DNA of 64,000 nt from Owenia fusiformis (taxonomy: Eukaryota > Annelida > Polychaeta > Sabellida > Oweniidae). How positions within the stretch are numbered: position 1 is the stretch's first letter; the number at the start of each line of letters is the position of its first letter. Position numbers and translations under genes: made by a program. A model generated the notes under the pieces. That model saw nothing but the letters and a program-made list of their open reading frames with translations. It ran no database searches and was not told where the DNA came from. The stretch spans positions 22,394,184-22,458,183 of the forward strand of contig CAIIXF020000012.1 in the NCBI GenBank assembly GCA_903813345.2, given 5' to 3'. Shown piece after piece: positions 1-64,000 of this stretch.

Positions 1-142
1 ATAAAGCAAAACAAAAATGCCTCTCTGTCAGTGCATTGCTTCATTGTACAGAGTCCCTCCATTTAGCGGCGTTTGGGTCCCCAGCTGTGAGAAGCGCAGA
101 AATCACTAAAATAATATATTTATAATATATTTTATAATAATA
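1..142. other. Unassigned sequence left of the LINE
   Basis: No gene or repeat boundary is recognisable here. Positions 105-140 are a run of TA-rich sequence directly before the retrotransposon begins, which is a plausible insertion target. Confidence 0.4.
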
Positions 143-1575
143 TACTTGCCAGATGATTTAAATTCCCTTTGCTTTCTCTATGCTGATGATACATCACTTT
201 ATCATCCATACTCCAAAAATGATCCTAACTCCATTGACCTTTTACAAGATGATTTGAACAAACTTTCTGAATGGTCAAATACTTGGAAAATGGCATTTAA
301 AGCAGCAAAGAGTGCTGATCTCACTTTCAGACGACCAAGAAGTACTTTAAATAATATCCCTGATTTGACACTTAATGGTGAAACTCTGCCAAAAGTAAAT
401 AGTCACAAACATCTAGGTATGCACCTGGATGACATTCTAAATTTTGACGTGCACATTGAAAACTTATTGAATAAAGTTCAAAAAATGACAAGTCCACTTC
501 GTGCATTGAGCCATAAACTTAAAAGTAAACATCTTTCTAGGATAGCGGAATCATTTATACGGCCACATTTTGACTTTCATGACATTATTTATCATACTGG
601 TAACAAATTAACTCTTGACCGACTTGAGAGACTCCAGTACAGAATTGCATGCATTGTATCAGGGTGTTTACATGGCTCAAATACAAATTCGGTATTGAAA
701 TTACTAAATTGGGACAAACTTGTTGACCGCCGTAAATCACACATAGCAACGTTTATGTACAAATTATCTTTAGGTCAAATGCCATCTTATATATCAGAAA
801 TTTTTCAACAATATAGACCAACCAGATTACATATGCAACTTAGAAATCCAGTTGATTTTCACTTACCTACTAATATATCAGCTAAATTTAGAAATTCCTG
901 TATCTTTTCATGCATAAATATTTGGAATTCACTCCCACTTGAATTGAGATGTCAACCAACAATATCCACCTTTAAAAATCATGTCAAAAGAAACTTCTCA
1001 ACCCAACCAAAGATATTTACAAATTGTCAAAATATTGATATTGATAGATTTTATGAAATTAGTTTGAACAGGCTTAGAGTAGGATTTCTTTTAAAATCAC
1101 ATAAATATGCTCATAACTTTCCTGGAATTTTGGATGACCTCTGTCAATGTGGAAAACCACAAACTACTGAACACTTTTTCCTTCACTGCAACCTACATAT
1201 CAATGAAAGACTAACTCTACTTGCAAAACTTTCAGAGCTAAATGCAATTGAAATTTTTCTAGATTCAAATGTTCGAAACAAAATTGAATTTCTACTAAAT
1301 GGAAATGACGAACTAAATATTGAAGAAAACCAAGCTGTGCTGCAGATTACTGCCAATTTTGTATTCAGCTGTAAATAACTATTTAATTTGTTTTCTGCTT
1401 ATTGCCTAAACACCCCAGACAGAAAACCTGACACCACCCTTTAGTTTTTGTTTTTTTTTATAATTTTACTATGTTTGTTAAATAAAAACTGCCACCAATG
1501 TTTTTCAACTTCGGCAGTCATTACATGTGTAATTTGTATGTACTAGAATCGAATAAAGAAGAATAAAAAAAAAAT
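143..1575 (+). mobile_element. 5'-truncated non-LTR retrotransposon (LINE), 3' end
   Basis: The sequence begins abruptly inside a reverse transcriptase, just before the catalytic motif FLYADDTSLY, and runs to an A-rich tail. The tail has overlapping AATAAA-type motifs (about 1552-1570) followed by poly(A) and a TA run. A truncated 5' end plus an intact A-rich 3' end is the usual product of target-primed reverse transcription. The C-terminal part has the IWNSLPLEL-type motif and a Cys/His cluster typical of CR1/L2/Jockey-like ORF2 proteins. The exact clade is not certain. Confidence 0.88.
146..1378 (+). pseudogene. LINE ORF2 C-terminal fragment (reverse transcriptase thumb to Cys/His tail)
   Basis: About 410 codons are open without a stop. 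The fragment starts at the reverse transcriptase palm motif C (YADD, residues about 12-15 of the open frame). It continues through the thumb region (KHLGMHLDD, about residue 88) and ends with a zinc-binding-like pattern C-x-C...H...C around CQCGKP...EHFFLHC. The endonuclease and palm motifs A and B are missing, so this copy cannot be autonomous. The preserved reading frame suggests a fairly young insertion. The ATG at 146 is only an internal methionine. Confidence 0.85.
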
Positions 1576-2048
1576 ATATATATATATTTTCAATGAAACT
1601 TTTTGCAGGGGTCAAATTGGCAAAGCATCAATTTCAATCTGTAAAGTCAAGGTGTCACATTGACAACCACAGGAGGAGTGATCTTGGATGCAGTGATCGT
1701 TGATATAGGTTTAATGCACTACGGTTATATGAAATGCTGCATTCGGATTGGCTGGAATCGAACACACCTTGCCAAACTACATGTACATGTGTGAATAGAG
1801 TATACTGTATCTGCATATCTCTACATATCTGTACAGCCAAATATTGCTGCACGGCAACATCCAAGGAAAAAATAGTTGACAATCCTGAATTGTGTATATG
1901 TTTTTTCTCTTCAAACATTAATAAAAGCAGAATCAGATCTAGCAAGATCCAGATGAGTACTCTTGACAAAAGTTGTTTCAATTTTAGAAAACTTTTTGCA
2001 TATAATATCATTCCTTGTTATGCCTATTTTTGAAAAATACCTAAAGTA

Positions 2049-3043
2049 CGAGGGTTGATCCAAAAGTTCCGAACTGTTTGCTCTAAAAATCGTAATACTT
2101 TATGAATATTGTTCATATTTGGCCACAACCACCCGGCCACATATAGTAGTTTCATTTTGTGTAAAAAATAAACAATAAATCTGACCAGCAACATAGGTAT
2201 CTGGTTACCATAGCAACATGACAACAGGGTAGGTGGAGCAAGAGTACGACACAGTTATCCTGTTTCCCCGTCAATGGAGCTTATTATCTAAAGGTCAGTT
2301 ACACTAAACCTTATCACTCATTTATAAAGTTCTAAACTAGATTACTTTTATGAGGTATGTTGTTGTATTTTGAGTTAATCAATTAGGTATGACACTTACT
2401 CAGTTTAAAAACGTGTTCCGGGTGCTGAAGTAAGATCTCCTTAGGAAATTTTACTTTTACCATGATAATGCCCAAGCCCACAGAGCCAATGTTACAATGG
2501 AGGCAATACATGAGTGCTCGAAGGCCCAACTACAGCCCCATCCGCCATATTCTCCTGATATGGCACCATGTGACTTTCATCATGTTTTCAGAGACCAAGA
2601 AACCACTGCGTGGTATCCATTTCTATGACGAAGCTGACCTTATCCAGGCATTTATACTAATAGGGTTTATCCTTCAGCTAATGGTGAAATCACCATATAT
2701 TTCAAGACTTGTTGAAACGCTGTAAGAAATGTGTAGCACATGGTGGTGACTATTTTGAAGGCGAATGAACTTATAAACTATAATTACCTATTGTATGAGA
2801 TTTTATGGGGGTGAAACTCCACGAATTGAAATGATCTGAAATAGATCTTCAATTGCTGTAATTCGGAATAAAGTTTGATTTATTCCAGCTCCACCTACCC
2901 TTTGTTGCTGGTCAGATTTATTGTTTATTTTTACACAAAATGAAACTACTATATATGGGGTGGTTGTGGCCAAATATGAACAATATTCATAAAATATTAA
3001 GATTTTTAGAGCAAACGGTTCGGAACTTTTGGATCAACCCTCG
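2049..3043 (+). mobile_element. Mariner-like DNA transposon, internally decayed
   Basis: Terminal inverted repeats of roughly 180 bp start CGAGGGTTGATCC and are flanked by TA on both sides (2047-2048, 3044-3045), the target duplication of the Tc1/mariner superfamily. Plus-strand translation at about 2455-2590 gives the transposase catalytic region, with HDNAQAH followed by HPPYSPDMAPCDF, so the second and third catalytic aspartates are visible (about 35 residues between). Stops and frame breaks follow and the N-terminal half is missing. A related short copy lies at about 47105-47578. Confidence 0.85.
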
Positions 3044-3481
3044 TATATCAATGGCGTGGCGTCATATACGCATATAACGCCATGGCGTACACTCAAAATT
3101 TAGAGAAAAGTTGATTAGTATACTGAATTCCCCCACACTTTAAAAATACTGGATATGCTGGTAATATGGCCAATAATTTACATCTTAATAGTCCATGGAT
3201 ATTAGTCGGAATTTCGTAAAAAAGGCCTCAGAATTCTTCAAATGCAATCTCAATTTCAAATTTTCTTTGGGGAGAACCCCCCAACCCCCCTTCGCTTCGC
3301 TCACTCGTGGCGTACACTCACAAAATACCCACGCTACACCACTGTATATGACTTACATCTGTCCCAGGGGGAGAAACTGAGAAAGTGAAGGTGTAATCCT
3401 GTTTGATTCCCTTTTATCAGGTCATTGCCTATCCATGGACTTCTAATCACTGGAAAATTCAAATTGACGGTGAAAGTTAAC
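3044..3481. other. No gene; short dispersed-repeat motif
   Basis: No coding signal is seen. The segment GGGGAGAACCCCCC followed by CTTCGCTTCGCTCACTC (about 3270-3308) resembles a repeat motif common in marine invertebrate genomes. GGCGTACACTCA occurs on both sides of it (about 3084 and 3310), so a small repeat unit may be present. Confidence 0.35.
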
Positions 3482-3792
3482 TTAGTGCCGCATGATATCG
3501 TTGGCATATAAAATATGAAGGGAGCAAGGTCGTTCCTCTTGGGATGATATCATTCCCTCAACATAGTCAATGTTCTCCTGTGTACAGACACTTCTTGGTC
3601 TACCACTCCCTGGCTTTCTATCAGTGCATCCCTTTGTCTCTAGCCTTTTGATGATTCTATTAATTGAATTCCTATTCCACTTCTTCCCTGGAAATTCCAG
3701 AGCAATCTTTGCTCCCTTAGTTCCATCCCTTTTCAATGAAACATGCCTCAATTATTGACTTATCAGCTTATCAGTCTTGCTGAACACCATGA
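3482..3792 (-). pseudogene. Mariner-like transposase, orphan N-terminal DNA-binding fragment
   Basis: The minus-strand translation starts near 3792 with MVFSKTDKLISQ, meets one stop, then continues with sequence that includes KGAKIALEFPGKKW, the motif RKPGSGRPRSV and ENIDYVEGMISSQEE. This order (helix-turn-helix, GSGRPR hook, second helix-turn-helix) is the N-terminus of IS630/Tc1/mariner transposases. No catalytic domain follows and no terminal inverted repeats are seen nearby, so it is a dead fragment. It is not part of the 2049-3043 element, which keeps only a C-terminus on the other strand. Confidence 0.72.
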
Positions 3793-4325
3793 TGGCAACT
3801 TGACAGTAATCTTTGGAAGACTATTAAAAGTGAATGTAATATGAATAACTTTTAGCAAAGACTACAATGTAGCTACATTGCACTTTTTGACCTGATCTGC
3901 AGTACAGTATTGCAAGACAGTACACCAATGGACTTTCAGGAATGTATATTTTGACTGGGCAATGTCTACAATGTAGCTAGACAACATATACTAGATATAG
4001 TAACTGTTTTTTTTCTAATCCAAGAAGACATTTACAACTCAACACCTGGTTGACAAGTGTCAGATGAAAGTTCCCAGATAAGACGTCATAACTTTATAGC
4101 CCGGTATTTCATTTTTGGACCATACTTTTTATTGTTAACGTTATGTTGTTAATACTAAAGGTACTGCATTAAAACTTTCAGGTCTTAGAGGCAATAGGAT
4201 GAAGTTATAATACTGAAAGTTTCACTTATATACTATTTATAGTTTCTGAGATATTAACTCTCAAAGTTCGTGACGTTTTTTTATCCACCCGATACATGTT
4301 CCATTTTTGCGGGAAGCATTCCTTT
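3793..4325. other. Intergenic, nothing recognised
   Basis: AT-rich sequence with many stops in all frames. Short ACAATGTAGCTA repeats occur near 3864 and 3967. No gene or element ends were identified. Confidence 0.4.
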
Positions 4326-4615
4326 TTATGTCACCAAAAAAGTGGTGACATATTGTGGCAATTAAGTTGTCCAGAAGTTGTAAGAAGTTCAAATCTGACT
4401 TTAGATTTGACATTTGACCCTCAATGATCTTCTCAAGGTCAAAAAGGTGTTTTTCCTTTTTCAAAATCGTCTACAAGTTATCAGAAGTTCAAATGTGACT
4501 TTAGATTTGAGATTTGACCTTTAATGACCTTCTCAAGGTCAAAAGAGGTCAAAAGATATTTTTCAACTTGCTTCAAATTGCCCAATTTTTTCAAAATTAT
4601 CTACAAGTTCCGGCT
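4326..4615 (-). mobile_element. Fragment of a hairpin-ended tandem-core element (same family as 22696-24428)
   Basis: Read on the minus strand, this is about two core units of the ~140-bp repeat that forms the array at 22.7-24.2 kb (AAGGTCA-rich, with the CAATTTGAAGCAAGTTG-type segment). It ends in the same terminal hairpin, here GTCACCAC with its complement at 4328-4351. The GC-rich tract before the hairpin is reduced, and the 5' end is missing. Confidence 0.7.
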
Positions 4616-5079
4616 TAAAAACAGTTAAGATCTGCACTTTTAACCCAAACCGTTTATGTAACTTAAGTGAGGACTTAAATCGACGATTCTGTTGTCTTCT
4701 GAGCTATTTGATCGCAAACATGTACATTTTCTAAAACATATGATGCTGATACACGTTTGTGAGAAAAAAAGTCGTTGGGATTCTGCCTACAACGCGTGAA
4801 ATAAGGAAAAAAGAAAAATCGTACCTTCGACGTTCCGACATTTTGTTACCAAAACGAACCGTTTCGGTAACCAGCGTAATCGAGCGGATCACCAGTGAAA
4901 TGGCTTTCAAACATGCTTGATTTTAACTTAAGTTTGAAGATAAGTTTCAAAGTTCTGGATTATGGTAAGCCATGCCCTCTCCATCTCTATCCTTCTGGAG
5001 CTGCGATGCAACAGAGAGAGAGAGATGCTATGAGTATCAGAATGGATTACAGCTACAATTACACTCCCCTCCATAAAAG

Positions 5080-5905
5080 TTTGGCAACCTAAGCTCCCCC
5101 GTTGAACTACGTGTTAAAGCCTCTTTACCTTTGAATTTTTATTTACGTAACCTGCGATAAAAATACTTATACTGTTAATGGAAACGTAATTTGACTTTCT
5201 TTCCAACACCTCAATTTTTTCCTCAATTACAATAGGTCAAAAATTGATGATAAATTTAATGAACTTTTGAAAATCTACATTCCCATGTTAACCAATGGGA
5301 AATGATAGGTTTGCCGCAAGTCATATGACAGAATATCCATCACTCCGAGTCCTTGTAAAAATACGAGTTAGGCAGGCAATTTAATTTGCTAACTTTGTCA
5401 AGAATCGATACGTTTCTTCAGGATTTACAAAGGGCTTTAAATTTAAAGTCAAAATTGTTTTTCAAGAAACCTCTCCCATTGAAATAACACATGAGGCGAA
5501 AAACGATTTTCAAAAATGACTTTGAAGCTCTGTAACTTTAGTACTCATCAAGAAAACTAAATACTTAGTGTACAAAAAATTAGACAATTCAATTTTCTAT
5601 ATTAAATATTTTTTTGCTGAAACTTTTACTGAATAGATTTCCTGATTTCTGATATGCCCCGAACCCACCATTTCCCATTGGTTTACATGGGAATGACGAT
5701 TTTCAAAAATTCATCAAATTTATCATCAATTTTCCACCTATAGTAATTGAGGAAAAAATTGGGAACGTTTGGAGGTATTGGAAATAAGGTTACGCTACGT
5801 TTGCAATAGTATTTGCATCGCAGGTTAAGTAAATGAAAATTCAAACGTAAAATTAAGATGAAAAGATGCTCCTATACTTAGCATTATTAGGGAAAGTAAT
5901 TTGTA
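5080..5905. mobile_element. Foldback element with ~200-bp diverged inverted arms
   Basis: The left arm (about 5130-5330) and right arm (about 5640-5860) are inverted copies. Shared landmarks are CATTTCCCATTGGTTTACATG with TTAACCAATGGGAAATG, ATTGATGATAAATTT with its complement, and AACCTGCGAT with its complement. Identity looks like about 75-80 percent by eye. The 300-bp centre has no coding signal. The target duplication was not resolved, so the class is open. Confidence 0.65.
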
Positions 5906-6595
5906 ACCATGTGTGTGCTAACAGTATGGCCCGGGCAGTATGGGCACAAACAGTATTGTTGAATCATTCAGGGATAAGCAAATCATAATATGAATGTATA
6001 ATATGCATTTTTCTCCGTGCACTGTCACATAAAGCTGTCCCAGGCAACCCCATCGCGTTGTGTCTAATATTACCCAATGAATGTAAAGCCAACATAGCGT
6101 ACATGATGATGTTTGAAAATGTAAAACACAGCAAAGCACATTTAGTAACTAAGATAAGTAAAACACTATAACTCAGCCACTTACTTTCTACTACTTTTTC
6201 AGTTGTAGCAAAAATCGTAAGATAACACATAAGTTGGCCACTATTTTCAAAATGGTCGTTCTGTGTCCAAATTGTCATAACAAACGGCAATTACTAAGTA
6301 TGGTTCTAAGTAGCCACATATAACATTTCATTATTCCATTATTGAAAATGGCCGCCTACGACAGTGTGCCATGTTTATGACTATTCACTTATGAAATATG
6401 AACAAATCCCTTTATTAGTTTTTTATTTATATACTGAGTAAGAAGAAGTTAAATAACACACATAAAAACGGTGGTCATTTTCAAAATGTCCGCCTACTAG
6501 CCAGTGCCATAAAACAGTGTGCCATGCTCGAGTAGGCCTATTTACCCATCAAATTTGAACAAAATCACTCTACTTCTTTTCAAGTTAAAGCAAAA
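5906..6595. repeat. Diffuse ~150-170-bp repeat, about 2.5 copies
   Basis: The segment containing ATTTTCAAAATGG(T/C)CG, CAGTGTGCCATG and GCAAAAATC(G/A)TA recurs at about 6195-6260, 6345-6420 and 6470-6600. The copies are diverged and no open frame spans them. Confidence 0.45.
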
Positions 6596-6963
6596 ATCAT
6601 ATAATATGAGGTTATGTAATGGTTGATTCCGTATATCGTGTTTATACTCAAGTGAGTATGATATATTCACGAGTGACTGAAGGAAACGAGTGAATATATC
6701 ATACTCACGAGAGTATAACGATATACAGAATCAACCATTATATGATCTTATTATCCCACCCTAATCTTTAATCAATAAAAGGTTAATCTAAATTCAGCAG
6801 TTGTATATCAAGTCGAAGAGTTGTATACGCTGCCCAGGTGTTGTATACGCTATCCAGGAGTTGTATATCGTTCTCAAGAGTTGTATACGATGAGTGTTGG
6901 TTTTATATTGCAGTTATACAATGCTATTATACAATCATATAAAGCACTTAGGGTGGGATAATA
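6596..6963. mobile_element. Double foldback: ~135-bp palindrome plus element ending in TTATTATCCCACCCTAA
   Basis: Positions 6612-6748 form a near-perfect hairpin (AATGGTTGATTC, GTATATCG and GAGTATGATATATTCAC, each with its complement). The next part, 6749-6963, is bounded by TTATTATCCCACCCTAA and its inverted copy TTAGGGTGGGATAATA. Inside it, five copies of GTTGTATA(C/T), each about 20-23 bp apart, lie at about 6800-6890; the palindromic GTATAC occurs in three of them. No coding capacity. Confidence 0.65.
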
Positions 6964-7002
6964 GGGTGTAAAGGCTGCCACTTTTCAAGATAGCGTTCTC
7001 TA

Positions 7003-7951
7003 CAGTGGGTCTCAAAAAATGTTACGCTCAATTTCAATATCGTTCATGATTTTGACTTTTCCCCGAAAATATACTTAGATACCAAAATACCAGTCTTTCT
7101 TGAACAAATCCACACCATCAGATTCAAAATCCGTCCATGATTGACTGCACAGCAAAGATTTTATAGACGCATGTGAAATCTGATTTCCGCCAATTTCTCA
7201 GTGGTTAGTGGACATGTAGTGATCAATTCTTTTTTGGTGTGAATGCTGTGGTTAGTGATACCTTGATACAATCAATGATCCAGTTGTGTCTTTCCTGGAT
7301 AGAATTCCAGGATTTCATTGTCAGAGTGATCAATTGTGTTACGTATGATATGGCAACAGGATGGTGCAAAGGCGTTTGGCAGAACTCTTTGAAAATCAGA
7401 AGATAGCATTTAATTGAATATTACCCAATGAATTGACACCCAGGGTCATCCAACTTTACACCCTTGATTTTTGAAGGGCCTCTGAGAGGGCTTGACAGCA
7501 TCACAAACTGACCTAAATGAACTTCTGCAAAAATAATTGATGGAATCACTGTGATATTACAATGCATGTGCGCATAGGAAAGGGTACCTCAGATTTGTGT
7601 TGGAGAACGTGTTGACGGGACCACATGTTGATGTGGATGAACCCAATGATCATATGTAAGACAAATAGGCTCAGTTAAAGGTAAAGCTTTAACTCAGAAG
7701 AAAGTTAAATGTTAAAGTAACTGTTCCCCTTTGTCATTGTCATTTTGGTCCATCCAATCACTTAGAAGTTGGCGCAAGTCAGATTTTACCATGGAACACT
7801 AAAAGCCGTCCTGTGCAGCCGATCAAGGACAGATTTCAAATCTGATGGTGAGAAAGATTTGTCTTTTAGTATCCAAAATATGTTTTAGTGAAAAGTCAAA
7901 ATTATGAAAGATTGAACTTTTTGTAAGTGTTACATTTTTTGAGACACACTG
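7003..7951 (+). mobile_element. Tc1/mariner-superfamily relic with ~220-bp terminal inverted repeats
   Basis: Both ends carry CAGTG(G/T)GTCTCAAAAAATG and are flanked by TA. Homology between the ends continues about 220 bp inward (ATTTTGACTTTTC, CACCATCAGATT, CTGCACAG and their complements). The plus-strand interior at about 7350-7600 shows decayed transposase-like sequence with stops. An HPGSSNFTP-like stretch and a downstream LNELLQK-like stretch fit the catalytic C-terminus of this superfamily. No intact ORF. Confidence 0.75.
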
Positions 7952-9407
7952 TACATGTATATCCCTCCAAACTTCATTCGATGGGATAATAAAAACTGAA
8001 TATTAAAGGTGCAACAATTAGTGCAGAGGGGCCATTCAACGATCATGGACCAGTGCCAAAATATATTTAAGTTTGGATATTTCATCAAGACTAACATCTA
8101 TTTTTATTATCTACAAAGAAACCCCCTAGATAAACATTATTTCAGCTGATATTCCTCTTGAAACATGGTGGATCTTAAAAATATAAAAGTGGATTTCCCC
8201 TTTTTCAAGCTTTGAACTGAATTTACACTTCTTAAGGCTGAAATTGATAGTTTATCCATACATTTTAAGAAAATAGGTATGTCAAAGAAGATGTTAAGCC
8301 AAATGTTGCCTTGATAGCTCAGAATTTTTTTTGATTTTCCTATTTTCTCCCTACAGGCCTTGTTGCCCCTTTAAGTATAAGGCACTAACAATGGAAAATA
8401 TTGTTTAAGCTTTTTTATTGCTTTATTGACATTTAGTAAATGTATACAGTATACTTTTTTAGTATGAATGTATGATTCCATTATGTACAGATTACAGATA
8501 TTTTAAATAATAAATATTTTATGATACTGTGAACTATACCGTTTAACCTTTGTGCAATTTTTGAAGATGCTCCGATGTAGCACTGTGGGGAGTTATTGTA
8601 GATATAGGTCTTATAAGTCACAGTTTGTATTGTATATGTAAAGGGCAACAGTTTATTGGGTGCGGATTATTATCAACGCTTTCAAACACTTGGTCCTGTG
8701 TAGTTTCATTTTTGAATGTAGAATTGTAGAATCATTTTGAATTTTGTTGCAATATATTGTTGTTGAACGTTGTGTTGACTCTTTAGATGCTTCCTACATG
8801 TAAATGCTTGTTCGTTTGGTACTTTCATTTTATTAAGATATACGAATTGTTTTCGATTTGTTGAACAAATAGCTGGGGATCCTTTTGCATGTTGGGGTAT
8901 CCCAGGAAATATTGAGAATACTTATAGCATTCCTAACAGTAACTTATGAAGCGTTTGATTACGTCATCATTGACTGTGCAACTATATATGCCCATATGTG
9001 TGATATTATCATAAACATGCAATAAATGATTGCAAAATCTCTCTAATGTGACATATTTCATTTATTTCAAGCTGTGTAATATTTTGTTGAAGTAAATCAT
9101 TCTTTGGACCATGGACTTCTAATCATTATTTGAAGTCCATGTTTGGACCACTTTGTATTGTATGCTCTTATTTTGACTGTATTTTGTTGTATGCTTTGTT
9201 CCATTTGATGTCATCTTTGTCAAAATATATTGCCCGTTGTTGTTGGGTTCTCTTGTAAAATGTTTCTCGAGTTGTTTAAACTCATGGAGAGGGCATGGAG
9301 AGATCCATTAGCACTATTTATCATAATGGATAAAGGAACTCATTCCAAGGGGTCTCATCCTTGACATATCCAAATCTATAGACAGAAGAAAAAACATTTG
9401 TAGTCAT
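7952..9407 (-). other. Downstream flank and probable 3' UTR of the TRPV-like gene
   Basis: AT-rich sequence without ORFs. Read on the minus strand it directly follows the channel stop codon (9408-9410). AATAAA hexamers on that strand include 9061-9066, with further candidates near 8653 and 8437; the real cleavage site cannot be chosen from sequence alone. No other gene or element was recognised. Confidence 0.45.
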
Positions 9408-9780
9408 TTAAAATTTAGTATTTTCCAGGTCTGTTTGTTGCCCAGTGTCCTCTTGAATCGATGCCATATTGACAGTTACTGCATCCACTGCAGCGACCGG
9501 TTCTTTTTCCACATCATTTGGATGTGATTCCACATCATGCCCATCCACTGCAATGTCAGCAACGTCAACAGAAGGTTTATCATATGACTCTGATACCAAC
9601 CTCACCCCAGTATCAGCTTCTTTCTGTTTGTTTTGGGGATGGCGATTGGAACTTGTGCCTTTTCCATTAGAATTCACCCAGGGGTTCTTTTTATGTTTTC
9701 TTGTGTCAACTTCACGTATCAAAGTAGATGGATTCCTGATTAATTGTATTTTGCGAATTGTGGAGGATTTTTTGATGATT
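9408..9780 (-). CDS. TRPV-like exon 15 (distal C-tail and stop)
   Basis: 123 residues plus TAA at 9410-9408. It follows a 12.3-kb intron. The start [16 protein letters not shown] continues the basic TRPV segment after WFLRV/SYFK. The rest is polar, with basic runs (RKHKKN) followed by an acidic half rich in Asp, Glu and Val, ending DLENTKF. Phase (1 base completes Lys) and the acceptor TTTTAG fit. Homology is weak because TRPV tails diverge, so this exon is supported mainly by phase, position and an open frame. Confidence 0.75.
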
Positions 9781-12700
9781 CTAAAACAGAAAAACAATCT
9801 CTTTATAATACATACATGTTTATTCTCTTCAATTTTTTTTCTGGAAATGTGAAGGTATTGAGTTATATATCAAATACGTGTGCATCATTTAAAGTCATGT
9901 AAAGCTTTCGTTTCCAAATAAATTAGCATTAGAGGCTGACAATAAATACTGAGAAACAGGAAAACAAAATAAAACAGTCAGTTGAATCTTTTGTGCGAAT
10001 ATCAACCCAAGAAAGAGATTACTCACGTAAAAACAGCATGAGAAGTTGAGACATCTGTTTTGATTCACAGGAACTGTTTAACTAATACAGGGTGTTCCAA
10101 AAGTAACAGGTTTGGTGCTGGTATTTTGTCATTCAATGTTAGATATCACATTTTCATGGAAAAGTTGCCCCGGGTATTGTGATATCATGTTACTATAGTA
10201 ACCATAACTCTACTCACATTTTATCATTTTTTGTGACAATTTTACAGTTTTAGTTGCAATACCTCAGAGTACATGTTGTGAAAATTTGAAGACATTAGGT
10301 GCAGAATTGACAAAATACATGTACCAGCCCCAGTCCTGTTCACTGTATAAAATAACGAATATTGCTTGCAAATAACGAGCAATTCTAGTGTTTATTTGCT
10401 TGGAATTGCATGTTATAACCAGTAATCATCACTGACAGAACGCAGACAATAACTGCATATATGGAACACAAATATATGCAGCTGCATATAACAAACATCC
10501 ACAGAGAATACTGACTGAATATACGGGTACTGTCACTGAGTATATTTGCTTATATTCAGACATACTTTGCATATTTGCTGTTTACTTGTGATTATATGCA
10601 GCGCAGAAACTGCATATACCTGCTTATTTGGGAGAGACAAATATAAGCTGTTGAGTATACTATATATATAGAAATTGACACTGGTTATATTTGCATATGA
10701 TCTGCATATATGCCATTTTTCATGAGTATCCCTGCATATTTTGAGATAAGTGATATGCAGCATGTGATTATATTGAGACATGTACGAGAATATAAACTAA
10801 CTACATTAGCATATATGGAGTCAAGATCGGTATATTTGACATTCCTTTAAGATCATATGCAGCACAAGATCTGCATATTTCTGCTTATTTAGGAGGACTG
10901 GTAGACGCTGTTTTGTGAATTGGGCATCGACCCAGGCATAAACGGGAGTTAAAACTGAATATACACGTTAACACAAGTTAGAAAAAATTGCACACAAACA
11001 GCTTTTACGTTTTTTTTATAATTTAATTTAAATTTCTTAAATACATCGGGAAACGAAAATCATTTCCTAAAACAAGGATATGATGTTCAATACTAAAAAA
11101 TATGATGAAACATTTTGATGGATATAAATAGGATTATTATGTTTTGGCCAAACCTGTATACTGCTAAACAAATATATTTACATTGCATTGTACACGATGT
11201 AACATTATATTTCTATCTTTAAAATGGTGCGAACTTATGCTCCAAATCAATGTATGCATATTGCTCGATCTTGAAAACTTTGTTTTTGTAGTTAGATATG
11301 GCCTGTCTTTCGGTAGAGAAATTCTCGTACGATACCGAATTCTGCTTTCCCCATTCAAACTCCTTTCTTCTACAAGTTTCTCAATATCTATGTCAATTCA
11401 GCGATCACATGATTTCTATTTTGCGAGAAATCTGTCACTGCATACAAATACACTTCTCTGGAGACACTGCTCTGAAAATACATAGACACTACTGTGTATT
11501 TTAATCAATGATACAAAGACACCAGTTTATAGCATACTGTTCAGCCATACAGTATAATGGACCTTCCAAGACAATCAATTAATTAGATTATCAAGATCAA
11601 TGCCAAGTCTTATATTTACAACAATTTGCCAAGTGTCTTTATTGTGTTTTTATTCATCGAACCTACTTATATCAAAACTCAATCATCTATCCATTAAGAG
11701 AAATAAAAAGCAAGCTAAACTTTCACTTACGAGAGGCTTCGTCGTGTTCCTGGGTCTGGCGTGGAGCAAACGACTGTCTGGCTAAATTGCGCCAATGTGT
11801 AGACATTCTCACCGTATGGCTTTATATTTATTGACTACTCGTAGAGCAAGCAAAGCAAGGCAAAATGACAACCACATTTGTGCGTGCCACGTACGATCAT
11901 TACTTGTGCATCATAGCTCGGAGACATGCAGCTTGCTCAATATCCACCCTCCCCTCATCTTCAGTTATTCAATAACAATAGATATTGTTAAAACATGAAA
12001 GACTAAAGTCTGCAATATTTTGCTGCTATATTGAACAAGCATAATGCTGTATTGATGAACCCATGATTTGACATCTCTAATAAGTAATCTAAACATAAAC
12101 AGTGCTAATTACCTGACACAATTGTGGCCGGATGTTTGGAGAAGCATTCGTGATTTGTATAGAATTACTTTTTCATTCTTGGCATTCAAAATACAAACTA
12201 ATAATTCACTTTTTTATGTATTCAGTTTTAATTTCAAAAAATAAGCTGATTCATAGGATTAAATCTGAATGACATTCTGGTGATTTAAGAATTGTATTAA
12301 TCTTGGACCCCCTCCCGACATAATATCTCTTTAATAATCTGCAATCAAGAAATTGATAGACATAATTTAATCAGATAAATGGCTTATTTAGTTGTTAAGA
12401 TTACTGATAAAGTGTTTGTTGGAACCCTTATTTAATATTTGTGTAAGATATATATCTTATCTATATAGGGATTCAGCAAGGGATTATTGGGTCAAATGTA
12501 TTTTCCTCGCTAATGCCTATGTCACATTTGCTGCGATTGAGTATTTTGTTCCAAACTGAAATATGTGTTGCTATCAAATGTTTCGAAAGCCATTTACCAT
12601 GATTTAAACAAAACATCATTAAAGCTCTTTTTCAGACATTCAATCAATTTAAATCAATCAAGTTTAAATGCGATCTCGCATATATTGCATTACATGTATT

Positions 12701-15700
12701 TGCAGATGTAGTGATTGTATCTTACTCACATTTTCACATAATTATAGCTGTCATTTGACATGTAATATTGAGTTTTCAATATTTTGATACAATTGTTTAT
12801 TATTTTGCGATCATTAAAGCTTTAATCGGGGATAAATATTTTGAATAAGTACACGTACATTACGTATTACAAGTCAAAAACCTTATTTACTTACATCATA
12901 ATTTACTAGGAACTCAGATGCTAGAAGAAGCAGTAGATAAAACTCGCATCAAATAAGCTAGATGTAATTATTGAAAGGGTTATTGGTATTAAAAATCTCA
13001 ATATTTTATTTCAACAAATGCCTTGATCTCAGGTATTACTTTCCCATGGATTTAAAAATCATCCCAGCACTAATTATAAGTAACACCATTGAACACAAGC
13101 CGTCTGATTGCATTACTTGCTAAAATAACATCCTTAGAAGTGAACAATACAAACATCTGATAATAATCTAGCTAAGCCCCCCCCCCCGTGGTATCCATGC
13201 CCGCCTTGTTATATTCTTAAAAAAATGTTGAACTACCTTTTGTATTCCTTCAGAGATAATCGGTTAATTTCTGAATTTAACAGAAATTTAATTGTACAAT
13301 GTAGCACGGGGACTATACAATCATTACATACATGTAAACTTACCTTGCAAAATAATTTTATGCGGATTTTAGAACCACCGGCTGTAGAAATTAATCCATA
13401 TAATAACTATAACAAACAGATTAATATTAGTGAGAACTTAACTCATTTGCAAGAATTAGATAATAAGGGATTAAAGTTTTGTATATTGCTCTGGCATGTC
13501 AAAAGGTATTTTTTGTAAGTTTGCTCTACCATGCACACGACTTATTAATTGATCTGTCAAATGAAACAGTTGCAATAAAGTGTCCGTTTCTTTATCTTTA
13601 TTATCAAATTATCAACTGAGCCTACCGAATCTTTCAAATTTCGTGAATATATTTGGAGGGGTGCTCACGTACTTTCAAAAAAGTTCATATTAAACGCAAT
13701 TGATATTTCATGCAAAGACCATGTAGAATAAAGATTTTAGTGTCAAGGTTATCTCATTTGATTTCACAAAATGGCTAACCTTATAATCACTATTTGAACC
13801 AGGGGCAGAGTCAGCAATTGTTCAGGGGGTGAGATTTCTTGGGTTTGCATCAATGCGAACAAAGCGAGGCCCGGAACGGCGTTTACCCCTGGAATTTTTG
13901 GATGTCAATGTCAATGTTTTTCTCATATTTTGCAAAATTGCTTTTTCTTTTTGAGAGGGTGGGGAATGCAAGCGCACATGCCCCCCCCCCCCACCTTGGC
14001 TACGCCCATGCGAACCTACACCCAGCCGTAAACAGGTATGGGAATTATGTTATAATGATCATGACATTGATAATGAGACGGAATGTAGCCTGTATAACTG
14101 TTGATTCCCGGGTTTTGTCTCTTCCTTCTCATATTATCAAAAAATGATACTTTGATTCACAAAACTGCACCGAAACATAGAAAAGTACACGAAGGCAACT
14201 GCATTTACAATCTATAGTTCTGAAAAAGCAGGATTAAAAAAATCCAGTTTCAAACTGAAGTTAAAAAAGCCGGCTTTTTGATACCCAGTTTGTAAAATTC
14301 AAATAAGAATACTATCTTTATTTTCTATTTAAACTTAAATCAATTTATTATGAACTAACTATCCAGGCAAACTATGACCAAGCATCGGGAATAGAAAACT
14401 CATGTAAATGAGTTATATAAGACAATGAAATCAAAACTGATTGAAACATAAGCACTATGAAATCTTCTTTCGATTCCATTACCTGTTATAATTTTTTTTA
14501 AATACCGACTTTACCGGGAGGAATTTAACATGGGCTTTAATTCAAAGGCAAGAATGTGTTTTGAAAACTTATTAAGCGGATTAAAAGATGTTGGACGTTG
14601 CTCCAGTGATTTATATTTTATGACTCTGAATAGATGTGTGGATTATAATTGAAATCGAAAACATGACCAAAAGAGTCTAGACTTCCATTTGCTTTGATCA
14701 TGAGGAATTGGAAACAATCAAAGCGGCGATTTGAAAAAGTAAAAAATTGAATTCCCATGCATAATCCAAGATTTAATACAAACGGTGTTAACAGGTTGTC
14801 AATGTTAAATAATACCTTCTCAGGAAGAATTAGGTTGCATAGACTCTGAAAGTAGAGATAACAAGTTCAGCGGTGTAGCCAGCTTTCCGTCGGGGGGGGG
14901 GGGGCGATACCCATACAAAACACGTGTTTGCACAAGCTATTTTTATTAGCAACTTTTGATAACTACAAGGAAGATCTCTCTTTTCTAGCGCGACTGTAAA
15001 GGTGTCCAAAACCATAATTATAGTAAAAATAGATCATTTCAAAATCCATCTAGTTGCTTATTATACACTGGTAAAGTCATATTCATTAAGAACTACGGAC
15101 GGTACTTACATTCTTTTGTTGTGTTGTTTTATCATGCTTAAAAGAAAAATACGCACAAATAGTCTGTTTTTTATTTGTATGCTCAGTTATAAAATGAGCA
15201 GTGTAACTTAGAAATAGCTTAATATAGTCAGAAAGAAGCAATTATAATGTGTGACTATATTGCACACTTACAAAGTATTGCCTTTGCATATATATGAGTA
15301 TTCTTAACTTCACATATAATCAGTGCTTATTTGCGCTGTTCTACAAATAAAGAGGAGCAATACCTGAATATACAGAGTGTTCCATATATGCAGCGAGTAT
15401 TGTCTCTGTAATGTCTCTGTTTATATGTGCTGAGTATTTTTGCTGATTACTGCTGATTACAAGAGATTCTTACAAATAGACACTTCTTATAACCAAGCAA
15501 TATTCTCTATTTTATATAGTGGTTACTCAAGGGGCGAGGAGGAAAATTCTCAATAAATGGTGTATAGTTGGTTTGGCAGCATATTCAGGTAGGGGAGAGT
15601 CTTGGATGAAAGTTCCACCTAGGTGATAGCTTCGCAGAGTGGTAGGAAGTTCTTTTTTTTGAGGAGTTAGACCCCCACCCCCCCAAAACACCCCACCCTG

Positions 15701-18700
15701 GGGAAAAAAATTGTTCACACTATATAACCTTAGATATTCTGATGTTTGTAAGTGACATACATAGATATTACATATATGAATCATTTGTAGTATAATTGAT
15801 GCTAATTACTCCTAGAGAATTTGAATATTAGTACAAAGTGTGTACCCTAGGGGGCAAATTCGTGACTCATTTTCTTACTATTTTAATTATAACTTTTCAA
15901 TTAGACACTGTAAGAGGTTGAAAAAATTCATATGAAGTGCCCAATAGCAGGGTTAGTGACCCTAAAAGATGCAAAGCCATGGAAGAGGTAGGAGCTGAGA
16001 AAAAAATTGTTGATTTTTCGAAAAATTTGACATTTTTGACAGCTGGATTTTGTGTACGACTATAGCTGACCCCTATAGTTTCTAGATCCATCCCTCTATG
16101 ATGATATTTATGGTTTTATAGTGTGAAACTAAGATGTAAAACATAATTTAGATGGGTTTTAAGGAAGTTAAAGGTTTTAAACAAGTCCAAAATTTGAAAA
16201 ATTGTAAATTTAAGGTTTCAAATTTATGAATTCCAGGTATAGCCATGGCTGACCCCTATAGTTTCTAGATCCATCCTTCTTTGATGATATTTATTCTTTT
16301 ATAGTGTGAAGCTAAGATGTAAAACATAGTTTAGATGGGTTTTAAGGAAGTTATAGGTTTTAAACAAGTTCAAAATTCGAAGAATTGTAAATATAAGGTT
16401 TCAAATTTACGAATTCCAGGTATAGCCATGGCTGACCCCTATAGTTTCTAGATCCATCCTACTTTGATGATATTTATGCCTTTAGTGTGAAACTAAGATG
16501 TAAAACATAGTTTAGATGTGTTTTAAGGAAGTTATAGGTTTTAAACAAGTTCAAAATTCGAAGAATCAGTAAATATAAGGTTTCAAATTTACGAATTACA
16601 GGTATAGCCATGGCTGACCCCTATAGTTTCTAGATCCATCCCTCTTTGATGATAATGGTTTGCAGTATGAAACTAAAGATGTAAAACATAATTTAGATGA
16701 GATTTAAGGAAGTTAAAGATTTTAAACAAGTCCAAAATTTGAAAAATTGTAAATATAAGGTTTCAAAGGACGATTCTCGGTTTGGAGAACAGTCTCCCGG
16801 GCTAATAATTTTTTTCATGAAAAATATAGAAATACTACCCAAATTAAACTATGAATATTCAAAAGCGGACATTTAAATCTACAAGATGTAAAAATAACAA
16901 ATTGGTCTGAAGTAGGGATAACGCTCAATTAGACCGATTCGATAAAATACAAGTCTTGATTTGGGGAAAAAAGTTCATCGGTGTACTGCGCTAATAATTT
17001 TTGTGAAAAATCTAGAAATATAACCCAAATTAAATAATGACTTTTCAAAAGTAGACATTCAAATCTATATTATGTAAAAAAATCAAATTTGTCCGAAGCA
17101 GGGATAATGCTCATTTAGATTGATGAACTTCGTTCTCCAAACCGAGAATCGTCCTTTACGAATGTTAGGTATAGCCATGGATGACCTTTATAGCTTTTTC
17201 ATCCATACCTCTATGATGAAACTGAATTTTTAGAGTGTGAAACTAAGATGTAATACATACTGAAGATGAATTTTAAGGAAGTTTAAAAATTAAAACAAGT
17301 GCAATATTTGAAAAATTGAGAAATGTCAGGTCTCAAAGGAGCACGAAAAGCATCGCAACAGATTTCAAACAGTCATATGTTGGATTTTGTCTGTTTTCTG
17401 AGGATTTAAGCAGGTGCATATGTTAGGCCATTGCATTACCTATGGGAAAAGAACTCTTAGAGATGATAAAATAGTTTGGACTTTGAGACAGCGACGGTGC
17501 AAACAATCCACCCACATGTTTTCGGAAATGTTGTCCTGATTTTCAACCCCTTTCATCCCTGCTTTTTCAATTTTTCTTGCGTATGTTGCGTTTGGAGACA
17601 TAGTTAACCCATTAAAAGGATAATGAATTTCTTTTAGATGAAGCAGAAAACAATATTTTCCTGTTATTTCCCATAGGGAAAATTCATGTGATCCATTGCT
17701 TTCAGCTTAATTTTGGACACCCATATTTGACATCTTTAAAACCCCTGATGGAATGCATTATTCCTTTAAAGGGGTTAACTGTGTGCCAAAACACAACATA
17801 TTGATGCATGTGGGTGGGTTGTTTGCACCTTCCCTGTCTCAAAATAGAAATTATTTTATCATCTCTATGAGTGCTTTTCCTGGAGGAAATGCATTGTCCG
17901 AACACATGAACCTCCTCAAATCCTCAGAAATAGCCAAAATCCAACATATGACTGTCCGAAATCTGTTGCGATACTTTCAGTCCTCCTTTACGCTTTCAGG
18001 TATAGCCGCCCTTGGATGTCCCTCTTATTGAATGCATGACTTTTTAGCTTAGAAATTAGATGTTGAAAATATTGTGGTCAGGTTTGATCCATGTAACAAG
18101 TATTGTTAAAAGAAAAATCATTAGAGATGAAGACCTTACCCTAGAGTTCCTAAGGGGGTGAGAGGTTAATAACCCCCCCCCCCCCCCTAAAGTGTAACTG
18201 CTCTTAGGGATCTTGTATACAGTGTAGTAATTGATTGATTAAATGGATTATAACTAATTAATTATTATTTGATGATATGTATTATGTGATGTAGCATTTT
18301 TACTTTTTCACATCAACATGTTCGATGTAATGCTCTACATTGTCAAAATACATAAAGACATGGTTAATTAAAAGAAACATGATTTCTCTATATTTTGGTA
18401 TACCCCTACTGTAATTAAGCAATGATCATCTCCTAATACAAAATGTTATTATAAATTATCAAATTATAATCACTACACTCCCAATAAAACAACTTGTCAC
18501 CAGGCAACAGTAATTATTTGGGAAAATAAGGAATATAAGGATTATACCCCCAGGGCCTAGAAACTCCCGTTAGTGCAGTGAGATTAGGAACTCTACAGGG
18601 TCGTAAAAGGGTCTTGTCACACTAAAATCTCCATGTAGATCAAAAAAGTACATTGTAGAAAATGTTTAGATACTGACATTTTCTAGCATAGTTTAAGAAT

Positions 18701-21700
18701 TTTTTACATTTATTGAAATGATAGTCCTAAAATTAGAATATCAGTGTCATTTGATGCAAATTACTGCAGTCCCAAATGTTCTCCTGCTGAATCCTCTTCA
18801 AGAGTAGAATTTTACAGGGATTTCAGTTATCATTTTCAAAGATATTTGAGTTCTCTCCAATAGTTCCACTTACAAAAATCTTGACATTTGGCACACTTTT
18901 AGAATGCTGCTATTTGAATTTCTTTGTAATCTATGAAAATTTGTCTTATATTACTTGGCCAAAAGGCATTCATATTTTTAGGTAATGGTGTAATTTCTTC
19001 TATGGATTAAAGTTCAATAGGGGAAGCATCCATTCTTCGCATTCTTTCAGAATCCTTTACCTATGGAGGCGTCTAGGAGTGTAATATGAAATCTATTCTT
19101 TGGGCTCCTTCACTAGATTTGATGGAGTAGTCAAATAAACCTTTCCAAAACTCCAAATTTCAACATATAAATTAATCTTAATTTTCCTTTTGTCATAGCC
19201 ATTGTATTGATCACAAAAGTTTTATCAATTTGTGGTATGGGTTCATCGATCTCCATTTCAAACCCCTTTTTAAGTTCTGATTTTACAGGATAAGATAGAT
19301 GATCATTGTCAAACGAAATGTTTGTATCAATATAAGATCATAGTTTACTCCCACATAGCTAGGCAAGGTGTGTCCAATTCCAGCCAATTCAATACTTCAT
19401 ATAACTGCATTCCAATTTACTACTCTCATAAACCCAAGGTCAATTTTAGATTCTAGAGAAACTTATATGAAACCAATAAGCTGATTAATTTCATTGATTA
19501 AAAATCTATAAATAGCATCTTAGGGAATAGCATGCCAAGACAAGTGCTTGTATTTGAATTTATGTGGATTACTCATCTGGTAGACACCTTTATTAAATGT
19601 TATAGTGTTGTTGATTTTCAAGTTGTACAAGCATGGTGTCATGGGTACTTTCTTTTCCTGACATAGTATTAACTTTGTGGTAAAAATTATCAAAGGCACC
19701 TAGTACAGTAGTTCTAGTTCATCATCTTGTATAAATGCTATATCAACAGTGAAACCTGTATATCCCAACATCTGACTATTGTGAACACCTACCAATCATC
19801 CCAACACCTGACTAATCTGAACACCCACCAATCTGAACACTTTTCCCAGTCCATTTTTCCTCCCATTGACTCCTATGTTTAAAAAATTGAAATCTGAACA
19901 CCTCTTAATTCGAACAGTGAACACTCATATTTGAAAGATTAACCTGTCTAACTTGAACCCTTTTTACCAAACATCACATATTTCTCACAAAATTGCTCAA
20001 ATATTGTCAGTTTAACACCGAATTGTTATGATATCAAAACGTTTGAATTGGATTTTGGAATGCTATTAAGCTTTTTATGTGGTCAGTATAAATATTATTA
20101 ATATTTATTAATATTTTTCATTGAGAATGCATTCATATTTCTTCAAAATTCAGAATATTGCAGATGTAAAAACCTCAAAATTCAAATACTCCTTATTAGA
20201 ATGCTTTTAGCTGGTCCAAATAGCATTCAGATAAGGGAGATTTTACTGTAGTTCATGACTTTTCACTCCATCTATATGCAGCAGACTAACTGCTGCAACA
20301 GGTATTGTTCTACACCTGGTCTCTAAGCTATATCATAGTTGATACTAATATGCTCATAACCTTTGATTATCAGGGCTCACTCAAGGCTGAACCTGAATAA
20401 TGTGAATTTGAGACATGATATTTCTCAACTTTCCAAATTTTGCACTTGTTTAAAACCTTGAACTTCTTAAAACTCATCTTAGCTATCTTTTACATTTTAG
20501 TTAAACACTCTAAAACTATATATTTCATCACTGAGGTATAGACGTAAAAACCATAAGGGTCATCTTTGGCTATACCTGAAATTCGTAAATTTGAAACCTT
20601 ATATTTACAATTTTTCAAATTTTGGACTTCTTAAAAACCTTAAACTTCCTTAAAACCCTTCTAAATTGTGTTTTACATATTAGTTCTACACAACAAAACA
20701 ACAAATATCATCATAAAGGGATGGATCTTGAAACTATGGGGGTCAGCTATGGCTATACCTGGAATTCGTAAATTTGAAACCTTATATTTACAATTCTTCG
20801 AATTTTGAACTTGTTTAAAACCTATAACTTCCTTAAAACCCATCTAAACTATGTTTTATATCTTAGTTTCACACTATAAAAGCATAAATATCATCAAAGA
20901 AGGATGGATCTAGAAACTATAGGGGTCAGCCATGGCTATACCTGGAATTCGTAAATTTGAAACCCTATATTTACAATTTTTCAAATTTTGGACTTGTTTT
21001 AAACCTTTAACTTCCTTAAAACCCATCTAAATTATGTTTTACATCTTAGTTCCACACTATAAAACCATAAATATCATCATAGAGGGATGGATCTAGAAAC
21101 TATAGGGATCAGCTATAGTCGTACACAAAATCCAGCTGTCAAAAATGTCAAATTTTTCGAAAAATCAACAATTTTTTTCTCAGCTCCTACCTCTTCCATG
21201 GCTTTGCTTCTTTCAGGGTCACTAACCCTGCTATTGGGCACTTCATATAAATTTTTACAACCTCTTACAGTGTCTAATTGAAAAGTTAGAAACAAAATAG
21301 TAAGAAAATGAGTCACGGATTTGCCCCCTAGGGTACACACTTTGTACTAATATTCAAATTCTCTAGGAGTAATTAGCATCAATTATACTACAAATGATTC
21401 ATATATATAATATCTATGTATGTCACTTACAAACATCAGAATATCTAAGGCTATTTAGTGTGAACAATATTTTTCCCTGGGGTGGGGTGTTTTTGGGGGG
21501 TGGGGGTCTAACTCCTCAAAAAAAAGAACTTCCTACCACTCTGCGAAGCTATCACCTAGGTGGAACTTTCATCAAAGACTCTCCCCTACCTGAAAATGCT
21601 GCCAAACCAACTATACACCATTTATTGAGAATTTTCCTCCTCGCCCCTTGATGTTACTTTTATCAGAATAGATGGTTATTTTGCTGACCCCAAGCAGAAG

Positions 21701-24700
21701 GATTTTAACAGGAAAATACCTCACGTGATATGATCAGAACAACTTATGTAATCGCCATCTGGTGTTGAAAATGATAAAGGTTTTTGACTAAATTTGACAG
21801 ATCAGGTAATATTCTTGGATTTGTGAATCTAAGCTGCGATGTGGTTCGTTTCAGGTTTATTGGTGTCAAACAAAACTTTTAGAAATGAGCGATCCATTTG
21901 ATATTCTTGGACAATGAAAAGTTAAGTTTTAATTGGGCTATAGATACTGAAAGGTACGCATTGTCAGCGTTAAACTTTTATTAAACAATCATATTTAGAC
22001 ATCAAATACAAAATTTGGACCTTCGCTCCATTAAATATGACATTTTATTAGTCCAAACTCACTTGAAATAACTCTTGTCTGGGGTTAGACCTAGTTTGAC
22101 TCCATTTATTCCTGTGCTCTTTCTAAGAAAACTTGGAATCTTCTGCTCCATCTGCAGCGCCAGCAACAAAACCTAATAAAAAATAACATCAGCCATTTTT
22201 AAAAACATGTACTTTCTAACTGTATGATAGATGTATACACAGGGTGAAAGGGACTCGACTGGACAATGAAAATAACTTATATTAATATGGATTGAATTAA
22301 TTACTACAGACTATATGGTACATACTACTATAACTACTATAAAGTGATTGTGATTTCAACCAACTAATGCCAAATACTTAGTAATGAACTAAAATATGGT
22401 TGTTCTACTTAATATGTGGCTTTCTCAATGATATCCCTTGAAAAAGTTGAAGCCAAAAGAAATTACTCTTTTAAACATTTGAATATTTTCACTGACCTGT
22501 TTCTTCCACAGCAGAATGTGATTTTCATATTCTTTATCATATGTATGTGTTACCATAGCAACCAGTGATGTCACAAACAGAATGGCAACTAGTATGAGGT
22601 AGCTCACATATACCACAATGGCGAGTGAGGGGGTGGGGCAAAGGTTGAACACCTAGATAAAAATATGTAATATAGCATAGCAGAACATTGACAACAAGGC
22701 ATTAACATGACAAAATGTCACCACCTAGCTGCTCACAATATTATGAGTTCAAACTTAGGTCAGATTTGAATTTCTGAGAACTTGTAAAGTCAAATTTGAA
22801 CTTCTGAAAAGATGTAGATGATTTTGAAAAAAAAATTGGTCAATTTGAAGCAAGTTGAAAACAGACCTTTTTGACCTTTTTTGACCTTGAGAAGGTCATT
22901 GAAGGTCAAATGTCAAATCTAAAGTCAAATCTAAAGTCATATTTGAATTTCTGAGAACATGTAGATGATTTTGAAAAAAAATTTAGTCAATTTGAAGCAA
23001 GATGAAAAAATACCTTTTTGACTTTTTTGACATTGAGAAGGTCATTGAAGGTCAAATGTCAAATCTTAAGTCAGATTTGAATTTCTGAGAACATGTAGAT
23101 GATTTTGAAAAAAAAATTTAGTCAATTTGAAGCAAGTTGAAAAAAGACCTTTTTGACCTTTTTTGACTTTGAGAAGGTCATTGAAGGTCAAATGTCAAAT
23201 CTTAAGTCAAATCTAAAGTCAGATTTGAATTTCTGAGAACACGTAGATGATTTTGAAATTTTTTTTAGTCAATTTGAAGCAAGTTGAAAACAGACCTTTT
23301 TGACCTTTTTTGACCTTGAGAAGGTCATTAAAGGTCAAATGTCAAATCTAAAGTCAGATTTGAATTTCTGAGAACATGTAGATGATTTTGAAAAAAAAAT
23401 TAGTCAATTTGAAGCAAGTTGAAAAAAGACCTTTTTGACCTTTTTTGACCTTGAGAAGGTCATTGAAGGTCAAATGTCAAATCTAAAGTCATATTTGAAT
23501 TTCTGAGAACATGTAGATGATTTTGAAAAAAATTTAGTCAATTTGAAGCAAGATGAAAAAATTACCTTTTTGACCTTTTTTGACATTGAGAAGGTCATTG
23601 AAGGTCAAATGTCAAATCTAAAGTCAGATTTGAATTTCTGAGAACATGTAGATGATTTTGAAAAAAAAATTTAGTCAATTTGAAGCAAGTTGAAAAAAGA
23701 CCTTTTTGACCTTTTTTGACCTTGAGAAGGTCATTGAAGGTCAAATGTCAAATCTTAAGTCAAATCTTAAGTCAGATTTGAATTTCTGAGAACACGTAGA
23801 TGATTTTGAAAAAAAATTTAGTCAATTTGAAGCAAGTTGAAAACAGACCTTTTTGACCTTTTTTGACCTTGAGAAGGTCATTGAAGGTCAAATGTCAAAT
23901 CTTAAGTCAAATCTTAAGTCAGATTTGAATTTCTGAGAACACGTAGATGATTTTGAAAAAAAACTTAGTCAATTTGAAGCAAGTTGAAAACAGACCTTTT
24001 TGACCTTTTTTGACCTTGAGAAGGTCAAATGTCAAATCTAAAGTCAGATTTGAAGGTCAAATGTCAAATCTAAAGTCAGATTTGAATTTCTGAGAACATG
24101 TAGATGATTTTGAAAAAAAATTTAGTCAATGTAAAGCAAGTTGAAAAAAGACCTTTTTGACCTTGAGAAGGTCATTGAAGGTCAAATGTCAAATCTAAAG
24201 TCAGATTTGAACTTCTGAGAACATGTAGATGATTTAGAAAAAAATTGAAGTCAGTCTAAACAGTATTTGTTAAGTTATAGGAAGTTGTAAGAAATTGTTA
24301 CAGACGCCGGACGCCAACCGCCGGACGCCAACCGCCGGACACCAACCACCAACTGCCGGACGCCAACCGCCGTCGCAAAAAAAACGGAGACCATAACAAT
24401 ATGTCACCACTTTTGGTGGTGACATAATAAAACAGAAGGCATTAACATGCAAAATGTCATCACCTGCCATTTGTTACAGATGCTGAATGCCTGCAACCAC
24501 TGTCACAAAAATTGAGACCATAAGAATATGTCACCACTTTTGGTGGTGACATATTAAAGCAGATTCCATCATTAAACAACATTCTCATACATGTACATTA
24601 AAATAGCTTCTCTTTCTTATTGCTAATCATGTCATCTATTAGTCATCTGTTAATGCTACATTTTTGCACAATAGTCGGTAATAAATTGTATACAATAATG

Positions 24701-27700
24701 ATATGTCGAAGGAGTTCAGATCTGGTATGGCCCTATTTTCATGACAATGAATAAATGAAATTAAAAGTGCCTATTAAAATGAACACCAGTTTATGTGATT
24801 TGTTAGTGTAAATGCAGGCCCGTAGCCAGGATTTGCCAAGGGACGCCTTGGTTCAGTTTCAGTTTTCAGGTTCAGTTTTCAAATATTTCCAGGGGGGGTT
24901 CACATTTGACAATTTTGGCCCAAATATGGCTAAAATCACTTAAGAAGTGCTCAAAATGGTGAAAAACTGAATGATTTTGAAAGAATTTTTGGTCAGGGGG
25001 GGGGGGGGGGTTCGCCCGAACCCTGCAAACCTCCCCCTGAAAAGTATTGTGAATGACATACACTGAGAGGCAGCTCCTGTAGGCCTACAATGGCTTTGAT
25101 CAGAGTCAACATGGAGAGCCCAAAATCTCCAAATAATTCAGTGTTGCCTAGCAACTGGACATCTGAGTACATCACCACAAAAGCTGGAACAGAATGTATT
25201 CACGCAATTTTTACAAGTTCCATATACTGTACATGTATGTGGCCATTTAGATTGGAATTATTTTACATCTCAATAGCAAGGAGACACATGTTTTAGGTTT
25301 AGGTTTTTAGTCAATGAGTACTAGCCTGTCAAGCCCTTAAAGGAGAAAGTAGGTTGAGAAGAATGAAAATTCTCCAATTATTACAAATATACTTCATAGA
25401 AACTTAAAAAAATATGAAATTCAAGTCTGTTTTAACAATAAAAAGATAAAACACTACATACCTGCTGAATAACCAATGAGAATGCAGAAATATGCTGATA
25501 TAAACCTAAGCATATCTCTACATAGTATTGTCTCTAGCATGACAACATATGGCCCCAGTTTAGCAAACAATCTGCTGTAAAACAACATATATGCCCAGCC
25601 TGTAAGCATCAGTAGAGCAAGGGCGATTTCCTCTCTTGGGTGGCAGAAGACACGTAATATGGCAGTGGTCAGGAAAATAATTATGTGGACCCATCTGAAA
25701 TGAAAACAGATATTTTAAGCTACTTTTTGTATACATGTACATTGTATGTAACAGATCTTAAAAGTGGGAAATACATATAGACAACTAGAGGTGTCAAAAC
25801 ATATAGACAACTAGAGGTATTTAATTATTGTTAACAAACTACATGTAGCTTCAGGTACCAGGTATATTTAAGAAAAACATTCATTTTGGAACAAAAAGTA
25901 CCTTTTACATTGATTAAGTGTTGAAATAAAATGTCAAAATTGTACATTACAGTGTTATAGTTCAAAGATTGTGTAAATGCTACCTTTGTAAGAAAATGTA
26001 CATTTTACCGGAAAAAGTTACATTATAATATGGAAAAGAAAATAGCTACCTTAAAATGTTGAAAGCTCCACATCCTTTACCAAGGAAATATAATCTCCAG
26101 CCAAGCCAGTTGAGGTCCAGGCACTGGAAAAGAGAAACACATTAGACAGAAGGAAACAATCAATTATCATAAAAACATCAGTTGGGCTTGCAACAGACAC
26201 AGAGTGTATGCTTTAATGATATGTCTCCTGGAAACTCTTCCTCAAAATTTTGCTTGATTATATCAATTTCAAATATCTTTTTTTCTTTTTTATTGCTTTT
26301 TTATTCATAAAAACATTTGAAATCATTTACATTGACACATGCAATGCTTTTTTGAAAACTTGTGCAGAAAAAAAGAAATAAAGGAAGAGATCAAAAATAA
26401 AGGAAGAGATCAAAAAGATCTATACTATTACAAGATCAACCAACCTGATTAACATAAACATGTAGACAATGGACGTGTAACTAGACACCTTTATGTAAAT
26501 TAATGTTTACCTAATGCAAATAAATGCCTCATGGTGTTCAACTTATGGATGGAGGTGTCCAATGAGACACAGGACTTTAAAGTATTCAACTTATAGATGG
26601 AGGTGTCCAATGAGACACAGGACTTTAACGTATTCAACTTATGGATGGAGGGGTCACAGGACTGACTTTAAGTGTTCAACTTATGTATGGAGCTGTCCAA
26701 TGAGTCACAGAACCTTAAAGTGTTCAACTTATGGACAGAGGTGTCCAATAAGTCACAGAACTTTAAAGTGTTCAACTTATGGACGGAGGTGTCCAATGAG
26801 TCACAGAACTTTAAAGTGTTCAACTTATGGACGGAGGTGTCCAATGAGTCACAGAACTTTAAAGTGTTCAACTTATGGACGGAGGTGTCCAATGAGTCAC
26901 AGAACTTTAAAGTGTTCAACTTATGGACAGAGGTGTCCAATGAGTCACAGAACTTTAAAGTGTTCAACTTATGGACGGAGGTGTCCAATCAGTCACAGAA
27001 CTTTAAAGTGTTCAACTTATGGACGGAGGTGTCCAATGAGTCACAGAACTTTAAAGTGTTCAACTTATGGACGGAGGTGTCCAATGAGCCACAGGACTTT
27101 AAAGTGTTCAACTTATGGATGGGGTGTCCAATGAGACACAGGACTTTAAAGTGTTCAACTTATGGATGGGGTGTCCAATGAGTCACAGGACTTTAAAATG
27201 TTTAACTTATGGATGGAGCTGTCCAATGAGTCACAGGACTTTAAAGTGTTCAACTTATGGATGGGGTGTCCAATGAGACACGGGACTTTAAAGTGTTCAA
27301 CTTATGGATGGGGTGTCCAATGAGACACAGGACTTTAAAGTGTTCAACTTATGGATGGGGTGTCCAATGAGTCGGAGAACTTTAAAATGTTCAACTTAAG
27401 TATGGAGCTGTCCAATGAGTCACATGACTTTAAAGTGTTCAACTTATGGATGGAGGTTTCCAATGAGTCACAGGACTTTACAGTATTCAACTTATGGATG
27501 GAGGTGTCCAATGAGTCACAGGACTTTAAAGTATTCAACTTATGTATGGAGGTGTCCAATGAGTCACAGAACCTTTAAGTGTTCAACTTATGTATGGAGC
27601 TGTCCAATGGGTCACAGGACTTTAAAGTATTCAAATTATGGATGGAGGTGTCCAATGAGACACAAGACTTTAAAGTGTTCAACTTATAGATGGAGGTGTC

Positions 27701-30700
27701 CAATGAGTCACAGGACTTTAAAGTATTCAACTTATGGATGGAGGTGTCCAATGAGACACAGGACTTTAAAGTGTTCAACTTATGTATGGAGGTGTCCAAT
27801 GAGACACAGGACTTTAAAGTGTTCAACTTATGGATGGGGTGTCCAATGAGACACAGAACTTTAAAGTATTCAACTTATGGATGGAGGTGTCCAATGAGAC
27901 ACAGGACTTTGAAGTATTCAACTTATGGATGGAGGTGTCTAATGAGTCACAGGACTTTAAAGTATTCAACTTATGGATGGAGGTGTCCAATGAGACACAG
28001 GACTTTAAAGTGTTCAACTTATAGATGGAGGTGTCCAATGAGTCACAGGACTTTAAAGTATTCAACTTATGGATGGAGGTGTCCAATGAGACACAAGACT
28101 TTAAAGTGTTCAACTTATGGATGGAGGTGTCCAATGAGTCACAGGACTTTAAAGTATTCAACTTATGGATGGAGGTGTCCAATGAGACTCAGGACTTTAA
28201 AGTATTCAACTTATGGATGGAGGTGTCCAATGAGTCACAGGACTTTAAAGTATTCAACTTATGGATGGAGGTGTCCAATGAGTAACAGGACTTTAAAGTA
28301 TTCAACTTATGGATGGAGGTGTCCAATGAAACTCAGGACTTTAAAGTGTTCAACTTATAGATGGGGTGTCCAATGAGTCACAGGACTTTAAAGTATTCAA
28401 CTTATGGACGGAGGTGCCCAATGAGTCACAGGACTTTAAAGTATTCAACTTATAGATGGAGGTGTCCGATGAAACACAGGACTTTAAAGTGTTCAACTTA
28501 TGGATGGAGGTGCCCAATTAGTCACAGGATTTTAAAGTATTCAACTTATGGATGGAGGTTTCCAATGAGTCACAGGACTTTAAAGTATTCAACTTATGGA
28601 TGGAAGTGTCCATTGGCTCACAGGACTTTAAAGTATTCAACTTATGGATGGAGGTGTCCAATGAGTCAAAGGACTTTAAAGTATTCAACTTATGGATGGA
28701 AGTGCCCAATGAGTCACAGGACTTTAAAGTGTTCAAGTTATAGAGGTGGCCAATGAGTCACAGGACTTTAAAGTATTCAACTTATGGATGGAGGTGGCCA
28801 ATGGGTCACAGGACTGACTTTAAAGTGTTCAAGTTATAGAGGTGGCCAATGGGTCACAGGACTTTAAAGTATTCAACTTATGGATGGAGGTGGCCAATGG
28901 GTCACAGGACTTTAAAGTATTCAACTTATGGATGGAGGTGTCCGATGAGACACAGGACTTTAAAGTATTCAACTTATGGATGGAGGTGTCCAATGAGACA
29001 CAGGACTTTAAAGTATTCAACTTATGGATGGAGATGGCCAATGAGTCACAGGACTTTAAAGTATTCAACTTATGGATGGAGGTGGCCAATGGGTCACAGG
29101 ACTGAATTTAAAGTGTTCAAGTTATAGAGGTGGCCAATGGGTCACAGGACTTTAAAGTATTCAACTTATGGATGGAGGTGGCCAATGGGTCACAGGACTT
29201 TAAAGTATTCAACTTATGGACGGAGGTGTCCAATGAGACACAGGACTTTAAAGTATTCAACTTATGGATGGAGGTGCCCAATGAGTCACAGGACTTTAAA
29301 GTATTCAACTTATGGATGGAGGTGGCCAATGAGTCACAGGACTGACTTTAAAGTGTTCAAGTTATAGAGGTGGCCAATGAGTCACAGGACTTTAAAGTAT
29401 TCAACTTATGGATGGAGGTGTCCAATGAGTAACAGGACTTTAAAGTATTCAACTTATGGATGGAGGTGTCCAATGAGACTCAGGACTTTAAAGTGTTCAA
29501 CTTATAGATGGGGTGTCCAATGAGTCACAGGACTTTAAAGTATTCAACTTATGGATGGAGGTGCCCAATGAGTCACAGGACTTTAAAGTATTCAACTTAT
29601 AGATGGAGGTGTCCGATGAAACACAGGACTTTAAAGTGTTCAACTTATGGATGGAGGTGCCCAATTAGTCACAGGATTTTAAAGTATTCAACTTATGGAT
29701 GGAGGTTTCCAATGAGTCACAGGACTTTAAAGTATTCAACTTATGGATGGAAGTGTCCATTGGCTCACAGGACTTTAAAGTATTCAACTTATGGATGGAG
29801 GTGTCCAATGAGTCAAAGGACTTTAATGTATTCAACTTATGGATGGAAGTGCCCAATGAGTCACAGGACTTTAAAGTGTTCAAGTTATAGAGGTGGCCAA
29901 TGAGTCACAGGACTTTAAAGTATTCAACTTATGGATGGAGGTGGCCAATGGGTCACAGGACTGACTTTAAAGTGTTCAAGTTATAGAGGTGGCCAATGGG
30001 TCACAGGACTTTAAAGTATTCAACTTATGGATGGAGGTGGCCAATGGGTCACAGGACTTTAAAGTATTCAACTTATGGATGGAGGTGTCCGATGAGACAC
30101 AGGACTTTAAAGTATTCAACTTATGGATGGAGGTGTCCAATGAGACACAGGACTTTAAAGTATTCAACTTATGGATGGAGATGGCCAATGAGTCACAGGA
30201 CTTTAAAGTATTCAACTTATGGATGGAGGTGGCCAATGGGTCACAGGACTGAATTTAAAGTGTTCAAGTTATAGAGGTGGCCAATGGGTCACAGGACTTT
30301 AAAGTATTCAACTTATGGATGGAGGTGGCCAATGGGTCACAGGACTTTAAAGTATTCAACTTATGGACGGAGGTGTCCAATGAGACACAGGACTTTAAAG
30401 TATTCAACTTATGGATGGAGGTGCCCAATGAGTCACAGGACTTTAAAGTATTCAACTTATGGATGGAGGTGGCCAATGAGTCACAGGACTGACTTTAAAG
30501 TGTTCAAGTTATAGAGGTGGCCAATGAGTCACAGGACTTTAAAGTATTCAACTTATGGATGGAGGTGCCCAATGAGACACAGGACTTTAAAGTATTCAAC
30601 TTATGGATGGAGGTGTCCACGAGACAGTTTTACAGTTTATTTATTCTTACCTCCCCAATGGTAATAACAGCCCACCAAGCTAGAACTATCACTTCAGCTA

Positions 30701-33700
30701 CCAATCTGGCATTATTAGAGCTTTCTCTTGTATCATATGCATCCTGAAATAAACAATCAATCTGAGTTATTGCTATATTATGAAAATGCTACATGTTACA
30801 GATGCAAAAATTGAAGGCTTTTACAATCACCATTAAGTATCATAGTGACATGTTTTGCACAACAGGGTTTTTCTACAACAAAGCCTATACAAGGATTCTA
30901 AACAAGAATAATTCTGTGCTGAACTTTTTCAGAACTTAGATGAACTGGCATCTTCAACTGGGAAACAGATAGGGCCTACATGTATATAGAAAATCTTATA
31001 CTTACAAACAGAGTAATTCTTCTGTCAGGGTTTGGTATGAAACGTGTGATATTAAACAACCCTGAAGCATTAGATATGGTTACTGTCTCTATGGTTGGTT
31101 TGGGAAGGGGACGGTAATATGCGATTAATGTCAGTAATGTCATGTAGATTACATAAAAGATGGCGCCACTGTAGACCCATGGCCTCATGCTCAGATACTT
31201 ATGTTGAAGTATCTCGCCAAGTGGTTGTATTGAGAGAAATTTGGATGCCTGAAAGACAAGAGTTATTAAATTAAATACATTTTATATTTTTATCCATGGA
31301 TTATTATCTAAATTATCATTCAAATGTTTGAATAAAAGCAGGATAAGGGTATTTTTTCTGAAACCCAAAACATTCCGCATCTCTTTTCTCGTTACATTTC
31401 ATTTTGGTGGATTCAATATTGGCGAAGGTGGATTCAATGTTGTCGAAGTTGAAATTGTTTACATTACATAGTAACACTTTACAACTATAGCTTACATTTT
31501 TATGTGCACATTTGACAGAAAGTTCCAAGAGACTGCCATCCTGACATTTTCCATCATGGAATGTATCAATGTCTTCAAGGTCGTATATCACCGTAGAAAC
31601 TGACCCATAAGTCCAAAGTACTTGTTGTCGGCGAAACAGGATGTGCTCAACCAACTGAAAACAATTTTAGAAACAAATGAAGCTACATGTATTTTGATTC
31701 AGAGTTTTAAAAAGAGGGCAGCACCTATATACCACTGATATTGGCATATCAATCTGTCAGTGAGTAAAAACAAAGCCAACAAAACAATTTGCCTTATCCT
31801 TCTGTGTGTGTATAACTTATACTTATTGTTGATGTGCTTGGCACAGCTTTGTACTAATTACAATTATTGTCTCATTCAAAAACAGTCACAACTGTCAATT
31901 CAAACAAGGCACAGACGTGAACAATATCGTACCTAAAACACAGCAGTGTGACAGTGAAGAATTTAGGACGGGAAATCCAAAATGGCCACCTTAAAATTAA
32001 CCCAGAATGCCCAAAAACTAATCAGTTGTTAACTTTGATATGTAGAAACATCCCTGTAAATTTCAAATGAATCCGTCAAATTGTTTGGCTGGAAACCTGT
32101 AGACAAGTCTTGAAAGTGAAGATTTTAAGACGGAAAATCCAAAATGGCCACCTTAAATTATACCCAGAATGCCAAAAAACTAATCAGTTCTTAACTTTGA
32201 TACGTAGAAACATCCCTGAAAATTTCAGATGAATCCCTCAAATGGTTTGGCTGGAAACCTGTAGACAAGTCTTGAAAGTGAAGATTTTAGGACGGAAAAT
32301 CCAAAATGGCCCCTTAAAATTTACCCAGAATGCCCAAAAACTAATCAGTTGTTAACTTTGATATGTAGAAACATCCCTGTAAATTTCAAATGAATCTGTC
32401 GAATGGTTTGGCTGGAAACCTGTAGACAAGTCTTAAAAGTGAAGATTTTAGGACGGAAAATCCAAAATGGCCACCTTAGATTTTACCCAGAATGCCAAAA
32501 AACTAATCAGTTCTTAACTTTGATACCTAGAAACATCCCTGAAAATTTCAGATGAATCCGTCAAATGGTTTGGCTGGAAACCTGTAGACAAGTCTTGAAA
32601 GTGAAGATTTTAGGACGGAAAATCCAAAATGGCCACCTTAAAATTTACCGAGAATGCCCAAAATGTAATCAGTTCTCAATTTTGATACGTAGAAACATTC
32701 CTGAAAATTTCAGATGAATCCGTCAAATGGTTTGGCTGGAAACCTGTAGACAAGTCTTGAAAGTGAAGATTTTAGGACGGAAAATCCAAAATGGCCACCT
32801 TAAAATTTACCCAGAATGCCCAAAAAGTAATCAGTTCTCAACTTTGATACGTAGAAACATTCCTGAAAATTTCAGATGAATCCGTCAAATGGTTTGGCTG
32901 GAAACCTGTAGACAAGTCTTGAAAGTGAAGATTTAAGGACGGAAAATCCAAAATGGCCACCTTAAAATTTACCCAGAATGCCCAAAAACTCATCAGTTCT
33001 TAACTTTGATGCGTAGAAACATTCCTGAAAATTTCAGATGAATCTGTCAAATGGTTTGGCTGGAAACCTGTAGACAAGCTGAAAAGTGAGACGCCGCCCG
33101 CCGGCTGCTCACCCGCCGCCCGCCCGCTGCCCGTCAAGCTGACGACAATATCGTACCTTTATTAGGTACGATAAAAAGCCATATAATTATATATTCAGCT
33201 GGAATATTTGGGATGTAAAGTGAATTATCTGTCACACTGAGAAAAGTGTTACATTCTGTTCATTGCATAAAATCAAATCTGTGCATTGTCTTTAAAATAT
33301 CTCACCTCTACATGGCCAAGATGGGTGGCATACTGGGAGGGGGTGAAGCCAAGAATATTCCTGATGCTGTTCAACTTCAGTTTATCATCAGGATCCAGTG
33401 AGATTATGATGTCATACATTTCTGAAAATAACATCTTTTTATTGTTTTGATTTTCTGAAAGCTACATTTTCTTGACTTTTTTCTGACAAATCATGTGAAA
33501 ACTGATATTTTGATTCATTGTGGTCAGCTACACCTCTGTGTAATACATGCACAAGAGAGTTTCTAGCAAATCAATACGATCTCTGTCAAGTGAATAAGAG
33601 AAAATATTCAAAAGGCCATCATTGTACTATAAGGATGGGATCAGAAGTTACTTGATATATTTTAGGAATGTGTGGAAGTAAAAGAAAAAAAATTGATTTT

Positions 33701-36700
33701 TTTACAGGGTGGTTAAAAAATACAGAAACCCTTATTTTCTTTTTATCTTTGTCATATTATGAAATTACTCCCTGATATTTGGCACATATGTACATCATTT
33801 AATTACCTACCAACCTAACAGATTTCATAACCATCAGACTGATAGTCGCAATGTTACAGCTTTTTAAACAACATGCCCAGGTGTGGCCATGATTGTGCCA
33901 AAAGTTGTCAATGTAATAAGTTTGAGGTTTGTAATTGTCCTGGGTTCATTCTCAGACACAATACCTTTGGTATATCTAACAGGTAGAAGGTAGGTAGGGA
34001 CATTTCTAACGACATGTGTTGGTTTACATGAAGTGCAATACTGGTCATTGGAGCATGTAGTTTAAAGTGCTGTAACATTGTAAAGATCAGTCTGATGGTC
34101 ATAAAATATGGTGGGCTGATTAGAAACAAGAGATCATTTAAAAAAATGAAGGCTCGTGTGAAGGAGATGTTTGCAGTGTTGTAATGAATTGTATTGATAA
34201 ATAGGGATATGAAAATATAACACAAGATAAAAAAGATGTAAAACTTGATTATGAATATGTGAACTACATAATTTATTAATTATATTATAAAAAGAAGTAC
34301 AAAAACAATAGTGCTAACTAATATATTAACTAATACTGTAATATATTATTAGTTTATCAACAGGGTTATTGAAAAAGTTGGATTGGTCTTTGACTTTATT
34401 GAACTCATAACTAGTACTGTAATGCATTTCAAGAATTATTTCACTTCAGCATGTTCAGTGGGAGAAATAATGAGTTCCTGATCAAGACTGAAAAATTGAA
34501 ATTTTATGCATATTTTGAAAGATGTTCTATAACTTGTAAAGCAGGTGTTCCTTACAGAAGAGTGTTTTCTAAGTCAAGATTCACTGTATAAATAAATTGC
34601 CAAGCTTTCTTTTAAAAATTGCGTATATGTCATTTGAAACCCTCTCTAATGCAATTTTATTATAAACTAACACCTTAGGGTTAAACTTTTGCTCGAGGAA
34701 TTAACTCATTTTCATCAATAAATATCAGGTTTAAACCCATCAGGTTTTCTACTAGATATAGTAGACTAATGTTTAAACCTCAGTCCATTGTCATATCACT
34801 TACTACTAAACCCAACTGAGATATGGCTCTTGCCTCAGCACGAGTCAATTAAATATGTACAAATGCACCAAATATCAGGGAACAAATTCTAAAAATGACA
34901 AATATATGAGTAAAATAACAGCAGGGTTTCCATTTTTTACCACCTGACTCTGTAGATAAAGGTTGTACTACTATGTTTTATAGGACATTTACAGTGACTC
35001 ACTTTTTGCAGATTTTGGATTAATACTTTCTTTTAAGGCGAGCAAATGTAATGCTGTGTTGCCATGGTGATCCTGGGCATTTAGTGACGCTCCCTTTTCT
35101 ACAAGATACTTCACAATGTCAGGCTGCCCCGTGCACACAGCAAAAGATAAAGGGAACTCCCCTGAATAAAACATATTATATATCTGAAATTAATATAATA
35201 AATATGGCATTTTTGCCTTCTTCTTTCAGCATTTTGGTAAAATTTCATGAATTGAAATACTTGCAAAAGCAGATGATCAAGAGTTAAAAATACCAAGTCT
35301 TCAAAAAAAGATGCTACTGATCAATATATGACAGGAAAGTGTTCCTTTTTAATTTTTACCAGCTAAGCCTCTTCTCATTCAATTCCAATATTGGACGAAA
35401 ACATAAAATCAATGCTGACTGTATCCTTTTAATTCAATGTACCGAAAAGCCAAATTACTCCTCTTTGCAATGGAATATCATTCATTGACAGGGGGTCATC
35501 TCTGGCCGAATAATCATGAATTTTGCAAAGTGGGGCAAAATTCAGCTCGGACCCAAGTTAAAACATTGCAAAAGTCAGTACAAGGGGCATAGGGGCTATT
35601 GGAAGAAGGTGTGACAGGTATGGCATAGACAGTAAAGTGTTCATACTCATACTCTTGCAAGAATACATCCTATACCCCTCCAAATTGCCACCACTTCCTT
35701 GCACATAAAGATGCGCTCATCTGTCCACATCATGCATGGTTCAGCCCTGAATCATGTGTGGGTTAAACACTACAGGCAAATTATTGATATGACGCGTCAT
35801 CCGCTAGGTGCGCTGATCACGATCGCACTGGACGAAATGTTGCATCTCCAGGTGCAGAATTATTATGTTACCGTCAATGGAGAAAGATTGAGACCTTTTA
35901 TTTGGAGAACGTGCACAGTTGTACTTATCTGGCTCTAATACGTCCGCGCGTGTGTAAAAGTCTTATGTTTATAATGTACTTCCCAGTTTGCTACATTTTG
36001 CTACATTTGGTCAAGTCATTAAAACGAATGATTTGATAGTCCAAGGACGTCTATGGATAGTCATACTTTCACCCTTGGTTCATTTTTTTCATTTATAAAT
36101 AAAATTAATTTAAATTCACATATTCAAAAACTAGAAACTTTAAATCGCAATCGTACAGGGTGTTCCAAAAGTAACAGGACTGGTGCTGGCATTTTGTCAA
36201 TTCTGCACCGAGTGTGTTCAAATTTTCACAAATTGTACTTTGAAGTAGTGCAACTAAAATTGTAAAAGTTTCAGAAAAAATTATAAAATGCGGGTAAAGT
36301 TATGGTTACTATAGTAATGTGACATCACAATACCCGGGGCAACTTTTTCATGAAATTGTTATATCTAACATTTTTATATTACTGAAGCAAGTATCTAATT
36401 CGCCTATTACAATATAAAATTTCTTGTTTGTTTTATTAGTTGCTTTATAGTTATGGGGTTGCTATACAACTCAGATTCAAGTATGATTTCAAAATAATAA
36501 TATTTATTCAATTTCCTGAAATATCATTATGTATAACAGTTGCACAATTCACTGTTGAGTTTTTGAAAAGAGCCAATTTGAAGCCAGTCATCCACCTTGG
36601 TAAGGTGTCTGCCCACAAGTCAGCATTAAAGACCACTGCAGCTATAGCAGAGATAGGTCTTTAGGTCTAAGACCATGCATCATACTCTTCTGATCATGCA

Positions 36701-39700
36701 ATATCTAATTTTTACTTTTTTATGGGGAATGGAATGCTAACCAGCACGGTAAGACCTTTAAAGATGAGAATGACCTTCTCCAAGTTGTCCTATTGACCCT
36801 GCGTGCCATGTCATCAAATGGGTTCACTCATGTGTTTGAGTCATGGATACTGAGTGCTACTCTTGGACTGACCAAAGAGGACCCTACTTTTCAAAGTAGA
36901 GGATACATAGGAATATCAAATAATGTATTTAGCAAATGTAATTCCCACCAGTTGTTGGACTCTAACTTTGCTATGGGATGTACAAAATGCTTAAAATCTC
37001 TGTAACTTTCTGCGTGAAATGTTGCCCCGGGTATTGTGATGTCATGTTACCATAGCAACCATATCTCTACCCCAGTTTCATAATTATTGTCAAAACTTTG
37101 CAGTCTTAGTTACAATACATGGAAGTACATTATGTAAAATTTTGAAGACGATTGGTGCATATTCGACAAAATGCCAGCACCAGTCCTGTTTCTTTTGGAA
37201 CACCCTGTATCGTTTTAGATTTTTAAAATAATGCTTTAGTTTTGAAATATGACTGTGTAAACACAAACGTTGGTCAATATTTACTCGTGAGCTTCATCTG
37301 ATTTCACTTGAGAAAATCGTTGCCAATGCGTAATGTTGATGCACCCACTCAGTACATTTAGATCATAGAATTATAAAATAAAGACCCTCTAATCTACACA
37401 TTAATATGATCATGAATCTGAAATCTATTTAAAAATCCATTCACATTAAGTTATTGAATTGTCCGTCTAAAGTTTACGCTATACACTGAACGGTTCAATC
37501 ATCAAAAGTTTATTTCTGACTGCCAGCGCAGTTCATTCCTCGATATTTAGACATAAGAAAACATAGCTTACAATCATAGTATGGATGTGAATTTAATTAC
37601 TTTAATACTTACATTCATAAAGATTACTGTCGTGAAATTATTTTCGGAATCCGTCCAAGAACAGTGGTGTAAAACGGCTTCTCCTGTGACCAACCTAAAC
37701 ATGTCTGTTTGACGCAACAATTTTGCACTCACGATGTTTTCAAGGTTATTTACAGAAAGATGACGAAAACATTTGACACCATAGCAACTTATAATTTAGA
37801 TAAACATGCAGTAGAGACCCCCTAGTACCACCATTGAAAAAATCAGAAAAATCTGTTAATTTTAAGCAATTCTATTCTGCTCACCAAGAAAGCGGGTTTT
37901 ACAAGAAGTAGAGACCGGGAGCGCGTGAACACCTAGCGGTAGGTTTTAGAGTGAAAAGCATGAGACGAAATTGGCGCGTCATATTAATAATTTGCCCGTA
38001 GTGAAAGCAAAGAAAAGCAGCCCATGGGCAAATCTTTCTCGAGGTTTTGCAATATCTGGTGGAGGAATTGTGAGCTAGCTCCAAAAGAAAAAGTCACAAC
38101 AATTCAAGTCAGGGGAACTTCCATTGGCACTTAGCCCTTGCACAGATTTTTTTCAATATCTAAAACTTGGCGCAGAGCCGATTTTGACCCACTGTGCAAA
38201 TGGAAGGATTTCTCACCCAACCATTACCACATGTGAATGAATAACATATCATTGCAAAGAGGAGAGACATGGCTTTACAGTACATTAAATGAAATTGATG
38301 TAGTCATCACTAGTTTTGTGATTTTACGAGATAACTACTTGTTGCGTTTTTTTTGATAAGCCCTGTATTTGTATTGTCCATTTTCATTGAAAATATAGTT
38401 ACCATAGTAACATTGGCAGTCATCACAAGGGGTGAAGAATCTCCCAACAGCTCGTGATTTCTCCAGGTGTGCTCCTTTCTCCACCAAAGCTTGTACCAGG
38501 CGCAAGTTCTGATTAATAATGGCAATGTGTAGAGCAGTCTCACCTGCAATAAGAAATAAATGAAGACTCATTTTAAGATCTATTTGTTTGTTTATTTCCC
38601 TTCATGTTACCTTTGTCTCCTACTGTAAGATTTTTTGATAAGTGAGACTGTTTGAGTCAATAAATGGTTTTCCATAAAAGACGTGGCCCATTTTGTACTA
38701 TAATATCTGAACAGTATGCCAATGGAAAAGAGTGGTATCGATATGGAGAACTTTTTGAACACACATTTCTCTTAATCTAGTCATCAAACGTTCTGAAAAT
38801 GTTACACATCATCAATTTAATGGTCAGCTTTTGGATAGTAACATTATAATTTGAATTATATTATATATACTTTTCTCTATATTGTTTTAGAAAACACATC
38901 GGACACTTCAATTCTTTCGTTCTTGGTATCATATGTTCGGAATGAAATGAAACATCTATCCGAACCTCATTGAAACAAAATGACATAAACACAACATGTT
39001 TAGGTCTCTCAATATTGTAATTGTACAGGGTGACCCAAAAAAAATGCAACCCTCCATTTCTTCAATATTTTTCTTAAATGGAGGTTAATTGCTCTGAAAT
39101 TTGGCACACGAGGACTTCATTCAATGTGGGATCCTCTGGCAAAGTTTCAATAATCATAGTCTTTTATTGATAGAGTTATGCTTGTTTCAAAATATGCTCC
39201 AGATGTCGTCAATTTCGCTGAAAACAAACTTGCAATGTTCAAGGAAAACTGTTCATAACATGGATGCATCCTTCCCCATGGGTATGGCTCAAAATTTTGC
39301 AGCCATTGCTTGTTGGAGTTCTGCAATTGCGGTAGGGTAATTTTCATACACATTGTCCTTTAAATAACCCCATATATAGAAGTCAGGGGCATTGAGATCA
39401 AGCCTGTGGGATGACCATGGGTTCTCCGTCCTAGGAGAGATAATCTTCTCATAGAAATGACTAGTGAGACAGGCTATGCTATCATTAGAAGTGTGAGGAG
39501 TAGCTCCATCCTTCTAGAACCACTGTTCTTGTCTATTGAAGCCTCTATGTCACTCTAGAACTGCCTAGAACTTCCTAAGAACGCCAATATTGCGCTGTGT
39601 GTTAACAGTAACAGTGTTGCCATTATCAACCTCAAACCAAAAGGGGCTGTTGATTTCATGTTTGGAAATTGGCAGCCTACGCTGTGCATTTAACAGAATG

Positions 39701-42700
39701 AAGGGGCCTTTGAACCACTTCATCTGGAATTTGTGATGCCAGAACACATTATTTCTTGAGTTTACATGTTCAGAAAGAAGGGAATGTGATTCATCCGAAA
39801 ACCTAACATTGGAAATGGACGACATTTGGAGCATATTTTGAAACAAGCATAACTCTATCAATATAAGACTATGATTATTGAAACTTTGCCAAAGGATCCC
39901 ACATTGAATGAAGTCCTCGTGTGCCAAATTTCAGAGCAATTAACCTCCATTTAAGAAAAATATTGAAGAAATGGAGGGTTGCATTTTTTTTGGGTCACCC
40001 TGTACAAAGGAAAGTTTAGTTGATTTTAAAAAAGTATCTTGTTAATGAAAAAGGTTTAACTTAATTTTTATCTATTTTGGGGGGTTTTGTTTTAAGTTTT
40101 TGCATACTTTTTGTTAAATCAACCAAAATTTCCTTTGTATAACTATAATTTTGAGAGGTCTAAGAAAATGTTGTATATGCTATTTTGTTCCAATAAGGTT
40201 CGGAAAGACATTTTATTTCATTCTCAAGAATTGGTAGAAAGGAACAAAAAACAATTGCACTAAAAACAAATTTTTTTTAACAAAAACAGTTATATATATA
40301 AATAATTTTTGCATTAAATTGTTGCCAATTAGTCAACATTACATAAAGGACCGTGTTTTTTTACAGAATGTTTTCAATAATTTTTAAGAGAAAAATATTG
40401 TTGAATTCAGTCCACCATATCGATACCTATCCTTTTGAGAAAAATTAGGTGAGTACTTGGGTTACAAAAAGAACCTGAAGACCAACATAGTTCAAGGATC
40501 AACCATAATATTTTATATATTTAAATTGAGTTTTGAGGGCGGTATAGATCTTTTACAACCAGTTTTACAAAAATTTATTTTCTCCCATATTAAAACCTAA
40601 ACTATCACAATGTTTCAAGAGTTCCCCTAATGGTTCACCTCTCAGGCTTCTCCATGTATATGTAGTCATAAATTATAATCATTTGGAAATAACTGAGGAT
40701 GCTTGTAATAACATGAAACAACTCCAAATATGTTCAGCTTGTTAAAGCTTTATTTCTCCAAATATGGTTAGCCCTGGATTTAAGGATTAACATTTGATCG
40801 GATTTAATGTCTTGAATTCCCTCCTATTGTAAATAGCACTGTTGAGTTATATGGAACTATACAAAGAATTTCAGTTTAAAAATTAATCATAACTGAAGTG
40901 GCAAAACAAGAGAACCTCAACAACCTGTCTGCTGTATCTCAATGCCAGATGAAAGATTTTGGAAAAAGCAAAGTTAAACACCCAGAATTCTGTCATTGAG
41001 ATGGCATAAAATATGAAATCTGAGATCATAATATTTTGCTTTTCCAAAGCTAAATGATGAAAAGATACAATACACATTGGCAATTCAAAAATATATGAAA
41101 GTGGCCAATGAACAAGGTATTAACGACGCAATTCATTTACAACATGTGATATTGATTTTCGTGTATTAATTCTGTATTTCCTATTGTTAAGAGTGGTTAA
41201 TTAGCCAAAGGTGGGCTGGGTAAAATTGTAATGATGATGAAGACACACAAGTTCTGATAAAGACACACTCTGATGAATCAGAATGTGATTTAGATGTTTA
41301 GAATATACTGTACTCACCAAAATAAAGTTTACTCTCATATGCCATATCGACCAACGATGGCTCCTTCTCCAAAAGCAATATGGCTGCCTCATAGTGGTCA
41401 CGTAAAGCAGCGACATGAAGAAGACTCTCCCCAGCAGCTCCTGTTGAAAATTACAGAACAGTGAAACATGTGAAGTAGAAAACCTCTAGAAGTGAAACAC
41501 CTCTAGAAGTGAAATACTTTCCAGAGTCCAAGACCAACTGATGACATATATAGTTAAATGATCCAAAAATGGAATACTTTTTAGAGGTGCCGAAGGTGTT
41601 CCCCTGAGGCAGGTTTTACTATGTGTTTATAAATTGATAATATAATATAGTCCCCCTATGTACTATACATCTACAGTAGCTTAGAGGTGCATATGAGAGA
41701 GAGTCACAAGCGATTGAAGCAAAACTATATTCAAGCTTCAATTGTACCATCATATGAGAGAGAGTCACAAGCGATTGGAGCAAAACTATATTCAAGCTAC
41801 AATTGTACCATCATATGAGAGAGAGTCACAAGCCATTGAAGCAAAACTATATTCAGAGCTAATATTGTACCATCATATGAGAGAGAGTCACAAGCGATTG
41901 AAGCAAAACTATATTCAGAGCTACAATTGTACCATCATATGAGAGAGAGTCACAAGCGTTTGGAGCAAAACTATATTCAAGCTACAATTGTACCATCATA
42001 TGAGAGAGAGTCACAAGCAATTGGAGCAAAACTATATTCAAGCTACAATTGTACCATCATATGAGAGAGAGTCACGAGCGATTGGAGCAAAACTATATTC
42101 AAGCTACAATTGTACCATCATATGAGAGAGAGTCACAAGCGATTGGAGCAAAACTATATTCAGAGCTACAATTGTACCATCATATGAGAGAGAGTCACAA
42201 GCGATTGGAGCAAAACTATATTCAAGCTACAATTGTACCATCATATGAGAGAGAGTCACAAGCGATTGGAGCAAAACTATATTCAAGCTACAATTGTACC
42301 ATCATATGAGAGAGAGTCACAAGTGATTGAAGCAAAACTATATTCAAGCTACAATTGTACCATCATATGAGAGAGAGAGAGTCACAAGTGATTGAAGCAA
42401 AACTATATTCAAGCTACAATTGTACCATCATATGAGAGAGAGTCACAAGCGATTGGAGCAAAACTATATTCAAGCTACAATTGTACCATCATATGAGAGA
42501 GAGTCACAAGTGATTGAAGCAAAACTATATTCAAGCTACAATTGTACCATCATATGAGAGAGAGTCACAAGCGATTGAAGCAAAACTGTATTCAGAGCTA
42601 CAATTGTACCATCATATGAGAGAGAGTCACAAGCGATTGGAGCAAAACTATATTCAAGCTACAATTGTACCATCATATGAGAGAGAGTCACCAGCGATTG

Positions 42701-45700
42701 GAGCAAAACTATATTCAAGCTACAATTGTACCATCATATGAGAGAGAGTCACAAGCGATTGGAGCAAAACTATATTCAAGCTACAATTGTACCATCATAT
42801 GAGAGAGAGTCACAAGCGATTGGAGCAAAACTATATTCAAGTTACAATTGTACCATCATATGAGAGAGAGTCACAAGCGATTGAAGCAAAACTATATTCA
42901 AGTTACAATTGTACCATCATATGAGAGAGAGTCACCAGCGATTGGAGCGAAACTATATTCAAGCTACAATTGTACCATCATATGACAGAGAGAGTCACAA
43001 GTGATTAAAGCTAAACTATATTCAAGCTACAATTGTACCATCATATGAGAGAGAGTCACCAGCGATTGGAGCGAAACTATATTCAAGCTACAATTGTACC
43101 ATCATATGAGAGAGAGAGTCACAAGTGATTGAAGCAAAACTATATTCAAGCTACAATTGTACCATCATATGAGAGAGAGTCACAAGCGATTGGAGCAAAA
43201 CTATATTCAAGCTACAATTGTACCATCATATGAGAGAGAGAGAGAGTCACAAGTGATTGAAGCAAAACTATATTCAAGCTACAATTGTACCATCATATGA
43301 GAGAGAGATTGAAGCAAAACTATATTCAAGCTACAATTGTACCATCATATGAGAGAGAGTCACAAGCGATTGGAGCGAAACTATATTCAAGCTACAATTG
43401 TACCATCATATGAGAGAGAGAGTCACAAGTGATTGAAGCAAAACTATATTCAAGCTACAATTGTGCCATCATATGAGAGAGAGTCACAAGTGATTGAAGC
43501 AAAACTATATTCAGAGCTACAATTGTACCATCAAACAGTGATTTAATACATGTCATTTTTTCTTTATTATACAATCAAATAAAAATTAAAATGCACATAG
43601 TTATAAATAAGTATTTTAAAACAAGATGATGACAAATTAGCACTTTTTCAAAGTACAATAAAAATGCATTTTCAAAAATCAATTGAATGGAAGAAACTCA
43701 AGAACATCTAAATCAGAGTTTCGTGGAATTCCAACTTATCAAATATACCAAAGAAATCACAGAATCAAATATTGAAAACTAGATTAAACAAGAGAAGCAG
43801 TCTGAGTTTTATCTTTAAACACACACAAAGGCATTTCATCTTCCAGTGAAAGTAGAATGTCAAAGTAAAGTGAAAAGAATTATGCAACAGAACAAGTAAA
43901 ACCTGAACCAGAAAATATCTCAAGAAAATATTGACCATTCAATAGAGAGGTTATTGTGTAAATAATATAACTAAAGATCACAGAATAGGTTAGACCGATT
44001 CTGAAAGGTTATGCAGTTCAAAGTAAAATATAACAAAGAATGGTTCAAGAAATTCTAAATTCTAGAATCGTGATTAATTATACAATAATAGTTTTAGTGA
44101 ACTCCTCAACCACATACATGTACATGTATATTACAGTCCCAAAGCCTTGAAAACTGAATTAGAAGACAGATCATTATATACAAATATATACAGGCTACAA
44201 TGAAATTCAAATTACAAGTTAACAATCCTCTAAAAATATTTCTAATGATCATTTCCTCTAAAAATACTAAGTACCCTTGCACCGAGTTTTCGAGATCCTC
44301 TACCATTGCTTTGTCTTAAATGTGGCAATGGGCAAAGACAGAGATTTGTCAATGATCAAAGTTACGTCATTCAAATAAAAGCCATAATTATACAAATTAG
44401 GCATTCGGATAAGTGAATATTCCTAAAAGTCTCTTTATTGCATCTCCCTCCTATCCTTAATAAGACTAAAACCAGAAACTAATTAAAAGGATCAATTGGA
44501 AACCACATGCAGTTGGCATTCTTGGTCTTATTTACAAATCAATTTGCATCTCATACACCCAATATTTCCTGTTTTACAAAGTCTCTGTATTATGCCCCTC
44601 CCACATTTGCACTCCTCAATCAGGTTAGGAAGTCTTCCAAAACTAAACAAAATGGAATGTGTTGTAGTTACTATGATTAGCAACTCATTTTAGTTTCCAA
44701 CACAAATACAAATACTCACCTCTCTGTGTCAGGTCTATCTTCCCCTTGGCTGTGAGTCTTTCAATGGCTTTGACATCATTGCGTTGAACGCTTCGAAACA
44801 AATCCCAAAGATTCTCTGGAAAACTGGAAATAGGGATATCTATCAATGTAACTTCCATTTTCTGTATGTGATGATTTCAAAACAAAGATGCATGTATGAT
44901 ATATTCTTGTGCATGTATGTGTATGTTTTTCCTCAAGTTATATTTTTATTTCAGTTTTATACAATTCAGCCTTCATCTTCGCAGAGTTAAAATAACTTAG
45001 TTTAAAGTAGCTTTTAATGGACATATGGTGTGTTTCAACTCTTTAACTAACTCAGTAAGGATATAAAAAATGTTTATATTTAATTTTGTTCACGACAGCA
45101 ATACATTTATGTACTTGAAAAAGTATAAAAAGTTAAATGTTAATAAAATTGTTATTTATTCATTTGAAAGTAACCTTTAGGAAAGAGCTTTTCTTTAAAA
45201 TGCTATCATGAATGCCTTCGTCATGAAATCATAAGGTCATAGAAAAAGGTTAATTGGTACTACGTATTATATGTATGATTTATTGACTATATACAATTTG
45301 GAAGTGAATTCAGGATTTTTTCAATAAATTACCTTGTATAATTTTTTGTATATTTATACATTTTCATAGTTACGGTTTTAAAAATCTAGCATCAGTTTTA
45401 AAAAAACAGAAATGTCTCAATCTTGTGGTTAAGAAGTTAAAATATTAGGTTTGAATGGTAAATCAGTACACATAATGATCATATTAGGAATAAATGTACA
45501 TGTATGACATTTTCTCAAGAAAAAGAATTTTAACAAAATAAACAAGCAATAAAATCAAGAATTTCAAGGACACAGAAACATATGTTTCAAAAGGTACAAT
45601 GACTTGAATGACCTTGATATATTTTCTTACTTGGTGGTCTATTGTATTTATATAGCCAAATTTGGATATTAATCACTGAGAGAGACTAACATGACTAAGT

Positions 45701-48700
45701 GGTAGTGGATCACGGAGAATCTAAGTATTGCCCCTTAAAACATGTACACACCATTAAAATTTGGAATTAGAAGTTTGTTCCCAGTTAAGAACCCCCCATC
45801 CCATCCCTCATGGAGAACTCCAGAGGAATAGAATCTTGAATAGACAAAGGGGTGGGTTTACACAGAGATATACTATAAAGTCAAGTATTGCAGGAATCAA
45901 ACAATGTCTTTTCACATCTTTATTGGTAAATATTTCGAAAGAAAGGTACTGAAGGCCCAGTATTATAGAGCTCATTCTACAAATATGAAATATAGCTTCA
46001 TCCTTGATGTATAATTTGAAATGATACCAATGGCAAACATTTAGCAATCTTGTTTACATTAATATTTAGTGTTCATATTTTGGAGGAATTAAAGTCGAGT
46101 CCCATTTTTACTTTGAGCGATTTATATACAGTATGTAGAAATGCAAATAATTTTTATATAACACCAATTTAAAACAATTAATTGGATTAAAGGGCATATG
46201 AGAACAAAAATGCATGATATTTTGCTAAAGTTATTCCCTTCTTTTAACACAGTATTATATCATGCAAATAAACTAGCACATGTACTTTAAAACATTTTAA
46301 CTGTTTTCATATGCAGTCTGTCCAATTTCCTCAACAAAAACCAAATCCATTCATATTTTGTTAAAATCAGTGGTTATAACTCAATTTATTGACTATTTTA
46401 ATGTGTATAAAAGGGTTAACTATACAGGGAAAAATTTGTATTTCATCCAAAAGTTGATGTACATGTATGTTATCTTTGTGAATCACTCCTTAGGTAATAG
46501 GTATATGTAAGGGAAATATGTCTTCTGTTTAATGTTGCCAAAAAAGATATGCAGTGGAGTTGACTTTATGAAAAGAAAAATAGGAACATAAAATGATGAA
46601 TTCATTTGTTCAAAAGTAAATAATTCAAAAGCACAGAGACAACCTGTAGAAAGTGACCTAATGAAGTAAGCTAAATGTGTTCACATTGAGGAATGTTCAC
46701 AACCAGAAGTACAATGAAAAACTATAACATGTATACATGTAAGGGCCCTTTGTAAAAGTTTGACTCCAATTCCTAAGAGAACTTCACTAATGCTAGCCTC
46801 TGTGTTTCCACATCAAAAAAGTGATTGCTACTGGCACAGGCTAATGTTCATATCTAATCTATCTAATCTATGGAGCTAACTTCGAAAAAAGTACAAAAGA
46901 GAAAATCCAAAGTAGAAAACAAATAAATCCAAAGTTGAAAAGAAAAATTGCAATGCAGAAACAAACTACTGTAACTTAATTTCTTACCAATCCCCAAATA
47001 TACCAAAGCTATGGAAGGCGATCCAGACTGCTTCAACTCTTTGAAAAAAACTCTGATAACGATCTCTGTAATTGTTAATTGAGTTTCATAGTCTTCATAA
47101 TAAATGACGGTTGTCCAAAAATTCTTGACATTTTGCTCTAACCTTCTTGGATATTCCTCAATGCAGCTTAAACTTTGTGTACTACAATTGAAGTGCATTA
47201 TATACTGACGTTTCAGCATCATACAGTTAATTAAGTCTTAAAACAGTTACTATAGCAATGTAGGGGTAGGGATGGGTGGGGCAAGTACAATTTTTTCTTA
47301 TCATGAAAAGATCTGAAGTGCTATTCTGTTTATTTATTTCTTCTAAATTATCAAGATGTTTTGGAAAATTTATTCAGCATGATGTTCACCTAGCTCAAAT
47401 AATGACACTTAGCATTGTGATGTTATACTGCAACAGTTCATTAGTCCAAAATTGAAACTCAGTCATTGCAAGAAATTGCAAAATTGTTCTAAGATCATTC
47501 ATGTGAAATATGATGCCAAAAGAATAAAAAAATGATGATACGAGAGCAAAAATTCAAAAACTTTTTGGACAACCCTCGTATATATAGGGATTTTATTTTG
47601 AAATTGATTATATGTTAAGCTCTAGAAATTAATAATGTTCACAACTGTGAGAAAAGTCTTGAAATTGAAGGTCCTGGGTCAGGCCTTTGGAGAAAATAAG
47701 TTAATTCATTGAATGATTCAATACCATACTATACTATGTGCTGTTCATGTAGACTGAGCAAAGAAGTGAACTGAACTACCATCCCCAGGGCCAGATATTA
47801 AATTTTCCGTAGGAATAACATGGCAAATCTTCAAATGAAGAACCAAATCAAATGCTGTTCAACCGAGGATGAGATGAACTTTCCCATCAAAGTTATTCTG
47901 TAATTCTATCTGTATTGTATGTCATTCAATCTTTATTGTATATTTCTATTGTATGTGATTTATTTTTATTGTAATATTGTGTATATTTATTTATATAATT
48001 CTATCTTACCTCCCATTCTTTAAAAATTGACCATAGCGCTTTGCAAATGTAGAAACCTTGTATCTTTTAGACATTATTTTCACTCAAGCTTTATCTAAAT
48101 CCAGACATAAGCTTATAACTGTTCAAATTATCATATATTCCGTTGCGAATTTCCTTTTTAGTGCATATGAATCAAACAACATGAGTATGGGATTAAATAT
48201 CAGATGTGCAACAGCGAAGCACTATCTTTCTGGATAGATAACAATTTCATAAAGCACTGTGCCAACTTGTTCACAATCCCAAACACAGCTAACAATTAAA
48301 TAGATGAAATATATTCACCATAACTTAATCCTATCAAATACTTGAGGTGAGTTTTTTTATGAATAAGGAGTGCCTGTGGTTCAAAAAATATTTGTGTTGA
48401 TCTATGACAAGATTAAAAAAATGATCAGTGTCAAAAAATGAAGGAGGAATGTATACATGATATCCCAGGATCGCACAATATATGTTTGCATCTTCATTCC
48501 ATAGTAACATGACATAAATTCTGGAGTTCATACTATAATACTACATAATATAAAAGATCATACTTCTAGTGGCAAGCTCTTTGAAATCATGAAAAAGTTT
48601 GATTCTGATTGCTTTACTTTTGCTCCCGATTAAAAATTCTATATCAAAATGTAATTATAAGTTCTTTAATTCAAAATTTCATGTCTGAGCTTTTATGAAA

Positions 48701-51700
48701 AATTCAAAAACATATATTTTTGTAAGGGATTATTAAAAAAGTAATTTAACTTGTTGGAAAACCTGTCTTAACTGAAAGGTTGACGATTATCTTTTGTGCT
48801 ATTTTGAACTGTAAATATTGTTTTTAAATATCTTGTTTTCATCTGATTCCCAATATCAGGAATTCCAACGTTTCAATATTTACCTGAACACTCAATCTTG
48901 AATTGGAGAAATTTGATTTTATGTAAATAAAAGCATTCAAAGTGCAGAGGTGAATGTTTGTTACGACTATTGACTGGCCATTCTTGTAACTTACATTGAA
49001 TTCAAAGCAATTCATTATAACAAACAACTTACTCAGGGCCAAATCCCAATTAGCACGTCAATACTTATTAATTATTTTTGAGGATATTAGAATCTGTACA
49101 TGTTAAACTTCAAGTCATTGGCAGTCTACAATTTTATTGATTTTTAATGAACAGTCACTGACACTGTTCCACATCTTTCTGTGGAAGCTGACACTGTTCC
49201 ACATCTTTCTGTGGAAGCTGACACTGTTCCACATCTTTCTGTGAAAGCTGACACTGTTCCACATCTTTCTGTGGAAGCTGACACTGTTCCACATCTTTCT
49301 GTGGAAGCTGACACTGTTCCACATCTTTCTGTGGAAGCTGACACTGTTCCCTGTGCTTTCATTAACGCCGTCCCATAATGGAGAGGACCCGGTTTTTATT
49401 ATAGGGACCCCAAACAATGAAAATGAGGGGTCACTTGGACGCAGTGCAGGTCATATCAAAAAATCATCTCTGGATGAATGGATTGATAAAGATCTTACCT
49501 TCAGTCTTTTATTTGGTCAAAATCAGCTAAATAAACGAAGGATATTCTATTTCCAAAAGAAATAAAATTATCTTTCGGAGTTTCTTTCCCGGAAGTTGAT
49601 TTCCGATCAATATAGTATGAGGTATGTGATAGGACAATCACTTGTAGTTGATTTCCGAGCGGTAATCGTTACGAGTCCTATGATTGGCCGCGATTATTGA
49701 TCGCGCATGCGTCTTGATAATTTTAACTAATCAAATTGCTGGATTTGTTGCGCATGCGCAAAAAAACTGAACCAAAGAATGGAACCTCACGGAGACTGCT
49801 CCTAATGAAACTTTCTGAGCGATCAAATCAATAGCAAATTGCTTTGAAATACGCGAAGAAAAATGGTAGATCTATTTAATGGGTGAATATTAGTTACCTC
49901 TTTCAAATGAAGGTATCTGCATCATTTAATGACCTACTAGACGTGTGTAGAAAACTGATCTGGGCCAAAAAATAACAAAACTGATGCAAACGTTTCATCA
50001 ATTTTTTTCGTTCAGTGCAAAAATGTGACTTTGAATTCCCGGGAACCTTTTTTCATAGGGACGCACTTTTTTGAGGGGGGACGCAATTTTGGAAAATCAA
50101 TCCGTCCCAGGGAAGCACTTTTGGACAAGCCTACTGAAAGCACTGGTTCCACATCTTTCTGTGGAAGCTGACACTGTTCCACATCTTTCTGTGGAAGCTG
50201 ACACTGTTCCACATCTTTCTGTGAAAGCTGACACTGTTCCACATCTTTCTGTGGAAGCTGACACTGTTCCACATCTTTCTGTGGAAGCTGACACTGTTCC
50301 ACATCTTTCTGTGGAAGCTGACACTGTTCCACATCTTTCTTTGGAAGCTGACACTGTTCCACATCTTTCTGTGAAAGCTGACACTGTTCCACATCTTTCT
50401 GTGGAAGCTGACACTGTTCCACATCTTTCTGTGGAAGCTGACACTGTTCCACATCTTTCTGTGGAAGCTGACACTGTTCCACATCTTTCTGTGGAAGCTG
50501 ACACTGTTCCACATCTTTCTGTGGAAGCTGACACTGTTCCACATCTTTCTGTGGAAGCTGACACTGTTCCACATCTTTCTGTGGAAGCTGACACTGTTCC
50601 ACATCTTTCTGTTGAAACTGACACCGTTCCACATCTTTCTGTGGAAGCTGACACTAATGCTCTACATTCACATGCAGTAATATGTTAAAGTAAGCACTGC
50701 CATGGGAGTTATTCATTTAAACTCCCTCAGTCACTGGCTTCATTCAGGATGGTTGCCGAAATTCTTTCGTTTTCGATAAACCTCCGATTTCAGCTAAACT
50801 AAGTTGAATCTTAATTACAAAAGTTTCGCCATGCAAATTGATGAAACTACTTTTGTATTCAACCACAAATGAATGCCCAAACACTTGCAATATTAGAGAA
50901 TTTTAAAGAAAATGGCTTCTCTTAGAATGACTCTTACTGAAGTTGATGACCTACATCATCATCAACTTCAGTCAGGAGTCTAAGTCAAAATGAAATCATT
51001 TTCTTTAAAATTCTCCAATATCGTGGTTGTTTGAACATTTATTTGTTGTTATTTACCATTGTAGCTTCATTAATTTGCATGGTGAAACATTAGGAATCCA
51101 GATTAAACTTAGTTTAGCTGAAATCGGAGGTTTATCGAAAACGAAAGACTTCAACAACCATCTTGAATGAAGCTAAGTGCAGTTAGAGTCATCCAGCTGT
51201 GGAACAGTGACTGAGGGAGTTTAAATGAATAACTCCCGTGGCAGTGCTTACTTTAAACATATTACTGCATGTGAATGTAGAGCATTAATGTCAGCTTCCA
51301 CAGAAAGATGGCTCAATAAAATGATGTCATTGAAAAATCAAAAGACATTTCTCACGACACTCAATTTTCCATTGAAATGTCTGTTGGATAAATAAATATA
51401 ATACATAGAAAATAATTTTCATGGAATAAAATATTTCAGAGAATTAATTTGAAAATCCATTATTAAAACAATCACTAAGCAAACAAAAATTGATGTAGGA
51501 TTAACAAATGTAACTTGAAACTCCAAGTAAATGATGGACCATATTGGAGAATTTAAATCATACTAAAGAAGTATGTTTTAACTACATTCACCAATATAAT
51601 GACTTTATTACTCAAGGAGCTCTTATATAGTTTTTAATGACTTCACCTTCAAAAATTTAAGAACATAAAAGCTCCTCCTTATAAAACTCTTATTCGTGAA

Positions 51701-54336
51701 AAAAATTTCTATGTAAATTACACTTGGAATGACACGCATTGAAATTCAACTTTGAATAATTATTTTTAAGACTTAAGAAAAATGTTGAGGTGCCCTTTCT
51801 AGCTTTGCTATTTAATTACTTTAGAAACTGAGAAGGATAAAGTGAAATTTAAAATTGCAGTATATTTGTGACACAGGCGTTTATAAATGGCTAGAAATAT
51901 ATTTGAAAATTAAAGAACCAACAACTTTTTTGAAAGTGATCTCTACATTGAAACATTGAAAAAATCATTGTTCAAGAAACTGTTTTGAAAAATAAGTTGT
52001 TTGTCTCTTAATTTTCCAATATTTTAATTTCCAACCTTTTTAGCAATAAATGTTTAGATTTCTCAATAGAACTATACACTGTTAGAAACATAATGGTCTC
52101 CACTCCATTGGTCAGGAGTGCATATTTATATTTAGCTTTTGTCAAATTTTTATAACTTATTTTTTAGATAATTATGCTAAACTTTCAAATTAAAGCTATA
52201 TTGTTGGCTTATCTTACTTAAAAGAGGTCATCATTGCGTTTTAAATATTTCTGTACCATGGGTTTCAATGAGAACTAAACATTTTTAATGTATTTTTTAT
52301 CTCAACCACATTTTTATGCAAGTGTTAGTTTTATCTCTTATTTTCAACCAATCATCTTATTTTTCAACACATAGATAAGGATGTACATGTATGCATTGGT
52401 GCAATACTATATTTTGGATTATTGTCATTAAAAGAAATATAAATTATATATATATATGCTCATTAACCTCTTGAATCCGGCAGGCTCTAAAATTGGTTGG
52501 AACCAGGGAATTTTTCATTTACATTTAACTACATACCTATACAACTTTAGATGCTCAACTTAGTAAAACTAGATGGCAGAGATCATTTCTACACATTTTA
52601 AAACAATTCTTGTGTAATTTAGATGAAAATTGTTCAAAAGAGCAATTTTAGTGAAAACATTTTTGATACTGGGTTTCAAGGTCATTTCTGAGGTGACAAG
52701 AAATCTCGTCACTCAGGTAGTCAAGAGGTTAATGCAGTGTAGATGGGTGTGGTAACAAAAATTCTATTTTAAATAAATTCACAAAATGTTCTCTAAAAGC
52801 AACTTTTTGAATAACATTTTGATAATTTACTACAAAATAAGCCATATAGTAGTTTGAACTTTTCCTAGCTGGGGCCTTTAAGTAATTTTCATGATAACAA
52901 CATGAAATGTTTACCTTTTCTGTATATTTTGCTCTAAGACATTTACTGGCAACTCAGTTGACTATGTTTCTTGTTAAACCATGCTGGTAGGTGGGGGGGG
53001 CAGGGGGTGCTGAATAACCCAGATGCGAGTAGAAATAATCTTGATTTACGTCATTAAAAATTCAGTCAAAGTAATATCATATTTGAAATCTACATGTAAA
53101 ATTATATCTAGAAATGTGGTTTTAAAAAGTGTTTATTAACTTTGAAAAATTAATTTTCTTTGAAAATGTAACTTCTCGCTCGGGAGATTCCCCATAGACC
53201 CCATGCTATAAAATCACAAAAAATGAAATATCTTTTCTTTTAGTGGACAGATAATATTTTGCTTTACTGGATATATTTTCATTAGTATAAGTATCAGACA
53301 CATAAGGGTTATATGAAAATTGAGCCACTTAAATTGATAATATTCAAGTTTAAGGGAACTTTCTTATATACCTGCCATGTTAATTGACCCGAATCAGCCA
53401 CCTGGTGGTGAAACTGGTAACTACCTACTCGCATTTGGGTAATTGAAGATGTTACTAACACATTTTTTATTTACCATGTTAATTTTCAAACTCCGTGAAT
53501 AATATGCCCAATAGAGTGTCATCCACTTGAAAATGTATTATTTATCAATCTTAATATTCACACATTGTTGAACATGCATAGTCAAAATCAAAATATTTTG
53601 ATTGAATTGAATTAAATAACATTTTCCAGATTTTTTCAACTTTTTGTGATGTTATGTTAAGTCAGAGACATATAAAACAATCAGTTTTGGAAAAATGACA
53701 TCTGTCAGAGAAGCATCAAAATACAAGAGGCAACACATTTTATGAGCTAAAACACAAGCAATCCAAGATATACAAATGATTTGCATGTAAAATATAAATC
53801 TTTGTTTCATATTGCATTGTGGTCTTTTTAGGTTTGACTGACATACAATGCCAACCCAATTACCCCCCCCCCCCCCATTTGATTGAGAGTTTACTTCACT
53901 CATAATCTAACTACAGCCCCCCCTCACCCACTCATTTATGCATCTGATTGTCATTTCTGAATGAATTATTGAATTTGGAGAAGCCAATCAATTCAACACT
54001 ATCCCTAAACATGTAAATGTTGGGTTGATTTTTCAAAATCACACCCACAACCAACCACTACTGAAATCTTGGGGTTGAAAATAGGCTGGATTAATGGTTA
54101 TTTTGATAAAATTCTGCTATGAGTCAACTGCTGACAGCGTTTTAAAACTCCAAGATTTTAATGCAAGTAGTTGTGGGGGTTGAAAATCAACGCCATTATA
54201 GGGATAACACTTACCTATATGAATCCTTTTCCTTCTTTCTTTTATCCCAGACTTTCTGGCCGTGTCTTTTGAACTGCAGAGTTTCACTTTGTACATCACC
54301 TTCCATGGTGAAGTAATATGACGGTTTCTCATCCAT
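9408..54336 (-). CDS. TRPV-type (TRPV5/6-like) cation channel, 15 coding exons, 775 aa
   Basis: This is a plasma-membrane cation channel subunit, expected to work as a tetramer. I joined 15 exons (listed separately); every junction has GT-AG signals and matching phase, and the sum is 776 codons including the stop, close to the 725-765 residues of vertebrate TRPV5/6. In order: basic N-terminus; about six ankyrin repeats (residues about 44-275; [35 protein letters not shown]); the TRPV linker with LWTYG and IYDLEDID; S1 (about 332-353, ending AYYRPL), S2 (403-420), S3 (446-461), S4 (466-488), S5 (about 495-528), pore helix and filter (544-560), S6 (574-597); a TRP-like segment LLWKKQ; and a basic then acidic C-tail. 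The filter reads AIVG where TRPV5/6 have TIID, so calcium selectivity is doubtful. Family assignment is firm; an exact subfamily symbol would be a guess. Confidence 0.93.
10088..10340. mobile_element. Miniature element derived from the 36156-37207 mariner-like ends
   Basis: It starts TA then CAGGGTGTTCCAAAAGTAAC and is nearly all terminal-repeat sequence. The stretch CATGGAAAAGTTGCCCCGGG through CCAGCCCCAGTCCTGTT matches, in reverse, the ~210-bp arm at 36156-36370. The last ~19 bases of the right end are missing; the break falls exactly where the CACTA-like element begins. Confidence 0.8.
10341..15521. mobile_element. CACTA (EnSpm)-like DNA transposon, non-autonomous, 5.2 kb
   Basis: The left end CACTGTATAAAATAACGAAT and the inverted right end CACTATATAAAATAGAGAAT agree closely. 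Both are flanked by GTT (10338-10340 and 15522-15524). A 3-bp duplication and a CACT(A/G) terminus are hallmarks of the CACTA superfamily. Weaker terminal homology runs about 180 bp inward and includes GCATATATGGAACAC at both ends. Many GCATAT/ATATGC motifs crowd 10440-10880, like the subterminal transposase sites of this class. The interior (about 11000-15230) has no recognisable transposase, only short unsupported ORFs, several poly(C/G) runs and two dispersed-repeat fragments (about 13797-14030 and 14866-14910). Confidence 0.7.
16768..17154. mobile_element. Nested 387-bp inverted-repeat element 1
   Basis: Bounded by GGACGATTCTCGGTTTGGAG and its exact complement. It interrupts the unit sequence TTTCAAATTTACG precisely between CAAA and TTTACG, with no target duplication. 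The interior contains two diverged copies of a ~150-bp stretch (CTAATAATTTTT, ACCCAAATTAAA) in the same direction. No coding capacity. Confidence 0.75.
17338..17986. mobile_element. Nested 649-bp inverted-repeat element 2
   Basis: Ends are GGAGCACGAAAAGCATCGCA and the inverted GGAGGACTGAAAGTATCGCA, with homology running inward (CAACAGATTTC, CAGTCATATGTTGGATTTTG). It also sits exactly between CAAA and TTTACG of a unit, without duplication. The core (GTGGGTGGGTTGTTTGCACC, GGTTAACTGTGT) is shared with another copy at about 56290-56700. Confidence 0.72.
17987..19746. other. Interior of the 6.1-kb element, no intact gene
   Basis: No ORF above about 60 codons after 18031. A poly(C) run (about 18173-18187) is followed by AT-rich sequence. 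CCCTAGAGTTCCTAAGG (18138-18154) and GGAACTCTACAGGG (18587-18600) are an inverted pair. Broken minus-strand coding traces appear at about 19090-19145 ([16 protein letters not shown]) and 19620-19730. These suggest a dead transposon gene that I cannot name. Confidence 0.4.
19747..20248. mobile_element. Pogo/Tigger-like miniature element
   Basis: The left end CAGTGAAACCTGTATATCCC and the inverted right end CAGTAAAATCTCCCTTATCT resemble CAGT(G/A)AAACCT-type ends of pogo-like elements. CTGAACACC-type motifs are repeated several times near the left end. TA follows the right end, but the left flank is AA, so the duplication is imperfect. Confidence 0.45.
22063..22172 (-). CDS. TRPV-like exon 14 (proximal C-tail)
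   Basis: Codes [18 protein letters not shown] and [10 protein letters not shown], which aligns with VVATTVMLERKLPRCLWPR...LGDRWFLRV of TRPV6. The donor is AA|GTGAGT. If the intron is not removed, the frame reads AAG TGA at once, with an AATAAA ten bases further on (see findings). Confidence 0.88.
22497..22652 (-). CDS. TRPV-like exon 13 (S6 and TRP-like helix)
   Basis: 52 codons, phase 0. S6 is [19 protein letters not shown], continuing LVAMVTHTY, then [10 protein letters not shown], which corresponds to the NLLIAMMGDTH...ELWRAQ block of TRPV6. Ser-Leu-Val replaces the Asn-Leu-Leu found at the S6 gate of vertebrate TRPV5/6. Confidence 0.93.
22696..24428 (+). mobile_element. Hairpin-ended tandem-core element, family A, long copy (intron 12)
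   Basis: Order: AAGGCATTAACATG; the 5' motif ATGTCACCACC; about ten units of a ~125-150-bp core repeat; a GC-rich tract of GCCGGACGCCAACC repeats (24302-24376); ACAAT; then the terminal hairpin ATGTCACCACTTTTGGTGG and the rest of its arm. The 5' motif equals one arm of the 3' hairpin. This recalls non-autonomous Helentron/Helitron-like elements (subterminal inverted repeats, 3' palindrome, tandem core), but no Rep/helicase partner is in the window and the insertion dinucleotide was not proven. Confidence 0.7.
22740..24250 (+). repeat. ~140-bp tandem core repeat, about 10-11 copies
   Basis: The landmark GAATTTCTGAGAAC recurs with spacings of about 124-153 bp. Each full unit holds TGACCTTTTTTGACCTTGAG then AAGGTCATTGAAGGTCAAAT, so it has four to five AGGTCA half-sites. 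Length variation comes from extra copies of CAAATCT(A/T)AAGT. Confidence 0.9.
24436..24556 (+). mobile_element. Family A element, compact copy without tandem core
   Basis: It begins AAGGCATTAACATGCAAAAT, has GTCATCACC as the 5' motif, a short middle ending GAATGCCTGCAACCACTGTC, and the same terminal hairpin. It lies 7 bp after the long copy in the same direction, and shows that the core is not required for the family. Confidence 0.72.
24815..25035. repeat. Dispersed repeat with poly(G), next to exon 12
   Basis: Begins GCAGGCCCGTAGCCAGGATT and ends in a G run followed by TTCGCCCGAACCC (25000-25023). Similar TAGCCA/GGCTACGCC plus poly(G/C) segments lie near 13830-14010 and 14866-14910, so it is a multi-copy family. 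It ends about 30 bp inside the intron from the exon 12 donor. Confidence 0.5.
25062..25183 (-). CDS. TRPV-like exon 12 (end of S5, pore helix, selectivity filter)
   Basis: 122 bp. After the S5 end FVVMY comes a short turret, then [20 protein letters not shown]. Alignment of the pore helix puts A-I-V-G where TRPV5/6 have T-I-I-D, so the filter aspartate is replaced by glycine and the nearest acid is the Glu three residues on. Phase 1 in, phase 0 out; the donor is GTATGT. A G-rich dispersed repeat ends within about 40 bp of this donor. Confidence 0.9.
25462..25694 (-). CDS. TRPV-like exon 11 (S3, S4, S5)
   Basis: 233 bp, phase 2 to phase 1. S3 is [17 protein letters not shown]4 contains [20 protein letters not shown]5 starts with [19 protein letters not shown], matching the [20 protein letters not shown] block of TRPV6. 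S4 lacks a regular arginine ladder, as expected for TRP channels. Confidence 0.94.
26050..26123 (-). CDS. TRPV-like exon 10 (S2-S3 linker)
   Basis: 74 bp coding [20 protein letters not shown] and FNIL. The acceptor is CTTTTCCAG and the donor is GTAGCT, weaker than most others in this gene. Ends in phase 2. Confidence 0.88.
26528..30620. repeat. 48-bp minisatellite, about 85 copies, in TRPV-like intron 9
   Basis: The unit reads AACTTATGGATGGAGGTGTC, then CAATGAGTCACAGGACTTTA, then AAGTATTC. The period of 48 is divisible by three and the unit lacks stops in several frames, so long artefact ORFs appear on both strands. Variants alternate TGAGTCACA and TGAGACACA, and TATTC and TGTTC; shortened units with AAGTTATAGAGGTGGCC appear after 28730. 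No codon or splice evidence makes it exonic. Confidence 0.95.
28361..30650. repeat. 1,147-bp higher-order tandem duplication inside the 48-bp array
   Basis: The block from about 28361 and the block from about 29508 carry the same ordered series of variant units and differ by only a few bases. One difference is AAAGTATTC to AATGTATTC at 29825. The offset is 1,147 bp, not an exact multiple of 48, because the block includes the shortened units. It is a recent duplication by unequal exchange or slippage. Confidence 0.9.
30651..30743 (-). CDS. TRPV-like exon 9 (S2)
   Basis: 31 codons, phase 0, including [18 protein letters not shown]. The donor GTAAGA lies only about 28 bp from the end of the 48-bp satellite array that fills the next intron. 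Confidence 0.92.
31006..31248 (-). CDS. TRPV-like exon 8 (pre-S1, S1, extracellular S1-S2 loop)
   Basis: 81 codons, phase 0. S1 is [20 protein letters not shown], followed by YYRPLPKP, which matches the VYRPLKP after S1 of TRPV6. The S1-S2 loop has two N-glycosylation sequons (SNAS and FNIT). Confidence 0.95.
31496..31654 (-). CDS. TRPV-like exon 7 (last ankyrin repeat and linker)
   Basis: Codes [17 protein letters not shown], then [13 protein letters not shown] and SLLELSVK. The WTYG...YDL.EID signature is diagnostic of TRPV channels. Exactly 53 codons with phase 0 on both sides; the donor is GTAAGC. Confidence 0.95.
31906..33171 (+). mobile_element. Hairpin-ended tandem-core element, family B (intron 6)
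   Basis: Order: AAGGCACAGACGTG; the 5' motif AATATCGTACCT; seven units of a ~162-bp repeat (with CCAAAATGGCCACCTTAAAA and TGGTTTGGCTGGAAACCTGT); a GC-rich tract of GCCGCCCGCC type (33092-33137); ACAAT; then the terminal hairpin ATCGTACCT-TTATT-AGGTACGAT. The architecture is the same as family A (22696-24428), with a wholly different core and hairpin. Again the 5' motif equals the hairpin arm. Confidence 0.7.
33306..33421 (-). CDS. TRPV-like exon 6 (ankyrin repeats 5-6)
   Basis: Codes [20 protein letters not shown], then [16 protein letters not shown], equal to the QMYNLLLS...GLTPFKLAGVEGN block of TRPV6. Ends in phase 0. Confidence 0.94.
33705..34952. mobile_element. Mariner-like element with ~150-bp diverged ends (intron 5)
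   Basis: TA flanks both ends. The left end CAGGGTGGTTAAAAAATACA pairs with the right end ...TTTTTTACCACCTGACTCTG. Inner pairing includes CCCTGATATTTGGCACATAT with its complement at 34857-34880. A second inverted pair inside (33813-33865 with 34055-34105, ACCATCAGACTGAT) shows rearrangement. The interior has no convincing transposase. It ends 50 bp from the exon 5 donor. Confidence 0.6.
35003..35161 (-). CDS. TRPV-like exon 5 (ankyrin repeats 4-5)
   Basis: Codes [20 protein letters not shown], then [21 protein letters not shown]. The donor is GTGAGT, 159 bp in all. A mariner-like element ends about 50 bp into the following intron. Confidence 0.95.
36156..37207 (+). mobile_element. Mariner-like DNA transposon with ~210-bp terminal inverted repeats (intron 4)
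   Basis: Ends are CAGGGTGTTCCAAAAG(T)AAC with TA on both sides. The arms share GTTACTATAGTAA, CACAATACCCGGGGCAAC and GTGCTGGCATTTTGTC. The plus-strand interior has decayed transposase text: [17 protein letters not shown] at about 36612-36662, typical of the segment after the second catalytic Asp, and DENDLLQVV further on. No intact ORF. It is the parent family of the miniature element at 10088. Confidence 0.78.
38403..38543 (-). CDS. TRPV-like exon 4 (ankyrin repeat 3)
   Basis: Codes [20 protein letters not shown] and the long loop ending CYYG, matching the GQTALHIAVINQN...YYGEHPLSFA block of TRPV5/6. The loop has four cysteines (CDDCQC plus neighbours), more than the vertebrate loop. Phase 1 on both sides. 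Confidence 0.94.
39026..40002 (-). mobile_element. DD41D-type mariner-like transposon, pseudogenised (intron 3)
   Basis: Terminal inverted repeats of about 200 bp begin CAGGGTGACCCAAAAAAAAT, with TA on both sides. On the minus strand the transposase shows [15 protein letters not shown] (first catalytic Asp), KDGATPHT (second) and [19 protein letters not shown] (third). I count 41 residues between the second and third Asp, which fits the DD41D group of IS630/Tc1/mariner. In-frame stops before and between the motifs make it inactive, and the N-terminal DNA-binding part is missing. Confidence 0.85.
41318..41440 (-). CDS. TRPV-like exon 3 (ankyrin repeat 2)
   Basis: Codes [19 protein letters not shown] and the following helix, ending KLYFG across the junction. 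It aligns directly with the [17 protein letters not shown] region of TRPV6. A 61-bp satellite array begins about 245 bp upstream of its acceptor. Confidence 0.93.
41685..43530. repeat. 61-bp tandem repeat, about 30 copies, in TRPV-like intron 2
   Basis: The unit reads ATATGAGAGAGAGTCACAAG, CGATTGGAGCAAAACTATAT, TCAAGCTACAATTGTACCATC. Adjacent TGTACCATC landmarks are 61 bp apart; some units gain GA or AG dinucleotides in the (GA)n part or in TTCAGAGC. Copies are very similar, so the array is young or homogenised. It ends about 245 bp from the exon 3 acceptor. Confidence 0.95.
44720..44823 (-). CDS. TRPV-like exon 2 (first ankyrin repeat)
   Basis: Codes residues 41-75, including [17 protein letters not shown]. 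The acceptor at 44824-44826 (CAG) is chosen because it keeps phase with exon 1; the other CAG eight bases on breaks the frame. The donor GTGAGT leaves phase 1. Confidence 0.88.
44824..47104. other. Intron 1, distal part: nothing recognised
   Basis: AT-rich, stop-dense sequence. A short CTATCTAAT repeat sits at about 46852-46872. No exon-like segment with matching phase and splice sites was found. Confidence 0.4.
47105..47578. mobile_element. Short mariner-like relative of the 2049-3043 element (intron 1)
   Basis: The right end CGAGGGTTGTCCAAAAAG (read inward) is followed by TA. The left end ACGGTTGTCCAAAAATTC matches it for about 30 bp, through TTTTGCTCT. The internal GTTACTATAGCAATGTAGGG matches GTTACCATAGCAACATGAC...GGGTAGG of the 2049 element, which supports one family. 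Too short for a transposase. Confidence 0.6.
47579..49158. other. Intron 1, middle part: nothing recognised
   Basis: AT-rich sequence; TTTATTGTAT-type low-complexity text lies around 47920-47990. No repeat ends or exon candidates. Confidence 0.4.
49159..49350. repeat. 30-bp hairpin satellite, small array (~6.5 copies)
   Basis: The unit is ACACTGTTCCACATCTTTCT then GTGGAAGCTG. Each unit contains TTCCACA and TGTGGAA as a 7-bp stem with a 6-base loop. Same unit and direction as the larger array at 50147. Confidence 0.92.
49351..50146. other. Spacer between the two hairpin satellite arrays
   Basis: No gene. CTGTGCTTTCATTAACGCCG at the left edge and CTACTGAAAGCACTGG at the right edge are short inverted matches next to the arrays. 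GGGACGCACTTTTTTGAGGG near 50058 resembles dispersed poly(G) repeats. ATTGATCGCGCATGCG and TTGCGCATGCGC occur near 49697 and 49747. Confidence 0.35.
50147..50655. repeat. 30-bp hairpin satellite, large array (~17 copies)
   Basis: Same unit as 49159-49350, nearly invariant. All reading frames stay open, which gives artefact ORFs of up to about 206 codons on both strands. The last unit runs straight into the left arm of a 0.7-kb palindrome. Confidence 0.95.
50631..51311. mobile_element. Foldback palindrome whose arms begin with the hairpin satellite unit
   Basis: Two ~330-bp arms meet at about 50966 (GAAGTTGATG...CATCATCAACTTC). Shared landmarks: GCTCTACATTCACATGCAGT, AACTCCCTCAGTCACTG, GATAAACCTCCGATTTCAGC and their complements. 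The right arm ends in one partial satellite unit in inverted orientation (51291-51311), so the satellite belongs to the element end. Tandem repeats in inverted termini recall Drosophila FB elements. No ORF. Confidence 0.82.
51312..52462. other. Intron 1, proximal part: nothing recognised
   Basis: Long AT-rich stretch (poly-A and poly-T rich) without repeats, ORFs or exon candidates. A short TA run lies at 52447-52457. Confidence 0.4.
52467..52728. mobile_element. PiggyBac-like miniature element
   Basis: TTAA on both sides (52463-52466 and 52729-52732), with ends CCTCTTGA and TCAAGAGG. A TTAA target and ends beginning CC are typical of piggyBac. The 262-bp interior is non-coding, and the inverted match is short (about 8-12 bp), so the class is probable, not proven. 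Confidence 0.55.
53011..53447. mobile_element. Small foldback/MITE
   Basis: TGAATAACCCAGATGCGAGT (left) and the inverted TCAATTACCCAAATGCGAGT (right) are 437 bp apart. No coding content. Target duplication not identified. Confidence 0.45.
54215..54336 (-). CDS. TRPV-like exon 1 (N-terminus)
   Basis: The start ATG is at 54336-54334 and the exon codes residues 1-40 plus two bases (phase 2). It contains [18 protein letters not shown], a basic stretch like the pre-ankyrin segment of TRPV5/6. The donor is GTAAGT. A second in-frame ATG is codon 11. The 9.4-kb intron to exon 2 is long, so a further small exon cannot be fully excluded, but the phases fit as they stand. Confidence 0.75.
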
Positions 54337-54855
54337 AATTTAGATAATGAATTTTCCTAACAGAAGCCTCTAAGGTCTAACAACTTGTCATTTCTCAGCA
54401 AAGTTTGAAACTTTTACAAATAACTTTTTTAAGATGCTGTATAGTAGTTCCACTCATATCTAGTATATATATATATGTCAATGTACTCATGGAGTATTGT
54501 AAATTCATGTCAAATGCATTATTCTAAAGCCAAGGACTTCATAAACAGAGAATAACCAATCTGTTTGAAAATGCCTCCAACCAAACCTTCAATGGTACCT
54601 CTTTTTGGTATATGGGGGTTAATTGGTATGTCGTAAAACATTTATAAAACCCTGCATCAAGGCTTTCATAAATTCGTACTTTACTGAATAGTAAAAATTG
54701 GTTGATACCGAATATTTTGCTATTAATTAAGCTATTGTTTTTTGTTTACGAACAGATAGGTCAACATGTCGCAAATCATGCAAGTACCCATTTTTATGTC
54801 ACGTGACTGATTTCAACCAATGACATTTCGGCGTTTGACACACTAGGAAATCAGA
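54337..54855. promoter_or_regulatory. Bidirectional promoter between the TRPV-like gene and elongin B
   Basis: 519 bp separate the two divergent start codons. The palindromic E-box GTCACGTGAC is at 54798-54807 and a CCAAT box at 54817-54821, both within 60 bp of the elongin B ATG. No TATA box is placed convincingly for that gene. A TATATATATA run at 54462-54474 lies nearer the channel side. Transcription start sites cannot be set from sequence. Confidence 0.6.
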
Positions 54856-54858
54856 ATG
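54856..54858 (+). CDS. ELOB: Elongin B exon 1 (start codon only)
   Basis: ATG followed at once by the donor GTGAGT. The coding part of this exon is a single codon; the rest is 5' UTR. It is placed because the exon 2 frame opens upstream with no in-frame Met in front of the conserved Asp-Val-Phe-Leu-Met. Confidence 0.85.
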
Positions 54859-57800
54859 GTGAGTGTTATTATTCTTCTCCTTTTTCACAATTTTCTCGAT
54901 AAATACTACTTAGATCTCAAATTTGACAAATCTAATGCACTGTTCTACAATTTCTTTCAATACAGTGTTAAAAATTATTCGGCGAAACGCAATATAATGA
55001 GTGATAAAAGTCATGTTTACTTTTTGAATTATTTGTAACCAAGCACTGACTGGGAAGTTCACCCAAATCATGAAATTGAATTGAGAAATCTTATCAAATT
55101 GCAACCTCAAGGATATTTAATGACGAAAAACATTGGTCCAGTATTAAATTTGAACTGACTTGTGTCAAGAGCCTTAGACTACGTAGTAGATCATGACATC
55201 ATTTTTAGTGTCTATGTCAATAATCTGCAAAAGGCTAATAAGCCCATATAAATTATAATTTAACAGTGAAACTGTGGTGTAACGAGTGACTCGGGTAATC
55301 GACTAGAACTCGATTGAGCCTAGAAAAATGATCAATCGATTGAAAATTTGAAAATCATGATCCTGAAAATTTCTGAGAAAAATCGCGATTTACCCTCCAT
55401 ACTTATGATTTAAGCAAGGATTGTAGCTGCTTTTACGTTTTTCTTATAAATTACATACTTCTGACTACATTCTGCAGATTGTTTTGTTGATTTAATGGTC
55501 AGTTGATGAGAAAAAGTATGAGAATCGTATTCATTGCTTTTTATGTTGTTTATATCCTGAATATCGCATGCGCATATTGTATTTTGATGGAAGTGGGAAT
55601 TTCAAAGTCGAAAAAATCCATAAAAGGCTTATATCATGGCTAATATATGGTAAATGTGCGTCTAAAACATCCAAAACAGAACTCAATCCGTTCAGAACTA
55701 CATCATTGAGTGGTCATTAAACCAAAAGTCGATGTAAGTAGTGACAAATGCCTTGATTTTCCAGATTCTAATTTTCTCAATTTTTTAAAAAGATAATCGC
55801 CAAAATCATCTACTCGATCGTCAAATTTATCATTCTACTCGAGTAGAGATTTTGGTGGCGAGTCCCACCACTAATCATTATAGTTTTGAACGTGATTACG
55901 ATTTACGAAGACTACACTTGAGGAAAGTGTAAGTTGTCACTCATTATTTTTTGTGACTGAAATTGCCTACAAAATTTCCCTGCTTATCACCCTAATTTCC
56001 TGATTTTGATTCACTCCCGAGCACTTACATAAAAATCGAACCACAATTGACAGAGAATGCCCTTGCACTCAAATTCGTGAGAAATGTATCATTCATACTC
56101 TAAAATGAAGCTGCATACAATTTTGTGATTCTGAATGATGTTTTGAGAAACAATAAAATGCCAGTCAAGGCAAATTAGAGTGTGGTGTCAAATTGGTACA
56201 GAAGTTGATTTTGAACTGAGAAGTGCAGACATGACTTCAAAAAGTTGAGTGACATTCTATATCTACATTAGAACATGGAATCATATTTCAACATGTTTTA
56301 AAGGTTTCCTGCCTGTTTGATATCCTTCGGGGTTTTTAAAGATATCTATTATGGGTGACCAAATTTAGCTGAAAGCAATGGATTGCATGAGTTTTCCCTA
56401 TGGGAAAATAACATGGGAAATATTGTTTTCCACTTTATCTAAGAGGAATCACTCATTTCTTTAAAGAGGTTAACTGTGTGTCAAAACACAACATGTTGAT
56501 GCAAGAAAAATTAAAAAAGCATAGTTGGAAGGGGTTGAAAATCAGGAAAATATTTCAGAAAAACATGTGGGTGGGTTGTTTGCATCTTCCCTGTCTCACA
56601 GTCGAAATTATTTTATCATCTCTAGGAGTGCTTTTCCTGGAGGTAATGCAATTGGTAAAACATATGCACTCAAAAATAGCCAAATAGCAGTGAAATTAAG
56701 GATAGGATGTAACCATTTTGCTCAATAAACACATATATCACATCTGACATAAATTTTGGTATGCATAAGCTAAGTATAGGATGTGTAACATATTTATGGG
56801 TCATTGAGAAAAGATTATCTTACAATTTCCAGTTTATTGTAATATATGTTACCTCTACCCTTAATTTTGAACTGAGAAGAGACCTCTGAATCTGAAAGAT
56901 ATTACTCCAAATTTTATCACAAAATGGTTGTAATTAATTGGACATTCATTATATATCTGATACTTTTCACAAAGTTTTATATGATTGAAAACTTTCTAAA
57001 ATGGTGTATTCTTCTGAACGTAACTAACAATTTAACTTCATGTATCAGAAGAACCCCTTCTTGACCATATCGCTGAATTTGGGATTTCTCAAATTTACAT
57101 ATGACGTCAATTTATGGTAAAAAGTCACACTCACAATTTTGGGAGTCGTTTTGTTCAATCCTTTCTAACTTGAAAAATAAAAAAGATATGATTGGTAAAA
57201 GACAATTTCGCCTTTTTTTCTTTCCAGAGGGTATACTATTTGGCAATGGCCAGACATCACACAGTTTTGCAAGTAAAATAGTTTTCACATTTATACTTCA
57301 GTCTTATATTCTCTATTGCAGGATGTCTTTTTAATGATCAGAAGAAAAAAGCAAACAATTTTCACAGATGCCAAAGAATCAACAGGAGTATTGGAACTTA
57401 AAAGAATTATTGAAGGAATAACTAAAGTTAATCCAGAAGACCAGAAACTCTTTAAAGATGATCAGGTAATCTTTATTTTTATTTTGGTTCTACTGTATTT
57501 TGGTTTGGTTTTTGGGTTCTTATTGCAGATAACTCAAACTGATATTTTTCGCAAGCCAATTTCAATTTTCACACATACTGCATGTACTTTGTACTCCCAG
57601 TTAATTTCGCGAGTTTTAATTTCGCGAATTAATTTTGAGAAGTCACAGTTTCACTGTTATTAAATTTCATTCTGTGTTTTCATTATTACATTTGGTATAT
57701 TGGAGTGAAACTTCCATGCAAATATCATCCTGAAATATATAATATTGGCCAAGGGATAATCCCAATCCTCAACTGATTAGTGTTTATCTCATATGCTCAT

Positions 57801-60555
57801 TATTCACAATTGTTTGAAGGCCTGAATTCAGAAAGTTTTGTTTTAGCCATTGCCGTTCACAGTAATTATGTAAAGGGCACAAAAGTGCACCAACATGCGA
57901 TCTACGATTATGGACATCAGTGAGCATATGTAAATATCTGCCCACTTAGCCAGGATGTATAAGGGTTATGTACTGGGAGGTTTTGGATACAGCGTATATC
58001 CCTTGGGAAATATGTGTATCTCATTCAAAAATCCCAATCTTAGTCTAAAAATAAAAGTTTTTAAGTTTGTGAGATTTTCACACTCATATACTGCTGGAGT
58101 AGATCAATGAATTGATGTTCAAGATAAACACCATAAGTTTGATAATCTTTATTTCGTAAACTAAGTCAAACGTAAATTGAGTTCGCTTTTAAGGAGTGGG
58201 ACCAGGATGGATACAGCATGTATCCGTCACGGTCCTTGGCGATAGCTCCCTAGATTGACACTATATTCCCGCTCGTTATTTACTTAGAACCTCATTAGGT
58301 ATGGGATACAAAGCTATATCCTGCTTGCTGATGAAAATACAGCCATTTACAATCCTGCTTTGTGTACAACAAACACGTTCAAGTATGGGATAAATAAGGG
58401 TTATATACTGGGAGATTTTGCATATGGGGTATATGTGGATATGGATATATGTATACCTAATATATGCATACCTGAGGGACCGTCGGGACCGAAGGTAGAT
58501 GTGCATATCTCACGGGGGATAAACCCCATATCCAAACCGACTGTACATAACTGCTTTATCCTAAACCCAGTGGAGTTTTCTATTTTTCATAATTTTTTTT
58601 CAACATTTTTTCAAATTTTTATAATTGTTTTCAAAATCTTTTTTCAAAATTTTTCAAAGCGGAAGATATGCCTTGGAGCGGGAGATGAGGTGAGAGATAT
58701 GGAAACCTCAAAATCAGGATATGGGATATATCTTACCAACTTCATCTCTCTGAAACTCCACTTGGCATCAAAATGGATGATACAATATCTTTCGGAGAGA
58801 TTGAAGCAAATTACAAAATTATACCAGACAAAATACAATAAAGGTTCACAAAATCCAGGGACGGAAGTATATGGGATGTACCGGTATATGGCTTACTCTA
58901 TCGAGTCAGCTCTGGGATGTTAGATTGAAAATCGTTGAAGAGAAAAAAATCGAGCCCATTTTGACTTACGCTGTGCTGAGTGGCGTTTATAATACACTAT
59001 ATATTTGAATCAAATACATAATTTATTTGTTGTTACCTTATTTTGATCCTTCAATAGTCTGTTGTTGTAGTAAATCAATGTTCTATTAGACAACAAAACT
59101 TTTGAATTTAGATTGCATCCATTTTAGGTCTTGCGAGATCTCTTGACTTTCGAAAGTAAAGATTTGCTACAAAATAGCTCACGCTAGCTTAATATGAATA
59201 GTGATTTTTTAGCGGCAATGCCATGCGCATGTAAAGTACAATGCGCATATGCACGCATGCGCAAAAGTTAAAAAATGGTGCGCACCTGGTCTGGAATTTC
59301 TCCACTTTCATTTCAAATTACACAATAAGTAGGCCTTATTGTCACCACGCGTCATGAAAAGGGCAAGTTACATTCAATTATCTTCTTAAATACTGTTAAC
59401 TTATTCCAGCGCGCCTGCTGGAAGTTGGAGAAAACCACTTCACAAGACGGTATATTTCAACATTCCCTCAGCTGGCTTTTGAGCCAGCTGTGTTCAGTAA
59501 TATATGGCAAAAACCTCAATATCATTTTTATCAATTGAACACGCTATATACATGTATAATGGCATAAAGAGGGTTATGTTATGGATATAGAATATAACAT
59601 GTAGGAAACAAATATCTTGCCAAGGTCCTGGAGGGTTTGAGGTGATATTGTATTTCATGAGAGATATATCCCATATACAAAACTGAACATAAATAGCTAA
59701 TAAATTCTATGACTAGAATGCAAGAAAATTGAACAAGGCTCAATTGTGCAAATTATGACAGTAAACCCATCCTGGATGACTGATTTATTAAGATTTGTTT
59801 GGGTTACCTTTTTTGGCTCACCCTGTAATCCTGTATATAGGAATCATTAACTGTCAAATCAGAAGTTCAGTAAAATTCATGGTAAATCATATCGACAATA
59901 ATTGTTTGCTTATGACATCTACCTTTTCTTTTTTGCTCCCTTACCTCAATTTCTGGTTACTTGGTTGTATATAATTATGTTAATCAATTTTTCTTTCAGC
60001 CACTGGAAGATAATAAAAGTTTAGGAGACGTGGGGTTCACAAGTTCTACAGCAAGGGCCCAGGCTCCAGCCACAATCGGCTTAGCTTATAGGCAAGATGG
60101 TAAGTCCATAATTTGTATTTCTCTTGCAACTTGGCCAATTTTTTGTTAATAATTTTTGTGCTTAATGGTTTTTGCAGGATTAAATTTCTACATTTTTAAA
60201 GATTGACTTGTTGCAAGTCACCAAAGAACAGATATTTCATTTTTCAGAAAATAGAATTTGCATTGTAAGGGAAACCATAATGACATGTATTTTGTATTTC
60301 TATTCCATCTAATTCCTTTGATGAACAATGTCAGTTCCAATGGGGTGTTTTGCCTGATAGTATCATGCATTCTTCAAGATCATGTGCTTAGTGTGCTTGG
60401 TCTTGAATGCACATTGATGTCTAAAAATATTATGTTTTGTAGATGGTGAATTTGAGGCTTTAGAAGTCACAGCTCTCTCGAGTCCACCTGAACTCCCTGA
60501 TGTTATGAAGCCCCAAGACTCTGCCACACACCAACAGGAACAAGCAGCCTCATAA
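54856..60555 (+). CDS. ELOB: Elongin B, 4 exons, 119 aa
   Basis: Elongin B is the ubiquitin-like partner of elongin C. The pair links VHL/SOCS-box substrate receptors to cullin-2/5 E3 ligases and also joins elongin A in a transcription elongation factor. Four exons sum to 360 bp including the stop. The ubiquitin-like fold covers residues 1 to about 80 (start [24 protein letters not shown] at the exon 2 end; [18 protein letters not shown]), and the conserved tail holds [15 protein letters not shown]. Human ELOB has 118 residues and the same order. Exon 1 contributes only the start codon. Every splice site is canonical and phases agree (0, 0, 1). The variable part is EALEVTALS and the C-terminus [10 protein letters not shown]. 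No frameshift; expected to be functional and broadly expressed. Confidence 0.97.
55271..55873. mobile_element. hAT-like element remnant (elongin B intron 1)
   Basis: The left end GTGGTGTAACGAGTGACTCG and the inverted right end TAGTGGTGGGACTCGCCACC resemble the AGTGGTGGGACTCGAT ends of hAT elements. Both subterminal parts carry TCGA-rich, ATCGATT-like text. No transposase; the target duplication was not resolved. Confidence 0.5.
56290..56705. mobile_element. Second copy of the 17338-17986 element family (elongin B intron 1)
   Basis: Shared blocks in order: CTGAAAGCAATGGAT, TTTTCCCTATGGGAAAAT, GGTTAACTGTGTGTCAAAAC, ACATGTGGGTGGGTTGTTTG, TTATTTTATCATCTCTA and GTGCTTTTCCTGGAGG. The outer inverted ends (CGCAACAGATTTC) are missing, so this copy is truncated. 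Confidence 0.7.
57322..57465 (+). CDS. ELOB: Elongin B exon 2 (ubiquitin-like N-terminal half)
   Basis: 48 codons, phase 0, from [14 protein letters not shown] to KLFKDDQ. The acceptor is TATTGCAG and the donor is GTAATC. The frame stays open beyond the donor but loses all similarity. Confidence 0.97.
57466..59999 (+). other. Elongin B intron 2: repeats, no supported gene
   Basis: Two segments (about 57955-58050 and 58385-58560) share AAGGGTTAT(G/A)TACTGGGAG(G/A)TTTTG and many TATATC/GGATAT words, so they are copies of one repeat. An open frame of 187 codons (58360-58923) overlaps the second copy and shows no domain. CCTTTTTTGGCTCACCCTGTA at about 59806-59826 looks like one decayed end of the 39026-type transposon. 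Confidence 0.45.
60000..60099 (+). CDS. ELOB: Elongin B exon 3 (ubiquitin-like C-terminal half)
   Basis: 100 bp coding [18 protein letters not shown], then [15 protein letters not shown]. The acceptor is TTTCTTTCAG and the donor is GTAAGT. Ends in phase 1. Confidence 0.97.
60443..60555 (+). CDS. ELOB: Elongin B exon 4 (C-terminal tail and stop)
   Basis: 113 bp. G+AT restores Asp, then [20 protein letters not shown] and the conserved MKPQDS, ending TAA at 60553-60555. Confidence 0.97.
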
Positions 60556-61160
60556 GCACCAGGACTTTTTGAATTGGGACTTTAAGTCCTTGTTTCACAT
60601 ACCTTCAACTAAAAGACATTAAAGACTACAAAATGTTTGAAAAGCAAAGGAGATTCTGTTAATGCCATTTTCTTTGTAATTTGAACAAGTTTAATCCATT
60701 TTTTTGGACTGTTACATTCAAAATTGTAGAGTTTAAAGTTATATAGATTGAAAAGCTAAGATTGAAGGTGTTATCTTACATTTCGACTGTGAACCTCTAT
60801 CCCAAACATATTCAAATCTTTGAAACTAATTGCATCTTCAATGTTTTTTGATTTTCAGTGTTACTTAGAAATTAGCTCTAGGTTAATTGAATTTGGACCG
60901 TGTACCTTTTAAGTACAATATTTGAACTGTACGCCACCATATTTGGTCAGAGTATTATATTATGTGAAACATTATTGAAGTCTTTCTTTGGGTATTTATT
61001 TTTGATAGCCCCATTCTCAGATGTAATTCAAGTCTGGTTAATATCAAACATGTCAAATGTATTTCTTGGATGGGATACTACTATATTTGCTTTGTAAGAT
61101 AAAAAGCTGAGATAATCGGGATGTTTTCCATGAATAAAGAAAAATATATACAAATCTAGT
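60556..61160 (+). other. ELOB: Elongin B 3' UTR with polyadenylation signal
   Basis: AT-rich sequence after the stop. AATAAA at 61133-61138 is followed within 30 bases by a T-rich GTGTTTTAATT stretch, giving a plausible 3' UTR of about 600 bases. Confidence 0.65.
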
Positions 61161-62841
61161 GTTTTAATTACCATTCATAATTCATGCACAATTTTTGCCT
61201 CTTATATGTTTGAAGTTTGCTTACATGTAGATATGTTATTCAGAATCGTACAAAGAACCAACTAGTTTTTGCTCTATTGTTAACATCTTTAAAGGAGATT
61301 AATGGTCTGACCTACTTCCTGTCAACATATGTACATAAAATACCTGAGCTAATATAAGCAAAATTAGTGTAATTTTCGCTCTCTTATTATAGCAGGTATA
61401 CATTTCCTCCTAATTTATATATATTTTGTACACAATGTAAGCTCAGTGACAATTTTAGAACTCAGATTATCATTATTGTTTTCATTTATACAATTTCAAA
61501 ATTTCAAATGAACCTCAAAATAGCTTACATACAAGAAACTCATTTAATTGAAAGCTTGAAAGCAATTGGTGCATTAAATAAGCAATGACAGTTTCAAATT
61601 TTACAGTGTGATCCTCTTTTATGTGCATCAGAACCTCATGTTTATTGAAAGATAAAAACTTTAAAATGACATTTGATGTAATATGTCACTTAAATGTTAA
61701 TTATTGTTTCATTATATTATTACACATATATAGGAATAAACAATAAGTTTAATAAATTCTCGTTGATTAAATTTTATTTAAAATAAAACAATCAAACTTG
61801 GGAAACATGCGCTTTGTATATCATATACTACCATTCCTATGATGAATGTTTGAAACCAAGGGAGCAGATGGGTAACTAACCTACTTTGTATGTCATTCAT
61901 TACAAGTTTCACCTACCCACTTATATATCTACCAGATTTTCTCATAATCAGGTTCATTCTTTGTAATGATACATGGACGATTTCTGGGTTATACTTTCAA
62001 AATAATGTCCATTGGGTCTCATTTTGAATAAAGTAATGATTCAATGTCTCAAAATGCAAAGAGGGTTGGCTCCAAGACCTCTAACTTGATATTAGAACTT
62101 GACCTTGATCGAAGACAACATTAAAAATGATTACAACTGACTATAAATTCATAATCAGCGATTACTTGTGTGTTTTGAATTTTAAGTTTGGAAAGTGATA
62201 AAAATGGTGGCTGTTAGATTTCGAATTTTATAACCACATGATTCACTGACTGTGACATGACTCCATATATGGCAGAATATCCAGATGGAACCCTGGGAGC
62301 CAATCCTCCTTGCTCAAAATCTGTATGATTTTCTTTCATCACTAGCAGCAGTTAAACTGTATTTTCAATGCCTTTATTGCAAAACAAAAAATATGCCCAA
62401 ATACTTTCATATAAGAGCCCATGGCCTTATTTTGAGAAAATCATGTTACAAAGACGAATGTTGAAGACAGACATGAAACATAATTATTCCTGTCAAAGTT
62501 TTATTTCAATGAAATGCTACAATCCTATAATTTGCATGATCTATTTCTTGTTCACTAAGTTTCTAGTACCCCTCCTATTTATATTATTACTCAGATTTTG
62601 TTTTGACAGAAGTTTATGAAACTTTGAAGGGGACACTAAAAACAATTTACATAAGAATTTACATTTTCTGGGACATGATATACAAACATGCAAATATGAC
62701 AAGCAAGCTAAATAAATGGTCCCAATCTACATCATATATGTGAAGCAAACTATTATAATGTTACACAGCGTGGTTAAATTGCTTAGTTTCAAATCATATC
62801 GACAAATAGTTCCTTAATAAAAGAATTTTGTTCATGTGTAG
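61161..62841. other. Intergenic, nothing recognised
   Basis: AT-rich sequence downstream of elongin B with short ORFs only. No repeat ends or coding similarity seen. Confidence 0.4.
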
Positions 62842-63039
62842 TAGGGCTGGCACAGAACAGAATTATAGTCCGAACATTCCAATTTTACCTTTGAAAAGTA
62901 ATAATTGTTTTCTACAAAGACAGTCACAGCGAACTGGAATAAACCAAATCAATAAATATATAGGCCCAAAGTTTTGAAACTTTTGAATTGCAAAGGTAAG
63001 TTTCGAAATTTGTTCCAATTCCATTCCATGCCAGCCCTA
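62842..63039. mobile_element. hAT-like miniature element, 198 bp
   Basis: Ends TAGGGCTGGCACAGAACAGA and the inverted TAGGGCTGGCATGGAATGGA, with ACCTTTG also mirrored inside. The AGGGCTGGCA end is common in hAT elements. No 8-bp target duplication could be read. Confidence 0.5.
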
Positions 63040-63511
63040 CTTTGGAACAAAGCTACAACCTTCATGAGAAATCTAAAACTAAGCACTGAAAACAAAGCAT
63101 TTTACTGGAAAATTGAATGAATGTTTAGTTCCCAGTAAAACTGCGAGTGGAAGTGGAACATGGGAGCACTGACTACAGTTTTAGTCAGTGAACAGTTTCA
63201 AATTCAGTGAGCGACTGTTATGTTTCACTGAGTGGCATATACTTTTAGTTAACTCATATCAGTCTCATTGAGTTTAAACTGAACAAAATAGTTCAGACTG
63301 CAAAGAGTTAACTAAAATTCGGTTCAATTGTTAAATTCTTCATTTCATTGTTGTTCTTTATGTGAACAAGCACATGGATGGCTGGCTGCAGTCAACAACA
63401 ATTACTTGCACATTATTTTAAAAACAAACCATGTTTATGTAAATGATCACAATTATACTGCATTGTTAAAGTTCACAACACACAACCATAAACCTCTACA
63501 TACATTATATT

Positions 63512-63632
63512 AAGGCATTAATATGCAAAATCTCACCACCTATCATTTGTTACAGATGCCAACTGCCGAACACAAAACACCATCCACAAAAAGTTGGAGA
63601 ACAATATGTTACCATTTCTGGTGATGACATAA
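63512..63632 (+). mobile_element. Family A hairpin-ended element, compact copy
   Basis: Begins AAGGCATTAATATGCAAAAT, with CTCACCACC as the 5' motif, then CATTTGTTACAGATGCCAAC and the decayed terminal hairpin GTTACCATTTCTGGTGATGAC. Same layout as 24436-24556. Confidence 0.68.
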
Positions 63633-64000
63633 TAAAAATAAAGGCAAACTTATTTATGCAATAATAGGAAAAATGAAATAAACTCCCTATGAAAATTGAC
63701 ACAAAATTTAAAGCAGATCTAGAATTTCAGAATTATTGGAATCCAATAAAAATTATGCTTAATGTATAACATTATACTTTTGATCAAATGGCTATCAAGT
63801 ATAAATAAATAAGTTCTACAACTACATAATATTTCAGCTTGGGTACTTGGTTTAACAAATTACATAACAATCAATATTTACTTTTCTAATATACAAAATA
63901 AGGAATCATGATTACAAAAATCACAATTATGTATATGAATGAATGACATACATTACAGTGGCATAAGGATAACCGTTTCCATTTACAAACATCCATAATG
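63633..64000. other. Right edge of window, nothing recognised
   Basis: AT-rich sequence without ORFs or repeat signatures. Confidence 0.4.

Follow-up and report, generated by a model that had tools for sequence, protein, structure and literature searches.

Two related HINE families in the annelid Owenia fusiformis and a probable autonomous Helentron source for one of them

Helentrons and HINEs described so far

A Helentron family is defined by matched, inverted subTIRs at the 5' and 3' ends (PMC4067079), and the HINEs, its non-autonomous derivatives, are known to insert into oligo-T without target duplication (PMC7492417). Descriptions of published HINEs emphasise a 3' palindrome of 5-10 bp. 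In one published element, Helentron-Da-40, the RepHel ORF lies in minus orientation (PMC4067079), and Helitron arrays have been described that possess multiple 5' ends and a single 3' end (PMC12628747). The study of the oyster elements, according to which the pearl elements are reclassified as non-autonomous Helentrons, left open the relation of the HINE core to the autonomous element (PMC7492417). Here we compare with these systems two repeat families, A and B, from Owenia fusiformis.

Two families with one layout

The window, the whole stretch of DNA that was analysed, comprises 64,000 nucleotides of contig CAIIXF020000012.1. The features are given below in window positions, with the strand on which the element probably reads 5' to 3'.

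22694-24430, minus: family A HINE, from the alignment of copies; 88% identical to the 5' part of an autonomous copy over about 1.68 kb
24401-24425, minus: A 5' end hairpin of 10 bp, subTIR ATGTCACCAC(C), 5-nt loop and IR GTGGTGACAT; preceded by TTATT on the minus strand and present, in three autonomous copies, 5' of the RepHel ORF
24305-24372, minus: A GGC/GTCC-rich tract, the HINE left-flank microsatellite; equally placed in the autonomous copy
22785-24244, minus: A tandem core, satellite-like unit of about 135-147 bp; a matching array lies upstream of the ORF in the autonomous element
22715-22725, minus: A 3' subTIR, GGTGGTGACAT on the minus strand, from sequence reading, the hairpin-arm scan and autonomous copies
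22694-22709, minus: A 3' terminus CATGTTAATGCCTTGT, with a short weak palindrome, at the exact edge of the 99.76% identity between two autonomous copies
24434-24555, minus: mini A element without the tandem core, adjoining A, from reading of the window
63511-63631, minus: second mini A element, from sequence comparison in the window
4326-4610, plus: old, 3'-truncated A copy with the hairpin and part of the core, from sequence comparison in the window
31904-33177, minus: family B HINE, from sequence reading and alignment of copies
33149-33173, minus: B 5' end hairpin TATCGTACCT-AATAA-AGGTACGATA, from alignment of copies and DNA fold
33091-33134, minus: B GGC-rich tract, from sequence reading
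31949-33089, minus: B tandem core, 162-bp unit repeated 7.1 times, from tandem-repeat analysis
31925-31934, minus: B 3' subTIR, AGGTACGATA on the minus strand, from sequence reading and the hairpin-arm scan
31904-31919, minus: B 3' terminus CACGTCTGTGCCTTGT, from sequence reading and alignment of copies

On the window strand, family A reads ACAAGGCATTAACATGACAAA-ATGTCACCACC, tandem core, GCC tract, ACAAT, ATGTCACCAC-TTTTG-GTGGTGACAT and AATAA, and family B reads ACAAGGCACAGACGTGAACAA-TATCGTACCT, 162-bp core, GCC tract, ACAA, TATCGTACCT-TTATT-AGGTACGATA and AAAA, the end motif (11 nt in A, 10 nt in B) recurring as an arm of the 10-bp hairpin at the opposite end. This is the layout of the original prediction, which had equated the end motif with the hairpin arm, and it holds for both elements. 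When folded as DNA, the hairpins reach -11 kcal/mol in A (z -5.3 against shuffles) and -9 kcal/mol in B (z -6.0). A de novo scan of the window for hairpins with an arm recurring upstream behind AAGG recovers A, B, matches within the A tandem core and, at 12783/13005, a single weak match attributable to chance, and only A and B recur when hairpin arms are scanned over about 330 kb of DNA. Aligned copies with differing flanks delimit the mobile unit as (A)CAAGGC up to the hairpin plus 4-5 A, placing the end motif within the unit. In the direction favored here, the order is T-tract, 5' subTIR with its complementary IR (the hairpin), GGC-rich microsatellite, satellite-like tandem core, 3' subTIR, short palindrome, CCTTG and T-tract.

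Both families are well represented genome-wide: the degenerate A/B pattern for the AAGGC end has 5,790 exact matches, with none for the reversed-pattern control, and perfect hairpins number 1,574 for A and 103 for B, and B ends 351, all with control counts of 0. All of the 47 distinct copies possessing both ends are unmixed (27 A-A, 20 B-B), the motif and the hairpin arm being matched within each family, as had been anticipated, and a genome-wide search for exact chimaeric A/B ends returned none. At one locus, L049, a mini family A element is interrupted (at about 1293-2718) by a family B element, which dates the two relative to each other.

Comparison of filled sites with paralogous empty sites places the insertions in A-tracts, that is, oligo-T on the true strand, with no target duplication; the clear empty sites are all from B, the A case being poor and A being judged by the composition of its flanks.

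The window contains further repeats. An inverted repeat at 15527-21651, with 963-nt arms that are 96% complementary, lie 4.2 kb apart and each contain 183-bp tandem repeats, is probably a separate long-TIR transposon, and the arrays at 16065-16767 and 20405-21116, considered as a third HINE, are parts of it. Large tandem arrays are also found at 26537-30619, 41690-43533 and 49158-50655, with units of 48, 61/245 and 30 bp, respectively, and with some ORFs of about 200 aa.

An autonomous partner for family A

A search of the genome for Helitron_like_N points to 58 places. Among these are autonomous Helentrons with the ends of A, of about 11.6-12.1 kb (C11:29198331-29210188, C10:10905386-10916995 and C6:5172599-5184714), whose ORFs of 2424-2576 aa encode Helitron_like_N along with a putative C-terminal endonuclease. 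The hairpin and the family A tandem core are found upstream of the ORF in all three of these copies, each read in pieces, and the AAGGC end, as CCTTGT, is found downstream of the ORF in four (C11, C10, C6 and C47). A sharp boundary is presented by the C11 (L064) and C10 (L065) copies, whose identity downstream of the ORF is 99.76% and ends precisely after ...GGTGGTGACATTTTGTCATGTTAATGCCTTGT (...TTTTAGGTGGTGACATTTTGTCATGTTAATGCCTTGT), the sequences beyond being unrelated; this boundary is the reverse complement of the family A AAGGC end. On the 5' side of the C11 copy, outward from the ORF, follow the A tandem core, the GGC tract and two tandem A hairpins that follow a T-tract.

The protein has the features of a Helentron Rep. 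Its motif 2, FYRVEFQNRGSPHIH, fits the Helentron signature FxR..VExQxRGSPHxH (PMC4067079), the tyrosine pair is present as YISSY, and a PIF1 helicase is recognized (PF05970, E 5.8e-25). Pfam gives no endonuclease call for this ORF itself. The C-terminus contains the motifs LNAQS..SETR..GDININ..DHIY..YYSYH and is 32% identical to that of the C5 copy, which in turn matches Exo_endo_phos with 21.2 bits, below the Pfam cut-off; the motifs and this identity suggest an AP-like endonuclease.

The subTIRs ATGTCACCACC and GGTGGTGACAT are common to the A HINE and to the autonomous Helentron, with identity of at least 11 bp. Because the window element shares 88% identity with the C11 copy in its 5' part, and because another HINE copy (L023) agrees with the final 60 bp of the autonomous element at 59 positions, the A elements are, judging from their sequences, derivatives of an endogenous autonomous Helentron that lack its coding part. 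The window copy matches 45 of these 60 positions, which assigns it to a different subfamily of the same family. As the autonomous element also carries the satellite-like core, this core must have been inherited by the HINE, and probably expanded, rather than captured. With 99.76% identity between autonomous copies along 1.7 kb within the 3' part, the system is also suited to tests of activity and of end recognition.

Relation of the two families

The kinship with Helentrons and HINEs that had been suspected is thus confirmed by a Rep-PIF1-endonuclease partner possessing the ends of A, and so is the placement of A and B in one superfamily, as both contain CCTTGT, have AGGT on the inner side of the subTIR and carry ATATTGT next to the hairpin. 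By the same token, the description of their hairpins as unrelated was too strong. On this inner side, B and the autonomous A element have GTTTTAGGT in common, and from such sequence likeness we consider A and B to be related, with the look of diverged relatives.

The search for a RepHel gene with matching ends succeeded for A and detected no such gene for B. Of the 27 variant B 3' ends, searched as exact patterns, which miss diverged ends, not one is close to a match for Rep or endonuclease, and B is a related HINE whose partner went undetected. The Helentron at C1:4667175, whose protein is the closest to that of A, with an endonuclease 39% identical, was considered as a carrier of either family. 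The A end closest to it is 10 kb distant and belongs to a separate mini element, and the parts read contain neither the core nor the ends of B. Over the 1.2-1.3 kb next to the ORF, the Helentron clusters at C12:19514795 and C6:36035560 are free of A/B ends, and so is the Helentron at C5:30807401 over 1.4 kb. Helentron clusters mostly of unplaced contigs (L062, L063 and L069) have a tandem-repeat-rich region downstream of the ORFs, and other ends. A blind genome search for further families with the AAGGC/CCTTGT end found none, the candidates being unrelated repeats: the pattern AACAAGGCARNNNNYTG has 226 matches versus 17 in the control, and the two largest groups of these run past the AACAAGGC boundary and possess no matching hairpin.

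As to the proposal that both ends have changed together, each pair fitting its own Rep, it is compatible with the explanation preferred below, and the perfect pairing of ends within families, the lack of chimaeras and the resemblance of A and B to diverged relatives are all in its favor. However, two families with one ancestor each amount to a single comparison, matched subTIRs define any Helentron family, and no B protein was found for comparison, so that A and B together cannot show co-evolution with a recognition protein. The original prediction in this regard is unsupported, and we consider such co-evolution possible but doubtful. The matched ends are a standard feature of a known group and not the mark of a new kind of element.

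Proposed mechanism

The ends and the core shared with a Helentron, the domains of its ORF and the insertion into T-tracts without target duplication make it very likely that A and B are HINEs, read on the minus strand, and that A derives from the endogenous autonomous Helentron sharing both of its ends and its tandem core. Both families probably spread by Rep nicking and insertion into T-tracts. The Helentron Rep would nick at the junction of the T-tract and the 5' hairpin, the helicase would displace the strand, the CCTTG end would stop replication, and the single strand would enter an oligo-T site with no duplication of the target. The HINEs, retaining the end signals alone, would use the Helentron protein in trans, B presumably using a protein related to that of A. 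If the hairpin is indeed at the 5' end, the excised junction should consist of CCTTG joined to T-ATGTCACC.

A more elaborate scheme is also conceivable, in which the 5' subTIR has two alternative partners, the adjacent IR (giving the 10-bp hairpin) and the 3' subTIR (over 11 bp in A), allowing the single strand to switch between an initiation hairpin and end-to-end synapsis, with the terminator role of the 3' palindrome reduced, and with A and B representing two specificities that diverged with their Reps. We regard this scheme as unlikely.

Polarity of the elements

The original prediction had AAGGCA at the 5' end and the hairpin at the 3' end. The reverse is probably true, with the hairpin (subTIR and IR) as the 5' end and AAGGC as the 3' end, as indicated by the ORF orientation, the oligo-T target, the short spacing between terminus and subTIR, and the arrays. 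The ORF direction puts the hairpin 5' in each of the three copies of which both ends were read. This is insufficient by itself, since Helentron-Da-40 has its RepHel ORF in minus orientation. In both A and B the 5' subTIR lies 4-5 nt from the terminus, with an IR spacing of 5 nt, and the microsatellite adjoins the 5' hairpin, in agreement with published HINEs. Tandem hairpin pairs number 7 and tandem CCTTGT ends 0, and among the 100 hairpins listed 26 are clustered, in 11 clusters, which agrees with the Helitron arrays of multiple 5' ends and a single 3' end (PMC12628747).

It could still be argued that the strong hairpin is a 3' terminator and that the RepHel ORF lies on the opposite strand. 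Canonical Helitrons terminate in a 3' palindrome of 16-20 nt, a Helentron with a minus-strand ORF has been published (PMC4067079), and the palindrome at the CCTTG end is weak: its fold energy is -2.8 kcal/mol in A (z -1.3) and -1.6 kcal/mol in B (z -0.5), with stems of 3-5 bp and no clear advantage over shuffles, and it is here that the elements depart most from the textbook description. However, such a polarity would require an A-tract target, would put the 5' subTIR about 21 nt inside the element, versus 2-4, would place the microsatellite in the wrong module, and would imply arrays in which the 3' end is repeated many times and the 5' end is single. It seems quite improbable.

At five loci (L016, L018, L021, L013 and L067, the last at 82-178) the hairpin end is repeated 2-3 times at a spacing of 27-51 bp, usually via an internal T8 tract. 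The T8 tract resembles the insertion target, and the arrangement hints that initiation was repeated, or that the element inserted into itself, at the 5' end.

MITEs, too, often possess terminal inverted motifs, and one might take A and B for a MITE-like or foldback family, not rolling-circle, whose ends agree by coincidence or through the action of a cut-and-paste transposase, but this has a negligible chance of being correct, being already contradicted by the autonomous copies, as target duplication is absent and both the ends and the tandem core are those of a Rep-helicase element.

Comparison with known systems

The canonical Helitrons (5' TC, 3' CTRR, insertion between A and T) share with the present system the rolling-circle Rep and the PIF1 helicase and differ in the ends, the target and the endonuclease; A and B possess neither these termini nor this target. 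Closer are the mite HINE-Mo/Helentron-Mo and the Drosophila DINE-1 (PMC4067079), in which the HINE is likewise a deletion derivative of an endonuclease-encoding Helentron, with subTIRs, a TT-rich target and the Helentron Rep signature. In the mite HINEs, in contrast, the subTIRs are themselves palindromic, there is no IR, and the 3' subTIR is 38-60 bp from the end, versus about 22 in A and B (PMC4067079). The bivalve pearl elements are alike by description, a satellite-like tandem core being flanked by conserved ends. The closest match is Cg_HINE of Crassostrea gigas (PMC7492417), with an 11-12-bp 5' subTIR and nearby IR, a GTCC-like microsatellite, a satellite-like array of 140-180 bp, a 3' subTIR and an oligo-T target without target duplication. 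Unlike in the oyster, the autonomous partner is identified in O. fusiformis and carries the array, and the 3' palindrome is weaker.

Overall, A and B are of a known kind, a new member of the Helentron/HINE group in this genome, and what appeared to be a new superfamily becomes part of a documented system, with its polarity probably corrected. Of the new facts, the most useful is that the autonomous element itself has the satellite-like core, and O. fusiformis supplies an autonomous-HINE pair in which this can be seen.
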